A DNA stretch of 64,000 nt, taken from NCBI RefSeq assembly GCF_963576675.1, contig NC_088913.1:88845001-88909000 (forward strand). The letters are read 5' to 3'. The notes below the pieces were generated by a model. The model searched no databases. It worked only from the letters and a program-made list of their open reading frames with translations, and was not told the DNA's origin. Made by a program: the position numbers and the translations under genes. Of the stretch, positions 1 through 64,000 are shown one piece after another; positions within the stretch are counted from its first letter, which is position 1; every line of letters starts with the position of its first letter. This DNA comes from Euphorbia lathyris. Taxonomy: Eukaryota > Streptophyta > Magnoliopsida > Malpighiales > Euphorbiaceae.

Positions 1-423
1 GTAACATCTTGAAATTTTTATAAATTTATATATATATATATATATAGTACACATACACTAATTTCAACGTTTTAAATATGTGCTTTTGGTATTTCTCTTT
101 AAAAAAAAAATTATATCTTTTTAAGGGCTTTTTGGTATTTAAACATTCATCGGAAGACCTATATAAGAGTTTAATAACCTTTTTTATTCTAGTTTTTTTA
201 GTTAAACGTTTCATTGTTTTTAGACCTCTTTTTCTTTTTTCTTTTCTTCTTGGTTGTCCAATCACTATAGAAGCTTGTTCAATGATATTTAAAGAATAAG
301 AACATCATATTCTTGATCCTCATTAAAAAAAGTTTTAGTTAATGTCAATTTATTTTAAAGCTTATTTTGATTTCAATTGAAGAATATATGAGTTAGAGTT
401 TTGATAGTTCATGATCTCACTTT
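1..423. other. AT-rich spacer, no gene seen
   Basis: Low-complexity AT-rich DNA with a short (TA)n tract near 29-46. The short open frames on both strands have no recognisable domain, no plausible splice context and strong T/A bias, so I do not call them genes. Confidence 0.6.
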
Positions 424-963
424 CAAATTGTTGTTTTGATAATGTAAAAATATATTTTAATCAGGTATTCATGTTCCTAGAAAGGTTGTATACCATTAAT
501 TTTGTTTTGGTTTCATTTTGGTCGAATTTACTGGCAATTGGAGTTGAAATAGGATTGAATTCATTCATCTTTTATGTCCGTAACTATTGGCAGATTTGTC
601 AAGCATTTGTTTTTTGGCCATAACTATTTCATACGAACTCCAATTGCACTGATTCAAATTGCAAAATAAAGCTAAGATATATTCAAATTGTTGTTTTCAT
701 GATGTAAAAATGTATTCTAATCAAGTATGCTTATTCCCAGAAAGGTTTTATACAATTAATTTTGTTTTGGTTTCATTTTGGTCGAATTTAATGGCAATTG
801 AAATAGGGTTGAATTCTTTTCTCCTTCATGTTCGTAACTATTAGCAGATTTTTCAAGCATTCGTATTTTGGCCATAACTATTTCATACAAACTCTAATTG
901 TAATGATGCAATCATTCGTATTTTGGCCATAACTATTTCATACAAACTCTGATTGTAATGATT
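424..963 (+). repeat. imperfect direct duplication of about 260 bp plus a 50-bp partial third copy
   Basis: The block beginning CAAATTGTTGTTTT at 424 recurs at 684 with the same order of sub-motifs (TTTTGTTTTGGTTTCATTTT, GGCCATAACTATTTCATAC). A further copy of the GGCCATAACTATTTCATAC segment sits at about 925. Copies differ by scattered substitutions, so the duplication is not recent. No coding capacity is evident. Confidence 0.75.
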
Positions 964-1278
964 CAAGTTGCAGAATAAACCTAAGACATAGCTTTACAAA
1001 ATGTTGTGATTGAAACAATTCAAGATTCGAACTCTACAAGCTTTAAACTTGAATTGTAATCAAATGTATTTGTTGAAACCTAAATAGGTTTCACTGTTTT
1101 TTACCGTTTAAACTTCATACCTATCCGATCGATCTAAAATTTATTTCGAATGTTTTGAAACTTTAAATAGAACTTCTTAGACATCTTTAAGAGACTTGAA
1201 GGATTTTTTTAACATGTATAAGAATTTTTGCTTTAGCATATAAATTGATTAATAATAGAATGCAATTTATCTTTACAG

Positions 1279-1337
1279 GAGAGCAAGTTACAGCTGACAA
1301 GAATCAGAATAGTTTTGATCACCTTGATGGACGTGAT
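1279..1337 (+). other. possible isolated exon
   Basis: A 59-base stretch is preceded by TTTACAG and followed by GTAAGC, a good acceptor and donor pair. One frame is open across it and has mixed, protein-like composition. No matching neighbouring exon on the plus strand was found, so it may be chance or a relic of a lost gene. Confidence 0.2.
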
Positions 1338-1494
1338 GTAAGCATAATTATTTGAATTTATGTATATATATATAAATATTATATTTGTGAATAATAATTA
1401 ATTGAATTGAATGGTTTGAGTTGTTGATGACATATTTTTCTTATGAAATATTTGGATAACATGAAATAGATGGTTATGTTGTTGGAGTTCTTAT

Positions 1495-1678
1495 ATTAAG
1501 CACCGGGTCTTCCATGTCACTCGGAAGACCCCCAATTCACATTTGGACACGTGTAGTGTGACCCCACGTAATAATTAAAATAGTGGGGTCTCTTATAATA
1601 TATGTGGGTCCGTGTTACACGTGTCAAAATATGTATGAGAGGTCCTCCATTTGACATGGAGAACCGGGTGCTTCTAAT
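1495..1678. mobile_element. palindromic MITE, about 184 bp
   Basis: The ends are inverted repeats: ATTAAGCACCGGGT at the left against ACCGGGTGCTTCTAAT at the right. The inversion continues inward (CCATGTCA/TGACATGG, then GACACGTGTA/TACACGTGTC, then GACCCCAC/GTGGGGTC), so the whole element can fold into one hairpin. No ORF. The target duplication is ambiguous in this AT-rich flank, so I do not assign a superfamily. Confidence 0.7.
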
Positions 1679-1683
1679 AATTT

Positions 1684-2096
1684 GCCTATGTTGTTGATAT
1701 TATTGTCATATGATCTGGAAAGAATAGTTTTAAGTTCATAAGTTTTGATCTATGAAGCGATGGGATGTTTTTTAATTGTGAGTTTGCACTAGAATAAAAC
1801 GTAAATAGCTAGGGTATGTATGTTCAATGGTCTGGAGGTTTCATAAATGTGATCACAGTCACCTATCTCGGAAAGGAGGCGACAATGTGTTATTTTGCTC
1901 TAATTTGAGCTTGTACTGTGTCCTAAAAATTGGTGTAATAGCCGTACTGTGTTATTAAGATAATTATTATGAGGTTAAAAGGTTACGTGTCCTGAAACTA
2001 GGGCGATAACATATACCTATGTTGGAATATTGTTAACCATGAGACTATTGGGTATATTTCTCTTAGCTCTAGCTGGACCCTTAAAAATAAATATAA
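1684..2096. other. AT-rich spacer, no feature seen
   Basis: No long ORF, repeat or RNA gene recognised between the MITE and the hAT element. Confidence 0.5.
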
Positions 2097-2104
2097 ACAA
2101 TTAT

Positions 2105-3071
2105 CAGGGCCGATCCTGAGATTTTAGAGGCCTAGGGGCGAGTTATCAAGTGGGGCCCTAATAAGTAAGTACAAGTAAAAAATAAAGTTGAAAAGTCAAT
2201 GTATAAAAGAATATTATTTAAAAATGATATTTTTTTTGTTACACGATCTAATAAAAATATTTCATATGAAAAAAACATTTTATATTGCTTTAAGTACCAA
2301 ATTTCTTATATAAAATGATGTCTATGAGCATTTCTAGATGCAAAATTCTCAAATTTAATAAATTATGAAATTGTTCTAATGGATTTTATGATCTTCAGAA
2401 CACAGCATGATAACAAAAAAATGAAAAACCAAATTTGAAAATTAATTCACTTAACGGGCTTTAGGGGCTAAGTTCTTGAAATTGGAAGATTTTGATGCGG
2501 TTCTCATAAATTGCCTCTAAAGACCAAGTAAATCAGAATCTGTTAGAGTTTTTCAAAGACAAAAAAAGACTATTAACAATTGAAAGTTTCATAATGAGGC
2601 GATAAGAGAACAAAATTGATTATACAACTGATGAACTGAAGATGAAGGATAATATTATCGTTCAATATTCTTTGGGATTTGAGTGTTTTTAAGAAAAGGA
2701 AAGATAAATCGGAAATTTTATTAGGATTGATGGGGGAGAGATATAATTATGGAAAGACTCTGAGATAAATTAGGGAATTGATGTCTAATATTTTTTTTAG
2801 GAAATTTGGAAAGAATTTGAGGTAAATTAGAAAATTTGGTAACTAATGCCCATATTTTTAATTAAGTATAATTTTTTTTTTAAATTGAATCTAATGCCAA
2901 CATTTTTAATTTGGAAAGAATTTGATGATAATGTTTTTTAATCAAAGTACATTTTTTTTAATTTAAGTATATTTTAAAAGCCTTAGAACTATATATTACT
3001 ATAATTGGGCCCTCTCTCATCTTTGGGCCCTGGGCAGACGCCCCTCCTGCTCATGCTCAGAGACGAGCCTG
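2105..3071. mobile_element. non-autonomous hAT element (copy 1)
   Basis: It begins CAGGGCCGATCCTGAG and ends CTCAGAGACGAGCCTG, imperfect terminal inverted repeats with the CAGGG-type end usual for hAT. An 8-bp target duplication ACAATTAT flanks it at 2097-2104 and 3072-3079, the length expected for hAT. The 967-bp interior is AT-rich and non-coding. A second member lies at 22491-40225, split by a gypsy element; this copy preserves the uninterrupted sequence at that site (GAGTG at 2681-2685). Confidence 0.85.
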
Positions 3072-3180
3072 ACAATTATAGTTTTATTGTTTGAAGTAAA
3101 TGAAGTTATGTATGATATGTTATGTTTATATTTTATTCTTGATTAATTGATTGTTTGATTAATTAAATATATGATGGATG

Positions 3181-3186
<6 letters not shown>

Positions 3187-3221
<35 letters not shown>
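3187..3221. repeat. (TA)n microsatellite
   Basis: About 17 uninterrupted TA units. Confidence 0.9.
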
Positions 3222-3224
<3 letters not shown>

Positions 3225-3243
3225 TATTGAGCAGGCATCTTAC

Positions 3244-3604
3244 CTTCTGACACGTTGAAATTTGTAGGTTAAGTTCGGAAGATTCAAATTTGCTAGTTTT
3301 CTCAGTTACATTCTACAACAAGCGTCTCATTCCCACATATTTGGATAATCTAGAATCCGCAAGCTAGTTAAAACAAACCTTCATTTTAGAGTTTTTGAAT
3401 CATAATTTAACATTGAATTATATCATAATTATCAATACTGGAACTATAGATCTGAATACGGAAATCATATTTACCTTTTGTAGCATTGTTTTGCTCCAGT
3501 ACATTAGCTATAACGATAACTCTCTCTAAAATTACATTTGGATTTTGTTTCGGCAATGACGGTAGAGGAGGACACTCTGACGGAATATTAGAATGGGATG
3601 ACAT
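3244..3604 (-). CDS. possible 5' exons of an unidentified host gene
   Basis: On the minus strand an ATG at 3604 opens a 43-codon frame that is proline/serine-rich at first and then reads VILERVIVIANVLEQ-like hydrophobic helix sequence. It stops being protein-like at a GTAAAT donor near 3476. A second stretch at 3244-3312 is preceded by TTGTTGTAG and followed by GTAAGA on the minus strand, with one 23-codon frame open throughout. Both look like real plant exons, but the phases of the two do not join directly, so an exon is missing or the model is wrong. No homologue recognised. The next stretch in the direction of transcription is occupied by a hAT element, so the gene may be disrupted. Confidence 0.3.
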
Positions 3605-4127
3605 TGTTACACATTTGACAAAGATTTAAAGAAAAAAAAAATCAATTATGAGTATTTATTGTTGAGTTTTTTTTGTTATATATATCATTATTATTTAATT
3701 TAATAACAGTATATAGTAATTTCGTACATATTAGGGATAATTTAGTTATAACTGATCAAATTAAAGAATAAATCTCTCTCAGATTAATTAGCATTCTATT
3801 GACTGATTCTATAATTTAGGTAAGATCATCAACATTCATTTTGGTTTTTAAAGATAATTTAGTTATCTCAAAATAAGTGAATAAATCTCTCAGATTATTT
3901 AAATTTACTTACCCATTAAATAAGAGGATAATTTAGTTAGTATCTGTTCTAATAATTACTTGTTAATTAATGTGAAGTATTTATTCATTATTATTTTAAT
4001 TTCACAATAATATTGTATCTCTGGTAATTTAGTACAGATAGCATTTGAAGTTCAAAATAATGATAATAACTACCGTAAATATATCATTAATTTAAAATAT
4101 TGTTGCTATAGCTACCGTAAATATATC
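3605..4127. other. AT-rich spacer
   Basis: Nothing coding seen. A short direct repeat CTACCGTAAATATATCATT occurs near 4071 and 4109, just before the LTR-like block. Confidence 0.5.
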
Positions 4128-4985
4128 ATTTTGGTGATGAGGACATCTCATTCTCGAGCATGATTCCGGAGACAAGAGATGGGACACGGGAAGATCCAAT
4201 GGGGGAAGGCAAGAGCAAAGGCAGCCAACCGAACACGCGGGGCGTGCCTGTTAGTGCGCGGGGCGTGGAGGACCCTGTTTCCGGAAGAAACATCATTAGC
4301 TCTTTTACGCGGGGCGTGTCCCCTTGTACGTGGAGCGTAAACGCAGCCTCTAAAACAAAGAAAGTCCAGGGAGTCAACTACGTGAGGCGTAGCCCCGAAG
4401 ACGCCCGCGTGAGGTCCTTCAACAAGAGTCACCAGGGTCAGGAGCTCCAACACGCGGGGCGTGAATCTGGAGGCGCGGGGCGTGCTCAGCTGGAGAATAC
4501 TTCTCGTCCAAGTTCTCACCATTGGGGAACCATTTCTGCTCTTGCTTAATTACTGTTTTGCCATCACCCACAATTTACTAGACTACCATTATTTCCTTCC
4601 CTTCCCATCTTACCCTTGATTCATATGTTTTGCTAAAATCTCTATTCATGGACTTTTAGTCTTTCATCCTATGTTTAGATGGAGTATTTAAGCATTTTTG
4701 TAATGTTCAGGAACTTTTTATGAAATCAAATATCAAGCCTCTATTGGAGCTCAAGGTTCTTCCTTGTTTGGGGTTAATTAAACCTTCAAGTCTAGTTTGA
4801 GAAGATTGAAATCTTTGTGAGTTTAAGATTAAAACTCTCCATCGACTTTAATCTACATCATCTGGATTTTAAATCATAATTTAATATCGATTTATCTCAA
4901 AATTATCATAAAATTCAATTACCATATTAAAATCTTTACATTATCTCTTATACACGTCAAAAACAAAACCACCACATTATCAGCA
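4128..4985 (+). mobile_element. LTR-like fragment of an Athila-type retroelement
   Basis: The block is richer in GC than its flanks and resembles the LTRs elsewhere in the window: a GC-rich dyad array (4235-4484), then a TATA-like TATTTAAG at 4685-4692, then T-rich leader-like sequence. No primer site or coding remnant follows, so it is probably a solo or partial LTR. Both ends are uncertain. Confidence 0.4.
4235..4484 (+). promoter_or_regulatory. CGCGGGGCGTG module array, four pairs at 21-bp offset
   Basis: Modules close to ACGCGGGGCGTG start at 4235/4256, 4307/4328, 4380/4401 and 4452/4473. Every pair has a start-to-start offset of 21 bp. Three pairs are direct and one (4380/4401) is inverted. 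The same module family is found at 51.5-52.0, 53.65-53.83 and 55.4-56.05 kb. Open frames across it are by-products of the repeats. Confidence 0.75.
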
Positions 4986-5863
4986 TTATGATATGTGTAT
5001 ATATTATATAGGATTTGTAATTATCCTCTATATCAACAAATTGGTAAAAAAACTCTAATATGATTATTCACATCCAATTAAATCTAGCATATTATATTTC
5101 TCAAATAATAATAATAATAATAATATAGTATATTATATATGATATTTTCTAAATTAATATATTTAACTAACAAATTCGTATATATTTACAATCAATTGAA
5201 TAATTATACAATTAGCATGCAACCCTTGCGTTGCTTCGGGAATTTTAAAATTAATTATGTAATGCATGAAAGAAGAAAATATGAAGTTTGAGAGGATGTA
5301 AATAACTGTCCGCGCGTTGCGTGGATGGATAAATTTGGTGTACAAAAATTTAATATTTTAATGTTTTTTAAATTCTATATCATTACATGTAGTGATATTA
5401 ATATTTTGCTTTGAAATAATTTAAATTTACAAATTTTAAATAAATTAACAAATATGTTTTTTATAATTGTTTGATAATAATGTTTAGATGTTGTTGAAGT
5501 CATAATCTATTGTCCATGTTGACATGTAAGTTGTTAATTAACAAACATAAGTTGTTGCAAGGGTCCTTCCATTCCGTTCTTGTATAATATTTTTTCTATA
5601 CAATCTTGAAATTTAAAATATTTATTACACTTTGTGACGATGTTTTTTCAATCAAATTCTAGCTCTAATCAAAATTATTTTTATCTTGCTTTCTAAAATC
5701 TTTGATAAGTCTATGAAAATGAAATAAGTATGTCTTACTTTTTAAATTTTATTTAGTTTATATAGTAGTTTGGATGTTTAAATATTGTGTTAATTATTAC
5801 AACAAAAAAATTAAATGTGTTATAATTTTGTTTTCATTTATATTAGTTTTAATGCTTTTTTTT
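4986..5863. other. AT-rich spacer, no gene seen
   Basis: Contains an (AAT)n tract at about 5109-5123 and a short GC island near 5300 (CCGCGCGTTGCGTGGATGG) of a sort common in plant repeats. No ORF of interest. Confidence 0.5.
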
Positions 5864-6316
5864 ATAGAAATGGGGACGAGACAGAACTTGGACGGGGTGA
5901 GCACCCATGGTCCAAGAACTGACAAACCCGCAATATATTAATAAAAGAAAAGGTGAGTGTTTGAACAAGAGAAGAGGGGGGAGAACAAACAAGAAGAAGA
6001 AGAAAGGAGAAAAGTTTAGGAAAAGTCAAGAAAAATGCAAATGAAGAATATTACAAATGTCGTCATTGATAAACCTGTGACAAAAAAACATGAGCTGAAG
6101 GCCACCAATTGATCACTGGGGAAGAGACTCTAAATTTTGCCAATGCATCAGCAACTTTATTTCCTTCCCTAAAGATGTGAGTAAAAAGAATGTTCATCTA
6201 GAGCAAATGCTGAGACATTTCAACCACTCTTGTCGAATACTCCAAGGAACATCCATGGAACGATGTCTAAGCAGATTAATTACATCTATGAAGTCTGACT
6301 CAACCCAAAGCTGATG

Positions 6317-6773
6317 CTAATTTTTCTCCCAAGCAAGTTCAATCGCGAAAATAGCGGCTCTCAATTCAGCCAAATAAGCAAAATAAGGAGGGGTAGAAAA
6401 AGCAAAAACAACCTTTGGGAAAGCCTCGATAGTTGCAAAAGATACCTCCTGCTCTCGCCTCGCCAGGAGTGCCAAAAGTAGAGCCGTCCGGGTTAACTTT
6501 AACCCAGCCCAAAGGAGGTTTAAGCCAATGAACCGGAATAATATTGGGAGCCGGAGGCGGCCTAGGAGAAGCCAGAAGATGGGATAAGATAACAGCATCT
6601 CTCCGCGAAGAACAAAAACCTTTAGAAGAGGCAAAGGACTCTCGAATCATTCGAAATAGGGTGATCTTCGAGTGTTGAATAGAAGGAGAAACTTCCTTAA
6701 AATTTGCTTGATTCCTGTAATGCCAGATCAACCAGATGCAAGAGACAGCGGCAACACGCCAGATCATCAACAC
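6317..6773 (-). pseudogene. LINE RNase H domain, frameshifted
   Basis: Two overlapping frames (6366-6773 and 6317-6634) together show RNase H landmarks: WVKVNPDGS with the first acidic residue, then AELRAAIFAIELAWE with the second. This is the RVT_3-type RNase H at the C-terminus of plant L1 ORF2. The frame change near 6440 and lack of a clean C-terminus show decay. The 3' UTR runs from about 6300 to 5864. Confidence 0.65.
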
Positions 6774-7208
6774 CTATGAGCGAAAATGAATGCTACGAAG
6801 AGTGCTAAAAAAGTGGATGAATTGGGAATGACGAGGCAAAGCGCAGTCAAAATGAATCTCAAGGGCTCTCCAAAGAGAATCTGTAAAAGAACAACTAATG
6901 AATAAGTGGTTACTGGACTCAGCATCCCTACCACATAGAACACAACGAGAGGCAAAAGGGAAGCCTAGACGCTGCAGGAGGTCGTGAGTCAGAACCCGAC
7001 CATACAAAACTCTCCAAAAAGTGAAGGAACGAGAAGGAGGGGTTTGAGCATTCCAAACAAATTTATACCAATCCACCGAGGAGGAACAAGGACTGATAAT
7101 CGAATAGTACTCTTTGGCAGAGAAAATACCCTTCATAGAGGGCTGCCAAGAGCAGAAATCCAAATCATCTCTACCCCCTGTGAATAGATTGAATACTGTT
7201 TTGAACAA
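6774..7208 (-). pseudogene. LINE zf-RVT region
   Basis: A 144-residue frame contains the conserved WNAQTPPSRSFTFWR and a Cys/His cluster (CVLCGRDAESSNHLFISC) typical of the zf-RVT domain that follows reverse transcriptase in plant L1 elements. It is out of frame with the upstream reverse transcriptase, consistent with decay. Confidence 0.75.
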
Positions 7209-7362
7209 CCGAAGGAAGAGTGTCTAAGTCAAGCCACTCCGAATTCACCAAAAAATCATCAACAGAATTAAAGTGTGAACGCTTATCCAGATGATCAAGA
7301 CCCAATCTGTCTGCCACTGATGGAATGATCCATCTATCAGTCCAGAAATTGAGCGTTGAAGA

Positions 7363-8544
7363 CTAGCCAATCCACCAAAAGGTCTGGTCCCCAATGGATG
7401 AATAAACAAACTTACAAGAAGACCAAATCGAGGAAGGGGCAATGGTAACTTTAGGCAAACAAGAGACATCCATAAATCTAGACTTCATCAGAGAAATAGC
7501 AAGACTGGTGCCTTGAATTAAATCCCAACAAATATTACCCAAGAGAGTCTGCTTAAAGATCCTAAAATCCTTAATGCCCAATCCTCCACCCTCCAAACTT
7601 TTGCAACAAGTTTGCCAGAGAACCGTGATTAACTTCCTCTGATCAATACAACCCGTCCAAAGGAAATTTCTAACACTTCTATTGAGTTTTTTCAACAATC
7701 CCACTGGCCACTTATAGATCAAGAATGAGTGGACAAGAGAGTCAGTAATCGCAGATTTAATTAGAGTTAAACGCCCTGCAAATGAGAGAAAGCTACCTTT
7801 CCACTTGCTAAATTGAGATAGAAATTTGTCTGCAAGGCAGCTGAGATGACGAGCCCTAGGAGCTCCTTTAAATAGAGTGACTCCTAAGTAACTGAAAGGG
7901 AGAGACTCCAAATGGATGCCAAAATAGTGAGCAAGACGAACCCTAAAAAAAGATAGCAAATTTATCCCAACTAACCTGCTGACCGGATATGTGTACATAG
8001 AGCAGGAAGAAATCCTTGAGAGCATGCAAATTGTTCAAGGATGCCACTCCAAAAATGAACATGTCATCAGCAAAAAGAAGATGAGAAGGAAAGGAATTTC
8101 CGCCAGAATAATACATAGGAGAATAAGTACCCTCCCTCACCATCTTAGTAAGCCAACGAGAGAAACAATCCTCATTAATGTCAAACAACAGAGGAGATAG
8201 GGAGTCCCCTTGTCTAACCCCTCTAGAACAAGAAAAGTAACCCTTTGGAGAACCATTAATCATCACAGAAATACGAGCAGATGCTAGAATGTTAAGGATC
8301 CAATCTCTGAAAGTGAGAGAAAACCCAAAGGAATCCAACACAGCCAAGAGAAAGTTCCAATCTAAAGCATCAAAAGCCTTACGAATATCAATTTTTAAGG
8401 CCATGTGTCCACCAAAACGTTTTTTGTCAAGCATATTAACTCCCTCAAAAGCTAAGGCAATGCACTGATGAATGCTTCTACCTTTAAGGAAACCATACTG
8501 GTCGGAAGAGACAATCCTTGCAGTAATAACTGCAAGGCGATCTG
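7363..8544 (-). pseudogene. LINE reverse transcriptase, broken
   Basis: The finger region (QYGFLKGRSIHQCIA) is visible from 8544 to about 8440, then a 163-residue frame (7943-8434) with KIDIRKAFD and the catalytic FADDMFIF (a YADD-type box). The frame shifts between about 7960 and 8020, after which the thumb region continues in another frame (7363-8025) with SYLGVTLFKG and GGLGIKDF. The usual reverse transcriptase residues are present but the ORF is interrupted and lacks its start. The Athila-like insertion at 8545 removes the rest. Inactive copy. Confidence 0.85.
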
Positions 8545-9956
8545 TGTTAAGCCCAAAATATACCTAAAATATCATTAATATTTACATCAGTTTTGCTACG
8601 AATTTGTGCTATTTATATCTGTTTAGAATACTTTTACTTTCGAATATGTTTCTTTCTTGTAAGGTACCTAAATATTTGGTAAAATCCAAATAGGAACGAA
8701 AGAGGTTAAAAACAGAATAAAAACCCTACAAAAGGAGTCAAAAACGACGAAGATCAATTACACCAAAACGAGGACAAAGACGAAGTCAGAAACAGAGAAA
8801 AATGCCAAATTCTCGGGAGAATTTGTGAGCCGCGACCGAGAATCTCAAATTCTCGGTCGCGACACGCTTAAGTCCAGCGCCCCTCCCTTTTGTCCGAAGA
8901 CCAAATATTTTCTCCCCCATTCTCGGCCGAGAATTTGCATTCTCAGTAAGTTCAGAAATTCCTGAAGAGCCATTCGCACACATTCGTTTTCGACGAAACG
9001 CGTTCGGGTGGATAAAAACATCTCTTCATAGAGGATACGACCCTTCACAACGGACACGACACTTCAATCACGACTCTTCAACATCTATAAATAAAGAGTT
9101 GATGGAGAGTTGGATATAGAGAAAAAGAGAAGATTAGTATAGAATTAATACAAAAATTCTGAGTCAAACGATTCAGAATTTAGAGTTCATTTCTGTAAAA
9201 AGCAATATGATGTACACACATTGTTTATTAAATAATTACAAACACAGTATCGTTTAGATTTGTTCATATTAGTTTACATTTTGGTAGTAGCCGACCGTAT
9301 CTCTATTACGAAGTTACAGCGAGAAGATTTAGTAGAGGATCCGCCCTTGAGCTTGATAAACTCTAACGAAACCCAAGGAAAGGATTGACAACACGTTCAC
9401 TTGCAAGTCGTTGAAATTCCATGCTTCTTGTTCTCTGTAAACTTGTATCAAATTCATATTTCATCTAATAAAGTTCATTCTATTTGATAGATTTTTATGC
9501 AGCACTTTGGTAAAGGATCCGAAGTGGATTGCTGGTGTTTTCATTAAAACGTAGTTAAATTTAAAATCTTTACAAGGAAACTTTGTTGAACACTTAGACA
9601 AATTAATATCATCAATAGAGTATTAATTTGGTTAAGGTAGCGATCTAACTCGGCCGTAGGAGGATTTACTACAGTTCAAAGCCCTAAACGAATACATTTG
9701 TTTACTTTTCTAAAGAACTAAACGTTTCTGTCTTGTAACTAAATCAGAAGTCTTGCTAACATTGGTTATACTCTATTCTAATTCTTATTCTAAGCAATTT
9801 CAAAACCAAATCCAATCAAACGATTTTACATATTATAAACCTTTAAAGTAAATATAACTGATTCAAAATAAGTTTTCGTTAAAAAGTGTTCCATGTGGGT
9901 TCGATATCTTTTATTACTACAAGTGTATACCGTGCACTTGCGGAAATCGCTCAACA
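8545..9956 (+). repeat. 5' LTR of the Athila-like element
   Basis: Runs from TGTTAAGCCCAAAATA to CGGAAATCGCTCAACA, TG...CA ends, 1412 bp. It is immediately followed by AGTTTT and the primer site. A related LTR of 1479 bp is at 49157-50635. The U3 part contains the dyads described separately, a TATA box TATAAATAAA at 9086-9095, and a terminal segment of the type GTGGGTTCGATATC...TTACTAC common to Athila-like LTRs. Confidence 0.85.
8831..8934 (+). promoter_or_regulatory. GC-rich dyads upstream of the LTR TATA box
   Basis: Two dyads: a 13-bp inverted repeat (CGCGACCGAGAAT at 8831-8843 against ATTCTCGGTCGCG at 8849-8861) and a perfect 16-bp palindrome ATTCTCGGCCGAGAAT at 8919-8934. They lie about 150-250 bp upstream of TATAAATAAA (9086). 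The same modules recur near 11465, 13250, 13333, 49425 and 49513. Confidence 0.8.
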
Positions 9957-9962
9957 AGTTTT

Positions 9963-9980
9963 TGGCGCCGTTGCCGGGGA
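9963..9980 (+). other. primer-binding site, tRNA-Asp type
   Basis: TGGCGCCGTTGCCGGGGA lies six bases after the LTR end and matches the usual Athila primer site, complementary to the 3' end of tRNA-Asp. Confidence 0.85.
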
Positions 9981-11160
9981 ACGCCAAAATTTTTAACAAA
10001 AATTTAGATTTTTCGTGTTTTATTTCGAACCTTGGTTTATAATATATGTATTTATTTATTTTTATAGTTTTTATTATAAGGATGGTCACTAGAACTAAAT
10101 CCTCGTTGTTATTTAACGTTTGCAATTAGATGTTTGCAGATAAAAAAAAAATCCAAGTTTTTTTTCAAAGATAAACTGGAGATTTGATCATCAATATAAA
10201 TTCACAGAAGAAGTCTACAGGAAAGAAATCCAGCATGCAGATACATCAGAAGGGAATGGAAATTTTTCAAGAAAATTGCATATCATGTTCCGCAACTGCA
10301 GTATCAGGAACAAGACAGATAATTTTTTCCAGAAAAAAAATCTTCCCAGAAACCTTTACCTCTTTTCTATACACTTAACCATTCACCAAAATATCATATC
10401 TCTTTGTTAAGAAATTTATTCGATTCCTATACTAAACCCAAATAATTTCCTTTTTATCATTTCCTTAAAACACCTACATTTATCTTTCTAAGAAACAGCT
10501 GATCAAAGACATATATATCAGAAGTATGATGAAATTATCTTATCCGCGATGAAGGAATTGTATACTTTTACTATAGTTTTGAAAGTTTCGGTTCATGTGC
10601 GTAGTTTTTGTTCGTGGCCAGAACTAGAAGTTCGGACATTTAACCGAAATCACTAGATCCTTAAATTGAGAAAACGCTAAAAAAGAAAAGCGCTTAAAAA
10701 AATGTTAAAAAAAAGAAAAAAATTACAATAATAATTTCAAGTTGGGGGTATAGTTCTACTTTTTAATTCCCACTTGAAATTATTTCCATGTAAGTTAAAC
10801 TAGACAAGTCCATATTTAGTTGATAAAAATATTTTGAATATGAATGAGCTCAAATTCAAGCAATTGAATTTGTGAACAAGTTCTTTGAAAATTAATTCGC
10901 TTAGTTTTTACGTTTAGATTTTCATTCTTCTTATCTATTGTTCATAATTTTTATGTTTATTTGTTTTCGTTTAATTTATTTTTGTTTTATTTTTATTTCA
11001 TAAGTTTGATTTGTGTATAAACAAGTTTTATCCAATAAAAATTATTTAAAGTCATGTTTCTAAATGTTTTGCAGAAAATTTTATTGTGTTTAATGAAATT
11101 TTAGGAATCTCAGTTGAGAATCTAGAAATCTCAGTAGAGATTTTAAGTTTAGGTTTTCAG
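9981..11160 (+). other. non-coding remnant of the Athila-like interior
   Basis: Only a short gag-like start (ATGGTCACTAGAACTAAATC at about 10082) is seen before stops. The rest is AT-rich with no recognisable pol domain. Confidence 0.5.
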
Positions 11161-11174
11161 GAGTAGAATAAGAA

Positions 11175-11345
11175 AATTTCTGAACTTACTGAGAATGTGA
11201 ATTCTCAGTTGAGAATCTTACTTTCTCTGCCTAATAAATTTCTGAACTTACTGAGAATGTGGATTCTCAGTTGAGAATCTTACTTTCTATGCCTTATAAA
11301 TTTTTGAACTTACTGAGAATGTGAATTCTCAGTTGAAAATTCAGG
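11175..11345 (+). repeat. 62-bp tandem repeat, about 2.8 copies
   Basis: Units start at 11175, 11237 and 11299 (AATTTCTGAACTTACTGAGA). Each contains GAATTCTCAGTTGAGAATC, itself a dyad resembling the ATTCTCGGCCGAGAAT palindrome of the LTR with AT replacing the GC core. Confidence 0.8.
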
Positions 11346-11464
11346 ATTTCAAAATTTCAAAGGAAAGGAAAAAAAAAATTCTGAACTTACCGAGAATCGA
11401 AATTATCGGTAACTTCAGCAAAATCATGAAATTTTTCAGAGAGATTTTCTCTCTGAAAATGACT

Positions 11465-11659
11465 TGTCGCGACCGAGAATCGCCATTCTCAGTCGCGACA
11501 CGGGCGTATATTAGATATATATTCTTGTTTTCTCCTTCCGTTCATGCACCATTGCTGAATATTTCGAAAAATTAAGATCCTTCATGTTCAAATGGTGTGA
11601 ATTTACACCTTTTTAATCCCAACAGACACATTGATTTATCCTGGATTAATTATAAATAA
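11465..11659 (+). promoter_or_regulatory. internal dyad plus TATA box upstream of ORF at 11789
   Basis: An inverted repeat TGTCGCGACCGAGAAT (11465-11480) / ATTCTCAGTCGCGACA (11485-11500), 15 of 16 paired, is followed by TATAAATAA at 11651-11659 and a pyrimidine-rich leader before the ATG at 11789. Same dyad family and same order as in this element's LTR. Promoter function is inferred. Confidence 0.5.
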
Positions 11660-11788
11660 TTAGAGAGGATCAGAACTCTTTTACTTCCCATTTCGTTTCA
11701 TCTCTATCAGACCATTCTGATTTCTTCTCAATTATTCAAACCTTTTCCAAAAAGTTACATACACAATTTTTTTCTTTATTCACCAAAC

Positions 11789-12200
11789 ATGATGAAGGAA
11801 TATATAGCTTCCGAGTTTGGAGAATCATTTCTTATTTCTAAATAATGATGAAGGAATGTATATGTTAGGAGACATATTTCAAGGCAACACCATTCATTCC
11901 TCAAAAATCTTAATGGAGGGATTAGTTGCCGCTTCATGTTCCATGGACAGAAAAATTGGATACGGGAATATAATATGTGAAATTATTTTAGGAACCAAAC
12001 ACATTATTTCGGTTTCATGGACTGATAAAGAACCATTCTCTATCATTGACTATGAATTCCTGAGGGATTTTTCTAGAGAATTTTCCGAGTTGGCCCACGA
12101 TTTCTTTCCGCGGAAGAAACACAGATCTTCGTGCAAGCAAAAATTGATCGTTATCCGGGCTATGCGTATCCCAATTCAAAGGGATGAGAATTTAGTTTAA
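11789..12200 (+). pseudogene. unidentified internal ORF of the Athila-like element, frameshifted
   Basis: An ATG at 11789 opens a short frame that stops after 18 codons; a 1-base shift puts the reading into a frame open from about 11817 to 12200. That frame has mixed composition with SWTDKEPFSIIDYEFLRDF and a basic C-terminal stretch. I do not recognise a family. Its position, downstream of a dyad and TATA box, parallels the ATHILA ORF-1-like gene at 53981-55216, so an accessory-protein origin is likely, but similarity is not clear by eye. Confidence 0.4.
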
Positions 12201-13200
12201 TTTGTTTTGTTCTGTTTAATTTTACTTTGTGTGTATAGTTTGTGCATAGGTTTGTTTTCATTTTTATATATGTCTGTTCTTTGTGTTATTATGTTTATAT
12301 GTTTTATATTTTTAATCAAGTTTGATTCTTTGGTTATTTTTTATTAGTAAATGTTAACTGTGCAAGTTATTAGAATTAATATGTATATAATATTAAAATG
12401 AATCTGTATAACCTACAAACATGAATGTGTATATGATGTTAAAATGAATCTGTATACCATTTCATTAATCTGTATAAGATTCGATGTTTCAAGTTTCATA
12501 TGAATACATGATTAATAATTTGATTTGTTTAATTTTCATTTGTTTGTTTTTATATATAGGTTTATTTTTAATCTTTCTTGTACATATGTTAATATTCATT
12601 TATGTAAATATGTGTTATGCAATAAAACTTCGTTTCATTTCATCCTTTTAATTTTTCGTTCTCATTTTTGTCTGTTCAGATTTATACACTGTTCGCACAT
12701 GAATCTGTATGAATCACTCTAATGCTAATAAGTTATAATCATTATTAACTATTGAACATGATAATCAATTTTCATTTTCATATAATTATGAACTTATGAA
12801 CTTTTATCGTGTTGATTGTTTCATATATCAGTATGAACTTATTATAATAAAGCATACAATTTTTCATATGAATCTGTATCCGTTAGAATACGGTTAATGT
12901 TTAAGGTTAATGTTTCATTATTTGAATGCTGATTTAATTTGAATAAGGTTCATGTTTAAGTTTTAAGCATGAATAAATACCTACATAAATTTACATTCAT
13001 TATCGTTTAGAATATTAATTTACCTTATGTGAATTAATGAACATTGATTCTACATTAACTCTGTTTAAGGAATTTATTTATTTGATTACTCCAATTTACT
13101 AAGGATAAACCTTTGGTTTACCTTGAATTTAATGTTTTGATTTGTGTTTTTCAGTTTCAGGTATATATTTACTTAATTATAAGACATCTTTGCCTAGAAA
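12201..13200 (+). other. AT-rich non-coding segment
   Basis: Contains several scattered copies of GAATCTGTAT and GTTTAAGG-like words between about 12350 and 12900. No gene seen. Confidence 0.5.
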
Positions 13201-13249
13201 AATTGCACAAACGGAGTTTTTACGCACATTTTGTTGCTGCCAGGTGCAG

Positions 13250-13470
13250 ATTCTCGATCGAGAATAGACAATTTTCGGTAACTTCAGCGAAAACACAAGT
13301 TTTTAGAAGGAAATTCCTCCCTGGAAACACCATGTCGCGACCAAGAATCTGGATTCTCGGTCACGACATGCGACCTGTAGGCAGGGGTTTGGCTCGAATT
13401 TGAACAAATTTTAACCTTTTTCCTATTCCTCCACTAATTCCTAACGCATATACTCATACCTATATATACA
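13250..13470 (+). promoter_or_regulatory. second internal dyad pair plus TATA box
   Basis: A perfect palindrome ATTCTCGATCGAGAAT (13250-13265) and an inverted repeat TGTCGCGACCAAGAAT (13333-13348) / ATTCTCGGTCACGACA (13353-13368) precede CTATATATA at about 13460, then a CT/CA-rich leader to the ATG at 13619. This is the third use of the same two dyads upstream of a TATA box in one element. Confidence 0.5.
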
Positions 13471-13618
13471 TATCCCTTACACAAACCTAACATCACCTTC
13501 CATTTTACCCAAATTACACACTCCATAACCTACTCCTCTATTTTTATATCTCGCCTAAACATCAGCAGGTTACTCACAAGGTTTCCTCTACATCTAATAA
13601 ATTGTTTGCATGTTGAAT

Positions 13619-14080
13619 ATGGATCCACTCAGCATTATTTCAGATTAGGACGGGCAGCGGTACAAGCACTTTTATGAACATAACACAATTATTGACTTTA
13701 CGGTTACTCTTTCCTATGCTCTAGAGAATGAGAGGATTACATTTAGGGATTTAGGTTAATTTTATGAAGTTGGGGATGACGCGATGAGTGTTTAGTTTGG
13801 ATATCATACAAGACAATTTATTATTAGACCCATAAATTTTCAAACCAATCCGGTTTGGACATAAATTGCATAGTTTGGATGAAAATAATTTCAAGTACAC
13901 TTTTAGCAAGCTCATTAAGGATAATCGTAATTTCTATTTCCATAAATTTTTTTTATCCTATTTTCTTTTAGGGCATGCTATAACGGTAAAGGATTTAAAG
14001 TCATGATTTATTTGTTCATTTTGGATTACATCTTGAAGGATTTTGTGGTAGCTTAAATTGGATTACTTTTTGACAATTAA
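13619..14080 (+). pseudogene. decayed accessory ORF of the Athila-like element
   Basis: From ATG 13619 one frame reads protein-like sequence (RYKHFYEHNTIIDFTVTLS, then ENERITFRDLG) but is broken by several stops (first at codon 10), and later by a frame change. Short segments such as NFYFHKFFLSYFLLGHA recall the helix-rich middle of ATHILA ORF-1-type proteins. Assignment is tentative; the strongest argument is its promoter context. Confidence 0.4.
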
Positions 14081-14224
14081 GTCCATGTTTCCATTTTCAA
14101 CTACTAAGCAAATTACTATGCGTACTTGGATTACAGGTTTTGTTTTGGATGCTACGAGTATTATGGAGTCGTTTTCAATCACTTACTCCTCATTATTTTT
14201 CGATGTTGGATTACTACTCCTCCG

Positions 14225-15830
14225 GCATAGGCATTGACTTCGGCTAGTGCATTCTACCTTTATTGTGCATCTTTTCTTATATTGGTCCGGGCGGAGAAAG
14301 ACACGATGGACATACAGGACACGGCTAGTGCATTCCGCCTTTGTTGTGCACTAGCAAAAAAATTCATGGCTAAGATTAAAAGTTGTAGGGATAATTTGTT
14401 AGCGAGAGATATGAGATAATTTGTTCCAAGATTGAACTATAGATTTTTACGAAATTACTATGTAACGGGTGGCTCACATTTTCCATTTTTTTATAAATTT
14501 AAATTTAATATATATGAAATATAATTAAATCTTGAGTCAACAAGAAGAAACAATTTAAAATCAAACTTTTTAGCAATTTACAGAAACGAGATAATTAATT
14601 TCTATATTATTTTATAGATTAGTAGTCTTACATTACTAAAAATTTAAAAAACTGGTTTCACTGTTATTTAATTGTCAAATTGAAGATTTGTTATTAGCAT
14701 TCTAACATTTTTTTTTATATAATTATGTTAGTAACATATTAAATATATTCGAGATAATTGATGTCTGGAATGACTGAACTGACAGTTAAATAAGAGTCAA
14801 AACAATATTTTCCAATTTTTAGTGACATTACGTTTAAATTTATACTATTTCGTACATTGGAGCTAAATAATAACTTTCCAAAATTAAATTTTTTTAGAAA
14901 AATTATTATTTGTTTTTATTATGAAAAACATAGTTAATCTATCGGTTTCTTTTTAAAAATCCGGTAGAAAAACTACCGATCTCGTCAATGAAAAAGTTAC
15001 AATTTTTTTTCGTGAGTAGTAGTTAATCTACCGATAGAACTTGTTCCCTTTTAAAAGTTTTAATGAACTAATTACATTCAATAATCTCTTTTACAATTAA
15101 TAACCTAAATTCTTTTTTTTTACATGTGTTTCTCTTATCATTGACTCTTTCATATCTTTGACTATTTTTTTTCATTTTTAAGCCAAAAAAAAAAACATGT
15201 TAGTTTTCATTAAAGTATACTAAGATATAGAATGAAATGTTTTTCAAGATAGAAAAATAAAACAGTATATCAAGTAAAATAGAAATGACTAATAGATTAT
15301 TTGATGAAATTTCAGAATTTATTTATAGATGTCCACAGATTACTAAGTCCGGTCTTAAGCCTTAGTTAACGACATGATGATAATTTTCAGTAAAATCAAT
15401 TTGTTGTAGTCAACATATAAATTTGGAGGTTAGACGAACTTATAAATTTCCAAGACTCTCAATTCTAAGCGTCTTAATAAACGTCCTCGCATCTTCCACT
15501 TAGTCACGTACTCCATGAACTCAACACGGAGTGAGTACTGGATTTAAAACAAAAATAAAAAAAGATTAGTTGAAATTTACCTTATACTATCAAGTAATTA
15601 ACAAAACTAAATCTCCTCTAAATCTCCGTCAGTTTGTGTTTCTTTTTCCTCGTCGTTCGGTTCTAGCTCCTAAATGTTCAAGCTCTCTCACTTAATTTTT
15701 TTTTTTTTAAGATTGGAAGAAAATCCTAAATGAGAGAGGAGAGGTTGAAAGAATTGAAGTTATGAAAAAAAGAAGACGAAATTATGAACAAAAAAGAGTT
15801 TTAAGCTCTGAGGGAAATATTTAGAAAATA
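14225..15830 (-). pseudogene. fragment of an unidentified host gene (copy 1 of a paralogous pair)
   Basis: Segments at 14225-14375 and 15300-15820 match segments at 43010-43310 and 43400-44730 in the same order. On the minus strand a putative exon at about 15440-15535 is bounded by an AAATCCAG acceptor and encodes VEFMEYVTKWKMRGR; its donor GT is mutated to AT here but intact (GTAAGT) in the other copy. A last-exon-like frame at about 14250 starts NALAEVNA. Protein family not recognised. Copy 1 holds the empty site (ACTCCATG, 15510-15517) for a hAT insertion in copy 2. Confidence 0.35.
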
Positions 15831-16029
15831 TTTGAACTCGGATGAATCCTTATGAGCCACTATTCCTCTGCTATGAATGCTGCTTAAAAAGTAGTCATTA
15901 CCATTTATTATAGGGTAAAATACATTTATGGCCATTGAACGTTACACATTTTAATATTGTTTCTATTAAACTTCAATTTTTAACAATATGGCTACTGAAC
16001 TTTTACATTGGTCATTTAATTTTAGGGAT

Positions 16030-17085
16030 AACCGGTACTGTATCCGTGGATACCCTACGCTACCACATTCTAATGGGAGACAATGGGGCCTCAGACCCCT
16101 CGGGCCGCCGGAACCACCATGTCCACGAGTAGTTTCGGCCCCCTGTTTCCAAAAATTTGAGGCTATGATGGTCCCGGCCTCCCTGTTTCCAAGAAATTTT
16201 GATCGGGTATTGAATATTAACACCCGAAAATTGGCTCAACTTCTATTATGCTCTCTCTAAATCCAAAATTCCAATTTTTTTATTGCCTGTTAGACCCTTG
16301 AAATCCAAAATTCTAATTTTTTTTTTTACCTCTTAGGCTTCATTGAATCCAAATTTATATATATATATATATATATTTTCCTATTAGGCCCTTCTTAAAT
16401 ACAAATTTCTAAATTTTTTGGTATATTAGACCCTCCTCCCTAAATCCGATTTTTCTATTAGACACAAAAAATTTTACATGTTAAGAATGTTAAACACAAT
16501 ATAGCTTAATTTTGAAAAGCTTTACATTGGTACTTAAAAATTGGTTCTTGACCACTCAGATTATAAAACGCGGAAAAAAAAGTGAACAAGTTCGATTCAG
16601 AAAAAAAAAAAAAATAAACACCACGTGTAAAATCGGCCCCTCAACCGAACAATCCTCCGGTATTCGCCACCGTAAAAGGGTATGCGATCGAAACCATTAC
16701 CCATTAGAGTAATCGAATGGGTATGGTAATACCCCTAAGATACCCGGTACCCGTTACTTATCATAACTCGGGTATATATTAATAAATATTATTATTTTTT
16801 AGATTTGAGATTTGAATCTCCAACATTTTTTTCTTCAACCATTTAGTGATACAATTAGGTTACTTTATTCTTATTGGTTAAGGTTGAATTGTTGAATTTT
16901 TAGATTTATGATTGATTAAATTTATATGTTGTTAAATTTGAAATATTTTTTTTGTTTTATTTATTATTCTTAAAATGTAAAGGTAAGGGTAAGGGGTACT
17001 CGCGAATTAAATGGGACGGATATGGGATGGAAACAGTATACCTGTTAGGATAATGAGATGGGTACGTGTAATTAAAAACAAATAG
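16030..17085. other. unclassified insert with GC-rich end
   Basis: Not shared with the related element at 41.4 kb, so probably inserted or captured. The left 200 bases are GC-rich with two copies of CCCTGTTTCCAA(A/G)AAATTT; the right part has repeated GGGTA/TACCC words (16680-17050). No terminal repeats or domain found. Confidence 0.35.
16258..16465. repeat. degenerate tandem repeat, about 45-60 bp unit
   Basis: Four to five decayed units built on TTAGACCC(T)...AAATCCAAAATTCTAATTTT, with a (TA)n tract at about 16358-16375 inside one unit. Confidence 0.6.
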
Positions 17086-17225
17086 GGAAAATATTCAAGA
17101 ATTAAAGTTGTTCAGAACCACATTCACCATAAAACCACATTTTTTATTTTCTAAAATCACTTTCTCTCCTAACTAAACAACACCTAAATGACTCCAAAAC
17201 GAAATATCATTAACTCTTCAAACTT

Positions 17226-18775
17226 AGGTAAATTACATACGTGGTGTACAACCTTTACCCCAAATCACACTTTGGTGTACAACCAAAATTTTATCACACT
17301 AAACCGTACGAACTTCAAGTGACCTCCCACTAAAGTGTACGGCCGGTTTTTATGACCGGTCAGCGCTGGTCAACTATGCCACATCATCATTTTTCAATTG
17401 TAAAATTAAAAAAACTGGGACCCACTTTTATGGAATGACTAATATAACCTTATCTCTTATAAAATTACTAAAATACCCTCATCTTCTTCCTTCATCCCTC
17501 TCCCTCATTTCTCTCTCTACATCTTCTCTCTCACTCCTCTCTCTACCATTGCTAAACCGTTATTTTCTACATTAATAAGATTTTAAAACTTTTTTGTTTA
17601 ATTGTTATACAAATTTGTGTAATTTCATAGTTTATAAATCAATAATTGAAAAATCTCAATAAAAATACAGGAAAAAAGCAAAAAAGAAAAAACAGCATTC
17701 TAACATGTCCACAATCGAAATAATAAAAAAAAAATTCTTTCTCATTCAGTAAACATGAGTTTCTTTTATTTTGTTGTTTTATTTATTTATTAAATTAGAT
17801 AATATTATAATAGTAAGAGAACTCCTCCTTCCCGTTTGGAATGGGGAAAATAACCCTAGCCTGCGCCTGATCCTTTTCTCCAGCGCTGTTCCTCCAGCGG
17901 CGGCTCTGCCTCCAGCGGTGTCTGCCCCTCTTGTCTTCCACCAGCGCCGCCGTTGGCTCTGAAAGTTTCTTGAAAGGATTGATTGGTGGTTGCCCAAGCG
18001 TGGCCGCCGACGAATCACGATCTCGCATACCTTCACCGGCCTGCGATCTTCTTTCTGATCGGAGAAGGAGACCAAAACTTAAGCTGTGGATGCGATTTTG
18101 AGTAGCCTTTGGACCTACATCGACCGATCTGATCCTGTTGCTGCTTTCAGACTCATTGGAGAGGAAATCTCTGCCTTCTCAATTTTGAATTTATTTGACA
18201 CTGATTCTTAATTAATTGAATAATAAAAGAAATTGAATTTAATTGACACAGATTAATATTTGACCATATATTAAATTATTAATCCTCCTGATTTGGTTTC
18301 GACTTCTGATGTTGGAATTGTATATCAATTAAAAGAGTACTAAGAGATAAATGGTAGGGAGAGAAGTGAGAGAAGACATAAAGAGAGAAATGGAAGAGAG
18401 GGATTGAAGCTGCGGCGGCGGCATGTGAAAACCATTAGCAGAAGTGCTGCTGGTGCTGCTGTGGCTGTGTGGTGAAGGGAGGAGAGATTGTGTGCTATTT
18501 AGTTGAAGGAAGAATATAAATGGTATTTTAGTAATTCGATAAGGTTTAAGGTTATATTAGTAATTTCATAAAAAGTGGGTCCTATTTTTTTTAATTCTAC
18601 AACTGAAAAATGTTGACGTGGCATAGTTGACCAGCATTGACCGGTCATAAAAACCGGCTGTACACTTTAGTGGGAGGTCACATGAAGTTCGTACGGTTTA
18701 GTGTGATAAAATTTTGGTTGTACACCAAAGTGTGATTTGGGGTAAAGGTTGTACACCACGTATGTAATTTACCCC
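17226..18775. mobile_element. Mutator-like element with long TIRs, candidate Pack-MULE
   Basis: Inverted repeats of roughly 250 bp (left from GGTAAATTACATACGTGGTG at 17227, right ending CACGTATGTAATTTACCCC). A 9-bp target duplication TTCAAACTT is at 17217-17225 and 18776-18784 (the match extends to 10 bp). Long TIRs and a 9-bp duplication are Mutator hallmarks. No transposase; the interior is a GC-rich block unlike its surroundings, suggesting captured host sequence. Confidence 0.82.
17830..18215 (+). pseudogene. captured host-gene fragment inside the MULE
   Basis: GC content rises sharply against AT-rich TIRs. A frame from about 18100 reads SSLWTYIDRSDPVAAFRLIG and on to a stop near 18210, with codon use typical of a real exon. 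Upstream GC-rich sequence is proline/alanine-rich in one frame and could be 5' UTR or an N-terminus. Source gene not recognised; strand inferred from the better frame. Confidence 0.4.
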
Positions 18776-18959
18776 TTCAAACTTGTTATTTTGAGGCGGT
18801 TAACAGTCGTCTTAAGACAATGAGTAACCACCGATATTAAAAAGTGTCAAATTCAATAACTATACTGTTAAAAATTAAAGTTCTATAACCATAATATTAA
18901 AATGAGTAAAGTTCAGTGGTCATAGGTGAGATTGACCGATTTGTTATAGCGTGAAACAA

Positions 18960-20430
18960 TTTTTATAAACATTTATAAAATGCGAAAAAAATTTACTTTG
19001 TTGATAATATTTGGAGAAACAATAAGATGCCATCAGAATGGAGGAAAAGTATCTTAATCCCTTTGTATAAGAACAAATGCGATGTTCAAGATTGTGTCAA
19101 CTATCGGGGAATCAAATTAATGAGTCACACTATGAAACTTTGGGAGCGAGTGATCGAACAAAGGCTAAGGTCAATGGGGACGGTGAAGATCTCGGAAAAC
19201 CAATTTGACTTTATGCCTGGAAGATCAACTATGGAAGCCATCCATCTAATGGGACAATTAATGTAGCACTATCGAAATAAGAAGAAAGACTTGCATATGG
19301 TTTTCATTGACTTGGAGAAAGCATATGATAAGGTACCAAGGGAAGTACTTTGGTGGGCCTTGGTAAGGAAAGACATTTCGCGGAAATATATTGACATCAT
19401 AAAGGACATGTATGAGGGAGCATGCACGAGTGTACGTACTAGTATTGGGAAGACTGGAGAGTTTCCTATTACGATTGGAGTGCATCAAGATTCCGCACTA
19501 AGCCCATTTCTTTTTGCCATCGTTATGGATGAACTAACAAGTTCACTTCAAGATGGTATACCATGGTGCATGCTGTTTGCAGATGATATTGTGTTGGTTG
19601 ATGAGACGAAAGAAGGAGCGGAGAGGAAGTTGGAACTATGGAGACGAACTCTAAAATCTAGAGGGTTTAAGTTGAGCCGAAGTAAGACAGAATATTTGAA
19701 GTGTAAGTTTAGCGGCCATAGGAGTAGGGAGGTAGGGACAATCACCATAGATTGGAGAGTGGTTCAGGCCTCAGATTGCATCCGGTATTTAGGATCTATT
19801 ATCCAAACGGATGGAAAAGTAGATGGAGATGTTGCTCATAGGATTAAAGCTGGTTGGTCGAAGTGGAAGAGTGCTACAGGTTTCCTTTGTGACCCCGGCA
19901 TGCCTAATAGATTGAAGGAAAAATTATACCGGACGACAATTAGACCAACATTGTTATATGGTACGGAGTGTTGGGCAGTGAAACACTGCCACATCCATAA
20001 GATGTCGGTGGCGGAGATTCGTATGTTGAGATGGATGTGTGGTCATACGAGAAAGGATCGGGTGAGTAATGAAATAATTAGGATAAAAGTAGGGGTCACA
20101 TCTATTGAGAATAAAATGAGAGAAAACTAACTAAGTTGGTTTGGCCATGTGAGACGTAGAGCGCTTGATGCGCCGGTTAGGAGAACCGAAGAGTGGCAAA
20201 GGGATGTAGTGGTGAGGGGTAGGGAAAGACCTAAGCAAACTTGGAGAAGGGTGATCGGGAGTGATATGAGTTTACTGGGAATTGAGAAAAATATGGTAGT
20301 GGATAGGACGGAGTGGAGGGAGCGAATTTGTATCGCTGACACGACTTGATTTCACAGTTTTATATGATGGTTCATGTTAGCCGACTCCGAATCATTTCGG
20401 GACTAAGGCTTTGTTGTTGTTGTTGTTGTA
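18960..20430 (+). mobile_element. RTE-type LINE, 5' truncated
   Basis: Starts within the reverse transcriptase (IWRNNKMPSEW) and ends with GGGACTAAGGC followed by a (TTG)n tail at 20411-20429, the characteristic plant RTE 3' end. Truncation at the 5' side is typical of LINE insertion. Confidence 0.92.
19000..20349 (+). pseudogene. RTE reverse transcriptase C-terminal part
   Basis: One frame runs through three segments separated by in-frame stops at 19264 (TAG) and 20128 (TAA). Landmarks in order: [34 protein letters not shown] (first catalytic Asp), [24 protein letters not shown] (catalytic pair), then the thumb/C-terminal GTECWAVK and RMLRWMCG. The C-terminus reaches the normal end just before the (TTG)n tail. 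The upstream endonuclease is absent. Inactive, only two stops, so relatively young. Confidence 0.9.
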
Positions 20431-21180
20431 TTATAAAATACAGATATTTTATTTCTTATTCTGCACCATTGCATGTCTATTGAATAAAAAAAATCATATT
20501 TTGTTTGTGATTTAGTAATAAAATTAAAGATTAATATTTTTAAATTCGGTGAAATATTTGAATTTTTTATACAATTCGTACAAAACACAGTATATTTTTT
20601 TTAATATTTTTAATTTGTTTTTACATTTAATCATATGTTTGTGATATGTTACTAATTAGTGATAAAATGACGCAAATATAAAGTGTAGTTGACAAACTTT
20701 ATGACCGAGAAGACAGTTTGATGAATTATTTCTTAAATTAACCCAATTTTTTAACGTTAGAGATAAAATAGCTCTTGATTGCCAATGTCAAGAGTAAAAT
20801 TGAACCAGTTTAGACATTAGAGATAAAATTGCTCCTAACTGTAAACGTTAGAGGTATTTTTGCACATTATTCTAATATCATTATCTTTTATTAGACTTAA
20901 TTTTTTTAGTTATTTTATCTATTACATATTTTAGAACATTTTTAGTAGGAATTTTGTCTCTATAATTAGGATTTTTATGATTTAATCCTAGTAAGGGTCC
21001 TGATTTAATATACTATTCATCATGAGTTTCTGCTAATCAAACATGAAAACCGCCTACTAGTTTTATTTTGTAAAGAAATCAGTAGAATAACTACTGATTT
21101 CAAATAAAAAAAAACAACTTATTAATTTTAGTTGAAACCGATAGCTTGTCTACCGGTTTCAGCTATATAGTCTTTTATAC
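20431..21180. other. AT-rich spacer, no gene seen
   Basis: No convincing ORF or repeat beyond short direct words. Confidence 0.5.
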
Positions 21181-21580
21181 GGGGTGTTTGTTAGAAGGGA
21201 GATAAGATGTGAGATAGGGATAAAAAACACAAGATAAGTTATCTCGTGTTTGTTTGTGAGATAGAAGAGTAAGACAGATGAGGGATAAGTCTTTTATCCA
21301 TCAAATCCAATACCCAGGAGGGGGCGGTATAAGGAGGTGGGATAAGCTCCTGCGATTTTAATAGAATGGAAAAGTCCATCTTATCCCTCAAATTAATGTT
21401 ATGTAGTTTAAATAAGGTTAAAATAGTAAAATGTATTATTTTATCCCTATCCATATCCCACATACCAAACATTGAATAATAATTCTCGAATTATATTTTT
21501 ATTCTTATCCCAACCATTTATCCTTGTCCATATCCCAACACTTATCCTTATCCCTATCCTAATAGAATATTAAACGCCCC
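21181..21580. mobile_element. 400-bp MITE with GGGGYGTTT ends
   Basis: Left end GGGGTGTTTGTTAGAAGG and right end ATATTAAACGCCCC are inverted. Both sub-terminal regions are rich in GGGATAAG / CTTATCCC words in opposite orientation, so the ends pair over a long distance. No clear target duplication; superfamily not assigned (hAT- or Harbinger-like). Confidence 0.65.
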
Positions 21581-21960
21581 GATAAGGTTTAGGAAATTTT
21601 AAAAACAAAAACTCATAACTGGTCTCTATATTTTTAATAATTGTAATTTAATTTCAAATTATTAATCTTTAAACTTTATTATTTGATTTTTTTTAGTTTG
21701 TCCGATTTTTTGGGTTGATGCTCGTCAGATACCCTTTAGATAGATTTTCTCCTAATTTTGCTTTAACGACTCGTAATAACCATCCATTTCCCGAATTCTC
21801 AGATTATAACACATCAATTATTTCCATAATTTCAACTATTATTGTTCGGGTTTGTGATTTTGGAAAAAGAATTTTCAGTTTTATCAAAATTATGAAAAAG
21901 ACAAAAAAAAAATCCAAACAGTAATAACTAGTAAAAATGAGTGGTATTTAACCATCCATA
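21581..21960. other. AT-rich spacer
   Basis: A 69-codon plus-strand frame at 21715 shows no domain; not called as a gene. Confidence 0.5.
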
Positions 21961-21962
21961 TA

Positions 21963-22223
21963 CTTCGTCCGGTCCACAATAGAAGTCTTTTAAGGTTAAT
22001 GCACACTAATTAAAAAATGCAATTAATTTTAAGTAAAAGACTTTGTTACCCTTGTAATAATTGCATCCACTGGTAACTTTATCTATTCCCAAGATAAAAA
22101 GCCAATTTAAATAGGGGTATGGTTGGTAAAAGTAAATTAATGTGTATAAATTTAAACAAAATGTCATGTATTGTGGAATAAAAAAAACTTTCTAGAAAGA
22201 CTTCTATTATAGACTGGAGGAAG
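21963..22223. mobile_element. Stowaway-like MITE
   Basis: Left CTTCGTCCGGTCCACAATAG and right CTATTATAGACTGGAGGAAG are inverted, matching the Stowaway pattern (CTNCCTCCGT... ATAGA). TA dinucleotides flank it at 21961 and 22224, the Tc1/mariner target duplication. About 261 bp, no ORF. Confidence 0.8.
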
Positions 22224-23078
22224 TAATTAACTACCCGTTTAAAAAAAGAAATTATTAATTTTAGTTAAAAACGATAGCTACAATAAAAGAGGAAGGGAAG
22301 TGGAGGGTGGGAGTGATTCGGACAGAGATATGAAGTAGTATTGGGAATTGAGGGTGTAGTTGATATTGAGTGGCAGAGGGTAGGCTGCGAAAAGGTATAG
22401 AGAGAGGGTGAGCTTGAGTGTTCGGAAAGCAATTGAGGGCTGTCATTTGTGTAGGTGGCGGGTAGGTCTAGAGACATGGGATGTGTAGATAAGAGCGGAT
22501 CCTGATATTTTAGAAATCCGGGAGCGACTTATCAAATGAGACCCTATTAAATAACTGGAAATAAAAAATAAGTAGAAAAGTCAATTGTATAAAAGAATAT
22601 TACTTAAAAATAACACTTTTCTTGTTAAATTTAACAAAATATCTAATAAAAACATTTTATATTTCTTTAAGTACCTAATTTCTTATACAAAATGATGTCT
22701 ATGAGTATTTCTAGAAGTAAATTTCTTAAATTTAATAAATTATGAAATAGTTCTAATAGATTGAATGCCCTTTATGATACAAAACATGATAACAGAAAAA
22801 TGAAAAACCAAATTTGAAAAGCACATCATTTAATGAGGTTTAGCGCTTAAGTTCTTGAAATTGGAAGATTTTGATAAGTTTTTTCCAAATTGTTTTTGAA
22901 GACCGAGTAAATCAGAATCTGATAGAGTTTTTCATAGACAAAAAAAAGGCTATTAGTAACTGGAAGTTTCACACTGAGTTGATTAGAAAACAAAATTGAT
23001 TATATAGCTGATGAATTGAGAAGATGAACCGAGGATGTAGGATAATATTACTGTTTAATATTCTTTGGGATTGGAGTG

Positions 23079-23602
23079 TGATAACAACGCCATATTTTCC
23101 TAGGGACCAAAGGAGATATTTACTGAAACGACTACGTATAGAAGCGGCTTGTAAAGGAGGATGGCGTATCACACACGTCATCCGAAGGCGGATCACCAAG
23201 GCTCCGCCATACGAGATCTGTAGTCAAACCTACGAGAGATTCGCCATCACCCTTCGATCCGCCCTGCACGCAGCTGAGCCGACTCTTCAATATAAACAGT
23301 AAATGGGCCATTAATGAGCTAACGGCCCTACTTAAAGGAAAACTGTAATCGCCATTAACCACCATTAATGGAATATTAATGGAGACTTTCTGATCACCTT
23401 AGGGTTACAACTACATGACTATATATAGCTTACAGCTCAAACTATCAAGGTACACTTACACACAACCCTAGAAACACAACTTTGTCAATTCAGTTTATTC
23501 CTTCGTTTATTATACTGACTTTGGCATCGGAGCTTCCCCCCGTCGAACCCAACGACGCCCCACAGGGACGGAAGTTAATCGAAAATTCTCCACTAGTCAT
23601 CA
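23079..23602 (+). repeat. 5' LTR of the Tat element
   Basis: TGATAACAACGCC...CACTAGTCATCA, 524 bp. TATA box TATATATAG at about 23420. An open frame crossing the middle is also present in the 3' LTR and is not a gene. Followed by ATTGGTGCGGTGAAGGTGG, which occupies the primer-site position but whose tRNA I cannot assign. Confidence 0.9.
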
Positions 23603-23659
23603 ATTGGTGCGGTGAAGGTGGACCCTAACCAAATAAGGGTTTCGTTCACATTGTGAGAC

Positions 23660-24335
23660 ATGGCTAGTGGAGGGTCTAATCCCTCAATAGGGACTGAAAC
23701 GCCATCAGTAACACCATCAACCAATCCAGTTACGAATGCTGGCCGAGTTGATTCTGAAGCTCTAACTGTGCATGGAGAGAGGAGTATGTCGCCTGACTCT
23801 TTTCTTGAAATTTGTGCGGGGTCTGTGGGAAGAGAGTATGGTCCTGAGATGGAGAGCCGATTGAGGTCGTACATGCTAATCCCTCCCTTCAACCTTCGGT
23901 ATTCTGCAGCAACTCCTACGACATCCCAATGGCAAAATGTAGCTATAGGACCAAATGCACGTGATTCGTCAATTTTTCAATCTCAGCCTGTGGACTCCAC
24001 GGTGATTGCTTCTATGGCGGCCAGTGACCCACCCCTAAATCGATGGCTATTTTCGGATGGAGCAGAAGGAAGCCGGAGGAATGATCAGACTTTTCCTGAG
24101 GGGCCCGCAAACCCAAGGATTAACATTGGTGGGTCTCGAGCTCCTAATAGCGTGATGTCGAATCCTCCGGATGGCGGACCAGAGGGTCGAAGACACAAAA
24201 AGCGTAAGAAGACAAATGGAAGGGGGCGATCTAAATCACCCTCTCACTTAAGACACAGATCTTCTCGACGAGGTAGATCTCCTCCACCCCCAGAGCGGAG
24301 AAGGAGTAAGAGGCCGATTGAGGTACCTTGCCAGG
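23660..24335 (+). pseudogene. Tat gag, N-terminal segment
   Basis: ATG at 23660 lies 57 bases after the LTR, the expected place for gag. About 225 codons are open: a Ser/Thr/Pro-rich start, then an Arg/Ser/Lys-rich tract (RRGRSPPPPERRRSK) as in the linker before the capsid domain. The frame is cut at 24336 by a solo LTR; coding sequence resumes in the same frame after it. Confidence 0.75.
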
Positions 24336-25954
24336 TGATTCTCGTAAAGTATATAGCAATTAACAGGACAAGTGTATCCTATCGCATCAAGTAGTATTGT
24401 GCTAAGCACGAGATCGAACCACAAGGAATATTTGCCACGACTAATTAGTCTAGGGAAGAAGGCGTAATTGTTCAGGAGGTTGAATAAATATTGGAAAAAT
24501 GATTAAGCAAATGAATTTTGAAAACAAAAGACAAAAACATGTGACCGGGAGGATTTGATCCAATTGATGAAACAATCTAAGATGGGGATTCCCTTAACTG
24601 GTCTCCATGTATGATTTACTGGGATTCAGGTTTATATCCTAATGATAATTGACGGTAATCACCTAATTAACCACATTAAGACTGCCAATCTCGTGTAGTC
24701 TATTCACATGCCATCGGTTGACGGCTTGATTAGGCATATAACCTAGGTATGCAAAGCATTAGGTTGTGTGGTGATTAAGGCTAAGGCCGTAGCCCAGCCA
24801 CTAGTCCGCACTCCTAGTGGCCTCTAGCGAGGTCAGATTATTCTCATTCGGATTAGGTAGTTCCTTGGTCAGGTACTCACCTATCTATAATCCTACATTT
24901 GTCAGAATCAAGGCTTTAGGTTCAGCAATTCCGGGCTAGTTGATCATCATCGAATCTCATTCTAACTATAATCCTAGTTCTGACAAATCCAGGTCACTAG
25001 GCCTGCATAATCTGATCAATTGGGAATAATCCCATAAACCCAAATCCCTAATCATTCAAGGTTACACAATCAATCTCATCCCCATCCCAGATTGGATGGG
25101 GATTAGTTCATAATTAAACTAATCAAATCACTGAAGCACATATTATCAACATGAATCGTCATTAATCAAATAAGTAAGAAAAGTAAGAGACAGATTGAGG
25201 GATTTAGAAATCTAAAACCCGGCTTTGTCTGATTCTGATTACAAAATTGATAGAACTCTCCTCACCAATCTTCAAGCAACAACAATTACAAGGTGAGAAA
25301 CTAAAAATCTCCTACTAAAGAAAACAAAAAGGGAGAAAGAGTAGGTAGAGAAGCCAATCCAGCAAAAAGCAAAAAGTAACCGCCACAAAAGAGGCATCAT
25401 GTTCCCTTTTTAGTGCTAGGTGTGTTAGGGGGGTATTTTGGACATTTTTCGGGCCAAGATTCGCGCCCTGGAGGTGAGAAGACGCTGGGAAATTGCTTCC
25501 CAGCGTCTCGTCTCGTCGAGACAAGAGGTGTCTCGATGAGACGAAAGGGTGTCTCGATGAGACACTGGGCGTCTCATCGAGACACCACGTGATGGTTCCC
25601 TTTGGGAACCATCAGCCCGCCACGTCTCACCGAGACAGGCTGTGTCTCGACGAGACAAGGGCCTGTCTCGCCGAGGCAGACACTGTCTCGGCGAGACAGG
25701 TGCTGAAAAAGGGCAGTTCCCTCCGGAAGTTATCTGTTTTGGTCCATGTGCTTCCAGAATTTGCTCTAGTGGTCCCCGAACTGTCCGGAAATGCTCAAGC
25801 AGTCCTAAAAACACCTGAAAATACAGAAAATGCCATAAGTAACGGACATTACTGATTTTAACTAAAAATAACAAAATGATACTGAGATTGAATGGAAATA
25901 AAGAAAAAACGAACTAAAATAATCCTAAAAACCCTATATAAATGGGAGCTATCA
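24336..25954 (-). mobile_element. solo LTR of an Athila-type family, minus orientation
   Basis: Plus-strand ends TGATTCTCG and AGCTATCA (TGAT...ATCA), flanked by CCAGG (24331-24335) and CTAGG (25955-25959), a 5-bp duplication with one change. The gag frame of the host Tat element is continuous when the LTR is ignored, which confirms the boundaries. Orientation follows from the terminal segment (CAAGTGTATCC...ATCAAGTAGTA) read on the minus strand, matching the ends of the LTRs at 9956 and 50635. No internal sequence remains, so it formed by LTR-LTR recombination. Confidence 0.8.
25509..25698 (-). promoter_or_regulatory. array of eight TGTCTCG-N-CGAGACA dyads at 20-21 bp spacing
   Basis: Fifteen-bp near-palindromes start at 25509, 25529, 25550, 25570, 25623, 25643, 25664 and 25684. 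Within each group of four the offsets are 20, 21 and 20. The array lies about 260-450 bp into the LTR on the minus strand. No clean TATA box follows; CTAAAAAGG near 25410 is the best candidate. The open frames spanning the array are repeat artefacts. Confidence 0.8.
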
Positions 25955-25959
25955 CTAGG

Positions 25960-26141
25960 ATAGGCAGCACCCGCCATCAAATTAGGGAGAACATGGGCAG
26001 GCTCCTCCGGGAGGACGAGGAGGAGGTGATTTGCCATCGGATCATTCGTCTGATTCCAGTTCTTCGTCTTCTCCGAGTAGATCTCTGTGTAGGGGACTAA
26101 CACGCCCTCGCGCGGTTGTGGAGCGAGGCCGCTCTTAGGGA
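25960..26141 (+). pseudogene. Tat gag, middle segment
   Basis: In frame with the N-terminal segment: Gly-rich, then Ser-rich (DHSSDSSSSSSPSRS) and Arg-rich. In-frame TAG codons occur near 26003 and 26136. Ends at the AGGGA repeat where the next element is inserted. Confidence 0.65.
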
Positions 26142-27723
26142 TAAGTGTACCCCATCGTTATCAAGTAATAAATTTCTGGTTAAGTCCAGGTTATCGTCCA
26201 CAGGATTTATTTCTGCAAGTATCGAGCTACTCGGTTTCAGGTGTTATCTAGGCTTAGGGGGTTTTGAGTTGGTTTTGCTAAGTTAATCTACTCCTAGGTT
26301 GAATTATACTAATCCTAGCTAAGTTATCTGATTCTAACTAAGTTATTCTATGCCTAATTAAGTTACTCTACCCCTAATTGAGTTAAACTACTCCTAATTG
26401 ATCTTTCGCTAATGCAATTATCCGAAGGAACATGGTATGAATGATAGTAATGAAGATAGATTACTAGGTCTATTGAATAAAAACCTAATCTGAGTCACTT
26501 GTATTCAAGGCGATTAACCCTACTTACCCTCCTAAAGTTCCTAGCGCGTGATTCCCTAAGGCCGAAACTAGGTCTAAGGCTCAGTAAATTGGCGCTTAAT
26601 CAACTAAGAGGTCGTCAATCTCCTAGGCTCTGACTAGGTCAGATTCAGCTCGCAATATGTGCCTACTAGATTTTGGGGCTTTTGAATAAGTTAAACCAAT
26701 TGAACAAAGCGTAAGACAGAGATTAGACAAATAATCATAGAACAAAACAAGAGCTAAATTATTATTAAAGACGAAGATAAATGTCACAAGATACAATAAG
26801 TTAAGTTCGGCAACTGTATCAAAGAGTACAAACAAGGAAAGATAAAAGAAGATATAAAAATCCCTTTCAGGGAACCTGTTTACTCTGCATCCGGCGACTT
26901 AATCTTAAGGACGGACCTTGATAATTCCTCGAGAAAAAGCTTTGAAGGAGCTTCAATGGAGGTCGAAGAAGATGGAGGAGATGGAGAGGAATTATAAGGG
27001 GAAAGCTAAGATAATTTACAAAAACGAAAGATATCTAATTTACATTGGAAAACTCTATTTATAGGCGTGGCTCGGCCCTATTTTCGTGTCCTTATTGGTG
27101 TAGGAAGTCGTGGGGTCCATCGTGGCTTTGTGGGGGCGGAATTGGTCTTTTTGACCAATTCCCGCAGGTCTGCTCGCCGAGCAGGGCGAGCTGCTCGGCG
27201 AGCAGGGCTACTCACGACGAGCAGTGCCCTGCTCGGCGAGCAGGCATCCTGCTCGCCCGAGCAGGCCTCTGATGTCCTGCTCGGCGAGCAGGCATGGCCT
27301 ACGAAGGCCCGCTCGTGGAGCATTTTTGCCCGGTATGCCCCCGCGTGCTTGTTGACTACCGTCGATGCCTTTTTCATCCAAACTTATACCTGCGCACGTA
27401 CAGAAACTCCAGATAACATTAGTCCAAAGGCTAAATTGATCCGCCAATCGCTTATTTTGAGCAAACGCTTCGTTGGTGCGACTTTTGACGGACCAATTAG
27501 CTTCAAAAGATAACGGAATTATACTATGCATGCTATTTTGGTCGTAATTGCCTAGATTGGTCATAAAACGAGCCTAAACAACGAAAAATAAATAAAACGT
27601 TTCCAATTCCTAACTAACTCGCACAAAAGCATTTAAATGCGAGAAATGCTCGCTTATTAACTAAATAAAGCTAAAACTCGTCCTAAAACCGTACCCAAAG
27701 ATAGGGGTTTTTGACCCCTATCA
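26142..27723 (-). repeat. 3' LTR of the nested Athila-type element
   Basis: On the minus strand it begins TGATAGGGGT and ends near GGGGTACACTTATCC, about 1580 bp. The exact outer end is ambiguous by 1-2 bases because of the AGGGA repeat. It contains the CTGCTCG dyad array and a TATA box (CTATAAATAG, 27056-27065, minus). Confidence 0.8.
27056..27323 (-). promoter_or_regulatory. CTGCTCG-N-CGAGCAG dyad array upstream of the LTR TATA box
   Basis: Seven modules start at 27170, 27191, 27210, 27229, 27249, 27277 and 27309 (offsets 21, 19, 19, 20, 28, 32). Four are perfect or near-perfect 15-bp palindromes. On the minus strand they lie about 105-260 bp upstream of CTATAAATAG (27056-27065). Confidence 0.8.
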
Positions 27724-29490
27724 AACCTCCTCGCACTTAAAACTTTACTTGTCCCCAAGTAAACTAAAAAAACTAAACCCGCCATCACAAGCAAGCTAGA
27801 AAACCTCCCGGTTTGACTAGTTGCTTGACACAATTTCGGACATCTATAATTACATGCATTCAGAAATACAAAGTAGAGACACGATATCCAAAAGCCGCAT
27901 TTCAATTATCATAGGTCATAGTTTTAAGTAAAAGGACACATGTTCAATTAAACGAGCTTGAGGGGATCGCTAAGTAAAACACCTCACCATAGGTAGTTCA
28001 CTCGATTCACACAATTTTGGTGGCTAAAGTGTTTACTCCCGGCTTATGTTCTTGCTTAGGATTACGTTGATTTTGCACGTTCATCCGAGTTCCTCTACTA
28101 TGCTATATGACTCCGATGATATCAAAAACAACCTCGAATTTGGGTTGTAATGTGGTTAGAGGGTTAAAGGTACAACAAGGGTTAATAGTTCTAGCGCTAG
28201 AAAAACAAAGTTCAAATGGCTTTAGCAAATATGAAATGACTGAGCTTTTTTATTCATCCATTATTCTCTTTTTCTTTTCTTTTTTTTAAGACGTTTTGAT
28301 TTTAAGAACTGGGGAACGAAGTTCTCCCCTTTTTGTTCGTCTCTTTTCTTTTCTTTTCTTTTTTCTGTTTTTTTTCCTTTTGGATAGTAATGCTCATTCA
28401 CTTCTTAGCCTTTTGGCTTGATACTTTGATGCCATAAACAAAGATAAAGCGCTAGAAGAAAGCAAAGGCTTAATTTGAGCTTTGCAAAAACTTTGGGTTA
28501 AGTAGCAAACCAAGTTGTGGTTTGCAAAAATAGGTTAGAACGAAAGAAAAATCTATAAACTACAAAAATATAGGCTCAAAGGGGCTTCCTAGAGTGGATG
28601 AAAAAGAGAAAATAAGGTAAAGAAAAGGGTTAATTCTAATGAGGCTGATTTCATCGTTTATCATCTCAAATCATTGCATGTAGGTTCAACACAGTATTAG
28701 GTGCAAAATCTGTAATCTTCCACAAGTCAAAGCATTCACACAAAAATGTCAAGAAAAAGACCTTTCTGATGTTCGCTCTTTGGCTCAAATTCAACTCACA
28801 ATTCTTTGGGTTTCAATTTGTGTTTACTAGTTCTCCCCAAACTCAAGTTTAATATCACATGCCTTCAATTCTTAAGTTATCTACCTAAATAACGATTTTA
28901 GTATTTCTTCAAAAGTAGGGTCTAAATGCAAACTTTAGCTCATGCTTTTACAGATACAAGGATTGTGTCCTACACCTAAACTAGTTGTCATGCAATTTTA
29001 AATTCGGTTCTCAGTCCTCAATGACAAATAACGAAGTTTAGATTCGAAGGAGGTTCACGGTTTTAGGTCCTAAACATGCAAAACATAAATAAAACCCGAA
29101 AAACGAAAAACTAAACTAGACACGACGCAACAAAAATTTAAAAATTATACAAATTTTTGTAAGTTTGTCTACCCCTCCTCCTCGCACTTAAATCATGCAA
29201 TAAGTTCCAACATTGCATATAAAACAATAAAATACAAGTGCAAAAAGTTAGGGTGGAGAAGACAACTTACTGATTTTATCGCAATCGCCAAAAATTTGAT
29301 GATTTTCGGTGCCAATTTTCAGCCCTCAAGGACAAATAACGAAACCTTAACTTCGGATAGAGTGTACAATTCTTGGGATTACAACAAATAAAACAAATTA
29401 AAATAAAACAACACGAATTTTTTATTTATTTATTTATTTATTATTATTATTTTTCAGCTCCGTTCGGGATTTAAAAATCCTGAACAGTTT
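27724..29490 (-). other. 3' non-coding region of the nested element
   Basis: On the minus strand this leads into ACTTGGGGACAAGTAAAG and the polypurine tract, a motif series shared with 52242-53460. No ORF with a domain. Contains T-rich and A-rich runs. Confidence 0.6.
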
Positions 29491-29500
29491 GCTTATCGCG

Positions 29501-29690
29501 GCCCAGCGGCGGGCTGCGCGGCAGTGCCCAGCCGCAGGCTGAGCGCAGTGGGCGCAGTGCCCAGCGGCGTGCTGGGCGCAGTGCCCAGTGGCGGGCTGGG
29601 CGCAGTGCCCAGCGCGCAGCGCCCAACGGCGGGCTGGGCGCCAGCTCGCGGCGAGCTGGGCGGCAGTGCCCAGCTGGGCGAGCTGGGCCT
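29501..29690 (-). repeat. GCCCAGC-GGCG-GGCTGGGC tandem dyads
   Basis: About seven copies of a 19-bp dyad start at 29501, 29526, 29559, 29583, 29607 (partial), 29621 and about 29640, most 24-25 bp apart, in a 200-bp GC-rich island within AT-rich sequence. It is in the internal 3' region, not the LTR. Alanine/arginine-rich frames across it are artefacts. Confidence 0.8.
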
Positions 29691-29983
29691 CCTGGGGCCA
29701 AATATTTTTTTTTAAACCTGAACACTTAAAAAAAATAAAAAAAAAATAAAAGAAAAGAAAACTAAACAACAAAAAAAATATTTATTTATTTATTTATTAT
29801 TATTTTTTTTATTTTTTTTAAACGAACATTTTAAAAAAAAAACGTAAAAGAAAACTAAAAAGACTAAACTAAAAGATCAATGTATAATCTAAATAAAATA
29901 AACCTGCAAAGTTTTATTAAAACTTGGGTTGTCTCCCAAGAAGCGCTACGTTATAGTCGGTGAGCTCGACATAGAATTCCTGC

Positions 29984-30690
29984 CTAGGTGTATGCTTCTA
30001 CTCGCGTTAGGAATTCGAACTCCTTAACAAATAACCCGTACCTACAAAATGGATTAAGAGCCTCAAATAAGTTTAATGAAAGTAGGAGGCCGAATTTAAA
30101 CATATTATGAAAAAGTTTGGTTTGCTCCCTTTTGGATTCTCTTGGTAGGTCGAAGAGAATGAAAACTTCTGAGCATGAAACAAACCTAAACTTTTCTAAT
30201 TTTTGAGGAAAATGTAATTGAGATACACAAGTTTTGATTTGATCTTTTATCTCTACCACATGATTTAGAATTTCAGATTTTGAACCGGGGTTGCTTACCG
30301 CTTCCGGTTCTTCACTTACCTCGAGTGATGCATGTGATAGTGGACTTGGTTCTACCTTTTTGTCATTCCTCAAGGAGATGGCTTGAGCTGATTCCCTTTG
30401 TGGGATTTATATGTTTTCCTTTATGCCTGGGAGAGCATCTCGGGATTGCTCTTGCATCTCATGGTTTATTTGAGCCAATTGGTTGCTCAAGTCCGTGCAA
30501 ACCTCCTCGTTGATTGTAAGTCGGATTGATATTCCTTTCAAAAGGGATAGCACCTCATCTCGTGAGCTAGAGGGTTGTGGAGGAACTTGGCTTGCTTGTT
30601 CGTAAGGGAACATTCCCAATTCATTTTCCCTGTGCACATCAACAAACCTATTTGGAGGCCTCAACATGTTAGGGTTCCCGTAGGGCAGAT
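29984..30690 (-). pseudogene. Athila-type gag C-terminal remnant
   Basis: On the minus strand 30407-30690 encodes the gag tail: PYGNPNMLRPPNRF, then an amphipathic stretch ending SNQLAQINHEMQEQSRDALP, which matches the ...QLANxxxxRPQGxLP... end of Athila-type gag. A further 130-codon frame (29984-30373) follows without a recognisable domain, then the GGGAGACAACCCAAG segment near 29935. Capsid core, protease and pol are missing. Confidence 0.6.
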
Positions 30691-30715
30691 TTGAGTGTTG
30701 AGGTCTCCTTCAGGG

Positions 30716-31164
30716 GCCTGCTCGGCGAGCAGGCATGGCCTACGGAGGCCCGCTCGTCGAGCATTTTTTCCCGGTATGCCCCCGCGTGCTTGCCGACTGT
30801 CGTCGATGCCTTTTTCGTCCGAACTTATACCTGCGCACGTACAGAAACTCCAGATAACATTAGTCCAAAGGCTAAATTGATCCGCCAATCGCTTATTTTG
30901 AGCAAACGCTTCGTTTGGTGCGACTTTTGACGGACCAATTAGCTTCAAAAGATAACGGAATTATACTATGCATGCTATTTTGGCCGTAATTGCCTAGATT
31001 GGTCATAAAACGAGCCTAAACAACGAAAAATAAATAAAACGTTTCCAATTCCTAACTAACTCACACAAAAGCATTTAAATGCGAGAAATGCTCGCTTATT
31101 AACTAAATAAAGCTAAAACCCGTCCTAAAACCGTACCCAAAGATATGGGTTTTTTACCCCTATC
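30716..31164 (-). repeat. truncated 5' LTR of the nested element
   Basis: Nearly identical to 27275-27723 of the left LTR. It ends internally at 30717, at the edge of a CTGCTCGGCGAGCAG dyad (30718-30732), where sequence switches to the gag tail. The R/U5 part and primer site are lost. Confidence 0.85.
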
Positions 31165-31169
31165 AGGGA

Positions 31170-32283
31170 CGTCCTAGAGAAAATCATGGAAACATGGCGG
31201 ACCTGATTAGAGCAGAAGTACGTCGTCAGAATGAAGAGAATGCTAGGCATTCGCCAATCGCGATTCGCCTTTCACTGCATGGATAGAGGCTGAGGAAACT
31301 GAGAGGCACTTTAAGATCCCTAACATTCAAGTCTACTCAGGTGAGGATAATCCCGAGGCTCATGCTAGAAAGTATCGCATGTTGCTTGGCCTTAATCGGG
31401 CCAGTGAGGCCGTATTGTGTCGGATGTTCATCACAACGCTGAAAGGTCCAGCCTACGACTGGTTCCAATCTCTCCCCCCAGGATTGATAGACAGTTGGGA
31501 TCAGTTAAGTCGAGAATTTTGTGCGAAGTTCGCCGGATGCATTCCCCCAGTGGTTAAATCGAGGAAGCTCTTTGAGTTAAAGCAAAAAGCGAATCAACCT
31601 CTTCGGGAGTATGTTGACAATTTCAACAAGTTGTGTATCCGCATTGTAGATGTGGATGTCTCTATGGCAGTAGAAGCTTTGGTGAAAAACACAAATGTAA
31701 GAGCCTGCAAGAAGATTTGATCAGAAACAAACCACAATATATGGCAGAATTAATAGAAATATGCAAGGATTTCATGGAAGTAGATGACATTCGTAGGGAG
31801 TCTGTATCTCCACCGAAGAGAGACAAATGCGAATATCATAGACGGGACAAAGAGAAGGAAAAACATCTTGATTCGTCATCTAGGGGAAGGCAGAGAGGCG
31901 CCAAAAACAAATCAGCATACATGTCGTCATTTACACCATTAAAACGCCTCCAAAAGCGAAGTGCTAATGTGGATAGAGAACAGCCAGCATAAACGGAGCA
32001 TTTCATACCCCGAACCAAAAGGGGGGAGTACACCAACACAGGGAAAAATCCCAAAAATTATTGCAAGTGTCACATGAGGAATGGTCATGATACAGACGCA
32101 TGCTGGGAGTTGGCCAGGGAGATAGAAAGGCTTATTGAAAGGGGAAAGTTAGACAGGTTCGTTCAAAATGATAACAAGAAAGGAGATAGTGACAAATCAA
32201 GAGATGATCCGAAAAAGAACGCAAAAGGGACCATTAATGTTATAGTAGGCGGACCAGGATATCAACCTGTGCTGAAGAAGTAA
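31170..32283 (+). pseudogene. Tat gag, capsid and zinc-knuckle segments, frameshifted
   Basis: From 31170 the frame carries the last part of the linker (MADLIRAEVRRQNEE); from about 31270 a second frame (FTAWIEAEETERHFKIPNI) enters the gag domain with LKGPAYDWFQSLPPGLIDSW and LREYVDNFNKLC. It shifts back near 31690 into a third stretch with KDFMEVDDIRRE. The zinc knuckle YCKCHMRNGHDTDACWELA is at about 32060. In-frame TAA codons at 31990 and 32281. The part from 31851 on is duplicated in tandem. Confidence 0.8.
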
Positions 32284-32936
32284 AAAACCACCGCTCTGGA
32301 TAGGGCATCACTTAATCGCCCTTTTGCGGATGTAGTCCTAGAGATTTCCCCTCATGCAGATGCTCTGGTCATTACCATGATGGTGGAAGGATGAGAGAAG
32401 GAAAAACATCTTGATTCGTCATCTAGGGGAAGGCAGAGAGGCGCCAAAAACAAATCAGCATACATGTCGTCATTTACACCATTAAAACGCCTCCAAAAGC
32501 GAAGTGCTAATGTGGATAGAGAACAGCCAGCATAAACGGAGCATTTCATACCCCGAACCAAAAGGGGGGAGTACACCAACACAGGGAAAAATCCCAAAAA
32601 TTATTGCAAGTGTCACATGAGGAATGGTCATGATACAGACGCATGCTGGGAGTTGGCCAGGGAGATAGAAAGGCTTATTGAAAGGGGAAAGTTAGACAGG
32701 TTCGTTCAAAATGATAACAAGAAAGGAGATAGTGACAAATCAAGAGATGATCCGAAAAAGAACGCAAAAGGGACCATTAATGTTATAGTAGGCGGACCAG
32801 GATATCAACCTGTGCTGAAGAAGTAAAAAACCACCGCTCTGGATAGGGCATCACTTAATCGCCCTTTTGCGGATGTAGTCCTAGAGATTTCCCCTCATGC
32901 AGATGCTCTGGTCATTACCATGATGGTGGAAGGATG
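31851..32936 (+). repeat. 543-bp perfect tandem duplication
   Basis: 31851-32393 is repeated at 32394-32936 with no difference that I can see. The unit is 181 codons, so it keeps the reading frame. It covers the gag C-terminus, zinc knuckle and the start of the protease region. Identity implies a recent event or an assembly artefact. Confidence 0.92.
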
Positions 32937-33264
32937 GGAGATGAAAAGAGTAATGATTGACACTGGCAGTTCATGCAACGTCATTACAAGAGGGGCATTC
33001 GCCAAGCTTATGGTTGATCTTATCCAAGTGGAAACTACCATTGTGGACATTCTGGGAGTAACAGGACACACAATCCAGACGAAAGGAGAGGTAACGCTAG
33101 ATTGTGAGTTGGCAGATGAGGATCAAGTCTAGAAGGGTGATCTGGAGTTCTCCATTGTAGATGGTCAATTGGCTTATAATATCATCCTGGGTCGACCTTT
33201 CATCTCAAAAGCGGCGGCTCTCATCTCCATTCATCACTTAACCATTTACATTCCCACGGCCTAG
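32920..33264 (+). pseudogene. Tat protease
   Basis: Reads MKRVMIDTGSSCNVI with the catalytic D-T/S-G triad of retroviral-type aspartic proteases, then DGQLAYNIILGRPFI, the C-terminal ILGRP motif. In-frame TAG codons at 33130 and 33262. Processes the Gag-Pol polyprotein in active relatives. Confidence 0.85.
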
Positions 33265-33273
33265 GGAGGAGTA

Positions 33274-34440
33274 ATGATCAAAGGAAACCAAAAAGTTGCT
33301 CAGGAGACGTATTCGGCTTCCTTGATGATCCGCCCGCAGTCTAAGGATGAAGAAGAGAAAGACCTTGCCGTAATGGCTATGGGTGAAATAGAAATGTACC
33401 TTATGGCGGATGAAAAACAGGTACGAATTATTAGGGGACTAAAAGGAGAGATTAAGGAATCCATTACAAAGGTTCTCCGTGAGTCGGATGATGTTTTTGC
33501 ATGGAAGGACAAAATCCTCCAAGGGATTAGTCCGGATGTAATCACTCATAAACTCAATATCACCGAGGATGCAGTCCCGATAGCACAAAAACGGAGGAAT
33601 CATGGTCTTGAGAGGCAGAAAGTAATAGAAGAGGAGATTTCTAAACTCAAAAAGTCGGACGCCATTGAAGAAGTATTTTACAAGCAATGGCTAGCGAATG
33701 TGGTACTAGTCAAAAAATCAGGCGGATCGTATCGCATGTGTATTGACTTCACTGATCTCAATAAAGCTTGTCCCAAAGACAACTACCCACTACCATGTAT
33801 TGATATTCTAGTAGATGGAACCGCGGGACATGCCATGTATTCCTTCACTGACGTGAAGTCAAGCTATCACTAGATCCCGATGGAGCCTTCAGACAGGATC
33901 AAAACTTCGTTCGTGACTCACCAGGTGACCTATTGCTTTAAGGTCGTGCCCTTTGGGATTAAAAATGCAGGGGCAACCTACCAACGGATGATGAACAAAA
34001 TATTCGAGGAAAGCAAAGGTGATAACTTTTCTATCTACGTAGATGATATGATCATCAAGAGTACCACTGTGGAAAAGCATGCAGATGACATAAAAGAGGT
34101 CCTGGGAGTGCTCCGTCATCATAACATCAAGTTGAATCCGGAGAAATGTACTTTTGGGGCGACGTATGGAAAATTCCTGGGATTCATGATCAGCCAGAAA
34201 GGGGTGAGCCCAAACCTAGACAAGATTAAGGTTGTTTTGTATATGAAGACACCACAGAACGTTAAAGAGGTGCAGCGTCTTAATGGGCGTATTGTGGCCT
34301 TGGGCAGGTTTATCTCATGTTCAGCCCGTAGGTGTCAACCCTTCTATGAGGTGATTAAAAAGCAAAAGGCATTCAAGTGGAACGCGGATTGTAAGCAAGC
34401 TTTTGAAGGGATTAAACGCTTCCTCACGGAACCACCTCTC
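33274..34440 (+). pseudogene. Tat reverse transcriptase
   Basis: Open except for a TAG at 33871 where relatives have Gln in SSYHQI. Landmarks: WLANVVLVKKSGGSYRMCID, then FTDLNKACPKDNYPLP, VPFGIKNAGATYQRMM, and the catalytic YVDDMIIKS. The thumb/connection follows (FLGFMISQKGVSPN). The gypsy-type RNase H that normally follows is missing: the frame passes from FLTEPP directly to the aRNH start. Confidence 0.92.
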
Positions 34441-34848
34441 GAAGAATGGACGATGTACACTGATGGAGCCTGTTTGGCTGAGGATGCGGGTATAGGCATC
34501 GTGATCAAAGGGCCGCAATATATAAAATTGCACTATGCAGCAAAATTGGACTTCCTCGCAACCAACAATGCAGCAGAGTACGAGGCCCTAATATTGGGAC
34601 TACGCTTATTAAAAGAAATTACTCCTGAGTGGGTCGTGATCTATAGTGATTCCAAGTTAATGGTCAACCAGGTAATTAAAAATTTTGAGGTGAAGGATGA
34701 CATCTTGGCTAAATATGTTGAAGAGGTCAAAAAGTTGTTGAACTACCTCGAAGTTAAAGAAACCAAGTGGGAGCTAGTCCATGTGCCAAGAGGATCTAAC
34801 ACAGAGGCTGATCACCTAGCTAAAATGGCTTCAAGAAAGGAACACTAG
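34441..34848 (+). pseudogene. Tat archaeal-type RNase H (aRNH)
   Basis: Catalytic residues appear in order: D in YTDGAC, E in NNAAEYEALILGL, D in IYSDSKLMVNQV, D in GSNTEADHLAKMAS. This extra RNase H is a Tat-lineage feature. In frame with the reverse transcriptase; ends in a TAG at 34846, after which the same frame continues into integrase. Confidence 0.88.
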
Positions 34849-34878
34849 GCGGACCTACAATGCCCGTTCGAAGTCAAT

Positions 34879-36177
34879 ATGGCACCAGCATTCACCTCAG
34901 AAACAGTATCCCTGCTTGCATCCGTTGAAAGTGATTGGAGATCGTCGATCCGCCAATACCTGGTAGATGGAACTTTGCCTCAGGACAAGGAAGAAGCCCG
35001 ACGGACGGTAAGAAAAGCGGCTTATTTATCTGTGATAAATGATTTCCTATACAGAAAGTCTTTTGGGCATCCCTGGTTGAAATGCATCGTGACAAAGGAG
35101 GGACAACAAATCCTTAAAGAGTTACATGAAGGCCTATGCGGAGCCCATGAAGCATCAGCTTCCATTTTGAATAAATCTAGGTTAGCAGGATTTTATTGGC
35201 CCACGGTGGAACTTAATGCTCAAAAGCTAGTAGAGTCTTGCCACAATTGTCAGGTTCATGTGAATGAATCTCACACGGCAAAGCACCTTCAGAGGCCCAT
35301 CATCAAAGGCCGACCCTTTGCTGTTTGGGGGATTGATATCGTTGGTCCGTTCCCTCCTACCAATAGACAGAGAAAGTATGTGGTGGTAGTCGTGGATCAT
35401 TTTACCAAATGGGTAGAGGCCGAGCCTGTCTCCTCTATAAATGCTGAACGAATGGTAGAATTCATCAAAGACAATATTGTTGGAAGGTATGGAGTTCCCC
35501 ACACAATTATCACTGACAATGGGACGCAATTCAATTATGGAGAGTTCAAAGCTTTCTGCGAGCGCTTGGGCATTCAGAACAGGTTCGCCTCTGTTTATTA
35601 CCCTCAATCTAATGGGATGACCGAAGTCACGAATAGGACAATTGTTAAAGGCATAAAGAAAAGGCTGGGGGAGCATAACAAAAAGTGGGAAGATCAGTTG
35701 ATGAGCATTCTATGGGCGTATCGAACCACTCCCCGAACAACCACATGTGAAACACCATTCGCCCTTTCCCATGGTGTAGAAGCTGTAATCCCTGTCGAGA
35801 TACAGGCCCCAAGTGATAGAGTTGCATTCTATTGTGAAGATAAAAATGACCAAAGGTTGAAAGAGAATCTTGATCAACTGGAGGTAAAAAAGGAGAAGGC
35901 GTATGTACGTATGGCAGCCTACAAGCAGCGGATCGCAGCTTATCATAATAAAAATGTAAAGCTTGTAAATCTGGATGTGTGGGATCTCGTGCTTCGAAAG
36001 GCGGACAAAATCCAATCTGTAGAAGGCAGAGGAAAGCTGGGGATCACCTAGACGGGACCGTACAAAATAATCGCAAAGATTGGACCTGCCACATTTAAAA
36101 TTCAAGACATGGAAGGAAATACTCTGTCACGTACGTAGAACATTCAGAACCTCTGCAAATATTTCTCCAGAAAATAG
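34879..36177 (+). pseudogene. Tat integrase
   Basis: HHCC zinc region (HEGLCGAHEA ... CHNCQVH), then a complete D-D-35-E core: D153 (WGIDIVGPF), D213 (TDNGTQF) and E249 (MTEVTNRT), numbering from the ATG at 34879. The C-terminal GPYKIIAKIG / NLCKYF region follows TAG codons at 36049 and 36136, both at positions where relatives usually have Trp. Catalytic residues are intact. Confidence 0.9.
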
Positions 36178-36840
36178 AATGTAATCAAGGTCTTGAGTAC
36201 TCTTTTTCCTTTAGTAAGTTTTTATCCCATGAGGTTTTTCTTATTAAAGGTTTTAATGAGGCTCACATGTGAGACCCGCTTGCTGTAATAAGGCGCATTG
36301 CCATTCAATGAAAAGCACTTTTTATCCTGTCCATTCTTTTTCAGTATTTTCTTGTAGCAATATGAATATTCCCGACTAAAAAGGAAGGGGGGCAACTAAC
36401 GCATTCCCACAAATAGAGCAATGTTGTTACGCCATAACTGCTTTCTCTACTTTCTCCTCAAAGATGGAGAACAATCTCCTAGGCGAATCAATCCCTAATT
36501 GATCACCGTCAGAGATAGAGTTAGAACATTTCTCGGACGCGAGATCTTTACACTCTCATATACTTTTTCCCCAAAAGAAATTCCAAAGTCTTGGTAGCGG
36601 ATTGGCTCACCTCAAAGATAGGGAGCAAATAGATCGCTTAAGATAGCTTAACTCTCTCTAAGAGGTAAAAGCTTCAAAGCCTTCAAAAAAGGCGTGAATA
36701 CCAAGGAATGGCTGGACGCCTACTTCGGATCAAACATTAAATCTTAAAACCCACGAGTTTTACTTGCTAAAAAATATAAAGCAAGAAAGAAAAACCCAAC
36801 GGTTGTTCAAAAGGGATTAAGTTAAATTGTACGCAAATTA
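36178..36840 (+). other. Tat 3' non-coding region
   Basis: Includes GAGGTTTTTCTTATTAAAGG and TTTTAATGAGGC, words common after integrase in Tat elements. No ORF. Confidence 0.6.
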
Positions 36841-36852
36841 CATTTAAAAACA

Positions 36853-38904
36853 TTAAACAGGAGAATTTTTTCCCGCATCTTTCACAATAAATGCGCCCTC
36901 TGCAGTAAGAGCTCCTCTTGGAGAAACGATGCTCTCAATCAACTCATTGCTACTGTCATCCGCCTTGCCATCTGTCTTGTCATCCGCCTTCAAGGATGCT
37001 TCACTAGTATCTTTGGATTCGAGATCAATGACGGGTTTGGTCTCTTCGATATATCCAATCATCACCTTTCGGATGTGATCACGGATGAAATCATGAACGT
37101 TCGGGATCTTGCGATATTTGAGGACAACTTCGACATCCGGAACAACATACTCTGGATCCTCGAAATCAATCTCAGGATGAGCAAGCCGGATGTACTCCAT
37201 GATCCACTCTCCGTAATAATATGCACGCTCTCCAGCCAGGATCTCTGCATCAACTAAAGCATCCTTATGATGCTTATCATCATCCTCCATCTTCTCCTTC
37301 AGACGGAGAATCTCTGCGTCTTTACTCGCGTTCAGAGCAATAGCAGAGGTGACATTTGTATTAGCCACTGCAACTTCTTTCTCCAGCCTCTGAATAGTTG
37401 CCTTATCCGCTACCCCTTGCTACACTTCCGCTTCCAAGGAACGCATGTGTGTATATGCCTATCAAAAGGGAACACACGTCAGCTCACTTTCATCCGAGTG
37501 ATATAAAATTTAAAGAGGGGCAAACTCACCAGAAGAAGTTCCCTTTTTTCCCATCATTGTATGGGCGGATCTGGAGGACGTACTCAGATCATCTTGCGCT
37601 TCGGCGAGTTGACCAAGGGCCTCGTCAACATCATTAATGACGGATTCATCATTCACAGACCCTTTTCAGCCAAATCTAGCAAGCCAGTAATTCCCCAGGT
37701 CAGGTTTCGCCACCTAAGTAAAGAATAAGAAGCAAATGGTTAAGATTCAAGCAAAAAAAAAAGAGAATGCAATAGGATGAATACCTTCTCCAGAGCCCCC
37801 ATTGGCTTTTCAGCCCTAATAGCATCCGCTATTAACTTCCCACTACCCGGCATTCCAGATCTCCTCTTCTTTTGTAGGGGAAGATCTGCAACATCGGCAA
37901 CATGACGCTTTCCAGAGTTCTGGAGGGGATCCACCACTTGCTTGTCTTTTTGAGTCACTTGAGCCGCCTCCTCCTTCTTCTTTTTGCGCATCTCTACAAG
38001 GGCACGACTTGCCTCAGATAAACCCCTGACAAGGGAACAAAAATAATCAAAAGGAAAGAACTAAGGTACCTTCTTCAAGATGATAAAACTTGACATAAGT
38101 AAGCTCTTTTCCTTCACGGCAAATTAGGGGAATGTCATTCAGCATGAATTTCAGGGCGTCGGCGTATGTCCAAGCATCCGCCTTAATGCTTTTCATAAGG
38201 TCTGCCACCTCCTCATCACTATATGTCAATATACGCAGATCCCCGCCCATGTGAGGGGGTTTAGCATTCCAAACTGAAGGGAATCCCAGAGGCTCTTCCT
38301 TCTTCACTTTGACAAAGAAAAACTTTTTGTCCCAGAGATGGACGTTTGACATCTTTCTGTTGAAAGGCGAATAAGACTTGAACTTGACGAACGTGTAGAA
38401 AGACTCAGATTTCCGCTTTGTAGGTTTATGAAGGAACCGAAAGACACGGGGATTACAGACGACTCCTAAGTTTGAAGCCAAGAAGCATTCCAAAGCCACA
38501 TCTAACCAACCATTTGGATGTAGCTGACTGACGGTGATATCAAAGTACGCCAGGATATCAGCTATCATCTAGGGAATAGGAAGGCAGAACCCTCTCTCCA
38601 TGTGGCAACTATATACCGACAAATATCCTAATGGCGGACAGGCGGGTCGCTGATGTGCATCCGCCAAACTAGTCTCATAATTTTTAATCCACGAATAGCG
38701 ATCCGCCAAATCAGCTAGATCTGCGGCGCTCATGCGAGATGGGGCGGATTCCGCTCGAGGCACCTTTTTCCTATTGGGAGCTGAGGTTGAAGCCTCCATC
38801 CCGAAAAGTCTCCTAGAATCTATAGTCGGAGTTTTACGGGTCCCGACGGTGGGAAAAATTCGAGTTCTAACTAAATGGGTTCTACGATTCCTACTCTTCT
38901 TCAC
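36853..38904 (-). pseudogene. antisense accessory gene of the Tat element
   Basis: On the strand opposite pol, between integrase and the 3' LTR, four segments form a gene-like series. 38904-38047 is one frame with a TAG at about 38571; its core (SQLHPNGWLDVALECFLAS, SFYTFVKFKS, KKFFFVKVKKEEP) resembles the plant 'putative gypsy type transposon' domain (PF04195-like). A Lys-rich segment (37992-37740) and a coiled-coil segment (37368-36853, ILRLKEKMEDDDK) follow. GT/AG borders are visible (GAAG|GTACC near 38070; TTGTCAG near 38025) but the phases do not join, so either the intron model is wrong or a frameshift exists. Extra antisense ORFs are known in Tat-lineage elements; function unknown. Confidence 0.7.
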
Positions 38905-39333
38905 CTAGTTACTAAAAAACCAACTAAGCGAGTTTTCAAAAGAACTAGAACACTCAGAGGAATAAGTCCAACTAATTTGAATCTTCGAAGAAGCAGAATA
39001 TAAATTAAACAACTCAGAAGTAGACCCAGATGAAGAACTTATAAAAACCCAACAAAACAAAACGGAAGAGTTCACTTACATAACAATGAAGGTTTTCGAA
39101 AAGGTTCTTGCTTCTGGAGAGAGCTCTGAGAAAACTCGAACGAAAATTAGAAAATGAAATGCAAATGATGAAAGATGAGGAGGAAGATAAAGAAAAGCGC
39201 AACTTACTGCATCGGACGATGTGCAAAGGACACATGTCGTGTGATGGATGGTCTCGAACAGAGTGACCATCAATGCAACTCAATATGACGGCACGCTAAG
39301 AAGTCCAAAAGTCCTAAAAGACTTTCAAGACAT

Positions 39334-39350
39334 TTTAGGGGGGGAGCTTC
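39334..39350 (+). other. polypurine tract of the Tat element
   Basis: TTTTAGGGGGGGAGCTTC ends directly at the start of the 3' LTR (39351). Primer for plus-strand DNA synthesis. Confidence 0.85.
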
Positions 39351-39875
39351 TGATAACAACGCCATATTTTCCTAGGGACCAAAGGAGATATTTACTGAAA
39401 CGACCACGTATAGAAGCGGCTTGTAAAGGAGGATGGCGTATCACACATGTAATCCGAAGGCGGATCACGAAGGCTCCGCCATACGAGATCCGTAGTCAAA
39501 CCTACGAGAGATTCGCCATCACCCTTCGATCCGTCTTGCAGGCAGCTGAGCCGACTCTTCAATATAAACAGTAAATGGGCCATTAATGAGCTAACGGCCC
39601 TACTTAAAGGAAACCTGTAACCGCCATTAACCACCATTAATGGAACATTAATGGAGACTTTCTGATCACCTTAGGGTTACAACTACATGACTATATATAG
39701 CTTACAACTCAAGCTATCAAGGTACACTTACACACAACCCTAGAAACACAACTTTGTCAATTTAGTTTATTCATTCGTTTATTATACTGACTTTTGCATC
39801 GGAGCTTCCCCCCGTCGAACCCAACGACGCCCCCACAGGGACGGAAGTTAATCGGAAATTCTTCACTAGTCATCA
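39351..39875 (+). repeat. 3' LTR of the Tat element
   Basis: TGATAACAACGCC...TCATCA, 525 bp, about 96% identical to the 5' LTR by eye; TATATATAG at about 39692. Followed by the target duplication GAGTG. Confidence 0.9.
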
Positions 39876-40273
39876 GAGTGTGATTAAAAAAGGAAGAGAT
39901 AAATTATAAATTTTTGTTGGGATTGATAGGTGAGAAAGACTTTGAGATAAATTAGGGAATTGATGCCCAAAGCTTTTATTAGGAAATTTGGAAAGAATCT
40001 GAGATAAATTAGGGAATTTAGAAAAACTATTTAATAACTGATGCCAATGTTTTTTATTTGGAAAAACTAATTTGGAAAGACTCTAATAACAACGTTTTTA
40101 ATCAACTATAATTTTTTTTTAATTTAATCAAGTATAATTTAATAGGTACTAATACATTATTATAATTGGGGTCCTTTTCAATCTTGGACAGACGCCCCTT
40201 CTATTCATGCTCAGGAATGGGCCTGGTGTAGAATATGAGGGATGTGTATGCCGAGAATTTGGTGAGGGGGTTA

Positions 40274-41286
40274 GACCCTGTTCTTTATTACTTAATTTCA
40301 GTAACAATCATTTCAGTTCAGTTCAGTTCAATTCAGTTCAGTTCAGTTCAGTTCAGTTCAATTCAGTTCAGTTCAGTTCAACATTCAGTTTCAGCATCCA
40401 GTTTCAGTATTCAGTAATTTATCATTATTTATTATATTATAATTATTTATATATAATTTATTATAATAATAATTATTATTTATCTATAATTTATCATTAT
40501 TTATTATTATTATTATTATTATTTATAGTTTATCATTATCTATAAATTAGATAAAAGTCAAGAAATGATAGTTTATTAAAGTATATATGGTTTAATAAAA
40601 AATAAATAAAACAAAAGTATGCATCCATATTTAAAAATTAGGAATTGCATTCATATTATGAATTATTTTTCAAATTTATCCAATTTATCGATGTTAGGGA
40701 TAAAATTACTTCTGACCCAAAACGTTATTTTTGCACTTTAACCCTTAATTAAAATAAAAAGTTAAGAGTTTGTATTCATATGAAGATTTGTATTTAATTT
40801 CATAAGCTTTAAATTATATATAAATTTGTGTTTGTATGTAATTTGTATTTTTAATTTAAATTAGACTTATTTTTATTTAATGTCATAGGCTTTTATCGAG
40901 CCAAGATTTTATCATCTCGGGCTTTTATTTGATATTCAATTTAGTTTTATCTTTAATAATATATTTATTTATTATTGATATTATTAAATTTATTAGAACC
41001 ATTATTATTATTATTATTATTATAAGTTCATTAATGTCCAATATTATCATGAAAATTATTTTAAAGTTTAATATCATCATTATTGTTAAGTTCGGTTAAG
41101 TTCGGTAGCATTCAGTTAAGTTCAGTAACATTCAGTTAAGTTCAGTATTCAGTAGTATTCAGTTAAATTCAGTTCAGTATTCAGCAGTATTCAGTTCAGT
41201 TCAATTCAGTCCAGTTCAATTCAGTTCAGTTCAATTCAGTTCAGTTCAGTTCAGTTCAGTTTTTTTCAACGATAAAGAACAGAGCC
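40274..41286. mobile_element. Harbinger-like MITE with TTCAG arrays
   Basis: Ends GACCCTGTTCTTTA and TAAAGAACAGAGCC are inverted (with an A/T-rich junction at the right), flanked by TTA at 40271 and 41287, the PIF/Harbinger target duplication. Long (TTCAG)n / TTCAAT arrays sit at 40310-40390 and about 41095-41265, close to each end. The 1-kb interior is AT-rich and non-coding. Confidence 0.6.
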
Positions 41287-41430
41287 TTAGTCGCATAGCA
41301 GATGCAGAATAGAGAGGCCGAGTGAAAAAATGAACTGATTTTGAATGGTGGACCCTTTGCATTCGTCAAAAGCACGTAAGGTAAAGTGGGAAAACTTAGT
41401 TTTGGACTTTTGCGGACAGAAACTGACGCA

Positions 41431-41972
41431 GGGAATTACACCTATAGCCACTGAATTTTACTTATTTTAACATTATGGCCACTAAACTTTTAATTTTAAC
41501 GGTAAGATCACTAAACTTTATATTTTTTAACGCCAGTTGCCATTTAACTTTAACCAAGTCCACAAAATGACCGTTAACGATCTCAAAATGAAAATATTCA
41601 AGAATTAAAGTTGTTCAGAATCACATTTACCATGAAACCATATATTTTATTTTCCAAAATGACTTTGTTTTTAGTTTTTTCTTTCTAAAATTCACACTCT
41701 CTCATAACCAAACAACACCTAAATTATCTTAAAACGAAAATTTTCAAAAATTAAAGTTCCTTAGAACATTATTAACTCTTCGATTTTTTTATTATCATTA
41801 ACTCTTCGATTTTTTTTTATTTTCAGCCCGTCAGCGGTCGTTTTGAGGCGTTGAGTGACCACCGTCAGTGTTAAAAAAATGTAAAATTCAGTGATTGTAC
41901 TGTTAAGAATTGACGTTCAGTGGTAACAATGTTAAATGGATAAAGTTCAGTGGCCATGGGTGTAATTTACCC
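41431..41972. mobile_element. small TIR element, relative of 15913-18937
   Basis: Left GGGAATTACACCTATAGCCA and right GGCCATGGGTGTAATTTACC are inverted over about 60 bp of similar ACTGAA.TTTTA words. Its middle contains the site (ATTAACTCTTC) at which the MULE sits in the larger relative. No clear target duplication. Confidence 0.6.
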
Positions 41973-41984
41973 AAATAAAATGAG

Positions 41985-42159
41985 AAAAATTGACTTGATC
42001 AGGTGCTGAGAAATTACTTGGAATACGATCAAGCAAGGATGGTAGCAAAGCATCGGTTGATGAAGTACCCGCAGCAGACGATATCCATGAAAACGGAAAA
42101 TTTTCTTCACGAAATGTAACATTTTTACAAATATAAACATGCGAAGATGATGTATCCAA
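41985..42159 (-). pseudogene. Ty1/copia integrase C-terminal fragment
   Basis: The minus-strand frame reads HVYICKNVTFREENFPFS, the conserved ...YxSRxVxFxExxFPF segment between copia integrase and reverse transcriptase, followed by Ser/Thr-rich linker. Cut at both sides; the TIR element abuts its 3' side. Confidence 0.55.
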
Positions 42160-42990
42160 TCAAATATACATACAAAAAAAAATGATTTTATCGACAGAGT
42201 ATCAATTTAGATATTGATAACGGAACATGATATATCGTTAATATTAATCCGTTAAGTTCCGATTTCTCTTTTTATGTACAATTGACAAAACTTAATGAAA
42301 TAATATGAATGATATGTCTGTCACGTTCCGTTATTGAAACATAAATTAGTACTTTTTTTTTAACTTTAAACATACATTGATACTCTTACAGTAATAAAAT
42401 GGAAACCAGAGAGATTTTGTTACAATGGAAGGAAGAAGGTCGAACAAGAAGAAGAAGAAGAGAGACATTTGGTTTCCTCTCAAAGTCCAAGGAGAAGAAA
42501 AAGGGGATCCACATGATATCAAGTACAAAAGCCACATTAAGTACAACACGCCACTTCTAATTGATTGCTTCAAGGGCCTTTTAGTCTTTGTACAAAGGCT
42601 AGGGGCAATTCCGACTTTTCACACAAGCAGTAGATTTTAGAAGAAGCTTGATCAGCTTATCATGGAATCAACCACACTCAAGCACACCACAAATCCATCT
42701 CCACCATCCATTGCAATCATTTAGATCAATGGCCACAATTAGGACACTTGTTTTTATTTTTCTTGCTCTTTAAGTTTGCTTGATAGGCACACCTAACATT
42801 TCAATATAAATGTAATAGTTAGCTATGGTTTTAGCCCTAATGAGAAATACAAGATATTGATTTCTTTCCTTTAGTTTATGTTAAAATGGAAGAAAATTAC
42901 ATAAAACTCTCATACAATCAAACCTTCTGTCTTTCTTACTCTAAATTCTATAAATTTCACTTAATTAAAACCCAATAATATAATTATGAT
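42160..42990. other. unclassified, possibly LTR-like
   Basis: The part 42420-42950 has the look of an LTR R/U5 region (GATATCAAGTACAAAAGCC, later TATAAATGTAATAG and GTTTTAGCCCTAATGAG) but no ends or partner were found. A 71-codon frame starting ATGGAAGGAAGAAGG is probably not a gene. Confidence 0.3.
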
Positions 42991-42997
42991 TTTTCTA

Positions 42998-44735
42998 AGA
43001 TGTCAACGATTGGCTGCTGCTTCTTGCGCCACCCCTACTCCTCCAACATCGGCATTGGCTCCGCTACCTCCATTAGCATTGACTGTTGCTGCTTGTGCAT
43101 TCTGCCTTTTTTTTTTTTATTAAGAGTGCGTTATTTTGGCCTTGTACCAAAGTTACATAACGACAGATACGTCAATTATGACTACACAAATTTCAATCGT
43201 CTTACATGTATAAAAAATTGTAGCATCTTCCTTATATTTCACTGGTCTGGGCGGAGAGAGACACGGTGGATATGCCGAACACGGGGACGGAACACTAGCA
43301 AAGAAATTCATAGTTATTATATTACATTGAGTATTATAATAACTAAAGAAACGCAAATACCTTCAAATGTGATCACAAATAAAGAGTAACTATTTTATGA
43401 AATTTCAGAGTCTATTTATGGATTCCCACAAATTACTAAGTCCGGTCTTAAACCATAGTTATCATATGATCATTTTTATTAAACTCAATTTGTGGTAGTC
43501 CACACATAAATTCAGAGAGAAGACAAACTTACAAATTTCCAAGACTCTCAATTCCAAACGTCACATTATATATCCTCGCATCTTCCACTTAGTCACGTAC
43601 TCCATGCAGTGGCGGATCCAGGATTTCAGAATCGGGGGACTAATTTTAGCCCAAGGTTAAAAAAAAAAATCCTACAAATTCCCTAAACTAACAAAACCCT
43701 CGATTAATTCAACAAATTAAACTATCAAAACCCTACGAATTTCCTAAACTATCAAAACCCTAAAATAATTTAACAAATCACCAAATTAATTCAATAAATT
43801 ATAAATTAAAAACCATAAATGAAAATTAACCATAATTTTATGGAAGAAATTACATACCTTAGGAAATGTAGAGGCTATAATTAGAAGAAGAAATGAAAGG
43901 AAAAGCAAAAGGAAAAGAAAATGAAAAGAAAAGGAAAGGGAGGAAGAGAGCTGATGAAGAATGGTGGAGAGGGGGGAGGAGGAGAGCATAAGTCCTGCGA
44001 ATGAAAATTGCAAACAGAGATTGGGGATTTTCACCCCAATCGCTGTTATTTTTTTTTTAATTTGGCCCCACCCCAAAACGACGTCGTTTTAGTGGGCCAA
44101 ATTAAAAAAAAATAACAGCCCAGCCCACTTGGGCTGGGCTCTATCTTCCTCGCTACATCTCCTGAGAAGGAGATGTAGCACGAGGAGGCGCCGCCTAAAT
44201 CCCTAAATCGGGATACGCAGGAGGCGGCGCCGGGGGCTAATTTTTAGCCCTCCCTAAACCCTCCATGGCAGCTCCGGCGCCGTAGGAGCTGGAGCCCCCA
44301 CGGGCGCCGGGCTGGATCCACCACTGACTCCATGAAATCAACACGGAATGAGTACTGGATTTAGAACAAAAATAAAGAGGGATTAGTTGAGATTTAGTTG
44401 ATACTGTCAAGTAATTAACAAAACTAAACTTCGAATAAAAAGCTATGTTTAAATCGAGCAGAAAAAGAAGCAAAAACTCATATCAGAAAATTGATTTTCA
44501 AAGTAAAAAAATAATAAAGTTTGAACGTTTAATGCATATATTTGAAGTTCTAAAAGGATAGCCACGTTCAAAACTTATGTATACCTCAAACTCTTTTAAT
44601 CTCGGTTAGTTTCTGCATCTTCTTCCGATGAGAAGAAAGAAATATAGGAAAAGGAAGGCAGAAAAAAATCTGAAGTGAGAAAGTTGTGAAAGAAGAAGAA
44701 AGTATGAACAATAAAGAGTTTTAAGTTATAACTGA
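42998..44735 (-). pseudogene. fragment of an unidentified host gene (copy 2), split by a hAT element
   Basis: Minus strand. A last exon at about 43100-43003 follows a GGCAG acceptor and encodes an Ala/Gly/Asn-rich tail (NAQAATVNANGGSGANADVG) ending in TGA. Another exon-like stretch at about 43310-43240 reads NFFASVPSPCSAYPPCLSPP. An exon at about 43540-43606 plus 44327-44360 encodes FMEYVTKWKMRG, ends in a GTAAGT donor near 43535, and is split by the hAT. Family unknown; the paralogue is at 14225-15830. Confidence 0.35.
43607..44326. mobile_element. hAT element with 8-bp duplication ACTCCATG
   Basis: Begins CAGTGGCGGATCCAGGATTT and ends GCTGGATCCACCACTG. ACTCCATG is at 43599-43606 and 44327-44334, and the empty site with a single ACTCCATG exists in the paralogous sequence at 15510-15517. 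Length 720 bp, non-autonomous. The right half is a series of hairpins (44043-44250). Confidence 0.93.
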
Positions 44736-44994
44736 TCTCCCGCATTCACGAGCCACACGAGTTGTCTGAATGCGCAGTACGCATAAAATATACAATAATG
44801 TCAGACTATTCATCCACCCACTATGCAATGCAATAGTGTTATCACGTTCACTTTATTAAATTGGTTGCATGATCAGTTCAAGAATCCAAAAACCAAGAAA
44901 CTTACACTCATTAAGAGTCTCACTCCACGTAATAACACAAGGGGTTGGAGAAAAAGACAAAGGGTTTCAGAAAACTCATCACAGTATTTACAAT

Positions 44995-45660
44995 TACGAC
45001 TGTAAATGAGCCGAACCGCTCATGAATGGTTCGGTGATCGGTTTGATAAAAGCTTGGTTCGATTTGTAAACGAGCCGTTCGTGAACATAATTTATTGACT
45101 CGGTTCGTAAACGAGTCGAGTTTTCGAAAGCTCACGAACAGGCCCGATTAGAACATTTATTAATAAATTTTAGTGTTATAGAAAAATTATATAGTTATGT
45201 GTTAGTTCACAAATATCTAAACTTAATTTGATATTAGATGAGTTCGTTGACAAACATAATAAATGAGTAATAGACAAACAATTTGTAAACATCTTGTTTA
45301 TTTATTCACAAACTTTCTTTGTGAAATTGTTTATGTACACAATTAAAAAGTTATTTGCGAGCAAAGTTCAAAAATATAATTAACGATTTACTCACAAATA
45401 ATTCATGGTTAGATAATTTTCTTAATTAACCAAGTCCAAAAAGAATTTTGGACTCAAAACAAACTCGAAGCTCGGCTCAAGCTCGTTGAGCAAGCCAAAG
45501 CTCGGCTCAGACTCCGCTCAAGCTCGTTGAGCAAGTCAAAATTCGGCTCGGCACGTTAATTTTATAGCAAGCTCGGCTCGGCTCGAGCTCGTTAATTTTA
45601 TAACGAGCCAATTTTGAACAGGTTAAAGCTCGACTCGACTCGGTTAGATTACAGTCCTAT
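44995..45660. mobile_element. TIR element with GAGCTCGGCTC words
   Basis: Ends GACTGTAAATGAGCCGA and TCGGTTAGATTACAGTC are inverted. Sub-terminal regions are packed with GCTCGGCTCAAGCTCG and ACGAGCCG words, probable transposase-binding repeats. Interior AT-rich, no ORF. Target duplication unclear, so superfamily not assigned. Confidence 0.55.
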
Positions 45661-46016
45661 CTACAATTGATAATGCTTTAAAAAGTCTCATAACATTAGT
45701 AATATTTTATTAACTTAATTATCTATATTATTCTCATTGGTTTTTGTTAAATAGTAAGCAAAAATTGACAAGATATCTAAAAAATGATTACTTTATATGT
45801 AATTTATTTTAATTATAAATATTGGAAACCAATAATGAAAAAAAAATTATTAAAAGAGTGTATCAATACTAATTAAGAAAATCACTTTTTTTAATATTAA
45901 AAAAAGGTTAGCAACCTTTATAAATGAAAGTGGCAACTTTGTTTGACTACTCTAATAATAAACAACTTTAAGGTTATTTATGTAAAAAAAATGGCTCTCT
46001 TTTAAGAATCTCATAT
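45661..46016. other. AT-rich spacer
   Basis: No ORF or repeat recognised up to the copia LTR. Confidence 0.5.
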
Positions 46017-46339
46017 TGTTAGTATGAAGGGAAGAAGATGGATATTGTATATTAGTTATTCAAAGTCCCACATTGGAAAGATATAATTTTAGGGGGAGTT
46101 TGGAACACTATATATTAGGGCTTGAGTTTTAGGTTTAAGGTGCCCCACAACAAGTCTCATCTAATTTCTAAGGCTTTGTTGTTTTCTCCTCCTTTCTCTA
46201 TTGTAATATTTGCTCTTTTACAATAATATTTAGTAGTGTTCGAGGACGTAGGCAATATTGGCCGAACCTCGTTAAATTCTGGTGTCTTCTCTATTTGTTT
46301 TATGCTTTACCTTTCAATTTGCCAGTCGTTTCCGCAACA
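46017..46339 (+). repeat. 5' LTR of the copia element
   Basis: TGTTAGTATGAAGG...CCGCAACA, 323 bp. ACTATATATTAGGGC near 46108 is a good TATA box. Confidence 0.85.
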
Positions 46340-46341
46340 AT

Positions 46342-46353
46342 TGGTATCAGAGC
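46342..46353 (+). other. primer-binding site, initiator Met-tRNA
   Basis: TGGTATCAGAGC two bases after the LTR, the standard copia primer site. Confidence 0.95.
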
Positions 46354-46356
46354 CTT

Positions 46357-46510
46357 GGTTTAGAAACTTAGTATGCTCTGTTCACCGTAGTTAGACTGAT
46401 CGATCGGCACATCAGAAAAGTTTCTTTTCTTGGAGTTTCGTTGGTTTAAAAACTTAGTATGCTCTGTGTGCCGCAACTAGACTGATCGGTCGGCACATCA
46501 GAAAAGTTTA
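46357..46510 (+). repeat. duplicated 67-bp leader segment
   Basis: GGTTTAGAAACTTAGTATGC... at 46357 recurs at 46443 (86-bp offset) in the untranslated leader, with a few differences. Each contains GACTGATCG(A/G)TCGGCACATC. Confidence 0.8.
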
Positions 46511-46750
46511 AATTGGTTTCGTTGTCAATTTAGCAAATTGAAAGGTAGTGTTTAAAACACTCATTTGGAAAAATCTTAGATAATATATTGTCGTAAGTGC
46601 TTAGAAAAATTCTGTCAAAAGGGCAATAATCGCTTAAGAAAGCTGTTACTTAAGTGAGACCGTTTGTGACTCCACTAGTGGCCTGCGAATTTTTTCAAGT
46701 GAAGTTACTTAAGGTAATGTATTATTGGTGATTTTTCAATTTGAGCTGAG

Positions 46751-49066
46751 ATGACGACTGATGAAACATCACAGGGTCCCACATCGGTAAAGACATCTAT
46801 TTTTTCCAGAATAGGCGTGTCAAATAGCAGAATTGTAGTGGAGATCTTTGATGGTACTGGTCATTTTGGCATTTGGCAAAACGAAGTTTTGGATGCCTTG
46901 TTTCAACAAGGTCTAGATATTTCCATTGAAGGAGAGAAACCAGAAGATGTTGATGAGAAGGATTGGAAAACCATAAACCGTTTGGCGTGTCGTACAATTC
47001 GATTATGCCTTTCCAGAGAGCAGAAATATGCATTCAGTAAGGAAACTTCTGCATGTGTTTTATGGAAGGCATTGGAGGACAAGTTCCTGAGGAAAAGCAG
47101 TCAAAATAAGTTTCATATGAAGAAAAGGTTTTTCAGGTTCTTATATGTTCCTGGTACGACGATGAATGATCACATAACGAGTTTCAATAAGCTTGTTGCC
47201 AACTTGATGAACTTGGACGTGACTTTTGGAGATGAAGATTTGGCATTGATGTTGTTGGGATCGCTTCCTGGGGAGTTTGCATTTCTTGAAACGACTTTAC
47301 TTTATGGAAAGGCTGAGGTGTCTCTTAAAGGAGTGTGTGCTGCATTGTATAGCTATGAATTAAGAAAGAAAGATAAGAAAGAAAGTAACAGCGGCGCAAC
47401 AGAAGCACTAATCATGAGAGGTCGTTCCCAGAAGAAGAGTAAAGGCAAGAAGGAGAGGTCAAAATCTAGGGTTGGCAAAGATGAATGTGCCTTTTGCCGA
47501 GAGAAAGGGCACTGGAAGAAAGATTGTCCCAAGCTGAAGAAAAAATCTAGTAAAGGGAAGGTTGTTGCAGATTCAAATGTTGCCGAGTATGATGATATCT
47601 TGGACTTTTCATTGGCTACCATGGCATCATCAAGTGGGTTGCAAGCATGGATTCTAGACACAGGTTGTAGCCACCATATGTGTCCTAATCGAGAATGGTT
47701 CTTTGACTTCAAGGAAATAGATGGTGGAGTTGTTCACACAGCAAATGACAGTCCTTATAAGACAGCTGGAATTGGTTCAATTCAGTTGAGGAATCATGAT
47801 GGAGCAACCAGAACTTTGACAGATGTCAGATACGTGCCGAGCTTGACGAAGAATCTTATTTCAGTGGGAGTCTTGAGCAAAAAGGGTTTCACTATTATTA
47901 TCAAAGAAGATTCCATGAAGCTCATCTCTGGCGCACTTGTGGTAATGAAGGGCGTTCAAAGGAGCAACAACTTGTACTATTATGATGGTAGTACAATTAT
48001 TGAAGCAGCAGCAGTGGTTTCCAGTGATGATAAGGAGCTAGAAGCAACCAGATTGTGGCATATGCGGTTGGGGCATGCAAGCGAAAAGTCCTTGAAAGCT
48101 TTGACGAGTCAAGGGTTATTGAATGGAGTTCGGACCGACAAGTTAGATCTTTGTCAGCATTGTATCAAATGGAAGCAGACGAGAGTGGAGTTTGGCACTG
48201 CAATGCATAATACCAAGGGTATTTTGGACTATGTTCACTCAGATATATGGGGACCTTCCAAAATAGTTTCATTGGGGGGTAAATCCTATTATGTTACCTT
48301 TGTTGATGATATCTCTAGAAGAGTGTGGGTGTACACTATGAAGTCGAAGGATGAAGTGTTGGGAATTTTTCTCATGTGGAAAAAAATGATGGAGACTCAG
48401 ACAGGAAGGAAGATTAAATGTCTTCGATCAGATAATTGTGGAGAGTACAAAAGTGAACCTTTCATGAAAGTTTGTCAAGATGAAGCAATTGTCCGACACT
48501 TCACAATAAGAAATACACCACAACAGAATGGGGTGACAAAACGGATGAATCAAACTCTAGTGGAGAAAGTTCGATGTATGTTGTCCAATTCTGGTTTGGG
48601 CAGACAGTTCTGGGCTGAGGCTGTAACATACACTAGCCATCTCATTAATCGGTTATCATCATCTGTTATTAACAGCAAGACACCTTTAGAGATGTGGCAT
48701 GGAAAACCATCTAAAGATTATAATTCCTTACGTGTGTTTGGTTCCACTGCATACTACCACGTTAAGGAATCAAAGTTGGATCCAAGACCAAAAGAAGCGG
48801 TATTTATGGGCATTTCCTCTGGAGTCAAAGGATATCGCCTATGGTGCCGTGACTCCAATAAGATAATATTTAGCAGGGATGTTACCTTTGAAGAATCCAC
48901 CATATTGAATAAGGTAGAAGATAAGCAAGCAGATGGTACTCCACAACAGGTGGAGGATACTTCCAAACAGGTGGAGTTTGAAGGAGGTATAAAAATTGAT
49001 CCAGCAATGCAATCTGATAGTCGTACTGTAAAAGGATCAGATGAAGAATGTGAGGTTCCAGCATAA
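46751..49066 (+). CDS. copia Gag-protease-integrase polyprotein, truncated, integrase active site mutated
   Basis: A 771-residue frame from ATG 46751. Gag (about 30-220) is of the UBN2 type (HMKKRFFRFLYVPGTTMNDH); CAFCREKGHWKKDC is a CCHC knuckle at about 246-259; the protease has ILDTGCSHHMCP with catalytic D303; the integrase has HMRLGH...CQHC zinc ligands, D498 (HSDIWGP) and D561 (RSDNCGEY). The third acidic residue, expected 36 positions after D561, is Lys597 (NGVTKRMNQ in place of the usual E). A TAA at 49064 ends the frame and the same frame continues to the Athila-like insertion at 49157. Protein domains are otherwise uninterrupted, so the copy is fairly young but cannot integrate by itself. 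Confidence 0.92.
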   Translation: MTTDETSQGPTSVKTSIFSRIGVSNSRIVVEIFDGTGHFGIWQNEVLDALFQQGLDISIEGEKPEDVDEKDWKTINRLACRTIRLCLSREQKYAFSKETSACVLWKALEDKFLRKSSQNKFHMKKRFFRFLYVPGTTMNDHITSFNKLVANLMNLDVTFGDEDLALMLLGSLPGEFAFLETTLLYGKAEVSLKGVCAALYSYELRKKDKKESNSGATEALIMRGRSQKKSKGKKERSKSRVGKDECAFCREKGHWKKDCPKLKKKSSKGKVVADSNVAEYDDILDFSLATMASSSGLQAWILDTGCSHHMCPNREWFFDFKEIDGGVVHTANDSPYKTAGIGSIQLRNHDGATRTLTDVRYVPSLTKNLISVGVLSKKGFTIIIKEDSMKLISGALVVMKGVQRSNNLYYYDGSTIIEAAAVVSSDDKELEATRLWHMRLGHASEKSLKALTSQGLLNGVRTDKLDLCQHCIKWKQTRVEFGTAMHNTKGILDYVHSDIWGPSKIVSLGGKSYYVTFVDDISRRVWVYTMKSKDEVLGIFLMWKKMMETQTGRKIKCLRSDNCGEYKSEPFMKVCQDEAIVRHFTIRNTPQQNGVTKRMNQTLVEKVRCMLSNSGLGRQFWAEAVTYTSHLINRLSSSVINSKTPLEMWHGKPSKDYNSLRVFGSTAYYHVKESKLDPRPKEAVFMGISSGVKGYRLWCRDSNKIIFSRDVTFEESTILNKVEDKQADGTPQQVEDTSKQVEFEGGIKIDPAMQSDSRTVKGSDEECEVPA

Positions 49067-49156
49067 GAATCGCCACAACAAGACATGCCAATTGCATTGA
49101 TAAAGCCACATAGAAATAGAAAAAAGCCTGCTCGCTATGAAGATATGGTGGCTTGT

Positions 49157-50635
49157 TGTTAAGCCCAAAATACCTAAAATATCATTAGTATTTACATCAG
49201 TTTTGCTATAAAATCGTACTGTTTATATCTATTTCAAATACTTTTACGTTCGAATATGTTTCTTTCATGCAAAGTACCTAAATATTTGGTAAAATCCAAA
49301 TAGGAATGAAAAGAGGTTAAAAACAAAGGAAAAACCTTACAAAAGGATTCAAAGATGAAGAAAATCAAACGCGCCGAAACGAGGACGAGGACGAAGTCGG
49401 AAACGGAGAAAAATACTCTATACTGCGATCGAGAATCCTCCATTCTCGGTCGCGACACGCGTTGTCCAGCTCTTTCCTTTATCATTTCGAAGACTGAATA
49501 TATGTTCCCCCATTCTCGGCCGAGAAATTACATTCTCGGTAAGTTCAGATTTTTAGGAAACATAATTTGCACATGTTTGTTTTCGACGAAACACGTCCGT
49601 TTGACTGGATAAGAACGCCTCTTCGCAGCAGACACATTCCTTAGACACGACTCCTCAACATCTATAAATGGAGAGTTGATTTCAAAGTTAAAGGAGAATA
49701 TTGAAGAAAAGATTTAGTATAGAATTAACGCAAAAATTCTGAGTGAAGCAATTCAGAGTTAGAAGTTCGATTTTGTAAAAAAGCAATATGATGTACACGC
49801 ATTGTTTATCAAATAATTACAAACTCAATAACATTTAGATTAAGATTAAGATTTGCTCATATTAGTTTATATTTTGGTAGTAGAAGGAACCGTCACTATT
49901 CTGAAGATTCAGCGAGAAGATTTAGTAAAGGATTCGACCCAGGAGCCTGACAAACTCTAATCGAGGTTCAAAGAAAGGATTGACAACTCGTTCACTTGAA
50001 AGTTGATGAAAGCTTCTATGCTTCTTTTTCTCTGTAAACTTGTATCAAATTCATACTTCATCTAATAAAGTTTATTCAATTCAATAGATTTTTATGTAGC
50101 ACTTCTGTAATTGATCCGAAGTGAGTTCTGGTGTTTTCATTAAAATGTAGTTGAATTCAAAATCTTTATAAGGAAACTTTGTTGAACACTTAGGCAAATT
50201 GATATCTTGGATTAAAGTATTAATTTGGCTAAGGAAGCAATCAAACCAGATTAGGAGGATTTTCTGCATTCAAAGCCTTTTAATTGAAGGAGTTTACGTT
50301 ATTACATTTATATAATTTATACAAAGTTTAAAGTTGTTTTCTTTGCTTAATGCAAACGAATACATTTATTCCCTTTTCTAAAAGCACTAAACGTTTCTGT
50401 CTTGTAAATTCATACTCAAAACAGAATTGATTTCTAACATTCTACATACTATAATCTAATTCTTATTTTATCAATTTCAAAACCAAATCCAATTAAACGA
50501 TTTTCCATATTATAAACCTTAAAAGTAAATCAAACCGATTTAAAATAAGTTTTCGTTAAAAAACGTTCCCTGTGGGATCGATATCTTTTTTTATTACTAC
50601 AAGCGAAACTGTGCACTTGCGGAAATCGCTCAACA
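49157..50635 (+). repeat. 5' LTR of the second Athila-like element
   Basis: TGTTAAGCCCAAAATACC...CGGAAATCGCTCAACA, 1479 bp. Dyads: GCGATCGAGAAT (49425-49436) / ATTCTCGGTCGC (49442-49453) and TTCTCGGCCGAGAA (49513-49526), then TATAAAT at 49663, the same order as in the LTR at 8545. Confidence 0.9.
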
Positions 50636-50641
50636 AGTTTT

Positions 50642-50659
50642 TGGTGCCGTTGCCGGGGA
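50642..50659 (+). other. primer-binding site, tRNA-Asp type
   Basis: TGGTGCCGTTGCCGGGGA; one base differs from the site at 9963 (C to T). Confidence 0.85.
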
Positions 50660-50859
50660 ACGCCAAATTTTTTAACAAAAATTTAGATTTTTCGTGTTTT
50701 ATTTCGAATCTAGGTTTATACATACTTATTCAAACTTTTTTATTTTATTACTTTTAATTTACTAACATATTTATTTTTCAAATTCTGTTTTGAAGGTAGT
50801 TTCGGTTCGTGCGAGATTTCAAGTTCATACACAGCTCTCGAAGATCAGGTATTGCACCA

Positions 50860-51040
50860 GACCCTATAGACCCATAAATTGAAAAAACAATTATAAAGAA
50901 CAAGAAAAACAAAAACAAGGCTCCAGTAAAAACAAATACCGAGCCAGAAAGAACGGCAGATCCACCAACACTTATGGAATATGCTAGGCCAGGGGTGGCC
51001 AGTGTGACCAATAACATAGTTAGACCCAGAATTTCCGCAT
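50860..51040 (+). pseudogene. Athila gag N-terminal remnant
   Basis: One frame reads PPTLMEYARPGVASVTNNIV, the well-conserved TLxEYAxP start of Athila-type gag. An in-frame TGA lies upstream (near 50880) and the frame ends at 51040, where similarity stops. Confidence 0.75.
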
Positions 51041-51046
51041 AATAAT

Positions 51047-52241
51047 CAAAACAAGTAACAAACATCAACACATATATAGAGAAAGAGATTATGAATCATA
51101 AATTATAAATATGGAAAATGTAAATATGAATTACAACCAAGCCTAGTACATAGGATGAGATCAAGCTAATTAGCAAGTGTAGAGGTAAGAATCCACCCTC
51201 GGAACTAGCTAACCGGACTCAAAGCTGTCTCTTAGGACTTGGATGGTGGAGCTCTCGAGCTTGGTGTACGGAGGTGGAGCGGAACTTTGATGGAATGCCG
51301 GGATCAACGAACAAGCTCTCAAGGTGGAAGAGTTTGGCTATATAAAACCTAAAAAAAAAAAATCTAAAACTACAAATGACAAGAGTTTAATTAAATGTAA
51401 GGTTTCTAAGATGTTTATTGGTGTGTAAATGAGTGCTAGTCACTCTTATTTATACATCAGGCTAAGTGTAAGATTGTAATTCCATAAGGTGCAAGCATGT
51501 AGGAACATGATTTTGTACAAAAATCCCATAATATGCCCCGCGTATGGTGGTACACGCCCTGCGTATTTGCCCATTCCGTCAGAAATCTCCTGTATATGGA
51601 CCAATTCTAGATCTTATTGTCTCAAACACGCCCCGCGTAGACTGGGATGCGCCTCGCGTGTTTGAGTCTCTGACTTTTTATTGCTTGAATTTGTCCTTTT
51701 ACGCCGCGTGTAGCTGAGGCACGCCCTGTGTAAATGAGTCTCTGATATTTTTGTGTTGAGGAACTTCCTTGCACGCCCCACGTGTAAGGTGGTACACCCT
51801 GCATATGGATAGTTGACTCAAGGAGACCATGCAGTCTGACTTTCAGGATTAGGCTAATCATTTCTGACATATGTCGTACGCCTCGCGTAGGATGGTATGC
51901 GCCTCGCGTATGCTGACTAGATCCCACGTGGTGCTTGTGGATAGGGTAATTATTTCTGACTTAATGTTTCACGCCCCGCGTAAGGAATGAGGCGCCCCGC
52001 GTATTGTGGTGGATTTTCACTCCTTGCTCGTACCTGAAATACAAATCTCGAGAGCGAGTTAGTTTGATGTTTTATTTCCTAAATTAATCAAAAACAAGGA
52101 AAATTAACCGAAAGTACAGAATTTATTTTTATTTCATTATTTTATTAAAACACTCTATTTTTGTAATTAAACTTATTTATTTCTTCTAAAATTAATCCGT
52201 AAATCACGCTAAAAGATAGGGGTAAAATACGCCTATCAAAC
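51047..52241 (-). repeat. 3' LTR of the minus-strand Athila-type element
   Basis: Starts (minus strand) TGATAGGCGTATTTTACC next to the polypurine tract. The distal end is near 51047 but was not fixed. A minus-strand TATA box GTATAAATAAG lies at 51446-51456, downstream of the module array. Confidence 0.65.
51533..52009 (-). promoter_or_regulatory. six paired CGCCCCGCGT modules upstream of the LTR TATA box
   Basis: Direct pairs start at 51533/51554, 51628/51649, 51701/51721, 51773/51794, 51878/51899 and 51971/51992. Offsets are 21 bp in five and 20 bp in one. Pairs repeat every 70-105 bp. All lie upstream of GTATAAATAAG on the minus strand. Confidence 0.85.
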
Positions 52242-53640
52242 CTCCTTGGACTTTAAAGTTTTACTTGTCCTCAAGTAAAAGAAATCGAAAGACAAGGGAT
52301 TGAGATTATTAAGAAACAAACCGTCAGTTGGTTTTACCAAGTGCGTGATTTCAAAGTTGAATTTTTATGCAAAGCTTTCGGTAAGTACCTACGCAAACAA
52401 TCGAGTGACCAAAACTTGTTTGAAACCTCCATAATCAAAATTAATAGGCAATATTAACGAGGGTCGATTATCTTTTGAGAACCCGATAGTACCTCACCAA
52501 GGGATTTCACTCTTACACTCAAATTTTGGTGGGTCGGTGTTTTAGCACTCTTCTTTGCACTTACTCGAGATCACTTTGAGTTTGCATTTTCATCCGGGTT
52601 TTTCCTCCTATGTTATGGTCTTGGCAATATTAAAAATGAACCTGGAGGGGGTTGTAATGTGGGTGGCTTTTTAGTGGTTAGTTTTTTAAAACTCGGGTTT
52701 AAATACCATTTTAATGATCGCACCGTATTTTTATTTTGGCCTTGGCGATTTCATACGATACACTCAAAATTGCTCGGGTGGAGCTTGAAAATGCCTTTTG
52801 CTCTTTATTGTGTTTTTGGTCCTTACTTGTCAAGGCCTTTGGCTTATTTCGGGTACGACTTGATTTTGTTGGTATTTAATCTAGAGGAAAAAGGGTCAAA
52901 TGTTAAATAGGGTGTTAACAAAAAGTTGGTTAATAGGCTCGAGGGGGTTTCCTAGAGGTTAATGAAAACGAGAAAAATAATTTAAGACAAGGATTAGACT
53001 AAGTGGATTCGTTTCATCATCTATTGCCATTTTAACCAAAATAAGTGTACTAAACCAGGTATTAGGTGCAAACTCTATGAGTCGAGTGAAGTCAAAGCTC
53101 TCGAAAATTGTGAAAGAAATAGAGTTCTCATACGAACTCTTTTAGGCTAAAAAATATCTCACAAAAGATTCGGGTTATATTGTGTACTATCGAGTCTTCG
53201 CTAAATTTTCAAACATCCCGTTTTTATTGCCTTTTTAAGTTTCATTATGGAGATGACATGTGGGTTAGGACTCAATGCTCTTGTTTAGTATCACCTAGGC
53301 TTTGCATAAATTCTACAACTTCAAAATTAAGACTAAAATTTCTTACAAAAACCGATCCTTTATGTCGACGTCTTTTTATTTTAACGACAAATAACGGAAC
53401 TTTAGATGATTTCCGAGGGAGGTAGTGTGTCGGAAAAATTTAAGAATTGATAAATTAGTTTAATTATTTTGTTGTTTATTTGATTTTTATTTTTGTTTTT
53501 GTTAGTGCAAAACAAACTGAAAGTGCGGGATTGCACGGCCCTCCGCGTTATTAAAATGACGTCTATTCCAAGGACGTCGCGAAAGAAAAGAAGACAAGAA
53601 CAAAAATAAAAGGTGAATGAAAATTAGAATTAGACCCTAG
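52242..53640 (-). other. 3' non-coding region of the element
   Basis: Homologous in outline to 27724-29450 (ACCTCACCA..., GGTTGTAATGTGG). Small plus-strand frames (52659, 53180) show no domain. Ends at the TTACTTGAGGACAAGTAAA and polypurine motifs next to the LTR. Confidence 0.6.
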
Positions 53641-53653
53641 GGGGTCAGGTCCT

Positions 53654-53832
53654 ACGCGAGGCCTGCCCAGAGGGGCGCCCCGCGTGGGAGGCGCGATTAT
53701 TGCTCTTTTTGGGTCAGAGGCTCAAATACGTGGGGCGCAGTAGGAGGGGCGCCCCGCGTGTTTGAGTTTCTAGACTTTTTAGTCAGGGAAATGGAGAGCA
53801 CGCGGGGCGTATAAGGGGGGTACGCCCTGCAT
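53654..53832 (-). repeat. three inverted CGCGGGGCGT pairs downstream of the ORF
   Basis: Pairs start at 53654/53675, 53728/53749 and 53800/53822, offsets 21, 21 and 22 bp. Arms are inverted, so each pair can fold as a hairpin. Confidence 0.8.
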
Positions 53833-53980
53833 GAATTTATTGATGGGTTGAAATAGCAAAAATAAACACGAAATGAGAACGAAACATAAAAGAAAATTAA
53901 AAATATATTGAAACGGAAAAGAAAGTACACTAAAAACAAAGAAAATATAAAACAAAGAAAAACATAAAAAGAAATGGAAA

Positions 53981-55216
53981 CTATGGTTGAGGTGGAGGGG
54001 GATTGCCATGGATGTTGAAGTAGGAGGTGAAGGAGTTGGTGAGGGCATCGAAGCGAGCATCGAGATGGACCCGATCCTCACATTGTTGTGCTTCAATGTT
54101 GTTGAAGCGGGTGATGTAGGTGGAGTGGTCCATGAGGCGATTAGCCTTAAGGGTGTCGAAACAAGTGTTGATGGAGGCGAATTGTGAGTCGTAGTGGGCA
54201 CAATCGGCCCGTTGGTAGCCCTCCAAGGCGTCCAACCGAGCATAGATGGAATTGAAGTCGTGGTTGGGTGGAGGATTGAAATTTAGGCCCATATCCGAAT
54301 CCAAACCCGAACCCCCTTCCTCGTGAGAGTGGGCCGCCCCCGAAGTTTCACCCGGGTCCGAAGTGGGGCACTTGAGTGACTTGAAGGCATTCTTGTCCAC
54401 GGGCCGAGACCCAAGACTTGGGAGGTGCTCAAGGGCAGCCTCGCCAAGAGCGGAGGTGGCGAAGGTAGTGATGAGGTGTCCCAACCCGATTTTGCCACGT
54501 TTTCGGGTGGAAATGTGATGGAGTTGGACAGCCACGAGGAAGGAAAGGTCGTAGGCGCGGTTGTTGGCACAATAATGGAGCGCCAAAAGTTCGTATTTGT
54601 TGACTTTGGTGGATTCGGACTTCCCTAAAAAGTAGAAGGAGATGAAGCGGTGGAGAAGTTGGAGGATTGGATCACGAATGAGGGCCGGACGGAGGTTGGA
54701 GATGTCGTAATCATCGGACCCGGTGATGGAGGTCCAAAAATCACGAGCTGAAGCATCCTCGGGCCAATGGCCGATGCCACCCTCCGTTTGACGGGTGAAA
54801 TGGTTGCGGAGCCATTGGGTGTCGATGGAAAAGGGTTGGTTATGAAGGCGGAAGTTGAAGAGGGCGGCACCGAGGATGTTGTTAGAGGTAAGGGTGGTGT
54901 AGAACTCGATCACTAGGGAAGGGTAGACATGTTGGCGGGTACAAAAATGCTCGTACCACCCGAGGGCACGAAGACGAGCTTCAAAATCGCTACCAAGATC
55001 GTAGTGATCAAGAGTGCTACGTTGGATGTATGGGGGTTCCATAATGTGGGCAGCAGAAAGGATTTGGTAGTTTTGGGCTTCCTCTTTGGTGAAGAGATTG
55101 AAAGGAGCCCGGTAAAGGTGGGTGAGTGGTGGTGTTTCTTCTCGTTCGGGTGGTGGTGGTTGTTGATTTTGGGCGGAATGGGAAGAACGGGGCCGAGTGG
55201 ACCGTGGGGGACGCAT
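53981..55216 (-). CDS. ATHILA ORF-1-like protein
   Basis: An uninterrupted 411-codon frame on the minus strand. A Pro-rich N-terminus (to about residue 30) is followed by a conserved helix-rich core: YPSLVIEFYTTL, ALFNFRLHNQPFSIDTQWL, then IRDPILQLLHRFISFYFLGK and GKIGLGHLITTFATSA, the pattern of the ATHILA ORF-1 family (PF03078-like; sequence type recognised by eye). The C-terminal third has a coiled-coil-like region (FNSIYARLDALEGYQ, repeated FDxL/ARFDAL units). No protease, RT or zinc motif. Function is unknown in the family. It has its own TATA box 115 bp upstream, with the same module array as the LTR. Intact, unlike nearly every other ORF here. Confidence 0.82.
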   Translation of the reverse strand: MRPPRSTRPRSSHSAQNQQPPPPEREETPPLTHLYRAPFNLFTKEEAQNYQILSAAHIMEPPYIQRSTLDHYDLGSDFEARLRALGWYEHFCTRQHVYPSLVIEFYTTLTSNNILGAALFNFRLHNQPFSIDTQWLRNHFTRQTEGGIGHWPEDASARDFWTSITGSDDYDISNLRPALIRDPILQLLHRFISFYFLGKSESTKVNKYELLALHYCANNRAYDLSFLVAVQLHHISTRKRGKIGLGHLITTFATSALGEAALEHLPSLGSRPVDKNAFKSLKCPTSDPGETSGAAHSHEEGGSGLDSDMGLNFNPPPNHDFNSIYARLDALEGYQRADCAHYDSQFASINTCFDTLKANRLMDHSTYITRFNNIEAQQCEDRVHLDARFDALTNSFTSYFNIHGNPPPPQP

Positions 55217-55328
55217 GTCGACGGTTTATTTTTGCCTAACCATGGTGTGATTGAGGGGTTGAGAGAATGTGGAGGAAGGTTGTGAGAAGGTTGAGGGAGT
55301 TGTGAGGAAGAAGAAGGAGAAAAGGAGG

Positions 55329-56050
55329 GATTTATATAGGGGAGGAGTGGGGAATCCAAGTAAAACTCGAATTCCCAGAGGGGTACGCGGGGCGTGAAGG
55401 GACCACGCCACGCGTATCCCTCCCCCTGATCTTTATTGACGTGAAAATGGCATGGTACGCGGGGCGTGAAGGGGAGCACGCCTCGCGTATCATGCCTCCT
55501 GCCCCTTTTGGATTGGAAAAAGGGGGAGGGCGCGGGGCGTACATGGGGGCACGCCCTGCGTAAGAGGAAGAAGTTGAAGAATTTTTTCGTTTTTTTCGTT
55601 TTCTGATTTTTAATTTTATGGTTTATGAATGTATTAATGAGTTTTTAATGATTTTATAATTTTTAAGTTTAATTAATGAGGTGGTTTAATAAAATTAATG
55701 TGGAAAGAAGGTGAAAGGATTTGAATTTGAAAGATGAAAGGTGATTGGAGGGAAGAGGAGGTGGAGTGTGGAAGTGGGAAAGATATATGGGGAAGATAGA
55801 AGAGTGATGGGAAGAGTGGAGAAAAAGCTGCCATGGGGAGTTGTAATTCACAACTCCCCGAGGATAGGCGAGGCGTGCCCTAAGGCACGTCCTGCGTGTC
55901 CTCCCACGTCGCGTTTATTTAGGAGAGGGTTAAATGCTAAAGCGTACGTGGGGCGTGGTAGGAGGGACGCCCCGCGTACCGTGTCTTTTATTGCGAAATT
56001 GAGTCAGACACGCAGATACGCGGGGCGTATAGGTGTGTACGCCCCACGTG
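55329..56050 (-). promoter_or_regulatory. promoter of the ORF-1-like gene: TATA box behind six inverted CGCGGGGCGT pairs
   Basis: CCTATATAAATCCC (55329-55340, minus) is followed by a CT-rich leader of about 85-110 bases to the ATG at 55216. Upstream, inverted pairs start at 55385/55405, 55457/55478, 55530/55551, 55866/55887, 55946/55967 and 56018/56039; offsets are 20 then 21 for the other five. Each pair can fold as a hairpin. Confidence 0.75.
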
Positions 56051-56436
56051 TCTTAAAATTTTTTGGATTAAAATGGGATTTGTTTTTCTTTTGATTTATA
56101 GAAATAATAAAAACAAAGATATAAAAATAAAAATAAAAATGAAGGTAAAATGAAAATAAAAGTGAAAATAAAATTAAAATTAAAAATAACAATAACTCAA
56201 AAGGAGAAAGCTAAAAATAAATAAAAGAGAAAATAAATAAAAATAAATTTATGATACATTTAAACAAAAGGTTCGAGAAATTCAAACCAATGCTACGTTT
56301 AGAGTCGAAGTAGCTCGACTTTCTCATGCGACGGCTTACGGCAAGATGTCCGATTTGGAACTCGACGGGTCCGAACTTCTACTATTTAGGAGTGTTATCG
56401 CCTGTCCGGACTCCCTATTTTTTCCCCGCGGGTTTT

Positions 56437-59046
56437 TGTTGGAAAAATAGGCTAACGTATAGCAGCAGAAATATAAAATTTTTAACCTATTTCCATAAAC
56501 CACAAGATCCGTTAATCGTTATTTCATATAAAGAGGGATAAAATAAATACCTTTCTGAAGTTCTATCTACCGTTGCAAACGAAGTGCCCACAACTCTTAC
56601 TTCGAGTTCCCGAGCACAGAACAAAACAAATATAAGATCAAGTTAGAATCAACCGTTGAATAGAAACCAAAATAGATTGCCTCTAATTAATCAACACAAG
56701 ATCAAGGATAAAGAGAGAAAGATGAAAATCAATTGAACGGAAGGAAGCGGTGAAATCTCGTCCTCGGCTAAGGGGGGTCGAATTCTCTCTCCTGGAATTC
56801 AATTGTGGATTTCGAAAATCCCTAGTAGGGGGTATTTATAATCTCTTGTATCTAAACCTTAGTTAGATAGAATTAGGTTTCTTGAATAAGAATTCAATTC
56901 GGAATAGAATTCTTAAATATTATCTATTAATATATCTAAATATAAAAGATAATAATCAATAACCTTATTGGATAATAATAGGAGTAATATAATCTAATTA
57001 AAACTCCTAACTTATTTATCCTTTAATTAATTTAATTCATAATCCTAATCTAATTAGGATTAATAAAATCAAACTAATTATTTATGTATTTACATACATC
57101 AATCCCCCCCCCTCTATTACTGGGCCTTATTGGGCTCAGTTGGGCTTCCGTCAATTAATTAACATCTGTCTCTCTTTTGGGTTCCAAGTCTTATGTGTGA
57201 CCCATTAGGTTCTTATTGCTTCTAGCCGTATGCAACTTATTAAAATTAATTTTCAAAGAATTATATTTTAATCTTTGCATAACGGAATGATGTACAGAGT
57301 ATGTGATTAGCAAGACCGTAATCATTCTCCTAGAGCTATAAGAAGACAGGTTGATTCTGTCGTTGACCTTTCAGCATTAGTTACGGTATAATTCGATCCT
57401 TCATCAACTACGTCCTTGAACTAAATCTTATGACTATGGGTAATGTCAAGTCACATATAGTGAGACGTTCGTTTTACTTGTTCTTGGCCGAGTCAACTCC
57501 AATTAGATAGGTTAAGAGAAATCTGTATTTCAATCTTAAGCTATCACTTTGCAAGGATTTAGAGTCAAGACTTCCACAAGCGATCCATGGACATATCTCC
57601 CATTTATCGGGAGTGATAAATGCTCAATCCAATATATAAAGATCCCGCAGTCACTTCCTGTGATACCCAACCTCTGCTGTTCACACCCCAGAGTCATCTC
57701 TGTTAAGTATCGTGTTACAACAGGATTAAAGCGTCACATTCCGTAATCCAGAATACCAATTAACATTCCTTTGAGTCTGGGGATTATTTATACCTATTAA
57801 TACCATTGAGATGAACAGATGACAAGGATGAATCTACCCATCCTGTTATCTCAAGTCGGGTCGCCCATCCTAATGAACTACTTTTCATCGGATCCATGTA
57901 ACTGTCCAGATATCTATATATATGAAGCTTGTGAGATCAGCTTTCTGTCGGACATAAGACATTGTTACATGCAAGTCTCAACAGTGATATGTCAATCCTA
58001 AACATATTACTTGACTTGGGGTGGTTTTAAGTTTATTAGTTTATTATAAAGTTTTGTCTCACTTCATGCTTGTATGAACACTTTATAATCACTTTAAAAT
58101 AAACTTACGGATTTCCTTTTATTAGGCTTTATTTAGTGCTTAAAAGGGATTGCCTTAATATATAGTTATAAAACATATATCTCATTAAAACAAATGATAT
58201 AAAGAACACTTCATTTACATTAAGTTTGTATCCTAGAACAATTGTCTATAGCACACTAAACCCCAACATACTCCCACTTGGACTAAAGACAATTATTTCT
58301 ATAACTTATCCCAGTAGAAGTTAGATGACGATCATGTACTTTCTGGGTTAAGGGCTTTGTCAACGGATCTGCAACGTTGTCCCCTATAGGTACTCTTTCT
58401 ATTTTCACATCTCCTCTTGCCATAATTTCTCTTATAATGTGGTATCGCTTAAGGTAATGCTTGGACGCATTATGAGACCGTGGTTCCTTTGCTTGCATAA
58501 TGGCTCCATTGTTATCACAATACAGTGTAATGGGATTTACAATGTCAGACACCACACGAAGTTCAGCAATGAACTTCCTAATCCAAACTTCTTCCTTTGC
58601 TACTTCCGCAGCAGCGATATACTCTGACTCGGTCGTAGAGAAAGCTACGCTTCCTTGCTTAGAACTCTTCCAGCTGACCGTGCCCCCATTCAAGATAAAC
58701 AGGTATCCTGATTGGGATTTAAAATCGTTCTCATCTGTGAGATGACTTGCGTCTGAAAATCCTTCTATTTTCAGATCTCCTTCTCCGTACACTAGAAACA
58801 TGTTTTTAGTTCTTCTCAAGTACTTAAGAATGTTTTTGACGGCAATCCAGTGCTCATCTCCCGGATTTCCTTGGTAACGACTCGTTATAGATAACACGAA
58901 GGCTACGTCAGGTCTAGTGCATAGCATAGCATACATAATAGAATCGGTTGCGCTGGCGTACGGGACTACATCCATGCGCTTCTTATCATCATCGGTTTTA
59001 GGACATTAATGATTGTTTAACTTTACTCCATGTATCATGGGTAAGT
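56437..59046 (-). mobile_element. copia element A, 3' end only (minus orientation)
   Basis: 3' LTR 56437-58268 (plus strand TGTTGGAAAAATAGGC...AAACCCCAACA), then polypurine tract CCAAGTGGGAGTA (minus) and RNase H coding sequence up to 59046, where copia element B begins. Confidence 0.85.
58283..58975 (-). pseudogene. copia A RNase H region
   Basis: 230-codon frame: YAMLCTRPDVAFVLS, then HWIAVKNILKYLRRTKNMFL (end of RT), GFSDASHLTD, STTESEYIAAAE, YCDNNGA and NVADPLTKPL of copia RNase H. The frame ends in TAG next to the polypurine tract. Upstream an in-frame TAA (about 59008) replaces a Gln codon present in element C. Confidence 0.88.
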
Positions 59047-60465
59047 TGAAGGAAATTAAGGCTAAGGTATAGCAGCGGAAATATAAAAATTTTAGCCTAC
59101 TTCCTTTTAACCATAGGATCCGTTAATCGTTATTCAATATAAAGAGGGATAAGAAGGAATACCTTTTGTAGAACAATCTACCGTTGTTAAAGAAGCGCCC
59201 ACAGTTCTTCTCCGAGTTCCCAAGCACGAAGTATAACACGGTGAGGTTAAGTTAGAATCAACCATATGAGATGCAACCAAAATAGATTGCCTCTAATTAA
59301 CCAACACAAGATCAAAGAGAAAGAAAGATAGATGAAATTAATCGGATGGAAGCCGTATGAATTCTTGTCCACGAACTAGGGGATGCAAATTCACTTTCTC
59401 TCTCTAATTGTATGTTTCGAAAATCACAATAAGGGGAGGGATTAGGCTTAGTCGAAATTCATGTAGTAGGGGGGTATATAATACTATATATAATAACTTG
59501 TATCTAAACCCTAGTTAGATAGGAATATGTTACTTAATAGGAATTCAATTCGGAATAGGATTCCCAATTATTATCTTATAATATATCTAATATATCTAGG
59601 ATAATAATAAATAACCTAATTGGATAATAATAGGAGTATATTAATCTAATTAAAACTCATAACTTAATTATCTCTTAATTAATTTAATTCACAAACCTAA
59701 TCAAATTAGAATTAATGGAATTAAAATATTTCCTAATTTATTATATATAAATTTTGGCCACCCCTAATTGAATGGGCCTTACTGGGCTCATTTGGGCTTC
59801 CATCTATTAATGACACCCATATCTCTTTTGGTTCCAAGTCTTCTGTGTGATCCATTAGGTTCTTACTACTTCTGGCCGTATGCAATTAAATTAATTTCTT
59901 CAAGAATTATATTTAATCTTTGCATAACGGAATGATGTACTGAGTATGTTATTGGCAAGTCTGTAATCATTCCCCTAGAGTCCGTTAAGAAAACAGGTTG
60001 ATTCTGTCGTTAATCCTTTCGTATTAGTTACAGTATAATTCAATCCTTTATCAACTACATCCTTGAACTGAATCTTATAACTATGGGTGATGTCAAGTCA
60101 CATATAGCGAGACGTTCATTTTACTTGTATAGGCCGAGTCAACACAAATAGATAGGTTAAGTGAAATCTGTATTTCTTACTCTTAAGCTATCACCTTGCA
60201 AGGATTTAGAGTCGAGTCTTCCACAAGCGATCCTTGGATGTATCTCCCATTAATCGGGAGTGATAAATGATCAATCCAATGTATAACTACCCTGACATTA
60301 CCTCATGTGACACCCAACCTTTGCAGTTCATACCCTAGAGTCATCTCTGTTAATGAGATGAACAGGTGACAAGGATGAATCTAACCATCATGTTATCTCA
60401 AATCGGATCCCCAATCCTAATGAACGACGTTTCATCGAATCTATGTAACTGTCCAGATATCTATA
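59047..60465 (-). mobile_element. copia element B, partial LTR
   Basis: TGAAGGAAATTAAGGC starts a copy of the same LTR family, inserted in the RT/RNase H of element A. About 65 bp present in A and C are missing near 60350. It is cut at 60465 (after CCAGATATCTATA) by element C. Confidence 0.85.
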
Positions 60466-62532
60466 TGAAGGAAATTAAGGCTAAGGTATAGCAGCGAAAA
60501 TATAAAAATTTTAGCCTACTTCCTTTTAACCATAGGATCCGTTAATCGTTATTTCATATAAAGAGGGATAAGAAGAAATACCTTTCGATGAACAATCTAC
60601 CGTTGTTAAAGAAGCGCCCACAACTTCAAAAGAGATGTAAACTGTTTACCAATCTGCCCCTATTCGAAACAGACCTTCCAAACCTCCGAACGACAATCCC
60701 TTCGGTGGAAACATGGAAGAATATGTCTAGAAGCTACTGTCCAAAAATCGCGACGATCCGACGGTTCAATCTCCGGAAATCCTCGAAATAGTGAACTGAC
60801 CTGATGTAGGCGAAGAAAAACGAATTTCTCCCTTTTGATTGTTTTTCTTCTTTCGTGAACACGGTGAGATTAAGTTAGAATCAACCCTTATGAGATGCAA
60901 CCAAAATATATTGCCTCTAATAAACCAACACAAGATCAAAGAGAAAGAGGGATGAATAAGATTAATTAATCGATGGAATGCCGTATGAATTCTTGTTCAC
61001 GAACTTGGGAATAGAATTCTTTTTCTCTCTCTAACTAAGCAATTTCGAAAATCACTTTAGGGGAGGGTAGAGGCTTAGTCGAAATTCACTATAGGGGGGT
61101 ATATATATTAGCTTGTATCTAAACCCTAGTTAGATAGGAATAGGTTACTTAATAGGAATTCCATTCGGAATGGGATTCCTAATTATTATCTTATAATATA
61201 TCAAATACATTTAGGATAATAATAAATAACCTAATTGGATAATAATAAGAGTATATTAATCTAATTAAAACTCCTAATTAAATTATATCTTAATTAATTT
61301 AATTCATAATCCTAATCTAATTAGGATTAATGAAATAAAATTAATTCCTTCCTAATATATATAAATTTCGGCCCCCTCCTAGTATTTGGGCCTTACTGGG
61401 CTTAATTGGGCTTCCATCTATTAATCATATCCATCTCTCTTTTTGGTTCCAAGTCTTATGTGTGATCCATTAGGTCCTTACTACTTCTGGCCGTATGCAA
61501 CCTATTAAATTAATTTCTTCAAGAATTATATTTAATCCCTTGCATAACGGAATGATGTACAGAGTATGTTATTGGCAAGTCCGTAATCATTCCCCCAGAG
61601 TCCGTTAAAAAGACAGGTTGATTCTGTCGTTAACCCTTCCGTATTAGTTACGGTACAATACGATCCTTTATCAACTACATCCTTGAACTGAATCTTATGA
61701 CTATGGGTAATGTCAAGTCACATATAGCGAGACGTTCATTTTACTTGTTATTGACCGAGTCAACTCAAAAGATAGGTTAAGTGAAATCCGAATTTCTACT
61801 CTTAAGCTATCACCTTGCAAGGATTTAGAGTCGAGTCTTCCACAAGCGATCCTTGGATGTATCTCCCATTCATCGGGAGTGGTAAATGCTCAATCCAATG
61901 TATAACTACCCTGACATTACCTCATGTGACACCCAACCTTTGCAGTTCACACCCCAGAGTCATCTCTGTTAAGGATCGTGGAACCACGCGATCAAAGTCT
62001 CACATTCAGTAATTCAGGATGACCAATTAACATTCCTTTGAGTCTGAGGATTAGTTATACTTATTAATACCAATGAGATGAACAGGTGACAAGGATGAAT
62101 CTACCCATCCTGTTATCTCAAGTCGGATCCCCAATCCTAATGAACAACGTTTCACCGAATCTATGTAACTGTCCAGATATCTATATATGTGAAGCTTGTG
62201 AGATCAGCTTTCTGTCGGACAGAAGACATTGTTACATACAAGTCTCAACTGTGATATATCAATCCTAAATATATCACTTGATTTGGGGTGGTTTTAAGTT
62301 TATTAGTTTATTATAAATTTTTGTCTCACTTCATGCTTGTATGAACACTTTATAATCACTTTAAACAAACTTACGGATTTCCTTTTATTAGACTTTATTT
62401 AGTGCTTAAAAGGGATTGCCTTTGTATAGTTATAAAACATATATCTCATTAAAACAAATGATATAAAGAACAATTCATTTACAATAAGTTTGTATCCTGC
62501 AACAATTGACTATAGGACACAAAACCCCAACA
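60466..62532 (-). repeat. 3' LTR of copia element C
   Basis: TGAAGGAAATTAAGGC...AAAACCCCAACA, 2067 bp, longest of the three copies because of the extra segment. Open frames at 61815 and 62086 correspond to frames at 57549 and 57819 in LTR A and are not genes. Confidence 0.88.
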
Positions 62533-62539
62533 TACTCCC

Positions 62540-63191
62540 ACTTGGACCAAAGCCAATTGTTTCTAAAACTTATCCCAGTAGAAGTTAAATGACGATCATG
62601 TACTTTTTGGGTTAAAGGCTTTGTCAACGGATCTGCAACATTGTCCTCTGTAGGTACTCTTTCTATTCTCACATCTCCTCTAGCCACAATCTCTCTAATG
62701 ATGTGGTATCGCTTTAGGTAGTGCTTGGATGCATTATGAGACCGTGGTTCCTTTGCTTGCGCAATGAATCCATTGTTATCACAGTACAGAGTAATGGGAT
62801 TGACAATGTCAGGCACCACACCTAGTTCTGTAATGAACTTTCTAATCCAAACTGCTTCCTTTGCTGCTTCCGCAGCAGCGATGTACTCTGACTCGGTCGT
62901 AGAGAAAGCTACGCTTCCTTGCTTGGAACTTTTCCAACTGACCGCGCCCCCATTCAAGATAAACAGGTATCCTGATTGGGATTTAAAATCATTCTCATCC
63001 GTGAGATGACTAGCGTTTGAAAATCCTTCAATTTTCAGATCTCCTTCTTCGTACACTAGGAACATATCTTTAGTCCTTCTCAAGTACTTAAGAATGTTCT
63101 TGACGGCAATCCAATGCTCGTCTCCCAGATTCCCTTGGTAACGACTCGTTACAGATAACGTGAACGCTACATCGGGTCTAGTGCATAGCAT
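62540..63191 (-). pseudogene. copia C RNase H region
   Basis: Same domain order as in element A (GFSNASHLTD, STTESEYIAAAEAAKEAVW, YCDNNGF, NVADPLTKPL). The stop used in A is TGG here, so the frame would run on through the polypurine tract into the LTR (to 62475). Separated from the upstream reverse transcriptase by a 5-bp deletion at about 63185. Confidence 0.88.
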
Positions 63192-63945
63192 ACATAATCG
63201 AACCGATCGTGCTGGCGTACGGGACTACAGCCATGCGTCGTTTGTCATCATCAGTTTTAGGACATTGATGATTGTTTAACTTTACTCCATGTACCATGGG
63301 TAAGTTACCTCGTTTCGATTCAAGCATGCTAAACCGATTTAGCACCTTTTCAATGTATGTAGCCTGTGAAAGACGAAGCAGTCTACGCGATCTATCCCTA
63401 TAGATCTTTATACCAAGTATATAGGCTGCTTCACCGAGGTCTTTCATTGAGAAGTTACCGGATAACCATATTTTCATTGACTATAAAAGAGCAATGTCAT
63501 TTCCCATTAACAGTATATCGTCCACATATAGTATGAGAAATGCTATAGAGCTCCCATTTGCTTTCTTGTAAATGCAAGCTTCTTCGCAATTCTGTTCGAA
63601 ACCAAATTGTTTTATGGTTTCGTCAAAACGCTTGTTCCAGCTTCTAGATGCTTGCTTGAGTCCATAAATGGATCTCTGATGTTTGCAAACTTTATTTGCA
63701 TCCTTTGATATGAAACCTTCAGGTTGCATCATGTATACATCATCAAGCAGGTTTCCGTTTAGGAAAGCTGTTTTCACATCCATTTGCCAAATCTCATAAT
63801 CAAAATGAGCGGCAATTGCAAGCATGATTCTGATTGATTTGGACATAGCAATGGGAGAGAAGGTTTCGTCATAATCAACACCTTGTTTTTGACGATATCC
63901 TTTCGCTACCAACCTAGCCTTGTAGGTGCTAACCTTTCCATCCAT
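63178..63945 (-). pseudogene. copia C reverse transcriptase, broken
   Basis: Two frames in line: 63945-63481 with KARLVAKGYRQKQGVDYDET, YEIWQMDVKTAFLNGNL and the catalytic LYVDDILLMG, then a TAG at about 63479, and 63477-63178 with FSMKDLGEAAYILGIKIYRD and LSQATYIEKVLNRF. The frame fails at YAMH, where one ATAGC unit is missing relative to element A. Confidence 0.9.
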
Positions 63946-64000
63946 GTCAGTCTTCTTTTTGAAGATCCATCTGCACCCAATGGGTTTTATCCCTTTGGGT

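Follow-up and report, generated by a model that had tools for sequence, protein, structure and literature searches.

Why does a single retrotransposon copy carry pairs of short GC-rich boxes, separated by a nearly constant 21 bp, both at its LTR promoter and at the promoter of an internal gene? The evidence considered here is one genomic copy, on the minus strand, within a 64-kb stretch of DNA (the window). On balance, we lean towards the view that the arrays are multimerised putative sites at which a dimeric DNA-binding protein would act on both promoters.

Judged from its sequence, the box-bearing element is an old Athila-like Ty3 retrotransposon with an associated PF03078 gene. This ORF1-like gene (53981..55216, minus strand) encodes 411 aa, of which residues 50-213 match the Pfam family PF03078 (ATHILA; E 3.2e-6; 26.7 bits against a cut-off of 20.2). 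A further ATG in the same frame is located upstream, at 55243, and is followed by an in-frame stop. The gene is placed ahead of the start of the LTR, as expected of Athila elements, whose ORF-1 protein is encoded before the 3' LTR. We placed the LTR start by eye at TGATAGG (T at 52238), after a purine-rich stretch (both within 52231..52260, minus strand). Two TATA-like words, also assigned by eye on the minus strand, lie downstream of the arrays in the LTR (51447..51454) and before ORF1 (55331..55338), the distance to the nearest box being 78 and 46 bp respectively. No pol belonging to the element was identified within the window, where a tblastn search for a second ORF1 recovered only the gene itself. 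The ORF at 58283-58975 has no Pfam match, and repeats that look Copia-like by eye start beyond about 56.4 kb, upstream of the element.

The original prediction described 15 pairs of GC-rich modules of about 11 bp in this element, and all 15 were recovered where it had placed them. The LTR U3 array (51533..52002, minus strand) contains six direct pairs, starting at 51533/51554, 51628/51649, 51701/51721, 51773/51794, 51878/51899 and 51971/51992, and a possible decayed third box with four mismatches (51919..51929, minus strand) lies 20 bp from the one starting at 51899. Six inverted pairs precede ORF1 on the minus strand, in a proximal array upstream of the TATA-like word (55385..55561; 55385/55405, 55457/55478 and 55530/55551) and a distal one (55866..56049; 55866/55887, 55946/55967 and 56018/56039). 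The first distal pair is degenerate, with two mismatches per box, and the 80-bp interval that it delimits is off the helical lattice considered below. Three more inverted pairs follow the gene (53654..53832, minus strand; 53654/53675, 53728/53749 and 53800/53822). TATA-like words thus follow two of the three box regions of the element, while the post-ORF1 boxes stand before no promoter that we could see, a point against the reading preferred here. The offsets counted by hand in the original prediction were reproduced exactly (12 pairs at 21 bp, two at 20 and one at 22), the series being 21, 21, 20, 21, 21 and 21 bp in the LTR, 20, 21, 21, 21, 21 and 21 before ORF1, and 21, 21 and 22 after it. 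The period from pair to pair is mostly 72-74 bp, with values of 80, 93, 95 and 105 also occurring.

The same boxes, with the same offset and period, are found in a second place. A probable solo LTR of a different family (4135..4860, plus strand; TG...CA, 726 bp, flanked by TTTGG and TCTGG, bounds set by eye) contains an array at 4235..4483 (plus strand) with direct pairs at 4235/4256, 4307/4328 and 4452/4473 and a period of 72-73 bp. The partner of its box at 4380, placed by hand at about 4401, is of the inverted type and one base short. Outside the array, there is no clear similarity between this LTR and that of the element.

These occurrences exceed chance expectation. With up to two mismatches allowed, boxes numbered 11 out of 12 in the LTR (the one at 51794 has three mismatches), 12 before ORF1 and six after it, whereas 100 shuffles per region that preserved dinucleotides gave on average 0.09, 0.22 and 0.12; the solo LTR contained seven, against 0.02. 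Only two of the 38 such matches in the window fall outside these four regions. The regularity of the offsets, on which the prediction had relied, also withstood a random control run within the window: 17 pairs are 20-22 bp apart, whereas 5,000 random placements across the four regions gave a mean of 1.8 and a maximum of 8.

The box has 11 bp, ACGC-GGG-GCGT, and is itself a hyphenated dyad (ACGC...GCGT), with arm symmetry in 124 out of 152 cells across 38 boxes, solo LTR included. The distinction between direct and inverted pairs therefore rests on three central bases (GGG or CCC), so that the six direct and nine inverted pairs originally reported stand as to their places, while the contrast between them concerns the box centre only. 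In the same 38 boxes, oriented alike, mean pairwise identity is 0.80. CpG transitions at the outer, middle and outer sites numbered 4, 12 and 2 over 37 boxes (p 0.009), and 4, 10 and 2 over the element's 30 boxes (p 0.039); the short second box of the 4380 pair was omitted from these and from the deviation counts. The middle CpG has been lost by deamination more often than the outer ones, which argues for selection on the dyad. With respect to the Sirevirus trait of boxes that define CpG islands, the comparison covers composition only: the five box arrays have a GC content of 0.50-0.64 and a CpG observed/expected ratio of 1.01-1.38, compared to 0.82 in the window. The 10-mer CGCGGGGCGT also occurs in six published articles; in one of them, a lettuce FISH probe, Oligo-ls350, contains ACGCGGGGCGT once, according to the portion of the article consulted (PMC11598091).

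We then considered whether the spacing itself is under selection or was copied. The unit list behind the identity, lattice, spacer, deviation, CpG and length-change counts was hand-picked from the box scan, and the lattice, spacer and length-change counts omit the 304 bp that separate the proximal from the distal pre-ORF1 array. The linkers had been described as varied in sequence and fixed in length. Their sequence does vary, with a mean pairwise identity of 0.36 against a compositional expectation of 0.33 (12 out of 15 linkers, all 10 bp long; linkers of other length, 3/19, are omitted from the identity figures), but their length is, per base, no better kept than that of the spacers. Length changes per bp amounted to 0.020 in linkers and 0.016 in spacers of the element, and to 0.0158 and 0.0157 with the solo LTR added. 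Such equal rates would be expected under plain tandem duplication, in which the pairs and their offset are remnants of copied 72-bp units, the spacing has no function and the boxes may or may not matter. Spacers retain traces of such copying, with similarity above a z score of 2.5 (mononucleotide shuffles) in 11 out of 91 comparisons, including L4-L5 (5.5), L2-L3 (3.6) and L2-Q2 (5.8); five out of 15 comparisons between LTR and solo-LTR spacers exceeded this value. In addition, 72-74 bp are the commonest distances between boxes and 3, 4, 6 and 8 turns were not found, which fits copied units rather than free helical phasing. However, the remaining 80 comparisons showed no similarity, including all three within the solo LTR, so duplication is not demonstrated for every unit. 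Nor does it readily account for boxes that are 80% alike next to linkers and flanks drifted to near background, which indicates that the boxes, at least, are not neutral remnants.

Helical phase was considered as well. A single lattice of 10.4 bp accommodates the 12 LTR boxes (R 0.94; p 0.0025 when the intervals between pairs are randomised). With one value per interval class, the lattice test gives p 0.009, rising to 0.07 when the 80-bp interval is retained; the distal pre-ORF1 array is off this lattice, which counts against the preferred reading. Four spacer changes are of at least 3 bp, and three of them (+20, +22 and +32 bp) are near whole turns, a point against plain duplication, while the fourth (+7) is not. 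Selection acting on helical phase is no more than suggested. Given the 72-bp period, the duplication traces in the spacers and the presence of the same array in the solo LTR, the constant 21-bp offset was probably inherited in large part from duplicated units, although duplication as a complete account appears to us distinctly less probable than binding sites for a dimer. The original proposal of binding sites kept by selection is hence favoured by the preserved boxes, the spared outer CpGs and the LTR lattice, but not as regards selection on the 21-bp offset. In other genomes, we found 21 box-pair stretches in prokaryotes and 1 and 0 in viral contigs. Two of these 22 (L001 and L012), unrelated by eye, have their boxes in short head-to-tail repeats of GC-rich DNA, indicating that plain tandem repetition can yield a box spacing of 20-22 bp.

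If the boxes are bound, the identity of the protein is the next question. An ORF1-like or other Athila protein could bind them as an activator or anti-silencing factor, with box and protein co-evolving by family. There is a precedent in VANC21, which binds a 9-base motif of its own element (PMC5735166, in the part available), and the ORF1 gene is flanked by boxes. The diversity of palindromes in the window would also suit this idea. A palindrome array of TGTCTCGNCGAGACA (25509..25698, minus strand) lies in an LTR judged by eye to resemble Athila, with start-to-start distances of 20, 21, 20, 53, 20, 21 and 20 bp; these steps of 20-21 and 53 bp also favour the dimer reading. A third palindrome, CTGCTCGNCGAGCAG, forms an irregularly spaced array (27170..27323, minus strand; position 27264 placed by hand with TRF as a guide) in a further LTR, likewise Athila-like as judged by eye; it shows no 10.4-bp lattice (R 0.17), R reaching 0.85 at 9.8 bp, a misfit that weighs against the dimer reading. 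Three different palindromes are therefore present in three LTRs that are, or look, Athila-like. A fourth, GCCCAGCNNNNNGCTGGGC, also irregularly spaced (29501..29679, minus strand), sits between direct LTR-like copies (27276-27723 and 30717-31165) of the third-palindrome element. Against a regulator encoded by the element, the same box is found in another LTR family; barring capture of the array, this speaks for a host factor common to both. Moreover, PF03078 is the sole Pfam match of the ORF1-like protein, which has no DNA-binding domain by this search and no match among PDB sequences up to E 10, and an AlphaFold2 model of the protein alone was unusable (mean pLDDT 35.8). None of 5,739 candidate relatives in a protein collection reached E <=0.001. 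An element-encoded regulator of the VANC type appears to us rather unlikely.

A narrower form of the dimer-site reading, which takes a CAMTA-type CGCG-box protein as the host factor, appears slightly more doubtful still. ACGCGG/CCGCGT serves as a CAMTA element (PMC7491182, in the part available), and 16 of its 21 occurrences in the window fall inside the 1,259 bp of arrays. Yet exact ACGCGG is present in only 14 out of 37 boxes and the CGCG core in 23, and positions 4-6, kept in 32, 31 and 28 out of 38 boxes, are the worst conserved of the box apart from the last base (31 out of 38). We give least weight to the possibility that the inverted pairs fold into stems, in RNA or in single-stranded DNA, to which small RNAs are drawn or which affect how RNA is processed. 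They could form predicted stems of 11 bp with loops of about 10 nt, and the palindrome-rich LTR regions of maize Sireviruses are described as small-RNA mapping hotspots in the available part of PMC5311732, citing Bousios 2016. Nevertheless, the nine inverted pairs show deviations confined to one arm at 16 positions and a deviation common to both arms at only one, and this near absence of compensatory changes makes hairpins improbable; the six LTR pairs, being direct, cannot form such a stem at all.

Binding by a dimer, the reading that we prefer, would operate on a regulatory unit some 72 bp long, in which two hyphenated dyads of 11 bp each (ACGC-NNN-GCGT) are spaced by two turns of the helix. 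The unit would have been duplicated inside the LTR U3 and placed both upstream and downstream of the ORF1 gene, and one further LTR family in the window has it as well. Each box would be bound by a dimer of a DNA-binding protein from the host or, less likely, from the element, and two dimers on one helix face could bind cooperatively. Binding would then drive or de-repress the promoter of the genomic RNA as well as that of ORF1; it is from the position of the boxes that we infer co-regulation of the two transcripts. More speculatively, and with correspondingly little confidence, Athila-type Ty3 elements might own a Sirevirus-like palindromic-box system, in which families swap the palindrome and keep the lattice (about two and five turns), the LTR and extra-gene promoters are connected through a multimeric protein platform on a single face of the DNA, and entire arrays pass from one LTR family to another, unrelated one.

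If a single regulator acts at all of the boxes, the genomic RNA and the extra gene share the same input, and the same design would have arisen, or persisted, in both the Ty1/copia and Ty3 lineages. The role of GC-rich palindromic arrays in plant LTRs becomes testable by a simple reporter, and an array common to two unlike LTRs raises the question of promoter exchange between families.

Among known systems, repeated U3 boxes control the LTR promoter in the Ty1/copia elements Tnt1 and Retrolyc, with sequences different from that of the box described here, and we know of no second array at an internal gene in these elements. Their U3 motifs are named in the available sections of PMC2829016. Among the papers listed in a literature search of titles and abstract openings, with most subscription journals outside its coverage, none mentioned palindromic arrays in Athila, and the available main text of the Diaspora paper has no word starting with palindrom or tandem (PMC1142308). 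Retand elements carry tandem arrays between pol and the 3' LTR, and their description, in the part available, includes no array common to the LTR U3 and a gene promoter (PMC11963269). A further likeness is with the VANC targets of VANDAL elements, where, according to the part of PMC5735166 consulted, short motifs are multiplied in non-coding parts of a mobile element, the VANC21 motif accumulating there through tandem repeat formation. VANDALs, however, are DNA transposons, and their VANC21 motifs, all oriented alike, have an established binder in a protein of the element (same part of PMC5735166).

By analogy, the closest known system is that of the repeated motifs (RM boxes) of Sireviruses. 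These are short, GC-rich, CpG-rich palindromes, numerous in the upper LTR ahead of the TATA box, with additional copies before the env gene, with an element-dependent sequence; the available sections of the report term the motif Sirevirus-specific relative to the classic retrotransposons compared (Bousios et al. 2010, PMC2829016). Several differences are apparent from these sections. RM boxes belong to Ty1/copia elements, whereas the element here is an Athila-like Ty3 (PF03078); the Sirevirus core is CGG-CCG, though Tnd-1 deviates, compared to ACGC-GCGT here; section 9 of that article gives no pair spacing, whereas the present pairs are 21 bp apart, mostly in 72-bp units; and, unlike the RM layout, three pairs also lie downstream of ORF1. 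On the other hand, both have repeated GC-rich palindromes in the LTR before a TATA or TATA-like word, a likeness of placement that favours the dimer reading, and the element has 30 ACGC/GCGT dyad boxes, compared to a minimum of eight copies per element for a Sirevirus-type system. Boxes precede the env gene in Sireviruses and, as six pairs, ORF1 here, whose envelope identity is putative at most. The evenly spaced box arrays look like copied regulatory binding sites, an arrangement already familiar from other retroelements but found here in another lineage of them.

The minus-strand retroelement is Athila-like. It comprises an LTR, whose start was placed by eye at 52238 after a purine-rich stretch, and a 411-aa gene upstream of the LTR (ORF1, 53981-55216), which matches PF03078 ATHILA (Pfam, E 3.2e-6). 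No ORF1 homologues were found in the protein collection searched. An ATG at 55243 shares the ORF1 frame, but an in-frame stop comes after it; the long frame begins at 55216. Repeated blocks (56441-63306), 79-96% alike and Copia-like by eye, adjoin the element's upstream side.

The 15 pairs of 11-bp GC-rich boxes originally predicted in this element were borne out at the positions given, with start-to-start offsets of 21 bp in 12 pairs, 20 in two and 22 in one. They occupy the LTR (51533-52002), the region before ORF1 (55385-55561, with a distal array at 55866-56049) and that after it (53654-53832); the analysis covers one copy of the element, with promoters judged by eye. A second LTR, at 4135-4860 on the plus strand, carries four more pairs at 21 bp with a period of 72-73. 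It has TG...CA ends and near-identical 5-bp flanks (TTTGG / TCTGG), and is probably a solo LTR of another family. In all three regions of the element, and in the solo LTR, boxes outnumber those of shuffles by a factor of ~50 or more. The consensus of the 38 boxes (30 in the element, eight in the solo LTR) is ACGCGGGGCGT, a hyphenated dyad with arms ACGC and GCGT and centre GGG. Direct and inverted pairs differ solely in the second centre, GGG or CCC, a difference to which a putative dimeric protein contacting the arms could be blind. Both types occur in the solo LTR, where the second box of the pair at 4380, of the inverted type, is one base shorter by eye; it was left out of counts over 37 boxes.

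Outside the boxes, the two LTRs have no clear sequence similarity, since their best alignment score (26) falls within the range of 200 shuffles (mean 20.2, maximum 29), and a blastn self-comparison of the window did not join them by matches of 60 bp or more. Five of 15 spacer comparisons between them exceed z 2.5. Their common array may reflect shared ancestry, with similarity elsewhere lost, or a transfer of the array. LTR sequence alone does not separate the families, because two other Athila-looking LTR pieces likewise have no clear similarity to the Athila-like LTR (scores 26 and 25, shuffle maxima 32 and 34).

Among boxes with no more than 2 mismatches, pairwise distances of 120 bp or less lie mainly at 20-22 (17), 51-53 (9), 72-74 (19) and 93-95 bp (12); a small number lie at 59, 80, 101, 105, 114 and 116. 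The 12 boxes of the LTR are all in phase at 10.4 bp (R 0.94; with inter-pair intervals taken as free between 65 and 110 bp, p 0.0025). With one value per LTR interval class p is 0.009, and 0.07 once the distal array's 80-bp interval is added. Of 91 spacer comparisons, 11 show resemblance (z above 2.5) and the other 80 show none. Some of the units are thus copies of one another, and much of the lattice is probably inherited. Given this resemblance and similar rates of length change in linkers (3/15, 0.020 per base) and spacers (7/11, 0.016 per base), the claim that selection keeps the 21-bp offset in helical phase is not accepted as shown. Simple recent duplication, the alternative named in the original prediction should linkers be as conserved as boxes, is ruled out: pairwise identity is 80% among the 38 boxes and 36% among the element's linkers (composition expectation 33%), and 28-30% in its flanks (expectation 26-27%). 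Any duplication of the units is therefore old.

The 37 boxes contain 40 deviations, of which 27 are C-to-T or G-to-A (18/20 at CG, 7/9 at CHG and 2/2 at CHH positions). They look like decay of methylated cytosines, and this copy was thus probably silenced. Deviations at 51533-56049 and 4235-4483 match plant methylation contexts (CG, CHG), a sign of past silencing. Transitions are unequal at the three CpGs of the box (4, 12 and 2, p 0.009; element alone 4, 10 and 2, p 0.039), these p values being optimistic because the boxes derive from one another by copying. By this pattern, the outer arms count for more than the middle.

Palindrome arrays are common among the window's Athila-looking elements. 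Three GC-rich ones sit in two further elements, tentatively assigned to Athila from LTR starts (TGATAG) and general look, and take the first three ranks of the window in an unbiased count of GC-rich dyads, above the box arrays. The tidy lattice is not universal, since the TGTCTCGNCGAGACA array (25509-25698, in an LTR) is phased, with 20-21 bp steps, one of 53, and R 0.96 at 10.3 bp, whereas the other two are irregular: CTGCTCGNCGAGCAG (27170-27323, in another LTR) lacks phase at 10.4 bp (R 0.17), and GCCCAGCNNNNNGCTGGGC (29501-29679) is internal. The GC-rich stretch 44101-44350 equals the solo LTR in dyad score, with several dyads (7 in one count), and is not LTR-like by eye. At 45465-45600, AGCTCGTTGAGC / GCTCGGCTC recur with a period of 41 bp. 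A minus-strand ORF (38047-38568) weakly matches Transposase_28 (PF04195), below cut-off, and has in its vicinity a plus-strand ORF (33880-34848) that contains reverse transcriptase and RNase H domains; the available text of PMC11963269 reports the Transposase_28 domain in antisense ORFs of Retand elements.

Most likely, we propose, each box would be bound by a dimeric nuclear protein and pairs would be bound cooperatively, with the LTR and ORF1 promoters responding. A CGCG-box (CAMTA) protein is a lead as the putative binder: 16 of the window's 21 ACGCGG/CCGCGT words fall inside the arrays, but the word is intact in just 14 of 37 boxes.

As far as the available part of Bousios et al. 2010 (PMC2829016) describes them, Sirevirus LTRs carry palindromic repeated motifs upstream of the TATA box, and env-bearing Sireviruses have repeated motifs upstream of env too (77 of 79 linker copies). 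On that description the boxes of the Athila-like element are placed as in the Sirevirus system, an anatomical likeness; the element differs in superfamily and core and is not a member. The palindromic-box design is thereby extended to an Athila-like element, and the pairing of boxes is an addition to it.
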